IMG/VR virus record: IMGVR_UViG_3300009790_002951
Span: 1 to 44,676 of that record
Length of the DNA stretch: 44,676 bases
Strand: one strand, 5' to 3'
Source of the DNA: a virus
The notes below the pieces were generated by a model. It ran no database searches and was not told the origin of the DNA. It saw nothing but the letters and a program-made list of their open reading frames with translations. The translations under genes were made by a program, and so were the position numbers. This document shows positions 1 to 44,676 of this stretch, in pieces; positions within the stretch are counted from its first letter, which is position 1, and each line of letters starts with the position of its first letter.

Positions 1-40
1 GGTGTGTTAGGCTATTTTTTTTTATGCCACATTTTTTTAC

Positions 41-48
41 TATATTTG
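41..48 (+). promoter_or_regulatory. Bacteroidetes-type -7 promoter element (TATATTTG)
   Basis: The octamer matches TAnnTTTG, the -7 element used by Bacteroidetes primary sigma factors. It is the first of ten copies in intergenic positions in this window. No clear -33 TTTG is visible at the expected distance. A transcript starting a few bases downstream would run through the large hairpin at 90-173 and then either stop at its T-run or continue into the small genes at 187 and 302. Confidence 0.5.
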
Positions 49-89
49 TAGTGTATTTCATATAATACAATTTGATAATTTGTTAGTTT

Positions 90-173
90 AGAAACCAGGC
101 TGGATATAATAAGTTTTTTTCGTTTTGGTTTGATTAATTGTTTAATAGTGTATATCTAGTCTGGGTTCTTTTT
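90..173 (+). ncRNA. Large imperfect hairpin followed by a T-run (terminator, attenuator or small RNA)
   Basis: Bases 90-108 pair with 151-169: 16 Watson-Crick pairs, two G-U pairs and one A-G mismatch over 19 positions, with a loop of 42 nt. The right arm runs straight into five T residues at 169-173. Both wobble pairs are G-U only if the + strand is transcribed, so the structure belongs to a + strand RNA. With the promoter element at 41-48 this would make an RNA of about 120 nt. It could be a terminator for a gene left of the window, an attenuator for 187-613, or an independent small RNA. It contains no convincing reading frame. Confidence 0.5.
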
Positions 174-186
174 AAAATTTAATAAT

Positions 187-315
187 ATGGTTATACACAA
201 TCAAATTTTTGATGATAAAAGCAATCATCTAAGACAAATATATGAGGCAAAGCGTTTACTAGAAAAGAATGGCTATAAGGTCGTTAAATTAGTAGAGGAG
301 AATGCCACACAGTAA
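187..315 (+). CDS. Small hypothetical protein (42 aa)
   Basis: This 42-residue frame starts at ATG 187 after an A/T-rich leader and ends at TAA 313-315, overlapping the next gene by 14 nt, which suggests translational coupling. The product is charged and mostly helical in appearance. Its C-terminal half (residues 18-38) has the pattern EAKRLLEKNGYKVVKL, a helix-turn-strand pattern often seen in tiny phage proteins. No catalytic motif or membrane segment is present. Its position right after the 90-173 hairpin makes it the first gene of its short operon. Function unknown; that it is a real gene is supported by the tight overlap and codon quality only. Confidence 0.5.
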   Translation: MVIHNQIFDDKSNHLRQIYEAKRLLEKNGYKVVKLVEENATQ

Positions 316-613
316 AGATCACCAAGGGCGCACCTTAGAGGAAGAATATCGAAGGATATTAAAGTCAGAGGGTTCTGACAGAGCTGTAATCAACTTTTTG
401 CTTACAGAAAGATATTATGCGGTCAAGACTATGATTATGGTTCGAAACGAATCTTTTGAAACTGTAATCCAAAGCTTGATGGCTAATGTAATACAGCATA
501 ATAAAGAGGGATGGGCTATTCCTGATGAGATTTATGAAAGGGTAAAACGGCAAGATGACCTAGTAAATGAATGGAAACATGTAGCCGATATGAAAGATCA
601 CCCAATAAAATGA
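302..613 (+). CDS. Hypothetical protein (103 aa)
   Basis: A 103-residue soluble, charged, probably all-helical protein. The start ATG at 302 lies inside the end of the preceding 42-aa gene, and the stop at 611-613 is followed within 8 nt by a terminator-like hairpin, so it is the last gene of the short leftmost operon. No signal peptide, membrane segment, cysteine motif or recognisable enzyme motif is visible. I do not recognise the family. Its place ahead of the chaperonin operon suggests an early or middle accessory gene, but that is positional inference only. Confidence 0.65.
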   Translation: MPHSKDHQGRTLEEEYRRILKSEGSDRAVINFLLTERYYAVKTMIMVRNESFETVIQSLMANVIQHNKEGWAIPDEIYERVKRQDDLVNEWKHVADMKDHPIK

Positions 614-620
614 TAAAACT

Positions 621-692
621 GCACAATCTCCGCACACATATAATTAGTCATAATGTAAGGAAATTCAACACTTTGCGGGGTTGTGCTTTTTT
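621..692 (+). terminator. Intrinsic terminator with a long loop
   Basis: The left arm at 621-634 (GCACAA then CUCCGCA, one bulged U) pairs with the right arm at 674-686, giving 13 pairs including one G-U. Six T residues follow at 687-692. The loop is about 39 nt, unusually long for a rho-independent terminator. It lies 8 nt after the 103-aa gene and separates it from the groEL operon. Confidence 0.75.
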
Positions 693-861
693 AAACTGCA
701 CGAAGTATCGCACACTGAAGAGGTTTGCTATACACTGTATAAATACTAGTATATATATAGCTAAAATATACTACAGAGTTATTATATTGCTATTGTATAA
801 TATATATATATAATATATACAAAATAATCAAATGATACATTTAATTCAAATTTAATTTACG
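693..861 (+). promoter_or_regulatory. AT-rich leader region of the chaperonin operon
   Basis: These 169 bases hold no convincing gene. They are extremely AT-rich, with alternating TA runs around 748-770 and 797-821, the latter flanked by TGTATA and TATACA in imperfect dyad symmetry. No exact TAnnTTTG element is visible, in contrast to most other operon starts here. The groEL operon may therefore use a different promoter type, or be read by a phage-modified or phage-encoded polymerase. That is inference; the sequence shows only base composition and symmetry. Confidence 0.35.
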
Positions 862-2457
862 ATGATAGAAAAAACCCTGACTTTTACTGACGATGCCTGG
901 AATAAAATACGAAACGGCGTCCAGCAATTAAATAGAGCTGTAGGATCTACCCTGGGGCCAAATGGAAAAACAGTTATACTGGAGGATGCGCAAGGACGTC
1001 CACACGTAACAAAAGATGGAATTACTGTTGCAGAGAGCTTGTTGTTTTCAGATCCAGTAGAAAACCTGGCGATGAGTACGGTTAGGCAAGCCAGCAAAAA
1101 AACAGCGCTTCGCGCTGGAGATGGAACTACCACTTCGATAGTACTCAGTAATGCGATCATTGCTTTGACAAATCGAAGTTTAATCCGCAACATCCACCTC
1201 TACAAAAAAGGAATGTACGATGCTAAAGATTACGTTGTAGAAACTTTGAAGAAAAGCAGTAAAAAATTAAATAAAAAAGATTTACTTGCAGTTGCATCAT
1301 TATCGGCAAACAATGACAAAAGTATTGGGAAGTTAATTGCCGAGTCCTACGATAAGGTGGGGAAGGATGGAGTGGTTGCAGTAGAGCAATCTTACAACGA
1401 AGATAGTTATGTATCGATAAAAGAAGGAACTAAAATAGATCGAGGTTGGGCGACACACCACCTAGTCACGGATTTAAATAAACGTGAATTTGTTGCTCAA
1501 TCTCCTTTTATTTTCATATGTTCTACAGAAATACAAAGTGCACAGCAGATTCTTCCGATATTACAAAACTGTGCTGAAAGCAGTAAACAAATAATAATTG
1601 TAGCAGATACCTCAGAGGAGTTTCTTGCCACTATGATTTTAAACAACAACAAGGGAAGATTCAAAGCTTGTGTGATAAAACCAGCAGGGATAGGGTATAA
1701 GAGAGATGAATTGTTAGAAGACCTCGCCCTGATGACTGGATCAAAAGTTTTTTCAGAAGCACAAGGAAATGACTTTGGTCAAATAGATACAAGTTATCTA
1801 GGGACGGCAGATAAAGTTGTGGTTTCAGAAGGAGAGACAGTTTTGTTTACAACCCCAAAAGATCAGAAAAAAATAAAAAAACTACAAAAGCATATAGAAG
1901 ATAAGTTGGCTGATGAGAAGGAGGCAGATAACGAGTGGCATTTAAGAGACAGGCTTTCTAAATTAACTGGAGGTGTTGCTACGGTGCACGTGGGCGCATC
2001 TACAGAAGTCGAAATGAAAGAAAAAATGGATAGGGTTGATGATGCTATTAGTGCTACTCGTGCTGCTTTGAAGATGGGGGTGGTTCCTGGTGGAGGAGCA
2101 ACCTTGCTTCATATAGCTAAAGATATGAGGTTACGTATTCAAGACTCAAAGTATAAAGAGGAGGAAAGCTCATATTTAGAGGGCTGGAATGTTATGATAA
2201 AAGCTTTGGCTGCTCCAATAACTACAATCCTTTATAATGCTGGTATCACTGATAAAAGATTTTCAGAGGTTACTAAAGCTATAATGTCTGATACTCCAAA
2301 AACTGGATATAATGCTTTGACTGGAGAATTAGTGGATATGTATAAAGAAAAAATTCTCGATCCAACAGCTGTGACGATAAATGTAGTTGAAAATGCTGTA
2401 AGTGTTTGTGGTGAGCTTATAACAACAGAGTGTGTTGTAACAAACGTAAGAGCATGA
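862..2457 (+). CDS. groEL: Phage-encoded chaperonin GroEL (Cpn60)
   Basis: A 531-aa group I chaperonin that would form the ATP-driven folding ring, close to the usual ~545 residues. Diagnostic features are present in order: LGPNGKTVIL (31-40), TKDGITVA (50-57), the nucleotide-binding GDGTTT (86-91, with the equivalent of E. coli Asp87), the apical region from about 190 to 370, VEMKEKMDRVDDA (383-395, Asp394 matching catalytic Asp398) and the GVVPGGG loop (406-412). The apical groove appears changed: where E. coli has Tyr199, Tyr203 and Phe204, this protein has Trp196, His200 and Leu201. The Gly-Gly-Met C-terminal tail is missing; it ends with a Cys-containing segment. The stop overlaps the groES start (ATGA). 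Probable role: folding phage capsid or tail proteins. Family assignment is very secure. Confidence 0.97.
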   Translation: MIEKTLTFTDDAWNKIRNGVQQLNRAVGSTLGPNGKTVILEDAQGRPHVTKDGITVAESLLFSDPVENLAMSTVRQASKKTALRAGDGTTTSIVLSNAIIALTNRSLIRNIHLYKKGMYDAKDYVVETLKKSSKKLNKKDLLAVASLSANNDKSIGKLIAESYDKVGKDGVVAVEQSYNEDSYVSIKEGTKIDRGWATHHLVTDLNKREFVAQSPFIFICSTEIQSAQQILPILQNCAESSKQIIIVADTSEEFLATMILNNNKGRFKACVIKPAGIGYKRDELLEDLALMTGSKVFSEAQGNDFGQIDTSYLGTADKVVVSEGETVLFTTPKDQKKIKKLQKHIEDKLADEKEADNEWHLRDRLSKLTGGVATVHVGASTEVEMKEKMDRVDDAISATRAALKMGVVPGGGATLLHIAKDMRLRIQDSKYKEEESSYLEGWNVMIKALAAPITTILYNAGITDKRFSEVTKAIMSDTPKTGYNALTGELVDMYKEKILDPTAVTINVVENAVSVCGELITTECVVTNVRA

Positions 2458-2708
2458 AAGCATTAGGAGAATATATTGTTGTTAAGCCAGAAAAAGAAGA
2501 AATTGAATCTGGTGGTGTAATTTTATCTAGCAAGACTGATAAAAATGTTCGCTACGTAAAAGGCGTAGTTGAGTCTGTTGGTGGGAAGGTAAAAGAAGTT
2601 AGCCCAGGAGATGTGGTTTATTATGATAAAATGGCAACTTCTGAAATGCGAATATCAGGTGAGATTAAATTAGTTTTACTTGAAAATGGGATTGTTGTTA
2701 AGGAATAA
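2454..2708 (+). CDS. groES: Phage-encoded co-chaperonin GroES (Cpn10)
   Basis: An 84-aa Cpn10, about 10 residues shorter than typical. It shows the N-terminal strand with VVKP (9-12), a mobile loop around 16-31 containing the hydrophobic tripeptide in GGVILSS that docks onto GroEL, then GVVESVGG and PGDVVYYDK (51-59), and the C-terminal strand LVLLENGIVV. The ATG at 2454 overlaps the groEL stop in an ATGA arrangement and is preferred over an in-frame ATG 24 nt upstream, because the extra residues (MCCNKRKS) do not fit the family. Placement after groEL is the reverse of the usual groES-groEL order. The stop shares one base with the next start. Confidence 0.93.
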   Translation: MKALGEYIVVKPEKEEIESGGVILSSKTDKNVRYVKGVVESVGGKVKEVSPGDVVYYDKMATSEMRISGEIKLVLLENGIVVKE

Positions 2709-3433
2709 TGTACATACCACTCTTCGAATATGAAGAAGACAGGCTTATTATGGAGTCGTGTTTTGTCTTTCATGGTAAAAAATATTTGTTTTACCCAGAG
2801 GGTGTAGAGTTTTATAGTTTATACAGAACTTCTAGAAAAATCAACTCAATACAAGAAGTAGAGTATGTGGCGGAAAAATTTAGGTGGCTTAATCCAAATA
2901 TTGATTACTCTGTTTTTATACGCCACATAAAACAAATGACAGATAGATCTAATGGGCATGTCATTAGAACTTATAGTGAAAAAAGAATAGAGGCTCTTTG
3001 TGAAGATGTTTGGGATAAAAAATACACAAAACCATATTGTAGAAGGAAAAGAAAAGTTATTTTTAACCCAGCTAAAATGATCCCAGTAAAAGAAAAAAGA
3101 AAAATTGTGCAGCAGTTAATCCATCCTAAAATTAGCTTTGAATCAGCTGATATCTGGAGAGCCTGCGGACAAATCCAAGGTAAGATTACTATGAAGAAGA
3201 TTGGTGTTATACTTGGGTGTAGCGCACCTACTGTGCGCAGAAGTTTCGATGATGCAATGTTGTTAAATGTTAAACTTCGAAACAGAGATATTAAAAAGGA
3301 ATCAGAGCTTATTAAGTGCAAGCGTGCTGTGGCTGAGATAAAAGACGAAGGTCTACCTGTGACTATGAGAGAACTCAAGTGTAGGGTCTCTGTAAGAGAT
3401 TACGATGTTTTGAAAAAGGCGGTCAGTCTTTGA
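2708..3433 (+). CDS. Putative helix-turn-helix DNA-binding protein (241 aa)
   Basis: Third gene of the chaperonin operon, starting on the last base of the groES stop. The 241-residue product is soluble and basic in its middle (CRRKRKVIF at 111-119). Residues about 160-180 (ITMKKIGVILGCSAPTVRRSF) have the spacing of a helix-turn-helix, with a conserved-type Gly in the turn and TVRR at the start of the recognition helix, as in sigma region 4 or resolvase-type domains. This suggests a transcription regulator or replication-associated DNA-binding protein. I do not recognise the family. Its end overlaps by 11 nt with the opposing winged-helix gene, so the two are convergent. Confidence 0.75.
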   Translation: MYIPLFEYEEDRLIMESCFVFHGKKYLFYPEGVEFYSLYRTSRKINSIQEVEYVAEKFRWLNPNIDYSVFIRHIKQMTDRSNGHVIRTYSEKRIEALCEDVWDKKYTKPYCRRKRKVIFNPAKMIPVKEKRKIVQQLIHPKISFESADIWRACGQIQGKITMKKIGVILGCSAPTVRRSFDDAMLLNVKLRNRDIKKESELIKCKRAVAEIKDEGLPVTMRELKCRVSVRDYDVLKKAVSL

Positions 3434-3911
3434 TTTTTTGATTCATTTTTTTTATCGCAATTCTGTAAACCCTGTCTGTATAAGAACTTCCTTTCATAAC
3501 AGGGTTTATTCTTGGATCTTCAGATATTTTTTCTTCTTGCAGTAATCTTTTGTAAACTAAATTACAAATACGCGAAGAGGTTATAGATAGCTCATATATT
3601 GCTTTTCTATTTGAAACTTCATTTTTTTCTCTCCAGACATTTATAAAACCTTTTTGTTTTAGCTTCCAGAATCTATTTCTATCCCAGTGCATTATATTTG
3701 AATATTCTTTGAAAGCATCCATGTCAAATCTACCTTCGTCGTATAAATACAAAAGCATTTCTAAATCTGGCTCTGATAAATTATATTTTCTTTTAACATA
3801 ATATTTAACTATCCTCCAGTATTTTAGAAAATTGTATTTACGTTCTTTTTCGTATGAGATATTATACTTTTCAGAATTTTTTCTACGCTTTATTTTTGTA
3901 GCCTTTTTCAA
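3423..3911 (-). CDS. Winged-helix DNA-binding protein, candidate repressor or switch protein
   Basis: The only minus-strand gene in the window, 162 aa. Residues about 28-125 have a winged-helix pattern (YWRIVKYYVKRKYNL, PDLEMLLYLYDEG, DAFKEYS, WDRNRFWKLKQKGFINVWRE, then the two-stranded wing KAIYELSITSSR), as in MarR-like proteins. Similar proteins are, as I recall, common in phages of Flavobacteriia. The start is taken as TTG at 3911, because an in-frame stop lies just upstream and the next ATG would remove the first helices. A minus-strand TAttTTTG element lies at 3930-3937, 18 nt upstream of the start. The gene diverges from the late operon at 3968 over a shared 56-bp region, which fits a regulator of its own and late transcription. 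Confidence 0.8.
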   Translation of the reverse strand: MKKATKIKRRKNSEKYNISYEKERKYNFLKYWRIVKYYVKRKYNLSEPDLEMLLYLYDEGRFDMDAFKEYSNIMHWDRNRFWKLKQKGFINVWREKNEVSNRKAIYELSITSSRICNLVYKRLLQEEKISEDPRINPVMKGSSYTDRVYRIAIKKMNQKIKD

Positions 3912-3919
3912 CTTAAGTT
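3910..3919. promoter_or_regulatory. Perfect 10-bp palindrome AACTTAAGTT (candidate operator)
   Basis: A perfect dyad at the very start of the minus-strand winged-helix gene, covering part of its TTG start codon and lying just downstream of its own -7 element. The location fits autoregulatory binding by the winged-helix product. A 10-bp palindrome in AT-rich DNA can arise by chance, and no second copy was found near the late promoter. Confidence 0.25.
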
Positions 3920-3929
3920 AATTTAAAAT

Positions 3930-3937
3930 CAAAAATA
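3930..3937 (-). promoter_or_regulatory. Minus-strand -7 element (TATTTTTG) for the winged-helix gene
   Basis: Reading the minus strand from 3937 to 3930 gives TAttTTTG. It ends 18 nt before the TTG start at 3911. It lies 18 bp from the oppositely oriented late -7 element at 3956-3963, so RNA polymerases bound at the two sites would probably interfere with one another. Confidence 0.55.
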
Positions 3938-3955
3938 ATGAACTTTTTTTATTTG

Positions 3956-3963
3956 TATATTTG
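3956..3963 (+). promoter_or_regulatory. -7 element (TATATTTG) of the late small-gene operon
   Basis: Matches TAnnTTTG. Only four bases (TCAC) separate it from ATG 3968, so transcription would begin at or within a base or two of the start codon, giving a leaderless mRNA. It is the likely start of the + strand late region. Confidence 0.65.
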
Positions 3964-3967
3964 TCAC

Positions 3968-4267
3968 ATGGCTAAGAGAGCAGATAAATCGAAAATGAAA
4001 TGCAATTCACCTCGTCCTAGCACAAGCCCAGGAAAGAAAAGAATGGTGAAAGCATGCTCAGGAGGAAAAGAAAAAATAATTCATTATGGAGCAAAAGGAT
4101 ACGGTCATAACTATTCTTCTGCTGCAAGAAAGTCTTTTAAGGCTAGACATAATTGTTCCTCTGCAACAAATAAGTTAACTGCTAGATACTGGGCTTGTAA
4201 AAATTTATGGGCTGGTAAAGGGGGGTCCACAAAATCATCTCCTAAATCAAAGCAAGGAAAATATTAA
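3968..4267 (+). CDS. Small basic Cys-containing phage protein (99 aa)
   Basis: A 99-aa, strongly basic protein with many Ser, Lys and Gly and five Cys (CNSP, ACSG, HNCSSA and YWACKNLW contexts). The central stretch (residues 37-80) follows a pattern I associate with a small protein common in marine phages. The start is ATG 3968, not the in-frame ATG 30 nt upstream, because the -7 promoter element lies between them at 3956-3963. It heads a run of Lys-rich small genes. No enzymatic motif is visible. Regularly spaced Cys and aromatic residues could bind a metal; high charge suggests nucleic-acid contact or a virion-internal role. Function unknown. Confidence 0.8.
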   Translation: MAKRADKSKMKCNSPRPSTSPGKKRMVKACSGGKEKIIHYGAKGYGHNYSSAARKSFKARHNCSSATNKLTARYWACKNLWAGKGGSTKSSPKSKQGKY

Positions 4268-4269
4268 AA

Positions 4270-4446
4270 ATGGCAAATCTATTTAAAAAACACAAAGGTC
4301 TTGGAGATACAGTCGAAGCAATTACAACAGCGACAGGAATTAAAGCTATTGTAAAAGCTGGATCAAAAGCCTTCAATAAACCATGTGGATGTGATGAAAG
4401 AAAAAAAACTTTAAACGATTTATTTCCCTATGGCAACAAAAAGTAA
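4270..4446 (+). CDS. Small conserved phage protein with a C-terminal CGCDERKK motif (58 aa)
   Basis: Starts 3 nt after the preceding stop and overlaps the following gene by 17 nt in another frame. The 58-residue product has a GLGDTVEAITTATGIKAIV segment (10-28) and ends with PCGCDERKKTLNDLFPY (38-54). This two-part pattern recurs, from memory, in small proteins of many marine and flavobacterial phages, usually near lysis or tail genes. The Cys-Gly-Cys pair could coordinate metal or form a disulfide. No membrane segment is obvious. Function unknown; that it is a gene is supported by the pattern and by the tight packing with neighbours. Confidence 0.8.
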   Translation: MANLFKKHKGLGDTVEAITTATGIKAIVKAGSKAFNKPCGCDERKKTLNDLFPYGNKK

Positions 4447-4597
4447 AACAAAAGCGAAAAGAGGTAACAAAATTTGTCCTGCAGGTATAGCTTGGGCTAA
4501 AAGAACATTTGACAGATATCCATCTGCTTATGCTAATATGGCTGCAAGCAAATATTGTAAAGATCCTAATTACGCAAAAAAATCAAAAAAGAAATAA
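4430..4597 (+). CDS. Small Lys-rich phage protein (55 aa)
   Basis: ATG 4430 lies inside the end of the previous gene. The 55 residues begin and end with Lys-rich segments (KSKTKAKRG, AKKSKKK) around a core CPAGIAWAKRTFDRYPSAYANMAASKYC (16-43) with one Cys at each end. The core pattern is familiar from tiny proteins of marine phages, including cyanophages, but has no assigned function that I know. The basic tails suggest binding to DNA or the inner capsid surface. It is one of seven basic mini-proteins between 3968 and 5654. Confidence 0.78.
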   Translation: MATKSKTKAKRGNKICPAGIAWAKRTFDRYPSAYANMAASKYCKDPNYAKKSKKK

Positions 4598-4601
4598 GCA
4601 T

Positions 4602-5054
4602 ATGCAACTCCCCAAAAATGGCGTAGCCAAAGAAATCCGTTCATACGTAGGATCATTATTTATCTTCCTATTTGTTATAGGTATTATAATTACATTATTA
4701 CAATTTCCTGTATTGGATTCCAATAAAGAAGTTGTCATGATGTTGATAGGAACAATTGCCGCTTCAATCCCAGTTATCATATCAAGCATAACTGGAACAA
4801 AGCCAGATGATGTGAATGCTCTTAAGGGAGAGATAGAAAAGAAAAATAATCAAATAGATTTGCTTGTTTCTGCAAAAGATAAATTAGAGGACATGGTTAT
4901 CACATTACAAAAACAAATGCTTGACAATCAAGATGATGTAATGGACAAAATAATTCTTAAAGCCGCATTAGATTACGATGATAGAGCTCAAGCAAAAGCT
5001 ATCATGAGAAAATGTAAGTGTGGTAAAAACGAATGTAAATGTGAAGGAGAATAA
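4602..5054 (+). CDS. Membrane protein with coiled coil and Cys-rich tail (150 aa)
   Basis: ATG 4602 is chosen, 4 nt after the preceding stop; an upstream in-frame start at 4509 would lie within the 55-aa gene. Two hydrophobic segments (about 16-34 and 43-63) are followed by a helical, probably coiled-coil stretch (about 70-110). The protein ends with a compact Cys-rich tail, CKCGKNECKCEGE, with four Cys in nine residues. This could be a holin-like or spanin-like protein or another inner-membrane effector; the Cys tail suggests metal binding. No family is recognised. It precedes the small-gene run that leads to the lysis genes. Confidence 0.72.
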   Translation: MQLPKNGVAKEIRSYVGSLFIFLFVIGIIITLLQFPVLDSNKEVVMMLIGTIAASIPVIISSITGTKPDDVNALKGEIEKKNNQIDLLVSAKDKLEDMVITLQKQMLDNQDDVMDKIILKAALDYDDRAQAKAIMRKCKCGKNECKCEGE

Positions 5055-5056
5055 TC

Positions 5057-5296
5057 GTGGGTGAATTAAAAAAATGGCGTGAACAAAAATGGGTTCGTAT
5101 AGGAACAGATGGTAAAATCAAAGGACCATGTGGCACTAGTAAGAATAAAAGAAACCCAGATAGATGTTTGCCATTAGCAAAAGCTAGAAGCTTATCGCAG
5201 GCTGAAAGGGCTGCCACTGCTAAAAGAAAAAAGAAAGCTGGTGGTAGTAAGAAACAATTTGTTTCTAACACAAAAAGTGCGAGAGTTAAATCATAA
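5057..5296 (+). CDS. Small basic phage protein with a GPCGTSKNKRNPDRC motif (79 aa)
   Basis: Begins with GTG at 5057, two bases after the preceding stop; no ATG gives the expected N-terminus. The 79-aa product opens with KKWREQKWVRIGTDGKIKGPCGTSKNKRNPDRCLPLAKARSL, a pattern I recognise from small proteins of marine phages and cyanophages. The two Cys are separated by 11 residues. The C-terminal half is Lys- and Ala-rich and could be disordered. The strong positive charge suggests nucleic-acid or capsid association. Function is not established. Confidence 0.78.
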   Translation: MGELKKWREQKWVRIGTDGKIKGPCGTSKNKRNPDRCLPLAKARSLSQAERAATAKRKKKAGGSKKQFVSNTKSARVKS

Positions 5297-5318
5297 ATAA
5301 CCTTTAAAATTAAAAACT

Positions 5319-5405
5319 ATGCCATACGGAAAAGGAACTTACGGAGGAAAGATGAAAAGTAAATCTAAATCCACTTCTAAGAAAAAGAAAAAAAAGAAAA
5401 AGTAA
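5319..5405 (+). CDS. Tiny poly-lysine peptide (28 aa)
   Basis: A 28-aa frame: a short Gly/Tyr-containing start (MPYGKGTYGGKM) followed by alternating Lys and Ser and a terminal run of eight Lys. The ATG at 5319 has an A-rich leader and the sequence AACCTTTAAAA 10 nt upstream, also found at the same distance before the capsid gene. Such peptides fit the basic mini-protein theme of this cluster and could bind DNA or polyanionic surfaces. Because it is so short and composed mostly of AAA/AAG codons, it could also be a chance frame in an A-rich stretch, but its spacing fits the operon. Confidence 0.6.
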   Translation: MPYGKGTYGGKMKSKSKSTSKKKKKKKK

Positions 5406-5411
5406 ATAATT

Positions 5412-5654
5412 ATGAGTTTAGGCAGAACTGCTTTATATTACAGGAGCAACCCAAAGGCGAGAGCCAAAAAGGCTGCTTACGATAGCGTGTTTCAGAAAAA
5501 AAAGAAGCAAGTTAAAAAGCGTGTAGAGTGTAACGCCTTTAATCGTAAATTTGGAAAAAAAGGAGACAAGATGGATTGTTCACACAAGAATGGAACTATT
5601 GTCTCAGAACATAGAAAAAAAAATAGAGCTAGAGGAGGAGCAAAAAAGAAATGA
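5412..5654 (+). CDS. Small basic phage protein (80 aa)
   Basis: An 80-aa, highly basic protein opening with SLGRTALYYRSNPKARAKKAAYDSVFQKKKKQVKKRVECNAFNRK, then MDCSHKNGTIVSEHRKKNRARGGAKKK. The NRKFGKKGDKMDCSHKNG segment resembles the small HNH-like or phage ribbon proteins of marine phages, but the His/Asn arrangement of a working HNH nuclease is not clearly present. The stop overlaps the start of the CDGSH peptide (ATGA). It belongs to the Lys-rich cluster. Function unknown. Confidence 0.78.
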   Translation: MSLGRTALYYRSNPKARAKKAAYDSVFQKKKKQVKKRVECNAFNRKFGKKGDKMDCSHKNGTIVSEHRKKNRARGGAKKK

Positions 5655-5731
5655 AAACAAAACCATGTGTATGCGGAACAACGCAAAACCCAACAGGGCT
5701 TTGTGATGGATCACATTTAAATATTAAATAA
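5651..5731 (+). CDS. 26-residue CDGSH-type iron-sulfur peptide
   Basis: A complete 26-aa gene with start overlapping the previous stop by 4 nt (ATGA) and stop 1 nt before the next ATG. It contains Cys6-x-Cys8, then nine residues, then Cys18-Asp-Gly-Ser-His22: the three-Cys, one-His ligand set of CDGSH proteins (mitoNEET family), which hold a 2Fe-2S cluster. The spacing between the Cys pair and CDGSH is one residue longer than the usual eight, and the Pro is shifted. Real CDGSH domains are about 40 residues and dimeric, so a stand-alone 26-mer is extremely reduced. It may bind a cluster, a zinc ion, or only mimic the loop. Confidence 0.7.
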   Translation: MKTKPCVCGTTQNPTGLCDGSHLNIK

Positions 5732-5732
5732 A

Positions 5733-6029
5733 ATGAAAACATTACTTATAATAACAATAATATTATTAATCGTATTAATTACTGTTGTCATATCAGCAAT
5801 TTGGCTTGCCAAAAAAGGATTTACTAGAGATGATAATAATAATATGATTCCTGATATTCTAGAAGAAAAATTTATAGAACTTAAAAAAGATGTTTCTATA
5901 ATTGTAGATAGAGTTAATCATGAATTGAAAGATGTAGGAAAAGCGATAGGAGAAGTTGGTAATCAAATTGGAGATGTACCTAAAGCTTTTAGAGGTAAAT
6001 CTAGATCTGGAAGAAAACCAAAAAAGTGA
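5733..6029 (+). CDS. Single-span membrane protein with a helical tail (98 aa)
   Basis: A 98-aa protein with one strong N-terminal transmembrane helix (about residues 3-27), a polar DDNNN turn, then an amphipathic helical region (40-85) ending in a basic tail (GKSRSGRKPKK). The leader AAATAAAATG is the A-rich initiation context typical of this genome. The topology fits an inner-membrane protein with a cytoplasmic or periplasmic coiled coil, such as an i-spanin or a lysis accessory protein, since it precedes the lysis genes and its stop overlaps the next start. No family is recognised. Confidence 0.7.
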   Translation: MKTLLIITIILLIVLITVVISAIWLAKKGFTRDDNNNMIPDILEEKFIELKKDVSIIVDRVNHELKDVGKAIGEVGNQIGDVPKAFRGKSRSGRKPKK

Positions 6030-6178
6030 TAGAAGATTTGAAAATATACGGTTTAAGTATCTCAGCAATTGGGACGAGCATATTTCATGACATCAACCCA
6101 ATATTATCATCTTTTGTACTGATTGCAACGTTGATATATACAATAATAAATATTATAGATAAATTAAATAAAAAATAA
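6026..6178 (+). CDS. Small membrane protein, holin-like (50 aa)
   Basis: A 50-aa frame with a GTG start at 6026 overlapping the previous stop by 4 nt; the stop at 6176-6178 directly abuts the M15 peptidase start. It has a moderately hydrophobic N-terminal segment (about 8-20) and a strong one (about 26-44), then a basic end (DKLNKK). Size, hydrophobicity and position immediately before the endolysin fit a small holin or a holin regulator. A better holin candidate follows the endolysin, so this may be an antiholin or pinholin-like partner. The GTG start makes the gene call less certain. Confidence 0.6.
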   Translation: MIEDLKIYGLSISAIGTSIFHDINPILSSFVLIATLIYTIINIIDKLNKK

Positions 6179-6553
6179 ATGGAACTCAAATACTTTAATA
6201 TTCAAGATTTCGATTCTCCTGATGAACCAGGAAGCGGAAACTTGATGGATGAAGAATTTTTGTTATTGCTTGATAAAGCAAGAGAAATATCTGGCACTCC
6301 TTATATTATAAACTCTGGAGTACGTACACCTTCTCATAACAAGTCTGTTGGAGGAAAATCTAACTCAGCTCATTTGTCTACAAGACAAGGCGGCCCTTGT
6401 GCAGTTGATATAGCTGTTAAAGGTTCAAGAGATAGGTTTTTGATTCTGAAAGGACTTATAGAGGCTGGGTGTCATAGAATAGGCGTGGCAAAAACGTTTA
6501 TACATGCAGATGGAGCAAAAGACCTTGATCCACAAGTAACTTGGGTTTATTAA
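6179..6553 (+). CDS. Endolysin, M15-family zinc peptidase
   Basis: A 124-aa protein of the peptidase M15 type (D-Ala-D-Ala carboxypeptidase or L-Ala-D-Glu endopeptidase class) that would cut cell-wall peptide cross-links. Visible motifs: INSGVRTPSHNKSVGG (44-59), SAH with His65, CAVDI with Asp77 and FIHAD with His109 and Asp111, giving the His, Asp, His zinc set. The gap between His65 and Asp77 is longer than the common H-x6-D spacing because of an inserted STRQGGPC segment. No signal peptide is present, so release would depend on a holin. It sits between a small membrane protein and a holin, forming a lysis cassette. Confidence 0.88.
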   Translation: MELKYFNIQDFDSPDEPGSGNLMDEEFLLLLDKAREISGTPYIINSGVRTPSHNKSVGGKSNSAHLSTRQGGPCAVDIAVKGSRDRFLILKGLIEAGCHRIGVAKTFIHADGAKDLDPQVTWVY

Positions 6554-6558
6554 AAAAA

Positions 6559-6978
6559 ATGTCTCAAGAAAGAAAAAAATTTAAAGATACTAAGGTAGGT
6601 CAGTTCTTACTTAACAAAATACCTAATGTTGTTGGCGCAGTAGCTGGAGATACATTAGCAGGTAATGTAATTCAAGCTATTATAGGAGGTTCTGAAATGA
6701 GTGAAGAGGACAAAAGTATTGCTCTCAAAAAACTAGATATAGAACGCGCTGAAATTGATGGTGTCACAAGAAGGTGGGTGGCAGACGCCAGAAGCGGATG
6801 GCTTCCTTCCAACGTAAGGCCTCTAACATTAATATTTCTCACAGTTTCTTTTGTTATTGGATGGTACATGCAGATAGATGGGTTATCAACTGTCAAGGAG
6901 CTTCTCTTTGTGGTTTTTGCAGGCTATTTCGGCGGAAGGAGTTACGAGAAGGTTATGGGTAATAAAAACCACAAGTAG
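6559..6978 (+). CDS. Holin of the GTA-type 3TM family
   Basis: A 139-aa protein with an amphipathic N-terminus (FLLNKIPNVVGAVAG, 16-30), a charged helix (EEDKSIALKKLDIERAE), then the signature RRWVADARSGWLPSNVRPLTLIFLTVSFVIGWYM (71-104) and a second membrane helix (about 112-126) followed by GGRSYEKVMG. This RW..D..S.WL..N.RP pattern is that of holins related to the gene-transfer-agent 3TM family. ATG 6559, 5 nt after the endolysin stop, is preferred to an in-frame TTG at 6541 inside the endolysin gene. It would make the membrane lesion that releases the M15 endolysin. It is the last gene before a promoter. Confidence 0.85.
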   Translation: MSQERKKFKDTKVGQFLLNKIPNVVGAVAGDTLAGNVIQAIIGGSEMSEEDKSIALKKLDIERAEIDGVTRRWVADARSGWLPSNVRPLTLIFLTVSFVIGWYMQIDGLSTVKELLFVVFAGYFGGRSYEKVMGNKNHK

Positions 6979-7012
6979 TCGCCACTTAGAAATCGAGCTT
7001 ACTTTTTATTGG

Positions 7013-7020
7013 TATCTTTG
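7013..7020 (+). promoter_or_regulatory. -7 element (TATCTTTG) for the fibre operon
   Basis: Exact TAnnTTTG match ending 8 nt before ATG 7029, in the 50-nt gap after the holin gene. The implied leader is only a few bases long. It would start transcription of the tail-fibre genes. Confidence 0.7.
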
Positions 7021-7028
7021 TACTAATT

Positions 7029-10000
7029 ATGCCTAGAATTAACACATACGATCTCGATACTACCCCAAGCCTTAGTGATAAGTGGATTGGGACAGATTCA
7101 GCGACAACAACAACCAAAAATTTTACGGTAAGCAGTATAATTAATTTGATCAATAGTAGTTCTGCTATTGATCATTTTGATGGTGTAACTTATGAGTTTA
7201 AAGCTATAGACTCTGAAAATCCAAACCCAACAGGGGTTATTTGTGTTACAGCAACTAATGTTTTAGCTACTGCCTTTTCTGCAATCAACAATATTTTTGT
7301 AAGTAAAGTACATGCAACAGGAGACGATGTTACTGCATATCTCCAAGCCATGGATAATGATACAATAAAAATAAACCAGGCTGGGAACTTAAATGCATTT
7401 GGAATATTTAAAGTTACAAATGTACAGACGTATAGTTCAGATTCAAACTTTTTGCAATTTACTTTGACTTACCAGTCAGGTAATGGGAGTTTAACTCCTA
7501 ATGAAAGATATTTTATATCGAACTATCAGGCAATTGAAAATATAGATTTTGCTACTAAATCAGTTACTGATCTAGGTGATGTGACAAACGCAGGATCAGG
7601 ATCTATTATAACAACAGGAGAAAGAGGTATAGTTGGAAATGCTTTGGTTCATAATGATGTTGTAGATAATTTAACAAGCACAAGCACAGATGTACCATTA
7701 TCAGCAAAACAAGGTAAAACATTAAATGACGCTATAACAGCAATAAACGCTTTACTGACTCTTAATCCTCCAAATGCCGCTTTAGATGAATTACAGGAAA
7801 TTGTAGCATACATAGAGACAAACAGAACAACATTAAATACTTTAGGTATATCAAATATTACTGGACTCCAGACAGCTTTAAATGATAAAGTAGATGTTGT
7901 TACAGGTAAAGGATTATCTACAAATGATTTTACAGCTACACTTCTTACAAAACTAAATGGGATTGCAGATGGAGCGGAGGTAAATGTAAAACCTAGTTGG
8001 ACGGCAGGTGCTGGGACAGCTGCGGAAATATTAAATAAGCCCACTGATTTAACAGATTTATCGACACATAATGTTACAGAATTAGCTGATGTTCTCGGCG
8101 CTGGTTCAGGTTATATAATTACAGATGCAGAAAGGGTTAAGTTAACTAATAGTGATGTAAATCCAACAACAAATGTAATAACAGATGGTTCAGATTCAAT
8201 AACAGTAACACCTCAAGCTAGAACAATAGAGCTTGCAGGAACATCTAACGAAGTTGAAGTTTCTCCTACAGGAGCTCAAGATTTAACTACAGACAGAACT
8301 TTTACAGTTGGCTTACCTAATGATGTGATTATAGGTAATAACTTAACTGTAACTGATGATTTACTTTCTAAAACAATAATAAGTAAATATATATCTACAA
8401 CAAAAACATACACAGTTACAGTTGCAACAAAAGCATCAACACATAGATATTATAATAGTGGATCAACAAGTGGATATGTTATAGATGGAGTGCCAGCTCC
8501 CTACATAACTTTAACACCTGGGAATACTTACAGGTTTGATATGTCAGACACAACAAATTCCACGCATCCATTATATTTCTTTTACAACTCGGATAAAAGC
8601 ATACCAACAGGGCTGTCGTCAAATAAATATATTACTGGTGTAACAGATAATTATTCTTCAAACGCACCAGGACAAAATGGTTCTTATATTGAGATTGTTG
8701 CCGATGAAAATACACCAACTGTATTACACTATATGTGTAATACTCACCCATTAATGGGTAATGCAGTTAATTTTAACACAAGAAATTTAAACGATTTTTC
8801 AATCAACGCTTTAGTTGATATAGACCTTACAGGTGTAGCGAACGATAAGATATTAAAATACAATTCATCTACAGGTAAATTTGAGGTTGCAGATGAAAGT
8901 GGAGGAACTGTAACTGAAACATTTAAAACAATTGCTGTTACAGGAACTTCTGGACAATCTGATGTTGTAGCAGACCAAGCCACAGACACACTTACTTTCA
9001 ATGCTGGATCAGGCATGAGTATTACTACTAATGCTTCAAATGATACAATAGAGTTTGAAAGTACAGCAACTGGAGGTACAGATTTAAACACTCTTAATGC
9101 AGCTACAATAGATGTAACTGCAGATAGTTTTGGATTTATTGATAGTAGTGATTCTAACAATAGTAAAAAATCAACTATTGCTAGTTTAGTTTCTGCTATA
9201 GCAGGTACAAATCTAACAGCAAGTAATGGTCAGCTTAACGCACAAGCTGGAGGTGGTGGAACCGTGTCAGTTGAAAAAAATGTATATACAGCAAATGGAA
9301 ACACATTTGGATTTGCAACAACTACTGCTATCGCAAACGAAAACAATGTACAGGTATATATAGATGGTGTTTATCAATCTAAAAATAATTACACTACAAG
9401 TGGCAGCACTGTAACATTTTCACCTACAGCACCAGCCAACGGAACTTCTGTTGAGCTTATACATATGGTTGAGTCTTCAGGTGTAATTGCAAGAGATACG
9501 TTTACTGGTGATAATACCACTACGGCTTTTACGCTTTCAATGTCTATAGCAAACGAAAATGCTACACAGGTATATATAGACGGAGTATATCAAAGCAAAG
9601 ATAATTACACGACAGCTGGTAGTGTTTTAACATTTACAAGTACTGCACCTGCAACTGGCACTTCAATAGAAGTTGTTCATATAAAAGCAGTTAATGCTTC
9701 GTCTATAAATCAAAATAACTTTACTGGTAATGGATCTCAAACATTTACATTATCACAAAGTATCGACGATGAAGCAAAAACATTTGTATTCATACAAGGC
9801 GTTTACCAAGAAAAATCAACTTACAGTATATCAGGAAATCAAATAACATTTAACACTGCGCCTCAAACTGGATTTACAGTAGAGGTTATGGCTTTTGATA
9901 GCATAACAGTTGGAAATCAAACAGTATCTTCATTTAATGGTCAAACAGGAGCTATAACAGGGGTAAATTCTGTAAATGGTCAAACAGGAGCCGTTACCTT

Positions 10001-11165
10001 AGGCACAGGAACTGATTGGCAAGCAACAATTCAAACATCAAATTTTACAGCTGAAGCAGGAAAAGGATATTTTGTTAACACAACATCAGGTATAATAACA
10101 GTAAGCCTACCTTCAGGAAGTGTGGGCGATGAAATAGAATTTCAAGACTATACTGGCACATTTGCCACCAATAAAATTAAGTTTACAGCAAACGGTACTG
10201 AAAAGATGCAAGGTAGTACTATAAATAAAAGATGTTCTATTAATAATGCTAGGGTAAGCTTAGTTTATCAAGATGCAACAGAAGGATGGACTGCTGATAA
10301 TATTGTATCAGACTTACCTCCTCTTGATGTGCATTTCTTAGTAGTAGCTGGAGGTGGCGGCGGCGGATCAGGATATTATAGTGGAGGTGGTGGAGCTGGA
10401 GGTCTTCGTACTTCTTGGCCAGGTGGCTCTGGTGGTGGAGCTAGTTCTGAAAATCAAAAAACAGGTATAGCAATGGATACTGATCATGCATTAGCAGTAG
10501 GTGGTTTGGGCGCAGGATCAACAAATACTAGTACTAGAGGTGCTAATGGCGGAAATTCTACTTTTATAGATATTACCTCAACAGGAGGTGGTGGTGGAGG
10601 TTCAAGAAACGGTCAACAACAAGGCGCAGATGGTGGATCTGGAGGGGGTAATGCCTACAACACAGGTGGCGCAGGACAAGGAGCACCTGCGCAAGGTTAT
10701 AATGGAGCAGGGGCTAGCACTCCTGATTATGGAACTGGTGGTGGTGGTGCAAGTGCAGCAGGACAGGCTACTTCAGGTGATGGAGGAGCTGGTTTAGCAG
10801 TAAATATAACAGGATCTTCAGTAGGATACGCTGGTGGTGGCGGTGGTGGTGGACTTGGTTCAACTTATCCCGTAGGTTCTGGAGGAGCTGGCGGCGGCGG
10901 AGCAGGTGGCGATGCTGTTAATTATCCATCTACATCTGGACCAGGTAGCAATGGTACTGCAAACACTGGTGGTGGTGGCGGTGGTACAGGAGGTGACATA
11001 GCTCAAGGTGGCAATGGAGGATCTGGTGTAGTTATTTTAAGGTATAGTAGTTCTTATACAATAACAAATTCAGGTGGTGGTTTATCATTTACTACAGCAA
11101 TCGTGGGTACAGATAAAGTAACAACTTTTACACAAGGAACAGGAAACATACAATTTACAGGATAA
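7029..11165 (+). CDS. Large modular tail fibre / adhesin with glycine-rich C-terminus (1378 aa)
   Basis: A 1378-aa, Ser/Thr/Gly/Asn-rich structural protein. Order of modules: an N-terminal anchor-like segment (MPRINTYDLDTTPSLSDKW); phage-fibre spacer motifs such as STDVPLSAKQGKTLN (about 218-232); a cupredoxin-like module (about 452-585) with THPLYFF and a late C-x2-H-x2-M motif; three tandem repeats of about 65 residues with VYIDGVYQSK (about 750-958); VNGQTGAVTL-type linkers; and from about residue 994 a beta-rich module leading to FLVVAGGGGGG and a roughly 250-residue glycine-rich adhesin domain ending GSGVVILRYSSS. The last domain resembles glycine-rich receptor-binding tips of phage fibres. 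The C-terminal module is repeated in the gene at 11529. Probable role: host recognition. Confidence 0.85.
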   Translation: MPRINTYDLDTTPSLSDKWIGTDSATTTTKNFTVSSIINLINSSSAIDHFDGVTYEFKAIDSENPNPTGVICVTATNVLATAFSAINNIFVSKVHATGDDVTAYLQAMDNDTIKINQAGNLNAFGIFKVTNVQTYSSDSNFLQFTLTYQSGNGSLTPNERYFISNYQAIENIDFATKSVTDLGDVTNAGSGSIITTGERGIVGNALVHNDVVDNLTSTSTDVPLSAKQGKTLNDAITAINALLTLNPPNAALDELQEIVAYIETNRTTLNTLGISNITGLQTALNDKVDVVTGKGLSTNDFTATLLTKLNGIADGAEVNVKPSWTAGAGTAAEILNKPTDLTDLSTHNVTELADVLGAGSGYIITDAERVKLTNSDVNPTTNVITDGSDSITVTPQARTIELAGTSNEVEVSPTGAQDLTTDRTFTVGLPNDVIIGNNLTVTDDLLSKTIISKYISTTKTYTVTVATKASTHRYYNSGSTSGYVIDGVPAPYITLTPGNTYRFDMSDTTNSTHPLYFFYNSDKSIPTGLSSNKYITGVTDNYSSNAPGQNGSYIEIVADENTPTVLHYMCNTHPLMGNAVNFNTRNLNDFSINALVDIDLTGVANDKILKYNSSTGKFEVADESGGTVTETFKTIAVTGTSGQSDVVADQATDTLTFNAGSGMSITTNASNDTIEFESTATGGTDLNTLNAATIDVTADSFGFIDSSDSNNSKKSTIASLVSAIAGTNLTASNGQLNAQAGGGGTVSVEKNVYTANGNTFGFATTTAIANENNVQVYIDGVYQSKNNYTTSGSTVTFSPTAPANGTSVELIHMVESSGVIARDTFTGDNTTTAFTLSMSIANENATQVYIDGVYQSKDNYTTAGSVLTFTSTAPATGTSIEVVHIKAVNASSINQNNFTGNGSQTFTLSQSIDDEAKTFVFIQGVYQEKSTYSISGNQITFNTAPQTGFTVEVMAFDSITVGNQTVSSFNGQTGAITGVNSVNGQTGAVTLGTGTDWQATIQTSNFTAEAGKGYFVNTTSGIITVSLPSGSVGDEIEFQDYTGTFATNKIKFTANGTEKMQGSTINKRCSINNARVSLVYQDATEGWTADNIVSDLPPLDVHFLVVAGGGGGGSGYYSGGGGAGGLRTSWPGGSGGGASSENQKTGIAMDTDHALAVGGLGAGSTNTSTRGANGGNSTFIDITSTGGGGGGSRNGQQQGADGGSGGGNAYNTGGAGQGAPAQGYNGAGASTPDYGTGGGGASAAGQATSGDGGAGLAVNITGSSVGYAGGGGGGGLGSTYPVGSGGAGGGGAGGDAVNYPSTSGPGSNGTANTGGGGGGTGGDIAQGGNGGSGVVILRYSSSYTITNSGGGLSFTTAIVGTDKVTTFTQGTGNIQFTG

Positions 11166-11167
11166 TT

Positions 11168-11542
11168 ATGGCACATTACGCTTTTTTAAATATGCAAAAT
11201 ATCGTTACTGATGTAATAACAGGTAAAGATGAAACTGAAGGGCCTAAAAACTGGGAAATACACTATGGAAATATACGTGAACAAGTTTGTAGGAGAACAT
11301 CATGTAATACAAAAGGAGGTCAACATTTAGATGGAAAAACTCCTTTTAGAAAAAACTATGCTGGAATTGGGTATACTTACGATGAAACCAGAGATGCATT
11401 TATTCCACCCAAGCCTTATGATAGTTTTGTTTTAAATGAAGATACGTGTTTATGGGAAGCTCCAATAGAAAAACCATCAGATGGTAAAGTATATGTGTGG
11501 GATGAGGATAATAAAAAATGGATAGAAAATGTCACAAACTAA
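11168..11542 (+). CDS. Fibre-associated protein, copy 1 (124 aa)
   Basis: A 124-aa protein opening MAHYAFLNMQNIVTDVITGKDE, with a central FRKNYAGIGYTYDETRDAFIPPKPYDSFVLNEDTCLWEAPIEKP (about 57-100). This pattern belongs to a small protein often found beside tail fibres in marine phages and cyanophages. It starts 3 nt after the large fibre gene. A paralogue of 123 aa lies at 12849, after the second fibre gene, so each glycine-rich fibre has its own copy. It may cap, fold or attach the fibre. The biochemical role is not known to me. Confidence 0.78.
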   Translation: MAHYAFLNMQNIVTDVITGKDETEGPKNWEIHYGNIREQVCRRTSCNTKGGQHLDGKTPFRKNYAGIGYTYDETRDAFIPPKPYDSFVLNEDTCLWEAPIEKPSDGKVYVWDEDNKKWIENVTN

Positions 11543-12842
11543 AGTAAAAAGAGAATTAATAGATGGATCGTTAGGAACTGATTGGCAGTCAGCTCCCAAA
11601 ACAACTAACTTTACAGCTGTTGCTGGACAGGGATATTTTGTTGATACAACTTCAAACACAGTAACTGTGACTTTACCTACTTCACCCAGCTCAGGAGATG
11701 AAATTATATTTCAAGATTACGCAGGGACTTTTACTACCAATAAAATAATATTAACATCAAGTGACAAAATACAAGGATCTACAAACGACTTTCTAAATAG
11801 CACAAACAATGCAACTATAAATTTAGTATACCAAAACACTGCTAAAGGTTGGACTGCTGATAATTTAACAACAATTATTCCTTCTTTTGATGTAGATTAC
11901 TTAGTTGTTGCAGGCGGTGGTGGTGGTGGAGGATATTATAGAGGCGGAGGTGGTGGAGCTGGAGGTCTAAGAACTTCTTATGGAGTAGGATCTGTTAATG
12001 CCCTTACATTAAATGTGGGTTCATCTTACACTGTTTCTGTTGGTCCTGGAGGTAGTGGTGGCTCAAATGGTCCAGGTTCTAATGGCACAAACTCTGTATT
12101 TGCTTCAATTACGTCAACAGGTGGTGGTAAAGGCACTAGCTATACATCTTCAGGAAATACTGGAGTTGATGGTGGCGATGGTGGATCTGGTGGAGGTTCT
12201 GGAGGCTCAGACGGAACTGCTGGTCAAGCTGGTTCAGGTAACGCTGGAAACTATACTCCATCTGAAGGCAATAATGGTGGTAGAGGACATTATCCTAGTG
12301 ATCCTGATTGCGGTGGTGGTGGTGGAGGCGCAGGTTCTGCTGGTAATGACGGTGGTAGCGGCTCAACTGATGGAGATGGTGGTGATGGTGTTACATCTTC
12401 TATTTTGAATGTCTCAAATATAGGAACAGGTGGTGGACAAGTAAATATAGGTGAAGTGATAAGTGGCGCTGTATGGTTTGCTGGAGGTGGCGGAGGTGCT
12501 AGTTATGAAACTGGAAATCATGCAATACCTGGCAAAGGTGGGGGTGGGATTCCTTCAAATCCAGGTAATTCGTCTCCAAACAGCTATCCTGGCAATGGAG
12601 CTGATGGAGCCCCTAATTCAGGAGGTGGAGGTGGAGGTGGCTCTGGAGAAAGCAATCCCTCTTCGGGTGTAGGTGGCACTGGTGCATCAGGAGTAGTTAT
12701 ATTGAGATATACGTCTCAAGTTTCGATTTCAAATCCGAATGGAGGATTAAATTTTACTACTTATACGGAAACTACAACATCAGCTAATGATACTAGTGTT
12801 ACAGTTTTTACAGGCGGAAGTGGAATTATACAATTTAGTTAA
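11529..12842 (+). CDS. Short tail fibre / glycine-rich adhesin, paralogue of the 7029 C-terminus (437 aa)
   Basis: A 437-aa protein that is essentially the C-terminal third of the 1378-aa fibre as a separate gene. After a short N-terminal tag (MSQTKVKRELIDG), residues 16-120 repeat the TDWQ...NFTA...GQGYFV...DEIIFQDYAGTF.TNKI...KGWTADNL module. VDYLVVAGGGGGGG and a long glycine-rich stretch to GASGVVILRYTSQ follow. The start overlaps the previous gene by 14 nt. It lacks the spacer, cupredoxin-like and YIDGVYQ repeats. It may be a second receptor-binding tip with altered specificity. Poly-Gly stretches are encoded by mixed GGT/GGA/GGC codons. Confidence 0.82.
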   Translation: MSQTKVKRELIDGSLGTDWQSAPKTTNFTAVAGQGYFVDTTSNTVTVTLPTSPSSGDEIIFQDYAGTFTTNKIILTSSDKIQGSTNDFLNSTNNATINLVYQNTAKGWTADNLTTIIPSFDVDYLVVAGGGGGGGYYRGGGGGAGGLRTSYGVGSVNALTLNVGSSYTVSVGPGGSGGSNGPGSNGTNSVFASITSTGGGKGTSYTSSGNTGVDGGDGGSGGGSGGSDGTAGQAGSGNAGNYTPSEGNNGGRGHYPSDPDCGGGGGGAGSAGNDGGSGSTDGDGGDGVTSSILNVSNIGTGGGQVNIGEVISGAVWFAGGGGGASYETGNHAIPGKGGGGIPSNPGNSSPNSYPGNGADGAPNSGGGGGGGSGESNPSSGVGGTGASGVVILRYTSQVSISNPNGGLNFTTYTETTTSANDTSVTVFTGGSGIIQFS

Positions 12843-12848
12843 AAAATT

Positions 12849-13220
12849 ATGGCACACTATGCAATTTTAAATATGTCTAATGTAGTTACGAAAGTAATTA
12901 CAGGTAAAGATGAAGGTGATACAGATACAAATTGGGAACTTTTTTATCAAGATATTTTCAAACAGGTATGTAAAAGAACCTCTTATAACACTAGATTTGG
13001 AAAACATGTATTAGGCGGTACCCCATTTAGAAAGAATTATGCAGCCGTAGGATACACTTATGATCAACAAAGAGACGCATTTATTCCACCTAAACCTTTT
13101 GATAGTTGGGTTTTAAACGAAGACACCTGCAACTGGGTGGCTCCAATACAAAGGCCAGATAATGATAAAATAAATTTGTGGAACGAAAATGATAAAACTT
13201 GGACACAAATAGATCACTGA
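12849..13220 (+). CDS. Fibre-associated protein, copy 2 (123 aa)
   Basis: A paralogue of the 124-aa protein at 11168: both begin MAHYA-LNM-N-VT-VITGKDE and share FRKNYA-GYTYD--RDAFIPPKP-DS-VLNEDTC-W-API. The C-terminal ends differ (RPDNDKINLWNENDKTWTQIDH here). It follows the 437-aa fibre by 6 nt. The pairing of one such protein with each glycine-rich fibre indicates that they work together, for example as fibre tip, chaperone or attachment protein. Confidence 0.78.
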   Translation: MAHYAILNMSNVVTKVITGKDEGDTDTNWELFYQDIFKQVCKRTSYNTRFGKHVLGGTPFRKNYAAVGYTYDQQRDAFIPPKPFDSWVLNEDTCNWVAPIQRPDNDKINLWNENDKTWTQIDH

Positions 13221-13229
13221 TAAATTTTG

Positions 13230-13237
13230 TAAATTTG
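13230..13237 (+). promoter_or_regulatory. -7 element (TAAATTTG)
   Basis: Exact TAnnTTTG match in the 31-nt gap, ending 14 nt before ATG 13252. It would start a unit covering the second set of tail genes. Confidence 0.65.
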
Positions 13238-13251
13238 AATAAAAATAAAAA

Positions 13252-13599
13252 ATGGCAATAACTAAAGTAACAAGTAGCGTTTTAAGTGATTCTACAATCA
13301 CACAAGAAAAATTATATGCTGGATTTAAAGGAACTTCAGCAATATCTGGAACTGCTATTGATTGGGATTCTTCTCAGGTATTTACAAAAACTTTAGGTGC
13401 AGCCACAACATTTACTTATTCAAATGATGAAATAGGTATGGTTAAAGATTTAGTTATATCTGGAGCCTATACTATTACTTGGCCAACAGGAACAAAAATT
13501 ATTGCAGGAGAATATGATACAACAGCAACTAATTTTATACAGATAGTTAAAACTGGAGCAGCTGAATATTTCATGACAATATCAAAAGAAGCAACATAA
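13252..13599 (+). CDS. Small tail-fibre-like protein (115 aa)
   Basis: A 115-aa beta-rich protein starting MAITKVTSSVLSDSTITQEKLYAGFKG, an N-terminal motif I associate with marine phage tail proteins. It continues with IDWDSSQVFTKTLGAATTFTYS and a strand-rich end in which TWPTGTKIIAG and a FIQIVKTG strand recall the virion tail lectin-like modules also seen in the larger fibres. The stop shares a base with the next start. It is probably a minor fibre or base protein. No catalytic residues are visible. Confidence 0.7.
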   Translation: MAITKVTSSVLSDSTITQEKLYAGFKGTSAISGTAIDWDSSQVFTKTLGAATTFTYSNDEIGMVKDLVISGAYTITWPTGTKIIAGEYDTTATNFIQIVKTGAAEYFMTISKEAT

Positions 13600-14147
13600 T
13601 GGTAGCAATAAATAAAAACGGAACAATACAAACTTTTAATCGTCTTCCAAATAAATGGGAGGATGAAAAAGGTGTGCATATGAATTTTAGGCTTTGCAAA
13701 AACAAAGAGGATTACGGTTTTTATGATGTTGTTACACCAGATTACGATAAAATATCGCAAAGACTGTCTCCTATGTTTTGGGATGCTGATAATAATGTAT
13801 TTACCTACACAGTTTCTAATATCGACTTTGATGCTACAGCACCTGTTCTTGATGAAGAGGGAAATGATACAGGAGAAACAACGCCAGTATACGATAAAGA
13901 TAAATTAAAAGCGAATATTATTTCTAGCATAAAATCAGAAGCAAATCATTTATTAGCTCCTACAGATTGGTATTCGAGCAGGAAATCTGAATTAGGGACA
14001 GCAATACCAGATAGCGTTCTTGCAGATAGAAAAAAAATTAGAGATAAAGTAGATGCTCTAGAAATAGAAGTTAATGCGCTTGATAATGTAGAGGCAATAT
14101 TAAAATACACTTATACTTTTACTGAGCAAGCCGAACAACCTGAATAA
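13599..14147 (+). CDS. Putative tail fibre assembly protein (182 aa)
   Basis: Two parts are visible. The N-terminal half (1-100) is a beta-rich domain with KWEDEKGVHMNFRL and DYDKISQRLSPMFWD. The C-terminal half carries the helical motif LLAPTDWYSSRKSELGTAIPDSVLADRKKIRDKVDALE (about 120-157), a hallmark of phage tail fibre assembly and XkdW-like proteins. Such proteins help fold or attach fibres and are usually encoded beside them, as here between two fibre loci. The start overlaps the previous stop by one base; the next gene follows directly with no gap. Confidence 0.72.
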   Translation: MVAINKNGTIQTFNRLPNKWEDEKGVHMNFRLCKNKEDYGFYDVVTPDYDKISQRLSPMFWDADNNVFTYTVSNIDFDATAPVLDEEGNDTGETTPVYDKDKLKANIISSIKSEANHLLAPTDWYSSRKSELGTAIPDSVLADRKKIRDKVDALEIEVNALDNVEAILKYTYTFTEQAEQPE

Positions 14148-17100
14148 ATGTTAGGTAAAAGACTAATCAATACTGGAGGAGCTGAAGCCTGTACAACAGA
14201 TACTACGCAAATATTAGACGCAGGGGCAACTCAATCTACAGCCTTATATAGGTTTGAAGATAATGCAAATGATACTGCATATACTGCTGGAACTACAATA
14301 AGCTCTTTTAAAATAATTGATTTAGATGTTAATGGATATTCAAGTGGAGCAACAATATCTAATTCAGCTTCAAATACCGATGACGCAGCTATAGTAGGTA
14401 ATGTAACTTACAGTAATCCTTCAGGAAGTAACGGTAGATTTGATTTAGATGGGGCTAGCGATTATTTACAAATAGACGCAAATACAACATTTAATGGTGC
14501 TACTAACTATACTTTAGAGGGGTGGTTTAAACCAGACAACTTAACTGCAGTAGACCATTTCTTTGCAATACATGATGGATCGAGTGGTAGTAAATTTTAT
14601 GTAAGGTTAAATGATGCGCAAGGCGATATTGATGCACTTGTTTATGGTAGCACAGGTACAGGAAGCTCCGCGGCTACTGTAGTAACAAGTAATACGGCAG
14701 CTAGAGTACAAGCAAATGTTTTTAATCATGTTGTAATGACTTATACAGATGGATCAGGAGGACTTCTATCTATATATATAAATGGGGTTTTGGCAGGATC
14801 AGCTGCTGCTACAGGAAACGGAAACACAACAGGCACTGCAGACTTGCTTATTGGATCATTAGGAGGTTATATCGGATCATATGATTTCGATGGTGAAGTG
14901 GGTCAAGTAAGGTTTTATATTAGCGCTTTAAGTGCAACTGAAGTTTTGCAAAATTATAATGCCACAAGAGCTCTTTATGCAGCCAATCATGGCACTGCAT
15001 CTAATGTAACTTATGCTGCAGGCAAGTTTGATAAAGCTGGTGTATTTAATGGTAGCTCTTCTAAAATAGCTTTACCTGCAATACTACCAACAAACAGCAC
15101 AGCAGATTCATCTGTTTCTTTTTGGTTTAAATATTCAGGTGGACAGTCTGGTACAGGTACTTTATTTAGTTCATATGGTGGTAATAGTGCTCAGCCTGGT
15201 TATCATTTAGGACTTGAGGCCGCTTATACTTGGAATGGTGTTAATTACCCTGATGGTAGCCTTTTTTTAACAGGTTACTCTATGGGTACAGGATCTGGTG
15301 TAAATGGAACAACAAGCTATGCAGATGGAGCGTGGCACCATGTAGTTGTTACTTATGATTTTTCAACAGGCGTTTTAAGCTGTTTTGTTGATAATGCATC
15401 TTCTGCCACACTAAGTGTATCTTTTACTTCAAGGCCATCAACTATTGGTCCTTTTTCACAAAGTGGGGATATTGGCTATCAATTGCATGGTGGGCCTCAC
15501 AGATACGCTAAATGTAGTATAGATCAATTTAGAATATTTGATAAAGAATTAACTACATCTGAGATAAACAGTCTTTATAATGAAACCGCAGCTTCAGCAG
15601 CATCAGGAACAATAGATAATCCATCTACTGTTGCATATTATAAAATGGCTGATGCTACAGATGAAACTGGTTCTTATAATGGAACAGCTACAAGTGTAGA
15701 TTTTAATGTTCAAGGAAAATATGGTTTTGCTGGAAAATTTAGTGGTGCTGGAAGTAACGTAGAAACAACTTTAGCTAATTCAAATTTTACATCTAATTAC
15801 TCTATATCACTTTGGGTAAACTTAACTAATGCTAATGTATTTCAAAATTTTGTTGGTAATTATAAATCTTCTGGCGGTTATGGAGGTTTCACCTTTATGA
15901 GTAGAAATGCTGGAGGTGGAGTTTATAGATTTGGTTTTATATGGTGGACTGGGTCAGGAAGTAATTATAATTTTGTACAGAATTCAGATGTTGTTGCAAC
16001 TTCAGGAACTTGGGTGCATTTAGTTGCAACCAAAATTTCAGGTGTATTGCCTATATTATATGTTAATGGAACTGCAAATTCTTTGTATTATGATAATTCT
16101 GACACAGAACACGGAACAACTGGCGAAAACTTCAAAATTGGCAACACTTTAAACAGTAATTATAGTGCTGGAAAAATAGATCAAGTAAGAATATTTAACA
16201 AAGCAATCAGTGCTTCAGAAGTTACAAAACTTTATAATGAAGTACAATGTGATCCCCTTATAACAACCCCTGAAAATTATTTTAATACAAAACTATATAC
16301 TGGTAATGGTGGAACTCAAGCTATGACAGGTGTAGGTTTTGCTCCTGGAATGACTTGGATTAAAGCTAGATCAGTAGGCTATTCTCATTCATTACAAGAT
16401 ATTTTAAGAGGTCCTGGTACTTCAACCTCCTTATACCCAGATTTAAATTCATCTGCAGGAACTTATGGTGCGTATGGACAAATTATTTCTTTTGATACAG
16501 ATGGTTTTACTGTAGCAAGCGGAGGACACGGAAGTTACCCTGTTGCGCAAGTAAATCAAAATGGGGTTACTTATGCGTCATGGAACTGGAAAGCAGCTTT
16601 AGCTAGTTTTTCAACTAGCTTTAATGGAAGTAGTAGTAAAATAGAAGTAACAAATAGTGGAAATGTATTTGAAGCTGTAGGTGGATTTAGTGCATCTGTT
16701 TGGGTTAATAGAAACACAACTGCAAATCAAACAATATTAAATAAAGAAGGTGCTGTTTCAGGTTCTTATGGGTGGTCATTGAGATACAGTTCAGGCGCAG
16801 GATATTCTTACGATTTATATGACACAAGTGATAATATGGTAACTGTTTCTACAGGAGCTAACTCAACCACAGGAACTTGGGAGCATGTAGTAATATCATT
16901 TAACAATAGTGATAATAAACTTCGTATTTATTATAATGGAGGAACCCCTTCTGTTTCAAGTGCTTTATCTTCAGCAGCAAGCTCAAATACAGAGAATTTT
17001 TTTATAGGAGCAAGAACAAATTCAGGAATTGTTACAGATGGTAATTTAGCACAAGTAAGGATATATTCAACAGCTGTAACCGACGCTCAAGCATCTAATT

Positions 17101-18947
17101 TATATGCAGAACCAGCGGCAAGTAATAATACATTAAACTATCCTGCAGGTGCAGGCTGTATTGCAGCTTATCCACTACAAACAGATGCAGTAGATTTAAG
17201 TGGAAGTGGTAATTATAATGGTGCATCTAGTAATGTAACATTTGGTCAGCCAGGTTATTTAACTAGTAATACCGATGGTGCAATACCAAGTACCGTAGCG
17301 GCTAATGTAGAAGCTGGATTTAGTATTGTAAAATATACAGGAACAGGTTCTACTACTACTGTAGGTCATGGTTTGAACAAAAAGCCTAATTTAATTATTT
17401 TTAAAGGATTAGTAAACAATACAACTGATGCTTGGCCTGTTTACGCATCCCCAACTACCGCTGATTTTAGTTTATATCTATATCATACTTATGCAGCCAT
17501 TAATGATGCTGCTAATTTTAGTGATACTGAGCCTACTAGTAGTGTATTTACAGTAGGAACTTGGAATGGTATAAATAAAAGCAGTGTAGATTATATAGCT
17601 TATTGCATTTCAAATATAGACGGTTATCAACGTGTAGGCTCTTACATAGGCAATGGATCAGCTAATGGGCCTTTTATTTATACAGGGTTCGAGCCTGCTT
17701 GGATAATGTTTAAAAATACTGATACCGCTTATAGATGGTATATGTTAGATAATAAAAGAAACACAACTAATCCTAGGCGTTCAAGATTATTTGCTAATGC
17801 CCCAACAGCTGAAACAACTAATTCAGATATAGTAGATTTTCACACTAATGGATTCCAAATCATAAACTCTGACGCAGAAGTTAATAAAAGTGGTGATAAA
17901 ATACTATTTTGGGCAATAGCTGCAAATCCAGATACTACAGCTCCAACTAAAGCTAATAGTTTCAAAACTGTTTTATATACAGGTAATAGCGGTACTAACC
18001 AAATAACAGGTTTAGGTTTTAAACCTGACTTGGTTTGGATGAAAGACAGGGGTAATTCATATAGTAATACTCTGTATGATTCAGTTAGAGGTACAGGCAC
18101 AGGTAAAGCAATTTATTCGGATTCAAATGTTGAAGAAGGGGATAGAACAGACATACATAATTTTGTTTCTTTTGATGCAAATGGTTTTACACTTGGAGCA
18201 ACTTCACACACAAATAATATTATAAATAAAAGTGGAGGTACCCTTGTAGCTTGGGCTTGGAAAGCTTTAGATCACGATAGGAATTTAGCTTCTATAAATA
18301 ATGATGGTACTATAGCAAGTCAAGTTAGTGTTAATAAAGACTCTGGATTTAGTATTGTAAAATATACAGGAAATGGAACCGCAGGAGCAACAGTTGGGCA
18401 TGGTCTGGGAGCGAAACCTCAATTTATTCTTTTTAAGAATTTAGATACTGTTGTAAGTTGGATTGCTTATGACACTATTAATAATGTTATAGGGTATCTT
18501 GATGCTACTGATAGTCTTACAGACGGCAGAAGAGCTTGGGCTGTAAATAATACGGATCCTACAAATACATTAGTTACTTTAGGCAATAATCAGGCTACTA
18601 ACGCTGCTTCAAACTTCATAATGTACTGTTGGCATTCAGTCGCAGGATATAGTAAGATAGGGACATATACTGGAAATGGAAGTACAGATGGCCCTACTGT
18701 TAATATTGGATTTGAGCCATCTTGGTTAATGATTAAAAAAACAAATGATACAGGTCAATGGCTTTTAGTGGATAACGCACGAAACCCGTCTAATCCAGTA
18801 AATGCAAGGTTAAGGGCAGATAGAAGTAATGCCGAAAGCACTTCGTATAATATTCTTAATTTTTTATCTAATGGCTTTAAAATAATTACTGCCGATAACG
18901 ACCAAAACACAAACAACGGAACTTACTTATATATGGCAATTAAATAA
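14148..18947 (+). CDS. Giant LamG-repeat tail adhesin (1599 aa)
   Basis: A 1599-aa protein built from lectin-like modules. Residues about 85-274, 281-480, 485-700 and 820-988 are four LamG / concanavalin A-like domains, each with an FDLDG/FNGSSS-type entry, a W-H-VV-T strand and an exit motif such as IDQVRIFNKAISASEV. Between and after them lie two copies of a module with TGNGGTQ-MTG-GF-P---W-K-R (about 714-818 and 1271-1375) and two copies of a GFSIVKYTGNG---VGHGL--KP module (about 1055-1262 and 1398-1599). Both module types occur in marine phage tail proteins. Together they suggest a polysaccharide- or glycoprotein-binding tail structure for host attachment. No hydrolase motif is evident. 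ATG abuts the preceding stop. Confidence 0.85.
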   Translation: MLGKRLINTGGAEACTTDTTQILDAGATQSTALYRFEDNANDTAYTAGTTISSFKIIDLDVNGYSSGATISNSASNTDDAAIVGNVTYSNPSGSNGRFDLDGASDYLQIDANTTFNGATNYTLEGWFKPDNLTAVDHFFAIHDGSSGSKFYVRLNDAQGDIDALVYGSTGTGSSAATVVTSNTAARVQANVFNHVVMTYTDGSGGLLSIYINGVLAGSAAATGNGNTTGTADLLIGSLGGYIGSYDFDGEVGQVRFYISALSATEVLQNYNATRALYAANHGTASNVTYAAGKFDKAGVFNGSSSKIALPAILPTNSTADSSVSFWFKYSGGQSGTGTLFSSYGGNSAQPGYHLGLEAAYTWNGVNYPDGSLFLTGYSMGTGSGVNGTTSYADGAWHHVVVTYDFSTGVLSCFVDNASSATLSVSFTSRPSTIGPFSQSGDIGYQLHGGPHRYAKCSIDQFRIFDKELTTSEINSLYNETAASAASGTIDNPSTVAYYKMADATDETGSYNGTATSVDFNVQGKYGFAGKFSGAGSNVETTLANSNFTSNYSISLWVNLTNANVFQNFVGNYKSSGGYGGFTFMSRNAGGGVYRFGFIWWTGSGSNYNFVQNSDVVATSGTWVHLVATKISGVLPILYVNGTANSLYYDNSDTEHGTTGENFKIGNTLNSNYSAGKIDQVRIFNKAISASEVTKLYNEVQCDPLITTPENYFNTKLYTGNGGTQAMTGVGFAPGMTWIKARSVGYSHSLQDILRGPGTSTSLYPDLNSSAGTYGAYGQIISFDTDGFTVASGGHGSYPVAQVNQNGVTYASWNWKAALASFSTSFNGSSSKIEVTNSGNVFEAVGGFSASVWVNRNTTANQTILNKEGAVSGSYGWSLRYSSGAGYSYDLYDTSDNMVTVSTGANSTTGTWEHVVISFNNSDNKLRIYYNGGTPSVSSALSSAASSNTENFFIGARTNSGIVTDGNLAQVRIYSTAVTDAQASNLYAEPAASNNTLNYPAGAGCIAAYPLQTDAVDLSGSGNYNGASSNVTFGQPGYLTSNTDGAIPSTVAANVEAGFSIVKYTGTGSTTTVGHGLNKKPNLIIFKGLVNNTTDAWPVYASPTTADFSLYLYHTYAAINDAANFSDTEPTSSVFTVGTWNGINKSSVDYIAYCISNIDGYQRVGSYIGNGSANGPFIYTGFEPAWIMFKNTDTAYRWYMLDNKRNTTNPRRSRLFANAPTAETTNSDIVDFHTNGFQIINSDAEVNKSGDKILFWAIAANPDTTAPTKANSFKTVLYTGNSGTNQITGLGFKPDLVWMKDRGNSYSNTLYDSVRGTGTGKAIYSDSNVEEGDRTDIHNFVSFDANGFTLGATSHTNNIINKSGGTLVAWAWKALDHDRNLASINNDGTIASQVSVNKDSGFSIVKYTGNGTAGATVGHGLGAKPQFILFKNLDTVVSWIAYDTINNVIGYLDATDSLTDGRRAWAVNNTDPTNTLVTLGNNQATNAASNFIMYCWHSVAGYSKIGTYTGNGSTDGPTVNIGFEPSWLMIKKTNDTGQWLLVDNARNPSNPVNARLRADRSNAESTSYNILNFLSNGFKIITADNDQNTNNGTYLYMAIK

Positions 18948-18953
18948 AATTAA

Positions 18954-19175
18954 ATGAATAATTATATTAGAAAAATTTCTATTGGATCAGATTACAAAAA
19001 TGCTATGCATTATGTTGTTGATCAAGATGTTATGGGTGGTTCGTGGAAGATCCACGCTGTATCGCAGGATGAAGAGGGATATCATTTGTGGATACAGAAA
19101 AATGAAGAAATAAAAAAATGGAAATTTTTCAGTATAAATACTCCAATTACAATAGAATATAATGTTAACTTTTAG
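18954..19175 (+). CDS. Small conserved phage protein (73 aa)
   Basis: A 73-aa protein, MNNYIRKISIGSDYKNAMHYVVDQDVMGGSWKIHAVSQDEEGYHLWIQK...; its N-terminal half resembles a small protein commonly placed beside tail or packaging genes in marine phages. It has a mixed alpha/beta look with no cysteines and no membrane segment. The stop overlaps by 14 nt with the double GroES-like gene, so the two are probably translated together. Function unknown. Confidence 0.68.
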   Translation: MNNYIRKISIGSDYKNAMHYVVDQDVMGGSWKIHAVSQDEEGYHLWIQKNEEIKKWKFFSINTPITIEYNVNF

Positions 19176-19722
19176 GCCCACAAAATCTTTTTTAGTAAAG
19201 CCAAAAAACAATCAAGAATATAATAGGGAGAAAAATGGTGTAATAATCACCTCTTCAATAGAAAATGCTAAAGACGTAAATCGTTTTGGTATTATAGAAA
19301 AAACCCCTTTGTCTTATACAGGGGATTTAAAAGAAGGTGATGAAGTAGTTTTGCATCATAATGTTTTTCGTTCATATTATGATATAAAAGGCAACGAAAG
19401 AAAGAGCAATGAGTATTTCAAAGATAATTTGTATCTTGTATCATCTAATAAAATTTATCTTGTTAAAAAAAATAATAACTGGGTTAGCTTTGATGATTAT
19501 TGTTTTGTCTCTCCGAAAGACGAGGAGAATATGGAAGTTTCGCTAGGAGCATACGAGCTTCATAAAGGAACAGTAAAATATATAAATGACAATTTAATTA
19601 GTCAGGGGCTGACAGATGGGATGGAAGTAGGGTACACAAAAGACAGCGAATATGAATTTGAGGTAGAAGGTGAAATGCTATATAGAATGAGAAGTAAAGA
19701 TATATGTGTGGAATTTAGTTAA
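19162..19722 (+). CDS. Tandem double GroES-like (Cpn10) protein (186 aa)
   Basis: I read this 186-aa protein as two Cpn10-like domains in series. Domain 1 (about 8-103): FLVKPK, a loop with NGVIITSS (25-32) like the mobile loop GGVILSS of the phage's own GroES, RFGIIEKTP, LKEGDEVVLHHNVFR and the closing strands NLYLVSSNKIYLV. Domain 2 (about 112-185): DYCFVSP, HKGTVKYIND, LTDGMEVGYTKDSEYEFEVEGEMLYRMRSKDICVEF, which follows the GroES ending GD-V-F-----Y---I---E-LIM--SDILA closely. Domain 2 seems to lack a long mobile loop. It lies just upstream of the packaging and capsid genes. It may act with the phage or host GroEL on capsid or tail proteins. This assignment is by pattern, not by search. 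Confidence 0.62.
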   Translation: MLTFRPTKSFLVKPKNNQEYNREKNGVIITSSIENAKDVNRFGIIEKTPLSYTGDLKEGDEVVLHHNVFRSYYDIKGNERKSNEYFKDNLYLVSSNKIYLVKKNNNWVSFDDYCFVSPKDEENMEVSLGAYELHKGTVKYINDNLISQGLTDGMEVGYTKDSEYEFEVEGEMLYRMRSKDICVEFS

Positions 19723-19815
19723 ATGGGAAAATCATTAAACAGAAGAGGCAAATATAGTCATTGTACTCGTGCACAGAAAAACGGAAGAAATAAACCAGCA
19801 AAAAAGAATAAGTAA
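19723..19815 (+). CDS. Tiny basic peptide (30 aa)
   Basis: A 30-aa frame between two genes with no free space: the ATG follows the preceding stop directly and the TAA shares its last base with the next ATG. Sequence character: MGKSLNRRGKYSHCTRAQKNGRNKPAKKNK, ten Lys/Arg and one Cys, like the mini-proteins at 3968-5654. The exact fit in the operon argues that it is expressed. Function unknown; it could contact DNA or the capsid interior. Confidence 0.6.
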   Translation: MGKSLNRRGKYSHCTRAQKNGRNKPAKKNK

Positions 19816-20054
19816 TGGCAGATACGTTTTTAAAAAATAACATATCTATAGTTATATCATTCGTAGCTGCTGTATTTACAGCAGGTGGTATATTTTCTGA
19901 ATTTACATCTCTGAAAGATGAGATACATTTAGTCCACGAAAGATTAGATGAAAAAATAGTTATTATAGAACGTATTGAAGCGCGTATACTTCAATTAGAG
20001 AAACAAGTTGAATATGAAAAAGGCTTTCTAGAGGCCACATCTAAATCTAAATAA
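19815..20054 (+). CDS. Membrane-anchored coiled-coil protein, i-spanin-like (79 aa)
   Basis: A 79-aa protein with one transmembrane helix near the N-terminus (about 10-28) followed by a long heptad-rich helix (about 32-70, LKDEIHLVHERLDEKIVIIERIEARILQLEKQVEYEKGF). This N-in, C-out topology with a coiled coil is typical of inner-membrane spanins. A lipoprotein candidate for the outer-membrane partner is encoded about 120 nt further on (20173). Similar small membrane proteins can also be holins. The stop is followed immediately by the next ATG. Confidence 0.6.
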   Translation: MADTFLKNNISIVISFVAAVFTAGGIFSEFTSLKDEIHLVHERLDEKIVIIERIEARILQLEKQVEYEKGFLEATSKSK

Positions 20055-20276
20055 ATGAGCAAGGAGGAGATAAAAATAAAATCTAACGGATTAAGAAATG
20101 AACTTAAGGAAATACGTAAAAGTATTGACAAACTAACCAACGCTATAGTTATGGCGCAAACACACAAACAACATGAAAAAAATTATTATACCAGCTTTCA
20201 TCCTCTTGATGATGGGATGCGCTGGACAGAGACAAGCACAAATGGAGGTCTACAGAAAGCTGACGAAGGACATTGA
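20055..20276 (+). CDS. Small coiled-coil protein overlapping the lipoprotein gene (73 aa)
   Basis: A 73-aa frame starting directly after the previous stop. Residues 1-35 form a heptad-like charged helix (EEIKIKSNGLRNELKEIRKSIDKLTNAIVMA). The remainder, from about residue 40, overlaps the 20173 lipoprotein gene in another frame for 104 nt and looks unstructured. No membrane segment or signal peptide is present. It may be a soluble partner of the spanin pair. Alternatively the C-terminal part is merely read-through of a gene constrained by its neighbour. Confidence 0.5.
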   Translation: MSKEEIKIKSNGLRNELKEIRKSIDKLTNAIVMAQTHKQHEKNYYTSFHPLDDGMRWTETSTNGGLQKADEGH

Positions 20277-20376
20277 CAGAAAAGATCCTGAACAAGTAAA
20301 ATTAGCACAAGTACTATGGCATGAAATAGTTATAGATGAAAAAAGATATAAAAAACACTATACAAAGAGTAATTGA
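20173..20376 (+). CDS. Small lipoprotein, o-spanin-like (67 aa)
   Basis: A 67-aa protein with a clear type II signal peptide: MKK, a hydrophobic core IIIPAFILLMMG and the lipobox cysteine at position 16. The mature part (about 51 residues) is charged and helical. A short outer-membrane lipoprotein whose start is embedded out of frame in an upstream gene is the classic o-spanin arrangement, as for Rz1. With the membrane coiled-coil protein at 19815 it would disrupt the outer membrane at lysis. The lipobox (LMMGC) is not perfect. It overlaps the next gene by 41 nt. Confidence 0.65.
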   Translation: MKKIIIPAFILLMMGCAGQRQAQMEVYRKLTKDIDRKDPEQVKLAQVLWHEIVIDEKRYKKHYTKSN

Positions 20377-20632
20377 TGCAGGAGAAAAAGCTGTTGAAGA
20401 GCTTATTAAAGTTGCGCATGATGAAATAATTACTGATGATCCATCAGAAGATTTAGCGGCAGATAGATTGAAAAATGCAGCTGCTACAAAAAAACTTGCA
20501 ATATTTGATGCTTTTGAAATATTAAGTAGGATAGAAATAGAAAAAGAAAAATTAGAAAATGGTGAGTCAGCAGATTCTAAAAAAGAAGAAACCTTTAAAG
20601 GTTTTGCTGAATCGAGAGGAAGAAAGTCTTAG
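20336..20632 (+). CDS. Putative small terminase subunit (98 aa)
   Basis: A 98-aa, helical, acidic protein directly before and overlapping the large terminase gene by 74 nt. The core DLAADRLKNAAATKKLAIFDAFEILSRIEIEKEKLE (about 39-74) is a pattern I associate with small proteins at this position in marine phages. Position, size and helical content fit a small terminase subunit that recognises phage DNA, but no DNA-binding motif is obvious. Alternatively it is an unrelated packaging accessory protein. Confidence 0.55.
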   Translation: MKKDIKNTIQRVIDAGEKAVEELIKVAHDEIITDDPSEDLAADRLKNAAATKKLAIFDAFEILSRIEIEKEKLENGESADSKKEETFKGFAESRGRKS

Positions 20633-22853
20633 TCTTTATACTGTAATTGGGAGCATACCAGAATCAGATAAATTAAAGAAAAACAAATCCTCGTCTTGGG
20701 AATATGGTTATAATGCTAATTACGATGTAGTTGTAATATCTAAAAACGGAAAAGTAGGTGATGTAATCAACATAAACGGAGTAAAAATAGCATTACCTTT
20801 GCAACCAAAAAAGGTTGAGTCTAGAAGCAAAAAAACGTCAGAACAATATTGGGAAGCGAAAGAATACCCAAAAGAATTATTTAAGATCAAGACCGTTTTC
20901 CAGTGGAATGAGTACTCGTCTGTATTCAAAGAATCATGGGTTGATTACATCGAAAACGAATTTGAAAGGAGAGAAAATGGTTATTGGTTTAAAAACAACG
21001 GTGTCGATACTTATATTACTGGCTCTCATTACATGTACTTGCAATGGACCAAGATTGATGTTGGGCTCCCAGAGTTCAGAGAATCTAATAGAATATTCTT
21101 TATCTACTGGGAAGCGTGTAAAGCCGACAATAGGTCTTATGGAATGTGCTATCTTAAAAACAGAAGGTCAGGCTTCTCTTTTATGTCTTCAGCAGAATCC
21201 GTTGCTCAAGCGACAATTACTTCAGATGCACGGTTTGGGATATTGTCCAAATCTGGAGCTGATGCTAAAAAAATGTTTACAGACAAGGTTGTACCAATAT
21301 CTACAAACTACCCCTTCTTCTTCAAACCAATTCAAGACGGAATGGATAGACCTAAAACAGAACTTGCCTACAGAGTGCCAGCATCAAAACTTACAAGAAA
21401 AAACATTGAACAAAAGCAAACAGATGAGTTGGCAGGACTCGATACCACAATTGACTGGAAAAATACTGGAGACAATTCCTATGATGGAGAAAAACTCAGA
21501 CTCCTTGTACATGATGAATCTGGGAAGTGGGAACGTCCAGATAATATCCTCAACAGTTGGCGCGTCACTAAAACTTGTCTTCGATTAGGAAGAAGAGTTA
21601 TAGGAAAATGCATGATGGGCTCTACGTCTAACTCTTTAGATAAAGGTGGATCAAATTTTAAAAAATTATTTTATGATTCAAATCCTTTAGAAAGAAATGC
21701 TAATGGTCAAACAAAAACAGGATTGTATAATTTATTTATTCCCATGGAGTGGAATATGGAAGGCTTTTTAGATAAGCATGGCCATCCAGTTTTTAGAACA
21801 CCAGAAGTGCCAGTAGTTGATATTCATGGAGAATATGTTTTTCAAGGTGTTTTGGATTATTGGGAAAACGAAGTTGAATCGTTAAAAAATGATCCAGATG
21901 CTTTGAATGAATTTTATAGGCAGTTTCCTAGATCAGAAAATCATGCATTTAGGGATGAATCAAAAAACAGTTTATTTAATCTTCAAAAGATATACGAGCA
22001 AATAGATTATAATGACACAAACGGAACATATAGTTATGTTGATAGAGGAGATTTTCATTGGGAAAATGGAGAGAGAGGAACAAATGTTGTGTGGACACCA
22101 ACAAGAAATGGGAAATTTTATGTAACTTGGTTGCCGCCTAAAGAATTAAAAAATAATGTGCGTCGAGACAATAACAAGTATTATCCACTTAATGTTCATA
22201 TTGGCTCTTTTGGCTGTGATAGTTATGACATTTCTGGAGTAGTTGGAGGTAGCGGATCTAAAGGAGCTCTGCATGGTTTGACAAAAGTAAATTTTGACAA
22301 TGCACCATCAGAGTTGTTTTTTTTAGAATACATAGCAAGACCTCAAACAGCAGAATTGTTTTATGAAGATGTTTTGATGGCTTGTCATTTTTACGGCATG
22401 CCAATATTAGTTGAAAATAACAAACCTAGATTGTTATATTATTTGAAAAATAGAGGTTATAGAGCATTTGCTATGAATCGTCCTGATAAATTAAAGAATG
22501 ATTTATCAAAATCAGAAAAAGAATTAGGTGGAATACCATCATCACAGCCAGTAATTTCTGTTCATGCAGAAGCAATTGAAGCTTATATTGAAAGAAATGT
22601 TGGTGTTGATGCTATAGGAACGTACAGAGAAATGGGAGATATAGGTAAAAAAATGTATTTTATGAGAACCCTTAAAGACTGGTCAAACTATAATATATTT
22701 AATAGAACGAAGTTTGATGCAACAATAAGTTCTGGTTTAGCTATAATGGCAAATCAGAGATACATAACTAAGCCTGAGAAAAAGCGTAGCAAAATAAGTG
22801 TTAACTTTGCAAAGTACGACAACTCAGGTCTGAATAGCGAAATTATAAAATAG
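20559..22853 (+). CDS. terL: Terminase large subunit (TerL)
   Basis: A 764-aa DNA-packaging motor with ATPase and nuclease domains. Visible motifs: a variant Walker A KNRRSGFS (200-207), Walker B LRLLVHDE with Asp319-Glu320, a coupling-motif-like MMGSTSN (352-358), and an RNase H-like nuclease start FGCDSYD (about 551-557) followed by later acidic residues. The protein is longer than many TerL, with an N-terminal extension of about 90 residues. The first ATG (20559) overlaps the preceding gene by 74 nt and lies in a Lys-rich segment; a somewhat later non-ATG start is possible. The portal gene follows after 4 nt, the usual packaging order. Confidence 0.9.
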   Translation: MVSQQILKKKKPLKVLLNREEESLSLYTVIGSIPESDKLKKNKSSSWEYGYNANYDVVVISKNGKVGDVININGVKIALPLQPKKVESRSKKTSEQYWEAKEYPKELFKIKTVFQWNEYSSVFKESWVDYIENEFERRENGYWFKNNGVDTYITGSHYMYLQWTKIDVGLPEFRESNRIFFIYWEACKADNRSYGMCYLKNRRSGFSFMSSAESVAQATITSDARFGILSKSGADAKKMFTDKVVPISTNYPFFFKPIQDGMDRPKTELAYRVPASKLTRKNIEQKQTDELAGLDTTIDWKNTGDNSYDGEKLRLLVHDESGKWERPDNILNSWRVTKTCLRLGRRVIGKCMMGSTSNSLDKGGSNFKKLFYDSNPLERNANGQTKTGLYNLFIPMEWNMEGFLDKHGHPVFRTPEVPVVDIHGEYVFQGVLDYWENEVESLKNDPDALNEFYRQFPRSENHAFRDESKNSLFNLQKIYEQIDYNDTNGTYSYVDRGDFHWENGERGTNVVWTPTRNGKFYVTWLPPKELKNNVRRDNNKYYPLNVHIGSFGCDSYDISGVVGGSGSKGALHGLTKVNFDNAPSELFFLEYIARPQTAELFYEDVLMACHFYGMPILVENNKPRLLYYLKNRGYRAFAMNRPDKLKNDLSKSEKELGGIPSSQPVISVHAEAIEAYIERNVGVDAIGTYREMGDIGKKMYFMRTLKDWSNYNIFNRTKFDATISSGLAIMANQRYITKPEKKRSKISVNFAKYDNSGLNSEIIK

Positions 22854-22857
22854 CAAT

Positions 22858-25272
22858 ATGCTAAACGACGATTTTAAAATTGCCAATATATCCTTTCCAG
22901 ATCAGTTAGCTTCTGACTCTGTTAAAAAGACAAAGGAATATGGGCTATCTGTAGGTAAGGCTATAGAATCAGAGTGGTTTAGAAAAGACAATGGTGCTGC
23001 TCGTTTTTACAACAACAGAGATAATTTTCATAAACTAAGGCAATACGCTAGAGGTGAGCAATCTGTTCAAAAGTATAAAAACGAATTAGCAATAAATGGA
23101 GACACGTCATATCTTAATTTAGACTGGACTCCTGTCCCACTAGTTCCAAAATTTGTAGATGTAGTAGTAAATGGTATGTCAAACAGGCTGTTTGATGTCA
23201 AAGTGGAGGCTATCGATGATGTCGCAAGAGCTAGAAGAGATAGTTATAGGAATCTCATAGAAGATGATATGATGGCTAAACCTGTATTAGAAATGTTACA
23301 GGGCGCTAGCGGAAACAACCTTTTTAATTCAGATCCAGAGAAACTTCCTGAAACTGATGAAGAATTAGAGTTACATATGCAGCTTTCTTATAAGCAAAGG
23401 ATAGAAGTTGCAGAAGAAAAAGCATTAGAAGCTATATTGGATGTTAATGACTATGAGCTTATCAAAAGACAGGTTGATGAAGACGCCACTGTATTAGGTT
23501 TGTCAGCAGTTAAACATTCTTTCAATACGCATGATGGTATTAAAATTGAATATGTGGATCCTACTCAAATGGTTCATTCTCCAACAGAAGATCCTAATTT
23601 TAACGACTGTTATTATTTTGGCGAAGTAAAAAATGTTAATATTACAGAACTTAAAAAAATAGATCCTTCTTTAACGCAAGAAGAGATAAAAGATATATCT
23701 AAGCTTAGTGCAAAATGGGATGCTTATCAGGGTATTAGAGGGGGATACAAAACAGATAATTTTGATTCAAACACCGCAACTTTGTTATATTTCTGTTATA
23801 AAACAGATAGAAGTATAGTTTATAAAGTAAAAGAAAATAATAACGGTGGAAGAAGAGCTATACGAAAAAATGAAAATTTTAACCCACCAAAAACTGAAGC
23901 TGCAAGATTTGAAAAAAAATCCAAAAGAATAGATGTTTGGTATGAAGGAGTTGTTGTTTTAGGTACAAATACAGTATTAAAATGGGAGTTAATGAAGAAT
24001 ATGGTTAGACCAAAATCAGGAATTCAAAAAGCTCTAGCACCATATATCCTTAGTGCGCCAAAAATGTATAGAGGGCAAATAGATTCTTTAGTAAAAAGAA
24101 TGATTCCTTTTGCAGACCAAATACAATTGACTCATTTGAAACTACAACAAGTAATTTCTAAAATGATCCCAGATGGGGTGTATTTAGATTTAGATGGTAT
24201 AGCTAGTGTAGATTTAGGAAACGGAGCAATGTATAATCCTAATGAAGCACTAAATATGTATTTTCAAACAGGAAGTGTTGTTGGTCGTAGTTTTACGGAA
24301 GATGGAGAATTTAACAATGCAAAAATACCTGTACAAGAACTTAATGGTTCTGGATCAAATGCAAAAATATCATCATTAGTAAATATGTATAATCATTACG
24401 TTACTATGATAAGAGACGTTACTGGTATAAATGAGGCTAGAGATGGATCTATGCCAGACTCAAAAACTTTAGTGGGCGTCCAAAAATTAGCTGCATTAAA
24501 TTCTAATACAGCAACAAGACATATTCTTGATTCAGGATTAAGATTAACAAAAAGACTTATTGATTCTGTATCTTACAGATTTGCAGATATGATTGAATAT
24601 ACTGACATGAGAGAGTCTCTCATGAATATGATAGGGGCTAAATCTGTTGATATTATAGATGAAATTAAAGATGTGCACCTGCATGATTTTGGAATTGAAA
24701 TTGAATTACACCCAGACGAAGAAGAAAGAAATATATTAGAACAAAGCATTCAGTTGGCTTTATCAAATCAAATGATTGATTTGAATGATGCAATAGATGT
24801 TAGAAATATAAAAAACATAAAGCTAGCCAATGCTCTTTTGAAAATTAGAAAAGAGAAAAAAGAAGGTTTGGATATGAAGAAGAAAAAAGCAAATATTGAT
24901 ATGCAAACACAATCTAATGTCCAATCTTCTACAGCAGCATCTAACAATAACATAAAAGAGATGCAAATGAAAACTCAAACTGAAATTCAGATATTACAAC
25001 AAAAACATACTTTGGAGATAGAAAGAATGAATAAACAAGCAGAAATAGATATGATGCTTCAGAAACAAAAATTAGAGATGGGTATGATGGTAAAGCAGTC
25101 TGAATTATCACAGTTGTCTGCAAGAGAAAAAACAAGAGAGGATCGTAAAGATCAACGAGTAGATAAACAAAGTGAAAATCAATCAATACTTATAGATCAA
25201 AGAAAATCAAACAAAACAGCACAACAGTTTACAAATAATACGCAAGGAATAGTAGATGAGTTACTTAGCTAA
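22858..25272 (+). CDS. Portal protein
   Basis: An 804-aa protein directly after TerL and before the scaffold and capsid genes, the standard position of the portal. The N-terminal and central part (about 1-640) is mixed alpha/beta, with the typical long helices (LQLTHLKLQQVISKM..., NHYVTMIRDVTGINEARDGS, KTLVGVQKLAALNSNTATRHILDSGLRL). That last stretch, a conserved-looking I-DVTGINEARDGSMPDSKTLVG (about 520-542), resembles the portal tunnel-loop region of short-tailed phages. The last 140 residues are a Gln/Lys/Met-rich coiled coil. The protein forms the dodecameric DNA entry channel. The length suggests a podovirus-type portal with a long barrel. Confidence 0.85.
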   Translation: MLNDDFKIANISFPDQLASDSVKKTKEYGLSVGKAIESEWFRKDNGAARFYNNRDNFHKLRQYARGEQSVQKYKNELAINGDTSYLNLDWTPVPLVPKFVDVVVNGMSNRLFDVKVEAIDDVARARRDSYRNLIEDDMMAKPVLEMLQGASGNNLFNSDPEKLPETDEELELHMQLSYKQRIEVAEEKALEAILDVNDYELIKRQVDEDATVLGLSAVKHSFNTHDGIKIEYVDPTQMVHSPTEDPNFNDCYYFGEVKNVNITELKKIDPSLTQEEIKDISKLSAKWDAYQGIRGGYKTDNFDSNTATLLYFCYKTDRSIVYKVKENNNGGRRAIRKNENFNPPKTEAARFEKKSKRIDVWYEGVVVLGTNTVLKWELMKNMVRPKSGIQKALAPYILSAPKMYRGQIDSLVKRMIPFADQIQLTHLKLQQVISKMIPDGVYLDLDGIASVDLGNGAMYNPNEALNMYFQTGSVVGRSFTEDGEFNNAKIPVQELNGSGSNAKISSLVNMYNHYVTMIRDVTGINEARDGSMPDSKTLVGVQKLAALNSNTATRHILDSGLRLTKRLIDSVSYRFADMIEYTDMRESLMNMIGAKSVDIIDEIKDVHLHDFGIEIELHPDEEERNILEQSIQLALSNQMIDLNDAIDVRNIKNIKLANALLKIRKEKKEGLDMKKKKANIDMQTQSNVQSSTAASNNNIKEMQMKTQTEIQILQQKHTLEIERMNKQAEIDMMLQKQKLEMGMMVKQSELSQLSAREKTREDRKDQRVDKQSENQSILIDQRKSNKTAQQFTNNTQGIVDELLS

Positions 25273-25291
25273 AGTGTATTATAAAAATGTA

Positions 25292-25299
25292 TATTTTTG
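25292..25299 (+). promoter_or_regulatory. -7 element (TATTTTTG) upstream of the scaffold gene
   Basis: TAnnTTTG match in the 50-nt gap after the portal gene, 23 nt before ATG 25323. It would provide extra transcription of scaffold and capsid genes. The surrounding DNA is T-rich, so a chance match is possible. Confidence 0.45.
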
Positions 25300-25322
25300 T
25301 TTAATAAATTTAATTTAATAAA

Positions 25323-26414
25323 ATGGCGGATATAAAAGTGAAAGTTCTGGATGAAGACGCACCAGAAGTAAAAGTAAAATCTGAAGCTCCACAAGAGGAG
25401 GAGACAAAGGTTGAAGAAAAAATACAGGATCCTGTAGAGGAAACTCAAAAGGAGCCTGAAAGTGAGCAGGTTGAAGAAGCAAAAGGTTCTGAAGAGAAAA
25501 AGGAAGAACCACAAGTTGAAGCTCCTGCTTTGAAAGATGAGGTTCAAGAGGAATCTCAAGAAAATGTTCTTTCAAATACTGAAGATAAACAAATTGAGCT
25601 TCCAGAAGACGTAAAGTCTTTTTTAAAATTTAGAGAAGAGACTGGGCGAGGGATGGATGATTATGTTAGATTGAACGTTAATTATGACGAAATGAATGAA
25701 ACAGATTTATTACGTCAATACGTGAAAGATAACAAACCTCATTTTGATGAAGATGATGTAACTTTCTTTATTGAAAGTAATTTTATTACTAAAGAAGGAG
25801 ATGATGATTCTGAAGTCAGAAAGAAAAAGCTTGATTTGAAAGAAGCTATATATGAAGCTAAACAACACTTTAATAAGTTAAAGGAAGATTACTACGTTCC
25901 AGTTGAGTCAACTGAAGCAGTACCTGAAAACTATAAAGAAGCGTTTAACTTTTATAGCGAATATAAGAAGAACCAGGAGAAGCAGGATATTGTATCTAAA
26001 AAAAGAGGACAGTATTTTCTTGAGGAAACAGACAAGTTGTACAATCAGATCGAAGGTTTCGAGTTTGACTTAGGTGACAGCAAACAAGTTTACAAGATAA
26101 ACGACAAAGAATCCGCAAAGAAACAAACTGCCAGTTTAAATGATTTCGTAGGAAGATTTTTAGACAAAGAAGGATATATTAAAGACACTGCTGGTTATCA
26201 TCGTGCAATGACGATAGCTGCTCAACCTGATCAGTTCGCCAAGTATTTTTATGAGCTTGGAAAAGCGAGTGCAGTCGATGGGATTGTTAAAGAAACAAAA
26301 AACATCGATATGACCGTAAAAGCAAATACAGGGCAAACAGATGATGGTAGAACTAAGTTTAGAGTCGTGGACAGTGGTTCTGGATCTTCGTTGAGAATAA
26401 CAAAAAGAAATTAG
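25323..26414 (+). CDS. Putative capsid scaffolding protein
   Basis: A 363-aa protein between portal and major capsid genes. Residues about 10-95 are extremely Glu/Lys/Val-rich and disordered-looking (repeated EEE/KVEEK/EPE patterns). The rest is largely helical and charged (DEDDVTFFIESNF, KKLDLKEAIYEAKQHFNKLKE...). Low complexity, acidity, helicity and position are typical of scaffolding proteins, which fill the procapsid and leave or are degraded during maturation. No protease motif is recognised. The leader TTTAATAAAATG is the usual A-rich start context. Confidence 0.78.
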   Translation: MADIKVKVLDEDAPEVKVKSEAPQEEETKVEEKIQDPVEETQKEPESEQVEEAKGSEEKKEEPQVEAPALKDEVQEESQENVLSNTEDKQIELPEDVKSFLKFREETGRGMDDYVRLNVNYDEMNETDLLRQYVKDNKPHFDEDDVTFFIESNFITKEGDDDSEVRKKKLDLKEAIYEAKQHFNKLKEDYYVPVESTEAVPENYKEAFNFYSEYKKNQEKQDIVSKKRGQYFLEETDKLYNQIEGFEFDLGDSKQVYKINDKESAKKQTASLNDFVGRFLDKEGYIKDTAGYHRAMTIAAQPDQFAKYFYELGKASAVDGIVKETKNIDMTVKANTGQTDDGRTKFRVVDSGSGSSLRITKRN

Positions 26415-26436
26415 AAACCTTTAAAAAATTATTATT

Positions 26437-27789
26437 ATGAGTGTAACAATGTCACCAACGCCAGCTAATGTACCCATTACGCCAGCGCCGACAAAGTCGA
26501 CATTATCGACTAACTACATCACTAGTTTTGACTTTTTAAGTCAATATCTACCTGATGTTTATGAAAAAGAATTCGAAAGGTATGGAAATAGATCTATTGC
26601 GTCTTTTTTAAGACTAGTAGGAGCTGAAATACCTTCTAACTCTGACCTTATCAAATGGACAGAGCAAGGACGTTTGCATACAATCGTTAAGAGTGCCACA
26701 AGAAGTGCAGAAGTTATTACTTCAACTGGTCACCCTTTTAGATTGAATCAAACTGTAATCATTTCTGATGGTACTAACACTGCCAAAGCTTTAATTACTT
26801 CTGTAAACGCTAACGGAAACGCATTTACTGTTTCTGCTTACGGTGCAGCTAATTTAACTGCTGCAGGAATGACTGGAACAACTGGACTAACTGTATTCGT
26901 TTATGGTTCTGAATTTAAAAAAGGAACTAACGGAATGGACGGAAGTTTAGAAGCTAACCCTGTTATCTTCGAAAACAACCCTATTATAATCAAGGACAAG
27001 TATGAAGTTGCTGGTTCTGATTTAGCACAAGTGGGTTGGATTGAGGTTACTACAGAGAATGGAGCTACTGGATATCTATGGTATTTAAAATCTGAGCATG
27101 AAACAAGACTGCGTTTTGAAGATTACTTAGAGACTGCTATGGTTGAAGGTGAGCCTGCTGCATCTGGATCAGCTGCTGCGACTGCTGGTTACAATGGTAC
27201 AAAAGGTTTATTCCATGAAGTTGAAAATAGAGGAAACGTTGCTACAGGTTCTATTGCTGCAAAAACAGACGTAGAAGCTATTGTAAAAGTTTTAGATAAG
27301 CAAGGTGCAATTCAAGAAAACGTTATTTTCTCTGCTAGAGATAAGTCTTTTGAAATAGACAATATGCTAGCAGCTCAGAATAACTTTGGTTCTTCAGGAG
27401 CATCTTACGGTTTGTTTGACAATGATAAAGACATGGCTTTAAATTTAGGATTTGCTGGATTTAATATTGGTTATGATTTTTATAAAACTGACTGGAAATA
27501 TCTAAACGATGCTACAACTAGAGGAGCAATCGGTGATATCGATGGTATCGTAGTTCCTGCTGGTACTACAACTGTTTATGATCAAGTACTTGGTAAAAAC
27601 GCTAAAAGACCTTTCTTACACGTACGTTTTAGAAAGAGTGAAGCTGAAGACAGAAAGTATAAGACTTGGGTAGTTGGTTCTGCTGGCGGAGCTGGAATGA
27701 GTAGCGACCTAGACGCAATGCAAGTTCACTTCTTAAGTGAAAGAGCACTATGTGTTATGGGAGCGAATAACTTCGTTATCATGAAGTAA
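26437..27789 (+). CDS. Major capsid protein
   Basis: A 450-aa protein, followed by a strong terminator, in the position of the major capsid protein. The N-terminus is Pro/Thr-rich, then LSTNYITSFDFLSQYLPDVYEKEFERYGNRSIASFLRL (23-60). A region of about 84-160 (VITSTGHPFRLNQTVIISDG...LTVFVYGSEF) looks like an inserted beta-rich domain. The C-terminal part (FLHVRFRKSEAEDRKYKTWVVGSAGGAGM...MQVHFLSERALCVMGANNFVIMK) matches the HK97-type ending of marine phage capsid proteins that I recognise. Codon choice is richer in C-ending codons than in neighbours, which fits high expression. AACCTTTAAAA lies 11 nt before the start. Confidence 0.88.
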   Translation: MSVTMSPTPANVPITPAPTKSTLSTNYITSFDFLSQYLPDVYEKEFERYGNRSIASFLRLVGAEIPSNSDLIKWTEQGRLHTIVKSATRSAEVITSTGHPFRLNQTVIISDGTNTAKALITSVNANGNAFTVSAYGAANLTAAGMTGTTGLTVFVYGSEFKKGTNGMDGSLEANPVIFENNPIIIKDKYEVAGSDLAQVGWIEVTTENGATGYLWYLKSEHETRLRFEDYLETAMVEGEPAASGSAAATAGYNGTKGLFHEVENRGNVATGSIAAKTDVEAIVKVLDKQGAIQENVIFSARDKSFEIDNMLAAQNNFGSSGASYGLFDNDKDMALNLGFAGFNIGYDFYKTDWKYLNDATTRGAIGDIDGIVVPAGTTTVYDQVLGKNAKRPFLHVRFRKSEAEDRKYKTWVVGSAGGAGMSSDLDAMQVHFLSERALCVMGANNFVIMK

Positions 27790-27797
27790 TTTGTATT

Positions 27798-27852
27798 AAG
27801 AGGGGGTATTGCCAAGCATGTAAACGCCCTGCTAACGCCCCCTCTTTTTTTT
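27798..27852 (+). terminator. Strong intrinsic terminator after the capsid gene
   Basis: AAGAGGGGG at 27798-27806 pairs perfectly with CCCCCTCTT at 27838-27846, followed by a T-run to 27852. The 31-nt loop contains a smaller AGCA/TGCT pairing. It lies 9 nt after the capsid stop and would end most capsid transcripts. Genes from 27875 must rely on read-through or an unseen promoter, since no TAnnTTTG is visible between. Confidence 0.85.
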
Positions 27853-27874
27853 AATCTAATAAAATTTAAATAAA

Positions 27875-28648
27875 ATGCCTACAACAAAAACAGCACGAAC
27901 TAGTGCGAAAAAAAAAGACTCATGGGTGGTCAAAGAAAGACGTTACATTTTAAAAGGTAACGCTAGCCCAATATCATATTTACTTAGATCGTCTCATCAT
28001 CCTAATAAACCTTTACAGTATTTTGATGGAGATAATTATCGTCCTTTACGATATGCATCAAATTCAACTACGCCTTTTATGGATGAGCAAGATGGGTATG
28101 TTATATCACAAGCGATAGAATTTGAAAACGGAGAGCTTGTTGTGCCAGCAGCTAATGTAAATCTACAAAAGTTTTTAAGTGTTTTGCATCCTGATAAGGA
28201 TAGAGTTTATGAAGAATGGGATCCAAACAGAGATGCTAAAGAAGAATTAGAAGCTGAAGAGTACGCTTTGGATGCTCAAGTGGCAGCCAGGGATATGCCT
28301 ATAGAAGAGTTAGAAGCGATTGGTAGAATAGTTTTTAGATCTGATGTAAATAAAATGACATCAGCAGAATTAAAAAGAGATATGCTTTTGTTTGCAAAAG
28401 ATAATCCAAAAGAGTTTATTGATTATGCAAATGATCCAGATATAAAACTCAGAAACTTAGCTATACGTTCTATAGATTCAGGAGTGTTAGCAATAAAAGA
28501 TGATAATAGAACTGTTGTTTGGAACGACAAAACTCAACAAACTGTTCTTACTGTGAAGTTTGGCGAAAATCCTATAGGAGAATTATCGGCATATTTCAAG
28601 ACAGATGAGGGCATGGATTTGATGGAAGCTATAGTTAAGAAGCTATAA
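27875..28648 (+). CDS. Head-region hypothetical protein (257 aa)
   Basis: A 257-aa soluble protein with a basic start (KTARTSAKKK), a beta segment (WVVKERRYILKGNASPISYLLRSS), an acidic middle (AKEELEAEEYALDAQVAARDMPIEELEAIGR, about 121-150) and a C-terminal helix. Its place just after the capsid terminator and before connector genes fits a head-decoration, completion or capsid-stabilising protein. The pattern occurs, as I recall, at this position in related marine phages, where it has no assigned function. It is enclosed by terminators on both sides, so it is expressed by read-through. Confidence 0.7.
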   Translation: MPTTKTARTSAKKKDSWVVKERRYILKGNASPISYLLRSSHHPNKPLQYFDGDNYRPLRYASNSTTPFMDEQDGYVISQAIEFENGELVVPAANVNLQKFLSVLHPDKDRVYEEWDPNRDAKEELEAEEYALDAQVAARDMPIEELEAIGRIVFRSDVNKMTSAELKRDMLLFAKDNPKEFIDYANDPDIKLRNLAIRSIDSGVLAIKDDNRTVVWNDKTQQTVLTVKFGENPIGELSAYFKTDEGMDLMEAIVKKL

Positions 28649-28665
28649 ATACTTTCTCCCTCTTT

Positions 28666-28697
28666 GAAAGCCCCTCACATGAGGGGTTTCTTTTTTT
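28666..28697 (+). terminator. Intrinsic terminator
   Basis: GAAA plus CCCCTC (28666-28676, one bulged G) pairs with GAGGGG plus TTTC (28681-28690) around a 4-nt loop; seven T residues follow at 28691-28697. It lies 18 nt after the 257-aa gene and 3 nt before the next promoter element. Confidence 0.85.
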
Positions 28698-28699
28698 CG

Positions 28700-28707
28700 T
28701 AAATTTG
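28700..28707 (+). promoter_or_regulatory. -7 element (TAAATTTG) for the connector operon
   Basis: Exact TAnnTTTG match immediately downstream of the terminator and 14 nt before ATG 28722. The terminator-promoter pair marks a clear operon boundary. Confidence 0.75.
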
Positions 28708-28721
28708 TTAAAAATTGAGTA

Positions 28722-29432
28722 ATGATTAATAGCGTAAGAAATACCGTACTATCAATTATAGATAAAGATAACAGCGGTTTCATATCGCCTCTCGAATTTA
28801 ACCTTTACGCTAAAGCTGCGCAATTAGAAATATATCAAGAATATTTTGATAATCACAGAAAAGCAGTTGTAGCAAAAAATCAAAGAAGAGGGTCAAAAGG
28901 GGCGTTTGATGAAATCAAAGATATCAGACATAAACTTGACATCTTTACTACGAAAGTTGATCAATTACCAATAGTAAGTGGAACTACAAATAAATACACT
29001 TTGCCTACAAATCTATATATGATAGATAGTGTTTTATGTGATAACGATTTGGCTGAAGAGGTAAATAAAACTGAGTTTTATTATTTAAAACAAGCGAATT
29101 TAGCATCTCCATCTGATAAATACAAAGTATATACTCGATTTGGAAATGAACTAGAAGTTTCACCTGATCTTGCTTCAGGAAAATATTTATGTTTAGTTTA
29201 TCATAGAACTCCAGTTGATCCAAAATGGACTTATCTCACAACAGCTGCAGGCGATCCGATTTATAACGCTAGCGCAACAGATCATCAAGATTTTGAATTA
29301 CATCCAGAAGAAGAAACACAATTAATTGTAAAAATATTAAGATATGCTGGTGTCAGTATCAGGGCAGAAGATGTAGTCAACACAGCAGAAAACCAAGATG
29401 TAAAAGAATTTGAAAAAGAAAATTTAACATAG
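28722..29432 (+). CDS. Putative head-tail connector with an EF-hand-like loop (236 aa)
   Basis: A 236-aa protein, first of the connector/tail operon. The N-terminus reads RNTVLSIIDKDNSGFISPLEFNLYAKAAQLEIYQEYF (6-42); residues 14-25 (D14, D16, S18, G19, I21, S22, E25) fit a canonical EF-hand calcium-binding loop between two helices. Related proteins that I recall from marine phages have a degenerate version of this segment. The rest is mixed alpha/beta with a YTLPTNLYMIDSVL strand region and a helical C-terminus, as in adaptor or tail-tube-type proteins. Position after the capsid block suggests a head-tail adaptor. Confidence 0.65.
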   Translation: MINSVRNTVLSIIDKDNSGFISPLEFNLYAKAAQLEIYQEYFDNHRKAVVAKNQRRGSKGAFDEIKDIRHKLDIFTTKVDQLPIVSGTTNKYTLPTNLYMIDSVLCDNDLAEEVNKTEFYYLKQANLASPSDKYKVYTRFGNELEVSPDLASGKYLCLVYHRTPVDPKWTYLTTAAGDPIYNASATDHQDFELHPEEETQLIVKILRYAGVSIRAEDVVNTAENQDVKEFEKENLT

Positions 29433-29436
29433 ATAT

Positions 29437-30291
29437 ATGGCTACCTCTCAACAGTATTATCAAGATTCAACTAAACATGGACAATATCAGTTTGTAAATC
29501 TTACAGATGTGATAAACAATTTTATGTTGATGTATGTAGGTGATGAAAAAATTATAAATGATATTCCTAGATATCAAGTGGTGCACCATGCAAAAAGAGC
29601 TATACAAGAGTTAAATTACAATGCTCTTAAAGAGACTGTACAAATAGAGATAGAGTTAGGGTCTAATTTAAAAATAATTATGCCAGAGGATTTTGTACAA
29701 TTAGTAAGAGTTTCTTTTATAGATGAATTCGGAAGATTGTATCCTATGACAGAAAATCCACACAACGCTTTACCAAAAGCATTTTTGCAGGATAATAATG
29801 CAGACTTTACTTTTGATAGCGATGGAGCGTTACAGCAAGGAACAAGTTTATCTGAAACAAGGATGGCGCTAAATCCAACAAAACAAAAAGATATAGATTC
29901 TTTAGAAGATGAGCATTCAGGAGGTAGATATGGTATGGAAACAGGCCTTGCTAATAAAAATGGAAGGTATTTAATTGATAAAAAATCAGGAGTTATTAAA
30001 TTTAGTTCTGATTTACAAGATGGAGATATTATCGTTTTAGAGTATATTTCAGATGGTTTATTTGGATCAACAGACACAACAATTAAAATTAATAAACTTG
30101 CAGAGGATTATGTTTATTCATATCTTCAAGCTGCCATATTAGAAACTAAATTTGGTGTTCAAGAATTTATTGTTAGAAGAACTCAAAAAGCTGCATCAGC
30201 AAAATTAAAAAATGCTAAAATTAGATTGATGAATATCAATATGGATAATTTAGTGCAGCGCTTAAAAGGCAAGAATAAGTGGATTAAGTAA
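29437..30291 (+). CDS. Putative connector / tail tube adaptor protein (284 aa)
   Basis: A 284-aa protein starting 4 nt after the preceding gene; its stop overlaps the next start by one base. It opens with a short polar tail, then a helix-rich segment (VINNFMLMYVGDEKIINDIPRYQVVHHAKRAIQELNYNAL), a beta domain (VQIEIELGSNLKIIMPEDFVQLVRVSFIDEFGRLYPM) and a helical end. The two-part fold pattern and location resemble connector or tail tubular proteins of short-tailed phages. It would sit between portal and tail tip. No motif gives a firmer assignment. Confidence 0.6.
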   Translation: MATSQQYYQDSTKHGQYQFVNLTDVINNFMLMYVGDEKIINDIPRYQVVHHAKRAIQELNYNALKETVQIEIELGSNLKIIMPEDFVQLVRVSFIDEFGRLYPMTENPHNALPKAFLQDNNADFTFDSDGALQQGTSLSETRMALNPTKQKDIDSLEDEHSGGRYGMETGLANKNGRYLIDKKSGVIKFSSDLQDGDIIVLEYISDGLFGSTDTTIKINKLAEDYVYSYLQAAILETKFGVQEFIVRRTQKAASAKLKNAKIRLMNINMDNLVQRLKGKNKWIK

Positions 30292-33200
30292 TGAAGATAA
30301 ATAACATCTTCCTGTCAGGTCGCATGAATAAAGATGCGGATGAGCGTATGTTGGAAAAGCATGAATATATACATGCTGAAAACATAAACGTAGCCAATGC
30401 TATTGATAGCGATACAGGAGTTGTAAAAAATACACCAAGAAACTTTTTAGCATATCCAACAGCTCTTTCTTTTACTGGAACTAATCCTAAAACAATTGGT
30501 TCAGTCGCCGATGACGCATCACATAAAATTTATTGGTTTGTTGCAACAGATACTTGTTCTTATATATGTGAGTATAGTAGGTTAGATGAAACTGCATCTA
30601 TTATATTAGAAGACACTAGAACAGGTGATGATAGAGTATTGCGTTTTGATAAAAACAGATATATTCATAGTGCCAAATTAATTATTGACACAGAAAACGA
30701 AAGAAAGTTTTTAGTTTGGACAGATGCGACGAATCCACCAAGAAAAATTAATATAGACAGAGCTAAAACGTATGGAGCAAATAATTTTACAGAACAAGAT
30801 ATTTCTGTAATAAAAGCTCCTCCCATATATAGTCCTATAGCTAGATTAAGCAATTCTCAGACACAAAAAGAAAATTACATAAAAGATAAGTTTATACAGT
30901 TTTGCTACAGATTCAAATATCTGGATGGAGAGTATAGCGCTTTGAGCCCATTTAGTGGATACGCTTTTTTGGCTAAAGAGTTTTTTTATGACTATGAGCA
31001 GGCTACTAATGATTCTATGGAAAATGCATTCAATCAAGTTTTAATTACATTCAAAACTGGTGATGCAAGGGTAACAGACATAGAGTTGGTTTATAGAGAA
31101 TCAAAAGGAACAACGCTTTATGTTGTGGAAAAATTTAATAAATCACTTTTGGGTCTTGGCAATGATGAGGATTATACTTTTAAGTTTTCAAGCCCTAAAG
31201 TAAATACAGTTTTGGCTCCAGATGAAGCTAATAGATTGTATGATAATGTCCCGTTGACTGCAGAAACAATGGAAGTTATAGGGAATAGGTTAATTTATGC
31301 TAACTATACAGAAAACTACAAACTATGTCATTTTGGAAATGAACAAATAAAATTTGATTTTACTGTCAATAAGATATCTTATCCTATAGTGCCAGGTGTA
31401 GCACAAAGAAGTGTAAAAAGCAATAGGAACTACGAGGTGGGCTTGGTCTATATAGACGAATATGGAAGAATGTCTACGGTGCAAACTTGTGAAGGTAACA
31501 ATGTTCATGTACCAGCAGAAGATTCAAAAAACAAAAACACATTACAGCTCACAATAAATCATTTAGCTCCATATTGGGCAAAATATTATAGAGCTTTTAT
31601 AAAAGAAACTGAAACTACTTATGATGTAATAACACCAGTCATATTTCACAAAGACGAAGATTTTGTGTGGGTTAAAATAGAAAAGGCTGACATAGACAAA
31701 GTGAAAGAAGGAGAGTTTTTAGTTGTTAAATCAGACACAACTGGTATCAAAGATAAGTTTGTCGAGACCAAAGTTTTAGAGTTTGATCAAAAAGAAAGGA
31801 ATTTTTTAGAGCAAAGTTCTGTTAGTTACATAGCTCAAGAAGAGGGGACTTATTTAAAGTTTAAGCCAACAAAATTTTCTATTAATGATTCTAATTATGA
31901 AAAAATGCACAGCGATAATGCTGACGACACTAGAAATAGATCTGGTGGCGCTACGCCTAGAATCACAAACGAAGCTACAGTAAATTATTTCGAAGGACCA
32001 AATTTTTATGCTACAACTGCTAACAGTCAAAATGATCTTATTGTTAGTGGTGCTCCATCAGGAGTAACTGTGGATCAAAGATTTGAAGTTGTTGTACAGT
32101 CTGATACAGGATCTGCAGATACATTTAAATGGAGAGTTCACGATCCGTCAGGTGTAGGGGATTATACAGAAAATGTAACAATGACTACAAGTGCACAAGC
32201 TCTGAGTGGCGGTTTATCAGTTCATTTTAGTGCAACGACAGGACATACAGTAGGCGACACATGGTTCATAAATGGTAGAACAGGATGGGCTGGATATGAT
32301 GAAGATACAAGATCAAATGTTATATTAAAAGGTTTTGATGGCAATGTAGAGGTGGGTCCAGGATCTGTATTTAGAATTCAGTATTTTGAAAGCAAAGGGG
32401 CTGCTTCTTTATCTCACACGGCAAGTTATACATCATCAAGAACATTTCCAAACATAGAGGAGTTTTGGCATGAAGTTGTAAAAGATGAAATGACAAAAGA
32501 AATACCAGAAGGAAGGATTAAATGGAGAAGAGGGGTGTCAACAGATACTAACTCCTATAGAACAAGAGAGCTTGCTATATCAAATAATGTAAACCACGCC
32601 ATACACATGATAATAGAGTCTGACAATGCTCAAGGCGGAAATGTTACAATTAAAATATTTGGAACTACTTTATTTGACGAAGAACTAGGTAAAAACGTTT
32701 ATGCTAATGGATCTTGGAATTTTGTTATAAAAGGAGAAGAGGATTCTTTAGTTGTTTTTGAAACAAAACCAAAAGTTCAAAATGATAATATTTATTATGA
32801 AATAGGTCATACGTATAATATAGATGAAGAAGGGTTTCATCAAGGAGCAGATACTGATGTGTCACAAGATGAAGAACAAGCTGCATTGATTACAGTTGAT
32901 TGGCACAACTGTTTTTCTTGGGGTAATGCCATAGAAAGTTTTAAACATAAAGATTCCTTTTTAGGAAACTCTCTTTTAACAAATTCTAGAGCATTAACAA
33001 ATTATGCAGGATATCGAGAAAACAAAAGGATTGCTTCTTTGACTTATAGTGGTGTATATAATCAAAGCACAAATTACAATGCTTTGAATGAATTTAATTT
33101 GTCTTTAGCAAACTTTAGAGATTTAGATGACCAATTTGGTAAAATAATGAAAATTGAATCTAGAGACACTGATTTGATTATTTTCCAAGAAAATAAAGTT

Positions 33201-34520
33201 ACAAAAGTTTTATTTGGTAAATCTGTTTTAGCTAATCAAGATGGCTCTGAAAATGTAGTAGCATCAGAAGCAGTTTTAGGAACACAAGTTCCTTTTGTTG
33301 GAGAGTATGGAATATCTACTTCAGCTTCATCATTAGCAAAATGGTTTAACAATATTTATTTTGCTGATGAAAGAAGAGGAACTGTAATGAGGCTTGGGGG
33401 TCAAGGGCTTGAAGAGATTTCTCAGTTTGGAATGAGGGATTGGTTTAGAGAAAACATACGTTCAAGAAATCACAAAAAACTTGTGGGAGGATATGATCCT
33501 CATAATGACAATTACATATTGTCAATAAAAGATCCTATTATAGAGTGGAGAGAAGATGATTATTATTGTGCAAAAGGATCAAAAGATTGGAGACCAGATA
33601 AATATTACTGCAAACAAGATTTAGTTCCGATACCTGTTCCAGTACCAGTAGCCCCAACATTTACATGTACTACTGCTTTATTTAATTTGTCAGATGGTAC
33701 AACTGGAGATACTATTGCAATAGGAACAGACGCTACTGTATCGTTAGGAACTTTAAATAGCGTTAGTCCTGCAACATATCAGTCTGGATCAACTACTTAT
33801 ACAGCGAATATTACTGTGCCGTCTGGATATGCAAATGCAGGCGCAACAATTACTACTTGTACAACCACAGCATCAGGAGTTTCTGCTCCTACACCAGTAC
33901 CAGTACCAGTTCCAGTTTCACCACCTCCACCACCAGTGCCAGTAGCTTGTGCTGAATGTCCAGGTGATATAAATACTATATCAAACTTTAGTACGACTGC
34001 TGGTCAAACAGGAACAATATCTATGAGTGGAACTAATGTTTCATTTAGTTGGGTTCATGTATTCCAATCAAACTTAATTAGCGCTAGTATTTCAGGATCT
34101 ACGTTAAGTTGGTCTGCTTTAGCGGCTGGTACAGCTCAACTTAGAGTTATAGCAAACAATACCTCTGGACAAGGGGGTGCAGGAGGTTGTTGTCAAGAAG
34201 CAGAAGATTTCTTTGTAACTATAGGAGCTGCTCCAACACCGCCAGTACCAGTGCCAGTACCAGTGCCAGTACCAGTACCAGTACCAGTACCAGTGCCAGT
34301 ACCAGTACCAACAGCACCATTATGTATAAATTATGAGATTTCAAATCAAGGAGGTTATGGAAGTAATTCAATAACATTTCAACCTTGTGGTTCTACATCT
34401 TATACAACAAACACTATTCCTTATGGAGATAGTTTTGACAGGTGTATCAATGCTGCAGCATCTGGAATATCTTCTGTAGGAAGTAATTTGACTTTAACTA
34501 TGAATGGAACTTGTACGTGA
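30291..34520 (+). CDS. Large tail protein with Pro-Val linkers and Cys-rich C-terminal domains (1409 aa)
   Basis: A 1409-aa structural protein. The N-terminus MKINNIFLSGRMNKDADERMLEKHEYIHAENINV resembles stabilisation or ring proteins of flavobacterial and crAss-like podoviruses, from memory. The body to about residue 1110 is beta-rich. Then come three proline-rich linkers (about 1112-1123, 1200-1220 with SPPPPPVPV, and 1314-1341 with eleven Pro-Val pairs) that separate three small domains of 75-100 residues, each with several Cys (TCTT, CAECPG, GGCC, CINY). Linkers of this type are candidate substrates of the hydroxylase and glycosyltransferase encoded downstream. Stop at 34518-34520 is followed by a promoter element. 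Confidence 0.7.
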   Translation: MKINNIFLSGRMNKDADERMLEKHEYIHAENINVANAIDSDTGVVKNTPRNFLAYPTALSFTGTNPKTIGSVADDASHKIYWFVATDTCSYICEYSRLDETASIILEDTRTGDDRVLRFDKNRYIHSAKLIIDTENERKFLVWTDATNPPRKINIDRAKTYGANNFTEQDISVIKAPPIYSPIARLSNSQTQKENYIKDKFIQFCYRFKYLDGEYSALSPFSGYAFLAKEFFYDYEQATNDSMENAFNQVLITFKTGDARVTDIELVYRESKGTTLYVVEKFNKSLLGLGNDEDYTFKFSSPKVNTVLAPDEANRLYDNVPLTAETMEVIGNRLIYANYTENYKLCHFGNEQIKFDFTVNKISYPIVPGVAQRSVKSNRNYEVGLVYIDEYGRMSTVQTCEGNNVHVPAEDSKNKNTLQLTINHLAPYWAKYYRAFIKETETTYDVITPVIFHKDEDFVWVKIEKADIDKVKEGEFLVVKSDTTGIKDKFVETKVLEFDQKERNFLEQSSVSYIAQEEGTYLKFKPTKFSINDSNYEKMHSDNADDTRNRSGGATPRITNEATVNYFEGPNFYATTANSQNDLIVSGAPSGVTVDQRFEVVVQSDTGSADTFKWRVHDPSGVGDYTENVTMTTSAQALSGGLSVHFSATTGHTVGDTWFINGRTGWAGYDEDTRSNVILKGFDGNVEVGPGSVFRIQYFESKGAASLSHTASYTSSRTFPNIEEFWHEVVKDEMTKEIPEGRIKWRRGVSTDTNSYRTRELAISNNVNHAIHMIIESDNAQGGNVTIKIFGTTLFDEELGKNVYANGSWNFVIKGEEDSLVVFETKPKVQNDNIYYEIGHTYNIDEEGFHQGADTDVSQDEEQAALITVDWHNCFSWGNAIESFKHKDSFLGNSLLTNSRALTNYAGYRENKRIASLTYSGVYNQSTNYNALNEFNLSLANFRDLDDQFGKIMKIESRDTDLIIFQENKVTKVLFGKSVLANQDGSENVVASEAVLGTQVPFVGEYGISTSASSLAKWFNNIYFADERRGTVMRLGGQGLEEISQFGMRDWFRENIRSRNHKKLVGGYDPHNDNYILSIKDPIIEWREDDYYCAKGSKDWRPDKYYCKQDLVPIPVPVPVAPTFTCTTALFNLSDGTTGDTIAIGTDATVSLGTLNSVSPATYQSGSTTYTANITVPSGYANAGATITTCTTTASGVSAPTPVPVPVPVSPPPPPVPVACAECPGDINTISNFSTTAGQTGTISMSGTNVSFSWVHVFQSNLISASISGSTLSWSALAAGTAQLRVIANNTSGQGGAGGCCQEAEDFFVTIGAAPTPPVPVPVPVPVPVPVPVPVPVPVPTAPLCINYEISNQGGYGSNSITFQPCGSTSYTTNTIPYGDSFDRCINAAASGISSVGSNLTLTMNGTCT
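34242..34307 (+). repeat. Hexanucleotide microsatellite (CCAGTR)11 encoding (Pro-Val)11
   Basis: Eleven uninterrupted copies of CCAGTA or CCAGTG in frame inside the 1409-aa tail gene. Shorter runs of the same unit occur near 33631 and 33893. Slipped-strand replication would change linker length by whole Pro-Val pairs without breaking the reading frame. Confidence 0.9.
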
Positions 34521-34528
34521 TAAATAAT

Positions 34529-34536
34529 TAAATTTG
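34529..34536 (+). promoter_or_regulatory. -7 element (TAAATTTG) for the proline-linker/modification operon
   Basis: Exact TAnnTTTG match only 4 nt before ATG 34541, implying a leaderless mRNA. No other promoter element is visible until 38645, so this one would drive the 270-aa structural protein together with the oxygenase, glycosyltransferase and epimerase genes. Confidence 0.65.
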
Positions 34537-34540
34537 CAAT

Positions 34541-35353
34541 ATGGCAAACACAGGAGAAGTAGTTGTAACACAATTAAGGATGTATGTAGATGGAAAAGCT
34601 ACAAAAACAGTCAAAAGAAATGCGGCTGGAGACGCTAATTATATTCCACCATTTCTAGATTCAGATACTTGTTTTGTTAATGGATCTGCTGTAGTCCCTA
34701 CGCCATCACCTGTAGCTCCTACGCCACCTACACCAACGGCGCCACAAAACCCTACACCAACACAATGTTTTTATGAGCAAATAAATGTTTCTGCAACAAC
34801 ACAAGCAGATACAACTACAGCTTGTTCAGACACAAATCTTACACAAACAATAAGGCATGATTCCACAGCGGCATTATTCCCTAATATCGGAACAACAGTA
34901 TGGACGGATTGTGGAACTACTACTATTGCTAATGGGTATTATAAAGTAAATGGAACTACAAAAGTTTTCAGAACTAATAACGGAAAAATAGTAGCTGTAA
35001 ATAGTTGTGTTGCTGCACCAAACATGCCTTGTACAGGAAATAATGTAGATGTCTTTTTATCTTCAGGACAATTAGCTAAATCAGATTTTTGTGGTAGTTC
35101 AGTTTCTGTAAACAGCACGTATTTATTTTCAGGGGGCAGCCTAGCGTCAGCTTCAGGAAAATACGTTTGTAGAAATGGACAGCCTATTGATGGCGAAAAT
35201 CTATATTATATCGTATCTTTAATCCCATATGTTGCTGATCCAACACAAAATCCATATGCTTATTGGAGAATAGATGGCAGCGGCAAAGTTGTTGAGCAAG
35301 GAACTTATGACTGTACTTCAGGAACAGGTTCAGGCGGAGGAGAGATAGTATAA
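34541..35353 (+). CDS. Virion-type protein with Pro/Thr-rich linker (270 aa)
   Basis: A 270-aa protein in three parts. Residues about 7-45 (VVVTQLRMYVDGKATKTVKRNAAGDANYIPPFLDSDTC) form a module that recurs in the 388-aa protein at 38667. Residues 52-75 are a Thr/Ser/Pro linker (PTPSPVAPTPPTPTAP type). The remainder is a beta-rich, Cys-containing domain (TTACSD, WTDCGTT, DFCGSS, KYVCRNG, YDCTSG) resembling the Cys-rich ends of the preceding tail protein. It is probably a tail appendage. The linker, with Pro preceded by Thr, Ser or Ala, looks like a plant-type hydroxyproline glycomodule. It is the first gene in the operon with the modification cassette. Confidence 0.72.
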   Translation: MANTGEVVVTQLRMYVDGKATKTVKRNAAGDANYIPPFLDSDTCFVNGSAVVPTPSPVAPTPPTPTAPQNPTPTQCFYEQINVSATTQADTTTACSDTNLTQTIRHDSTAALFPNIGTTVWTDCGTTTIANGYYKVNGTTKVFRTNNGKIVAVNSCVAAPNMPCTGNNVDVFLSSGQLAKSDFCGSSVSVNSTYLFSGGSLASASGKYVCRNGQPIDGENLYYIVSLIPYVADPTQNPYAYWRIDGSGKVVEQGTYDCTSGTGSGGGEIV

Positions 35354-35373
35354 ATGAATTTAAATTTAATAAA

Positions 35374-36618
35374 ATGTTGCAAATAATCGAATCTTTTTTA
35401 AGTGACGAGCAATGCGATAGTCTAATAAAAATGATAGACGCTCATAATGTTCGTTCAAGCGTGTCAGGAACAGGAAGTGATAGATCAGTTACTAATGATG
35501 ATTTTAGAACTTCAAGCACCTGTAATTTATTTAAAGAAGAACCTTTAGTGGTAGAGGTTAAAGAAAAAATAGCTAATCTTATAGGATACTCAATAGATCT
35601 GGGTGAGGATTTACAGGGTCAAAAATATGAACCAGGACAATTCTTCAAGCCACATTATGATTTTTTTGAAGGTGACTCATACACAAATCATTGTTTAGCG
35701 TCTGGTAATAGGACAAAAACAGTTATGATTTATTTAAATGATGATTTTGAAGGTGGGGGAACAAACTTTCCAGACATAAAGAAACATATAAAGGCAAAAA
35801 AAGGATCAGTTTTAATCTGGGAAAACATGAAGAATGGAGAACTTCAAAAAGACATGATGCACGAGGGTGTAGAGGTGGAAAAGGGAACCAAATACATTGT
35901 TACTTCTTGGTGGAGAGAAAACGTTTGGGATCCTTTTTTAGATGATAAATTGTCAAAGGAGCACCACAAAACTAAAATAACAAAGGTTAGACCATTGAAC
36001 TCAAAAACATTTAGTAGTTATGAGCAAATACCTAGGTTTTCTGAAAGAGGTTATGAGGTAATTAAGTTATCAGACAATTTGTGGAATACAGTAAAAGAAA
36101 TGTATGAGGAGGTAAAGCCTTTTGAAACAGAGGAGCATTTCCCAAATAAAAAAGGCGTCATACCATCACCAAATGAAGTTTCTAGTACCCTTATGGATTT
36201 AGGTCGTGTTCATGAAAAAAGAGACGCATTTCATCAAGCGCTTAGACCAATACATGAGCAGTTTTGCGGTGTTAATTTAGAACCAACATTTATATATGGC
36301 ATACGTTCTTATTTAAGAGGAGCTGGGCTTGTAAAACACAGAGATAGGATAGAGACACATCATATTTCAGGAATTATTATGGTTGATAAAGATTTGAAAT
36401 GTGGATGTGCTAATAAAGAATATGCAGATGATTGGCCTTTAGACATACAAGATCATAATGGTATATGGCAAAAAGTATTGTTAGAGCCTGGCGAAATGTT
36501 GTTATATGAATCTGCTACTTGTGAGCATGGAAGAGAAGAGTTGTTTACTGGAACATATTATAGAAACTTTTATGTTCATTACAAGTTAAAAGACTGGATT
36601 TATGAGCCAGCAAACTAA
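35374..36618 (+). CDS. Double-domain 2-oxoglutarate/Fe(II) oxygenase, prolyl-4-hydroxylase-like
   Basis: A 414-aa enzyme with two complete 2OG-Fe(II) dioxygenase domains. Domain 1 (about 1-182) follows prolyl 4-hydroxylases: LQGQKYEPGQFFKPHYDFF with His94-x-Asp96, VMIYLNDDFEGGGTNFP, KGSVLIWEN, distal His163 (MMHEGVEV) and Lys173 for 2-oxoglutarate. Domain 2 (about 225-410) has YGIRSYLRGAGLVKHRDR with His322-x-Asp324, PGEMLLYES, distal His385 (CEHGRE) and probably Arg397; its pattern recalls 2OG domains of marine algae. Both iron triads are intact. It would hydroxylate Pro or another residue using O2 and 2-oxoglutarate. The stop overlaps the glycosyltransferase start by 17 nt. Neighbouring proline-rich proteins are likely substrates. 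Confidence 0.88.
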   Translation: MLQIIESFLSDEQCDSLIKMIDAHNVRSSVSGTGSDRSVTNDDFRTSSTCNLFKEEPLVVEVKEKIANLIGYSIDLGEDLQGQKYEPGQFFKPHYDFFEGDSYTNHCLASGNRTKTVMIYLNDDFEGGGTNFPDIKKHIKAKKGSVLIWENMKNGELQKDMMHEGVEVEKGTKYIVTSWWRENVWDPFLDDKLSKEHHKTKITKVRPLNSKTFSSYEQIPRFSERGYEVIKLSDNLWNTVKEMYEEVKPFETEEHFPNKKGVIPSPNEVSSTLMDLGRVHEKRDAFHQALRPIHEQFCGVNLEPTFIYGIRSYLRGAGLVKHRDRIETHHISGIIMVDKDLKCGCANKEYADDWPLDIQDHNGIWQKVLLEPGEMLLYESATCEHGREELFTGTYYRNFYVHYKLKDWIYEPAN

Positions 36619-37681
36619 ATATATATCTTTTTCTCCTTGGTGGGGTGGTTGGAATAACCAAAGAATGTCTTATGAAACAGCTGCTGCAATATCAATACTT
36701 ACAGGCAGAAAATTAATTTTACCATACAAAGAGTATTGTTTATTTTTTAGTCAGCACGAAAACAAATCTACATTTTTAAACGCATGGAATATTTTAGATA
36801 AAAATGCGTTCACTAAAGAATTTGATTGTATAGATTTTTTTGATGTACCAGAATATCAGAATTTAGGCAACAACATACATTATTTTCATGGAATAGATAA
36901 AATAGCAAAATGTTATTTGTTTCAAGATTATGAATATCAAGATTGGGGTCATAACAGAGATCCCTCATGGAATGAAGTTTTGGTTTCTGAAATTGAAGAT
37001 AGAGAAGATTTTCAAAACTTTTGCGGAAACAGGCGTGTTTATAATTTAAATGTCGAAAATAAATTTATACATTTTCCAAGAAATCTTTTTTCTCATTTTT
37101 ATTATCATGTGTATGGACCAAACAAAAACATAAGAAATTTAATAAAAGAAAAAATAGGAAGGGGTATTGTATTTAAAAAAGAATATTTTGGTTTAGCAAA
37201 AAAAGCTTTGAATGGTTTAGGAAATTTCAATGCTATACATTTTAGATCAGGAGACTTTAATAACACACATACATCTGACACAAAAAATTTAATACAAAAT
37301 TTAAAACAGATGCTGGACGGAAGGATTCCTAAAGGCTCTAATTTATACATAGCAACTGATGAGGTAGACAAAAGTGTTTTTGAATCTTTAAGAGCAGATT
37401 ATAAAATATATTTTAGGGAAAGTTTTTATAATTTTTTGGATCAATATGAGGCTTTAGCTTTAGACCATATAATACCAGCAGAAGCAGACGTTTTTTTAGG
37501 TTCAAAATGGAGTACATTTTCTGATGCAATACATGTTATGAGGGGGTTTTCTGGTAAAAAAGATTTTAGTAGAGAGGGAATTAATTTTAAATTGCCTAAA
37601 TTAGAATTAAATATATTGCCTTGGAATCAAGAGCGGTATGCTTGGAATAATTTATACGACACACATTGGAAAAATGAATAA
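36602..37681 (+). CDS. O-fucosyltransferase-family glycosyltransferase
   Basis: A 359-aa protein with the hallmarks of GDP-fucose protein O-fucosyltransferase-type enzymes (GT-B fold, GDP-sugar donors): GGWNNQRMSYETAAAISILTGRKLILP (15-41), the donor-site motif AIHFRSGDF with His213-x-Arg215 and Asp218 (211-219), YIATDE (249-254) and the closing ADVFLGSKWSTFSDAI (295-310). No signal peptide or membrane segment is present, so it works in the host cytoplasm. It overlaps the oxygenase gene by 17 nt and the epimerase gene by 8 nt. Its likely donor is the GDP-L-galactose made by the next gene product, since L-galactose is 6-hydroxy-L-fucose. The acceptor may be hydroxyproline, Ser or Thr in the flanking linkers. 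Confidence 0.8.
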   Translation: MSQQTKYISFSPWWGGWNNQRMSYETAAAISILTGRKLILPYKEYCLFFSQHENKSTFLNAWNILDKNAFTKEFDCIDFFDVPEYQNLGNNIHYFHGIDKIAKCYLFQDYEYQDWGHNRDPSWNEVLVSEIEDREDFQNFCGNRRVYNLNVENKFIHFPRNLFSHFYYHVYGPNKNIRNLIKEKIGRGIVFKKEYFGLAKKALNGLGNFNAIHFRSGDFNNTHTSDTKNLIQNLKQMLDGRIPKGSNLYIATDEVDKSVFESLRADYKIYFRESFYNFLDQYEALALDHIIPAEADVFLGSKWSTFSDAIHVMRGFSGKKDFSREGINFKLPKLELNILPWNQERYAWNNLYDTHWKNE

Positions 37682-38639
37682 GAATATACTAATACTTGGA
37701 GGTGGAGGATTTATAGGAGGTCATCTTGCAAAAAGATTAAAATCAGAAGGGAACTGGGTTAGAGTAGCAGACATAAAAGACGAACCATCTTTTTTCAAAA
37801 AAGAAGATATATGTGATCATTATGTAAGTTTAGATTTACGTCATGCATATGATGTAGATGTTGCGTTTGCAGGAGAAGAATGGGATGAAGTATATAATTT
37901 AGCAGCAGATATGGGAGGAGCTGGATATATATTTACAGGAGAAAATGATTCAGACATAATGATTAACTCCTTACGTATTAATTGTAATATCATTGACAAT
38001 TTAAATAGTAGATGTAAAAGATTTTTTTATTCAAGTTCAGCTTGTATTTATCCTCAACAAAATCAAACCAATCCAAACAAAAACACTACAGAAGAATCAA
38101 CGGCATACCCAGCCAATCCAGATTCAGAGTATGGTTGGGAAAAATTAATTAGTGAAAGGTTGTATTTAGCTGCAAAGCGAAATAAAAATATAACAATCAG
38201 AATAGCTCGTTATCACAATGTTTATGGACCATATGGTGCTTTTAATGATGGAAAAGAGAAAGCTCCTGCAGCTTTATGTAGAAAAGCGATAGAGGGGGAT
38301 AATGAAATAGAAATTTGGGGTGATGGAAAACAAACAAGATCTTTTTTATATATAGAGGATTGTGTAGACGCAACAATTAAGTTTATGAGACAAGATAATT
38401 TTTGTGGTCCGATAAATATAGGCTCAGAACAAATGGTGACTATCAATGGATTAGCTTATGCAGTTATAAAAATATCTGGTAAAGATTTGAAAGTCAAGCA
38501 TATAGATGGGCCTTTAGGGGTCAGAGGTAGAAACTCCCATAACAAATTGATTTATAAGCTTTTGAAGTGGAAACCAAAATACACTTTGATCGAAGGGCTG
38601 AAACCAACTTATGAATGGATAAAAAAGCAGGTTTCTTAA
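37674..38639 (+). CDS. GDP-mannose 3,5-epimerase-like SDR enzyme
   Basis: A 321-aa extended short-chain dehydrogenase with NAD-binding GGGGFIGG (9-16). It matches plant GDP-mannose 3,5-epimerase closely along its length, as I remember that sequence: FFYSSSACIYP with Cys124, YGWEK with Tyr153 and Lys157, ARYHNVYGPYG, KEKAPAALCRKA with Lys196, IWGDGKQTRSF with Arg222, NIGSEQMVTIN and GPLGVRGRNS. These include the catalytic acid/base pair Cys/Lys specific to that enzyme, which converts GDP-D-mannose to GDP-L-galactose (and GDP-L-gulose). ATG 37674 overlaps the glycosyltransferase stop by 8 nt; an in-frame start at 37638 would add residues before the Rossmann strand. It would supply donor sugar to the neighbouring glycosyltransferase. 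Confidence 0.88.
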   Translation: MNKNILILGGGGFIGGHLAKRLKSEGNWVRVADIKDEPSFFKKEDICDHYVSLDLRHAYDVDVAFAGEEWDEVYNLAADMGGAGYIFTGENDSDIMINSLRINCNIIDNLNSRCKRFFYSSSACIYPQQNQTNPNKNTTEESTAYPANPDSEYGWEKLISERLYLAAKRNKNITIRIARYHNVYGPYGAFNDGKEKAPAALCRKAIEGDNEIEIWGDGKQTRSFLYIEDCVDATIKFMRQDNFCGPINIGSEQMVTINGLAYAVIKISGKDLKVKHIDGPLGVRGRNSHNKLIYKLLKWKPKYTLIEGLKPTYEWIKKQVS

Positions 38640-38644
38640 TTTAG

Positions 38645-38652
38645 TATCTTTG
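38645..38652 (+). promoter_or_regulatory. -7 element (TATCTTTG)
   Basis: Exact TAnnTTTG match 5 nt after the epimerase stop and 14 nt before ATG 38667. No terminator separates it from the cassette, so the 388-aa gene can also be read from the upstream operon. Confidence 0.7.
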
Positions 38653-38666
38653 TAAAAAAGTAAACG

Positions 38667-39833
38667 ATGTCATTAAGGACAGGTCAAAAAGTCGTCACAA
38701 AATTACGAAAATATATTAATGGGTATCCGACTACAGAAGTAAAAGATAATACTTCAGGAGAGGCGGATTATATAGCTCCGTATGTTGACGAATCTTCTTG
38801 TCCGAAATATCAAATTGAAACCGTTGTAAGCCCTACGCCTTCTCCAGTAGGTAGCGAAGTTGTTCCAGCGCCAGTAGGCGTTGTAGAAGAGCCGCCACCA
38901 GATCAAAGCACAGTTTGTACTCCTTGTTATAGTAGAAATGTCGCTGAAAAAGAATGTAGAACATATCAAGTAGCACATTCTTACACTATAAATCAACCTG
39001 GGGTTGATATGGCTTTTATGGAGGTTAGTTACAGTTATATAAATTGTGAAAATGGTGAAATAATAGAGGGTGAATTAAAACCTGGAGGTGTTGCGAATGT
39101 AAACAGTTTAAAAAGACCAAACACAGTGTATGGGCCAGGAATTAACGTGACAGAAGGAGCGGTTGTTTCAGGGTATTCAAACATAGATATAAATCAATAT
39201 CATTATTTAGCAACTAGTTGTTACGATTCTGATGATAGATTTTTAAGATCGCTTAAGCAGTTTAATGTAGGTGATATTGTAAAAACAACTAATAGCACTT
39301 GTTGTTGGGAAATAGTTCAAATTGTAAGCCCAAGATCTGCATATAACATCAAATATAACTCTTCAAGTGATATATTCTCTAGTTGCACATCATGTTGTGA
39401 TATCAGTTCATCTAATAGTAGTTATGGAGATGAGCCATCAAACACAGCTGTAATTACTGGTGGAAATGTAAGTATTGGCCATGCCAAAGGATTGGCTTTC
39501 AAGAAAATTCAGACAATTGAAGTTACAAATGGCGGTCTAGTAGAGGTTAAATTGACTGTTCAGCTTACTACAGGTAATTACATTAACGCTGCTGGTAGAG
39601 TAAAACAAAGTGATGGATTAACCAAAAACACAATCGTAGAATTCCCACTTTCTAAGATACCTGGTGTAAATTTTGTAGAAAACAAAGCAGTTAGGTATGG
39701 GGGTACAGGTAGTGATGTAGTACAAGCAAAAACAGTAAATTTACCAGCTGGGGTATACAAAGTTGAAATAGATCCATTAAAATCTAGTGACAACGCATTT
39801 GGCTCGGCAACTTTAACAATAACACCGAAATAA
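38667..39833 (+). CDS. Virion-type protein with Pro-rich linker and Cys-rich domain (388 aa)
   Basis: A 388-aa protein whose residues 8-45 (KVVTKLRKYINGYPTTEVKDNTSGEADYIAPYVDESSC) match the N-terminal module of the 270-aa protein at 34541. A Pro-rich linker follows (about 55-79, SPTPSPVG, VPAPVG, EEPPPD). Then comes a Cys-rich region (CTPCYSRNVAEKEC at 84-97, TNSTCCWEIV, SSCTSCCDISSS) and a beta-sandwich-like C-terminus (NVSIGHAKGLAFKKIQTIEVTNGGLVEVKLTVQL...). The shared N-terminus suggests docking at the same site on the tail as its paralogue. The linker is a second candidate for hydroxylation and glycosylation by the upstream cassette. Confidence 0.7.
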   Translation: MSLRTGQKVVTKLRKYINGYPTTEVKDNTSGEADYIAPYVDESSCPKYQIETVVSPTPSPVGSEVVPAPVGVVEEPPPDQSTVCTPCYSRNVAEKECRTYQVAHSYTINQPGVDMAFMEVSYSYINCENGEIIEGELKPGGVANVNSLKRPNTVYGPGINVTEGAVVSGYSNIDINQYHYLATSCYDSDDRFLRSLKQFNVGDIVKTTNSTCCWEIVQIVSPRSAYNIKYNSSSDIFSSCTSCCDISSSNSSYGDEPSNTAVITGGNVSIGHAKGLAFKKIQTIEVTNGGLVEVKLTVQLTTGNYINAAGRVKQSDGLTKNTIVEFPLSKIPGVNFVENKAVRYGGTGSDVVQAKTVNLPAGVYKVEIDPLKSSDNAFGSATLTITPK

Positions 39834-40576
39834 TGGCAGAAAATACAATATCATATAGTCACTCAGCAAAAGGGTTTCCGACCTTTCATAGCTTTATTCC
39901 AGATTGGATTGAAAATTTAAATGATTCTTTTTTTACTTTTAAAGATGGACAATTATATATTCACCATATTGTGGAAAGTCAAAGAAACAATTATTATGGT
40001 GTTGACTGTAATAGTGTTTTAGAATTTACTGCAAATGAAGGTCCATCTGACATTAAAATGTTTCGTGCAATAAAAACTGAAGGGAATAGTAATAACTGGG
40101 ATGTTACTGTTGAGACCGAAAATGAAAAAGGTTTTGTAAATAAGGATATGTTTCAGAAAAAAGAAGGATTTCATTATGGATATGTTAGAAACGAAAACAC
40201 TTCAGTTGACTATAAAAAATTAAGCGTTCAAGGTTTGGGAACTTGTGCTTCATCGACAACATCAACTGTTACTGTTACAGGTTTAAAACCTGGCATAGTT
40301 TCTGTCGGTGACAATGTTTATCAAGCAACTGTATCAGGTGAAACTATTGGAACGCCAACCTTATTAGGCGCTATAAGCTCCATATCTGGAGATGTAATTA
40401 CGCATGGTGGATCAACTGCAGCAACGGCAAGTAATTTCATTTTGTTTGCTAAAAATCAAACTGCAGAGTCTGAAGGAGTGAGGGGTTATCATGCAAAAAT
40501 AAAACTTACTAATAATAGCACTACCCCAGTAGAGCTATATAAGGTAGATTCTGAAGTTACAAAGAGTAACTTGTAA
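39833..40576 (+). CDS. Putative virion structural protein (247 aa)
   Basis: A 247-aa protein, start overlapping the previous stop by one base. The N-terminal part (GFPTFHSFIPDWIENLNDSFFTFKDGQLYIHHIVESQRNNYYGV, about 14-57) is a pattern I recognise from structural proteins of marine podoviruses. The C-terminal part is a beta-rich domain (TSTVTVTGLKPGIVSVGDNVYQATVSGE...). It is probably a tail or internal virion protein. No enzymatic motif is visible. Confidence 0.65.
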   Translation: MAENTISYSHSAKGFPTFHSFIPDWIENLNDSFFTFKDGQLYIHHIVESQRNNYYGVDCNSVLEFTANEGPSDIKMFRAIKTEGNSNNWDVTVETENEKGFVNKDMFQKKEGFHYGYVRNENTSVDYKKLSVQGLGTCASSTTSTVTVTGLKPGIVSVGDNVYQATVSGETIGTPTLLGAISSISGDVITHGGSTAATASNFILFAKNQTAESEGVRGYHAKIKLTNNSTTPVELYKVDSEVTKSNL

Positions 40577-40582
40577 AATTTG

Positions 40583-40590
40583 TATATTTG
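40583..40590 (+). promoter_or_regulatory. -7 element (TATATTTG)
   Basis: Exact TAnnTTTG match in the 29-nt gap, 15 nt before ATG 40606. It would drive the internal virion protein genes at the right end. Confidence 0.7.
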
Positions 40591-40605
40591 TATAAAATTA
40601 TTTAG

Positions 40606-41379
40606 ATGGATCCATTTACAGCAATATCTTTAGGAATTAGTGTGGTAGGGGGTGGTGCCAAAATTGTAGATGGTATTATCAATGCAAAGGCAGCTAGAGA
40701 AAAACTTCAAGAATTAGAAAACGCCGCTCTTCCATTAAATGCTTTTGAAGCATTACAGGTAAATACTGAACAACAGGATATTATGAGAGAAGAGCTACAA
40801 AGAATGGCTATGGGGCAAAGAGAAATGTTGCAACAAGCTGGAACAAGAGCTATTATTGGTGGTTCAGGAATGATGAATCAACAACTTAGAGAGGGATATA
40901 GACAGATTGCTGCTGATGTAGGAAATAAAATAGATGAAAGAAACCTATTGATTGCTGAAGAAGACGCTAATATCCAAAGAGTAGCTGAGGCAAGGTTGCA
41001 AGGACAAATCAAGAGAGCAGGAGAGCAAATGGCAGCATCTAAACAGCAAGCATTTGACGGATTGTCTGATATTGGGTCTGCATTTGGTGCATTTGGAGCT
41101 ATGAGGCAAGAGCAATCAGCTGAACAAACTGGAGATCCAAATGCAATGAGATTGGCTGCGAGAGAGGCAAGGATAAATAAGAGGCAGGGAAGACGAGACT
41201 CTAGGCAACTAAGAAGCCGTAGGATTGCAAGTATGAGCGCACAAACAGGTGGTGGTTCTAAGATTGGTAATTTCTTTAGAAAAGCTACAGGAGGAACAGT
41301 TGGTGGTGAACAATCAAAAATAGGTAGACTTTTATCCTCTCCATTTAGACTTATAGGAGGTTTGTTTAAAAAAGGTTAA
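40606..41379 (+). CDS. Putative internal virion / ejection protein (257 aa)
   Basis: A 257-aa protein with a hydrophobic N-terminal helix (AISLGISVVGGGAKIVDGII, 5-24), a long Gln/Glu/Ala-rich helical region (about 25-150), a Gly/Ala segment and a strongly basic C-terminus (EARINKRQGRRDSRQLRSRRIAS, later Gly/Phe/Arg/Lys). Hydrophobic start, coiled-coil body and position before two large virion proteins resemble the small ejection proteins of short-tailed phages such as gp14 of T7, which form part of the periplasmic DNA channel. Similarity is architectural only. Confidence 0.6.
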   Translation: MDPFTAISLGISVVGGGAKIVDGIINAKAAREKLQELENAALPLNAFEALQVNTEQQDIMREELQRMAMGQREMLQQAGTRAIIGGSGMMNQQLREGYRQIAADVGNKIDERNLLIAEEDANIQRVAEARLQGQIKRAGEQMAASKQQAFDGLSDIGSAFGAFGAMRQEQSAEQTGDPNAMRLAAREARINKRQGRRDSRQLRSRRIASMSAQTGGGSKIGNFFRKATGGTVGGEQSKIGRLLSSPFRLIGGLFKKG

Positions 41380-41389
41380 ATAATATTGT

Positions 41390-43435
41390 ATGGCAAACGG
41401 CAGAAATAGAAGACAAACAAGAAGCGCTTTGGACAGAATGGCAAGAGTCCAAAGATTTGCTGGTGTAGGCACTTATGACTACGGTCCTGCAGCTGCCATA
41501 ACAACTGATTTTGGTCAGATAGCCAGAGATAATCTGCAAGATTTCAGAAACGTTCAAGAAACAGCTAGAAAAGCTAGAGAAAGAATAGATGCTGCACAAA
41601 AAGAAGCATCAGAAGCTCAAGATTATGAGTTTACTGGAATTGCTGGTGTAGACGGAGCTACTATGTCAATAGCTTCTAGCTATAGAGATCATTTAAGGGA
41701 AGAGAGAAATAATATTGGAAAAATAGTAGATGGTAAACTTTATACAATTTCTGATTTTGTTGCTTTTAAAAACAATGTTATAAATAACTCTAAAATATGG
41801 AAAGGTCATCCAGAACTTATTAATAAAACTTTAGAGCGTATGCGAGAGGCAAAGGTAGATCCTCTTGTTATTGAATCATATGCAATGAATGCTGGATTAG
41901 TTTTAAATCCTGGGGGAGCTTATAATGTAGGTAGCAGTAGAGATCCTAAGAATAAAGGAAATATTGTTATTACTGGAGAAAATGCTGATGGCACAAAAGT
42001 TGAATTTGACATGAAGAATATGGCTGTGAATGGTATTCAAGAATTTGGAGTATTTGATGCACAAGCAGATATTTTAGATTTCCAAAAAATTTATGCTAAC
42101 CAGCAACAGAATTTTGAAATAGATGGAGAAATGTATTCAGCTGAAGAGGTTATGGATAATCCCATCTTGTTCACAAAGCATGTTAAAGGTCAAACACCAG
42201 AATTTGAGCAATCTAAAGAGACGTATTTAAATAATTTCGCTAAAGAGGATATAAAAGTTTTATCGTTCTTACGTCAATTAGGCACAAAAGTAGAGTATAG
42301 TCATAGTGATTATGAAAAATTATCAGAAAAAGAGAAAGCTAATTTTGACAAAATATATTTAAACAAAAAGGGTAGGTTTGTCATAAATAAAAGTCTTAGA
42401 GACAAAGCTAGAGAAAGTCTTAGCAAGAGATTAGATGGGGCTTTTGGCACTAAAACAGAAGGAAAAGCTCAAGTCATGCGTAACTACGATGAAATGCGTT
42501 CAACAGGAACAGCAACACCAATTAAATTGCCAGCTATAAATCAATTGATGGAAACAAGAGCCCTAAAGGCTGGCGAAGGTCCTGGTCAAAAGTATGGTCC
42601 ATTATCTTTGATAGATTCTTTTAGGAATGCTATGACAGTATCAAAAGGTGAAATAGAAGGTAGTCAATTTAAAGATTTAGGACAAAAATTCGAGGTAGGT
42701 TCTAAATTTATAGATACAAGCACTCTTGGCAAGATGTTACCAGAGCATATTGGGAGAAATGCAGATTTGTTTCTCAATCTAGGAGGTGCTAACCAAAAGA
42801 CTGATCCACCTGTAATTAGGCAATATGGTTTTTCGACGACTGATCCAATTGAAGTAGAAGACCAAATAAAAAAAGGTAACATAGATATGCAGGGTTTTGC
42901 AATGGGATTAGATTTAACAAAAACTGATCTTGACGCCCTTAACATAACAGCAACTAAACCAGGTGCATCACAATCATTAGGTTCAAGATTTAGTTCTATA
43001 TCTGGAATGAGTTTTACATATTCTAGAGTCGATAAAGACAAAGTAAATGTAGGAAGCGTTGATCAAGCAAAAGAAATGAATTTAGAAGATGATTACCCAA
43101 GACGTATCATAGGTTTGCGTTTAGTTGGTCCAATCGACACTAATGTTCAGCAAAAAGTAGAGGGTGGTAGAGGGCTTACGAAAGACACAACTGGAGATAT
43201 AATATCAACAGAAACTAAAGATACTGCTGTTAAAGAGGCAGGTAGTATATCTACGTCTGATCTTGTTTCAGAATCTCAAATACCACAATTGGTGGAGTTA
43301 ATAGGTAAAAAACAACCTTATTTCGAACAGTTATACAAAGAAGCAATGACACAATCAGGTGCATACCCAGTACAAGCTTTATATGTTGCTGTGCAAAAAG
43401 CACAACGTATGCAAAATCAATTAGTAGTTCAATAA
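41390..43435 (+). CDS. Putative internal virion protein (681 aa)
   Basis: A 681-aa protein with a basic N-terminus (MANGRNRRQTRSALDRMARVQRF), a helical region (about 40-85, QDFRNVQETARKARERIDAAQKEASEAQ) and a mixed middle and C-terminus without obvious catalytic motifs. It lies between the putative ejection protein and the muramidase-containing protein, with intergenic gaps of 10 and 2 nt. By position it could correspond to a T7 gp15-like internal virion protein. The start motif MANGRN resembles MANGGN of the next gene, perhaps an incorporation signal. Function unproven. Confidence 0.6.
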   Translation: MANGRNRRQTRSALDRMARVQRFAGVGTYDYGPAAAITTDFGQIARDNLQDFRNVQETARKARERIDAAQKEASEAQDYEFTGIAGVDGATMSIASSYRDHLREERNNIGKIVDGKLYTISDFVAFKNNVINNSKIWKGHPELINKTLERMREAKVDPLVIESYAMNAGLVLNPGGAYNVGSSRDPKNKGNIVITGENADGTKVEFDMKNMAVNGIQEFGVFDAQADILDFQKIYANQQQNFEIDGEMYSAEEVMDNPILFTKHVKGQTPEFEQSKETYLNNFAKEDIKVLSFLRQLGTKVEYSHSDYEKLSEKEKANFDKIYLNKKGRFVINKSLRDKARESLSKRLDGAFGTKTEGKAQVMRNYDEMRSTGTATPIKLPAINQLMETRALKAGEGPGQKYGPLSLIDSFRNAMTVSKGEIEGSQFKDLGQKFEVGSKFIDTSTLGKMLPEHIGRNADLFLNLGGANQKTDPPVIRQYGFSTTDPIEVEDQIKKGNIDMQGFAMGLDLTKTDLDALNITATKPGASQSLGSRFSSISGMSFTYSRVDKDKVNVGSVDQAKEMNLEDDYPRRIIGLRLVGPIDTNVQQKVEGGRGLTKDTTGDIISTETKDTAVKEAGSISTSDLVSESQIPQLVELIGKKQPYFEQLYKEAMTQSGAYPVQALYVAVQKAQRMQNQLVVQ

Positions 43436-43437
43436 TT

Positions 43438-44676
43438 ATGGCAAACGGCGGAAATCCTTTAATTCAAAGAAGACTGAATCAGATAAGAGATGAAAATAAA
43501 GATCTTTATGATCAAGGTCAGTTTGATTTATTATTAGATAAATTTAACGAGGACTTCAAATATCAAATAGAAAATCCTGGTATTCTTCAAGAAGTATATA
43601 ATTACTACGATCAGCTACCACCACCAATAGATGATAGTGAAAAAAAAAATCCAAAAGCGACCTCATTTCTGGGAGAAGAAAATTTGGATTCGGTTTCACA
43701 ATCAGAGGAAGAAGATTCTTCATTGGACTTGTTCGAACGTAACAAAAAAACCACAAAACATTTACTCGATTATATATCCGACTTAGAGGCTGTTGGTGGT
43801 AGTTACAATTCATACCAAGGCTCTTTTATGGGTGGAGCTCCACAACACGACTTTGAGAATATGACCATCAAAGGGGTTTTAGATTGGCAATCTACACATA
43901 AAAACAAAGCTGTAGGTCGTTATCAAATCAAACCACAAACTCTTAAAGAGATGATGAAAAGTGCTGGACTTACAGAAAAAGATATGTACAGCCCAACAAA
44001 TCAAGATAAATTAGGTTTAGAATTATTAAAAAGAGCTGGATATCAAGATTATCTTGAAGGAAAAGGTTATGAGGATTTTTCTTTAGGTTTAGCAAAAACA
44101 TGGGCAGCTCTACCTCTAGTGTTTGAGCATGAGGGAAGAGCAGCTGGTGAATCTTATTATGAAGGTCAAGGCACTAATATGTCTAGAGCAAAGTCTAGTG
44201 AACTTGAAACATTATTAATGAGCAACTCAGAGTTTAAGAGTAAATACACAAAAGGTTTTTACGATAGAGCTAATGCTCAAGAGATGAATGAATTGTTTAC
44301 TAGAATCACTACAGATTTTATGAGAAACAAAAGTGAAGAGGACTTTGAAGTTGATTTTAAAAAGCAATATGCCAGATATGGTTTTGATGTAAAACAAACT
44401 GGTGGTGGTTTCGAAGACCAAGTTGTTATTACACATCCATCTATTGATAAAGAATTTACTTTAAATCTAGAGAGTTTTACAGGCGACGATGCAAATCTTG
44501 AAGTGATGAGAAGTGGAGCTATGGATTTGCAAATGTGGATGAGGGGTGCTTTGGGATCAATTCAACCTGAAAGATATTATGGTGTAGGATATGAAGCAGA
44601 TCCCATTCGAACCTTACAGACAATGACAAATGATTATATCATGACGCCTGATAAGGTAAAAGAAACTATTGCTGAA
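43438..44676 (+). CDS. Virion-associated muramidase / internal virion protein, 3' end outside window
   Basis: An open frame from ATG 43438 to the end of the window (413 codons visible, no stop). After a charged N-terminal region (1-105), residues about 107-245 form a lysozyme-like domain: LLDYISDLEAVGGSYNSY with candidate catalytic Glu117, LDWQSTHKNKAVGRYQIKPQTLKEMM, YSPTNQDKLGLELLKRAGY and LAKTWAALP. This matches muramidase or transglycosylase domains of phage virion proteins, used to open the cell wall during DNA entry. The following sequence is helical and probably belongs to a long ejection protein like T7 gp16, which carries a transglycosylase at its N-terminus. It starts 2 nt after the preceding stop. 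Confidence 0.78.
   Translation, partial: MANGGNPLIQRRLNQIRDENKDLYDQGQFDLLLDKFNEDFKYQIENPGILQEVYNYYDQLPPPIDDSEKKNPKATSFLGEENLDSVSQSEEEDSSLDLFERNKKTTKHLLDYISDLEAVGGSYNSYQGSFMGGAPQHDFENMTIKGVLDWQSTHKNKAVGRYQIKPQTLKEMMKSAGLTEKDMYSPTNQDKLGLELLKRAGYQDYLEGKGYEDFSLGLAKTWAALPLVFEHEGRAAGESYYEGQGTNMSRAKSSELETLLMSNSEFKSKYTKGFYDRANAQEMNELFTRITTDFMRNKSEEDFEVDFKKQYARYGFDVKQTGGGFEDQVVITHPSIDKEFTLNLESFTGDDANLEVMRSGAMDLQMWMRGALGSIQPERYYGVGYEADPIRTLQTMTNDYIMTPDKVKETIAE

Follow-up and report, generated by a model that had tools for sequence, protein, structure and literature searches.

A phage groEL-groES pair accompanied by a double-domain co-chaperonin gene: a probable three-part chaperonin set in a phage lineage likely associated with Bacteroidota

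Phage chaperonins studied so far either combine the host GroEL with one phage lid, as in the case of T4 gp31, or are lidless, as are those of phages EL, OBP and AR9. T4 gp31 and RB49 CocO are phage-encoded co-chaperonins that replace or supplement GroES and rely on the GroEL of the host, whereas the phage analyzed here brings its own GroEL along with two lids. The chaperonins of EL, OBP and AR9 are GroEL homologues encoded by phages and, like the one described below, altered in their inter-ring contacts, but they function without a lid (PMC7185714, PMC9598537), and in the EL protein the R197/E386 salt bridge is lost and the groove remodelled (PMC7185714). In our phage, groES is coupled to groEL, the apical groove of GroEL is conserved and the protein is far more similar to bacterial GroELs. 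GroELs like this one are found in the Pervagoviridae phages phi38:1 and Calle and in the 'group 2' Bacteroidetes phages of Nishimura et al. (2017), having been reported in such phages from marine viromes (PMC5332604), and both GroEL and GroES have been reported in Maribacter phage Panino (PMC11590407). Pervagoviridae core proteins include a 'chaperonin cpn10', listed without mention of two domains (PMC8776804). Outside phages, single- and double-domain lids occur together in chloroplasts, where they most likely form mixed rings of sevenfold symmetry (PMC5780408). Our search of the open-access literature, with most subscription journals lying outside its range, returned no paper on phage tandem co-chaperonins or on a two-lid phage arrangement, and how two lids serve one phage chaperonin apparently has been unstudied so far.

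The DNA analyzed (hereafter the window) is the whole 44,676-nucleotide stretch of virus record IMGVR_UViG_3300009790_002951, a 44.7 kb sequence with terminase, portal and structural genes. The features relevant to this work are listed in Table 1. The terminase is 65% identical to that of MW202828 and 42% identical to that of Elemovirus (Flavobacterium phage elemo, NC_055853), and since the terminase, portal and structural proteins match those of Flavobacteriaceae phages, the host is probably a Bacteroidota bacterium. The probable major capsid protein also gave a weak, sub-threshold match to Crass_capsid. Both Elemovirus and MW202828 share with the window the groEL-groES order, a Cpn10-type 'co-chaperonin GroES' gene upstream of the terminase and the same structural gene order, but their GroELs are only 33-37% identical to that of the window and carry YEFEGF and YSSNLF in place of the W/H/L apical motif described below. 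Elsewhere in the window, two very long fibre/adhesin-like proteins of 1378 and 1599 aa are encoded at 7029-11165 and 14148-18947, the first of them with Pfam matches to DUF4183, Gly_rich_2 and phage fibre repeats. A paralogous pair of proteins of around 124 aa (MAHYA[FI]LNM...) is found at 11168-11542 and 12849-13220, each following a glycine-rich fibre-like ORF, and the region 35374-38639 holds 2OG-Fe(II) oxygenase, O-fucosyltransferase-like and NAD-epimerase genes amid tail genes, possibly a cassette for virion glycosylation or decoration.

Table 1. Coordinates, strand and profile matches of the chaperonin, packaging and head genes of the window.
Feature	Coordinates	Strand	Profile matches and remarks
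groEL, phage group I chaperonin, 531 aa	862..2457	+	Pfam PF00118 (Cpn60) E 1.4e-52; phrog_5725 'chaperonin groEL' E 7e-130
groES, single-domain co-chaperonin, 84 aa from ATG	2454..2708	+	Pfam PF00166 (Cpn10) E 1.7e-8; phrog_3188 E 2.8e-9
Double-domain co-chaperonin of 186 aa (Cpn10-type domains at ~1-104 and ~105-186, fused)	19162..19722	+	phrog_13932 'co-chaperonin GroES' E 4.7e-19
Small ORF between double-domain co-chaperonin and terminase	20336-20632		
Large terminase subunit	20559..22853	+	phrog_6681 E 2.8e-175; fixes phage lineage
Portal protein, candidate chaperonin client	22858..25272	+	phrog_6547 E 5.6e-150
Probable major capsid protein (virion structural protein of 450 aa), candidate client	26437..27789	+	phrog_13704 E 9.5e-112

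The first-pass annotation had described a groEL gene preceding groES, coupled to it by ATGA and encoding a protein without the GGM tail, and this description holds: the groEL stop codon (TGA, 2455-2457) overlaps the groES ATG at 2454, and the GroEL C-terminus reads ...TTECVVTNVRA, while 71 of the 82 bacterial GroELs compared have a GGM tail. The Cpn60 match covers the full length of the protein (profile positions 1-488 of 490), its AlphaFold2 model shows continuous secondary structure with a mean pLDDT of 86.9, and the ATP-site residues D52, D87, GDGTTT and D398 (D394 here) are kept. In a loop alignment, the GroES mobile loop was seen to retain the GGVIL motif. Comparison with relatives gave dN/dS values of 0.09-0.15 for groEL and 0.04-0.07 for groES, which indicate that both genes are maintained by purifying selection; given these low ratios and the motif conservation in relatives presented below, we consider the pair a real feature under selection. 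Promoter searches gave three matches to the Bacteroidetes-type pattern TTTG-N17-23-TANNTTTG, with 3.6 expected, and fewer sigma-70-like promoters between positions 500 and 3600 than in shuffled sequences. No weight was given to a single 10/12 sigma-70-like match located upstream of groEL, at 787-814.

Maximum-likelihood GroEL trees were obtained with 102 rows and with 70 rows, the latter without the longest branches. In the larger tree the window falls inside a group of 42 phage rows (SH-aLRT 90); Elemovirus and the locus L023 branch just outside it, and all bacteria lie in a 55-row set across a branch with SH-aLRT 96. Phages that group with the bacteria seem to have acquired their groEL separately. 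AR9 GroEL forms a separate, very long branch in this tree, and the window was not placed with AR9-like sequences. In the smaller tree the split between phages and bacteria has a length of 0.58 and SH-aLRT 100, and in both the window groups with other phages of groEL-groES order. These results bear on the possibility of a recent acquisition of the pair from a bacterial host, followed only by a change of gene order. The GroEL of the window is around 39% identical to many Bacteroidota GroELs, about as much as to those of other phages, and when the profile of its group was compared with solved structures in the PDB, the best match was a reconstructed ancestral Fibrobacteres-Chlorobi-Bacteroidetes GroEL, both of which could be taken in favor of such an acquisition. 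However, no bacterial match above 39% identity appeared among the best 80 genome loci, and the trees place the GroEL in a phage clade separated from bacteria by a long branch, so that a recent host origin can be rejected as highly improbable. The earlier claim against recent copying from a host was thus supported, and the pair was not placed within any bacterial genus sharing its gene order and residues. The affinity with the ancestral GroEL at most suggests an old origin near Bacteroidota.

The order of the two genes had also been read as a sign of specialisation. We examined 80 IMG/VR contigs retrieved with an alignment of seed GroELs having the groEL-groES order, a selection by similarity that informs about a lineage-wide trait and not about its frequency among all phages. 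In this set groEL precedes groES in 68 contigs, the reverse is true in two, and groES is not nearby in the other 10. Of the 70 related viral contigs in which groES adjoins groEL, 68 thus share this order, which is also present in the annotated isolates Elemovirus, Panino and MW202828, so the notion that it is peculiar to this phage had to be rejected: phages of a widespread GroEL clade have it in common, and as such it says nothing about specialisation of this particular phage. The groEL-groES pair itself is a lineage trait of known phages. On the other hand, groES comes first in phi38:1, immuto and DAC19; phi38:1 resembles the window in having a single Cpn10 and a double-domain Cpn10 upstream of the terminase, and differs in the groES-groEL order, with an ORF in between. 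Where a bacterial GroEL had groES nearby (75 cases), groES was first in 72 and the reverse was observed in three. These three loci (L140, L162 and L170), of the Planctomycetota/Brocadia type, combine the groEL-groES order and H203 with GGM tails, which means that neither the reversed order nor H203 is exclusive to phages. The viral contigs L006-L010 encode GroELs around 34% identical to that of the window, and Cpn10 was absent from the three whole records searched among them.

Residues of the apical domain were located using the E. coli GroEL sequence as a ruler; Tyr199, Tyr203 and Phe204 fell at the expected numbering. The reading that the first-pass annotation gave to the apical site was only partly supported. 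The three substitutions are there (Y199 to W196, Y203 to H200 and F204 to L201), as part of a WATHHL motif at residues 196-201, but the other five hydrophobic positions are still hydrophobic (L231, L234, L255, I259 and L260, equivalent to E. coli L234, L237, L259, V263 and V264). Overall, five of the eight positions of the H/I groove are hydrophobic, with W and L at two more and H at 203. The motif does not derive from a sequencing error, since WA[ST]HHL is conserved in four close IMG/VR relatives with 73-86% identity. In bacterial GroELs, Y199 is found in 80 of 82 sequences and F204 in 77, and Y203 also in 77, with H in the other five. In the clade of the window, position 199 is W or Y, position 203 is H and position 204 is L or M, and L234, L237, L259 (mostly), I263, L264, R197 and E386 are kept. 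A large viral clade, comprising most of loci L257-L334, is more strongly altered, with L199, H203, Q234, K259, C/S197 and K386, so that its substrate and lid groove departs far more from the canonical one than that of the window. The presence of H203 in five of 82 bacterial GroELs and of L199/H203 along with Q234/K259 in this clade weakens the idea of an apical site unique to our phage, and the apical residues would make a weak argument for specialisation, although a GroEL specialised for phage proteins would be plausible.

Lid binding is probably preserved in the window GroEL, considering the five hydrophobic apical positions and the GGVIL motif retained in GroES. The inter-ring residues K105, A109, R452, S463 and V464 are not kept, and the D83-K327 salt bridge is lost. 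With this divergence, the protein could possibly be single-ringed, in place of the staggered double heptamer of group I chaperonins. The same changes would fit a GroES-independent open ring of the EL/OBP/AR9 type, with the phage lids acting mainly on the host GroEL in the manner of T4 gp31, a scheme with which the presence of lids without a GroEL in Cellulophaga phage phi18:3 (see below) is also compatible. We regard it as quite improbable, however, in view of the translational coupling of groES to groEL, the purifying selection on both genes, the hydrophobic character of the apical groove, and the conservation of R197 and E386, unlike in EL. A lid-using chaperonin with a shifted substrate preference is what we would expect from these residues.

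The packaging module of the window contains a second co-chaperonin gene, upstream of the terminase, that was absent from the first-pass annotation. The C-terminal half of its product matched GroES with an HHalign probability of 97%; the N-terminal half, the weaker of the two by sequence, reached 81% (80.8%) with a phage-rich GroES set and 28% with bacterial GroES alone, while reversed-sequence controls gave around 1%. An AlphaFold2 model built from 55 sequences had moderate confidence (pLDDT 77.8, pTM 0.73), and its best Foldseek matches in the PDB were two chains of 7ekq (E 2.7e-5, for 7ekq_R, and 3.3e-4), which the PDB sequence table lists as Cpn20 co-chaperonin subunit and Chaperonin 23, followed by ordinary GroES. 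A literature search for PDB 7EKQ found no paper. As in chloroplasts with Cpn20 and Cpn10, a predicted tandem Cpn10 fold exists beside a single-domain Cpn10 and one chaperonin system. There are differences, though: superposition of the two domains on Cpn20 gave an rmsd of 6.8, the loop of the second phage domain is short, and sequence orthology is undetectable, with no Cpn20 chain in a profile search up to E 1. The likeness to plastid Cpn20 is therefore one of architecture, without detectable common descent. The domain 1 loop is 26-30 aa long and has a hydrophobic triad at positions 27-29 (hydrophobic in 100, 98 and 71% of the members), and the domain 2 loop is 15-19 aa long, with a hydrophobic pair in most members. 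By sequence, the domain 1 loop and the GroES loop match the GroEL-binding loop motif.

At least 587 IMG/VR loci encode relatives of the 186-aa protein. The terminase gene is downstream in 84 of 84 relatives, with gaps of -3 to 1270 bp, and in the lineage of the window the double-domain gene is never beside groEL, so a different job for its product, for example at the terminase, is conceivable. The groEL-groES pair alone would then constitute the chaperonin, and the 186-aa Cpn10-fold protein would have been repurposed for packaging or head assembly, perhaps as a terminase or portal partner, with no contact with GroEL. The lack of a long loop in domain 2 would agree with this, as would the case of phi18:3 (KC821620.1; Pachyviridae), whose complete genome has no GroEL and retains a single Cpn10 (1109-1363) and a double-domain Cpn10 (11459-12061). 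We nevertheless find such repurposing unlikely, because loop 1 has the length and the hydrophobic triad of a GroEL-binding loop and because GroEL or a single Cpn10 accompanies the gene in all records that allowed a judgement. A single Cpn10 was present in 18 of 18 records having both GroEL and the double-domain gene. According to record counts, the 77 isolate or reference phage records with this gene also carry GroEL, all of them lying in groups where the number of GroEL records agrees. Seven contigs that have the double-domain gene and no GroEL say little, since they stop 0.3-11 kb upstream of that gene. Also against repurposing, the distant Flavobacterium phage MaF61 (PQ858689.1) encodes a 187-aa tandem Cpn10 (2415-2978) directly upstream of a divergent groEL, and another, single Cpn10 elsewhere in its genome. 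This tandem protein, which matches plastid Cpn20 in phmmer (E 1.6e-8), was discarded as a close homologue of that of the window, and is likely independent of it or very distant, given that neither BLASTP nor HHalign gave a meaningful match. Single and double lids therefore recur in phages, with or without a phage GroEL, and phi18:3 shows that they do not require one; having both lids and no GroEL, it also indicates that phage lids may act on the host GroEL.

We consider most probable, with some reservation, that the window encodes a dedicated, vertically inherited phage chaperonin for late phage proteins, consisting of GroEL, the coupled single-domain GroES and the double-domain Cpn10 lid. The GroEL ring would be a heptamer closing over unfolded protein with the phage lids, and would work during infection, folding late proteins such as the capsid, portal or terminase, while the double-domain protein might form a lid of its own or combine with GroES into mixed lids, the arrangement likely for Cpn20 and Cpn10 in chloroplasts. 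A more elaborate version is put forward tentatively and may well not be correct: one GroEL ring with mixed single- and double-domain Cpn10 lids, reached independently of chloroplast Cpn10/Cpn20, in which the double-domain lid would be expressed together with the late genes and adapt the cage to capsid and packaging proteins.

The three-part set with two lids is a more interesting point than the groEL-groES pair. Numerous phages that probably infect Bacteroidota encode the complete machine together with both types of lid; if the two lids act on one ring, these phages would offer a small, testable system for the question posed by chloroplasts, i.e. why a sevenfold ring is provided with single- as well as double-domain lids. 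The existence of cultured members, Elemovirus, phi38:1, Calle and Panino, makes this system testable in laboratory hosts.
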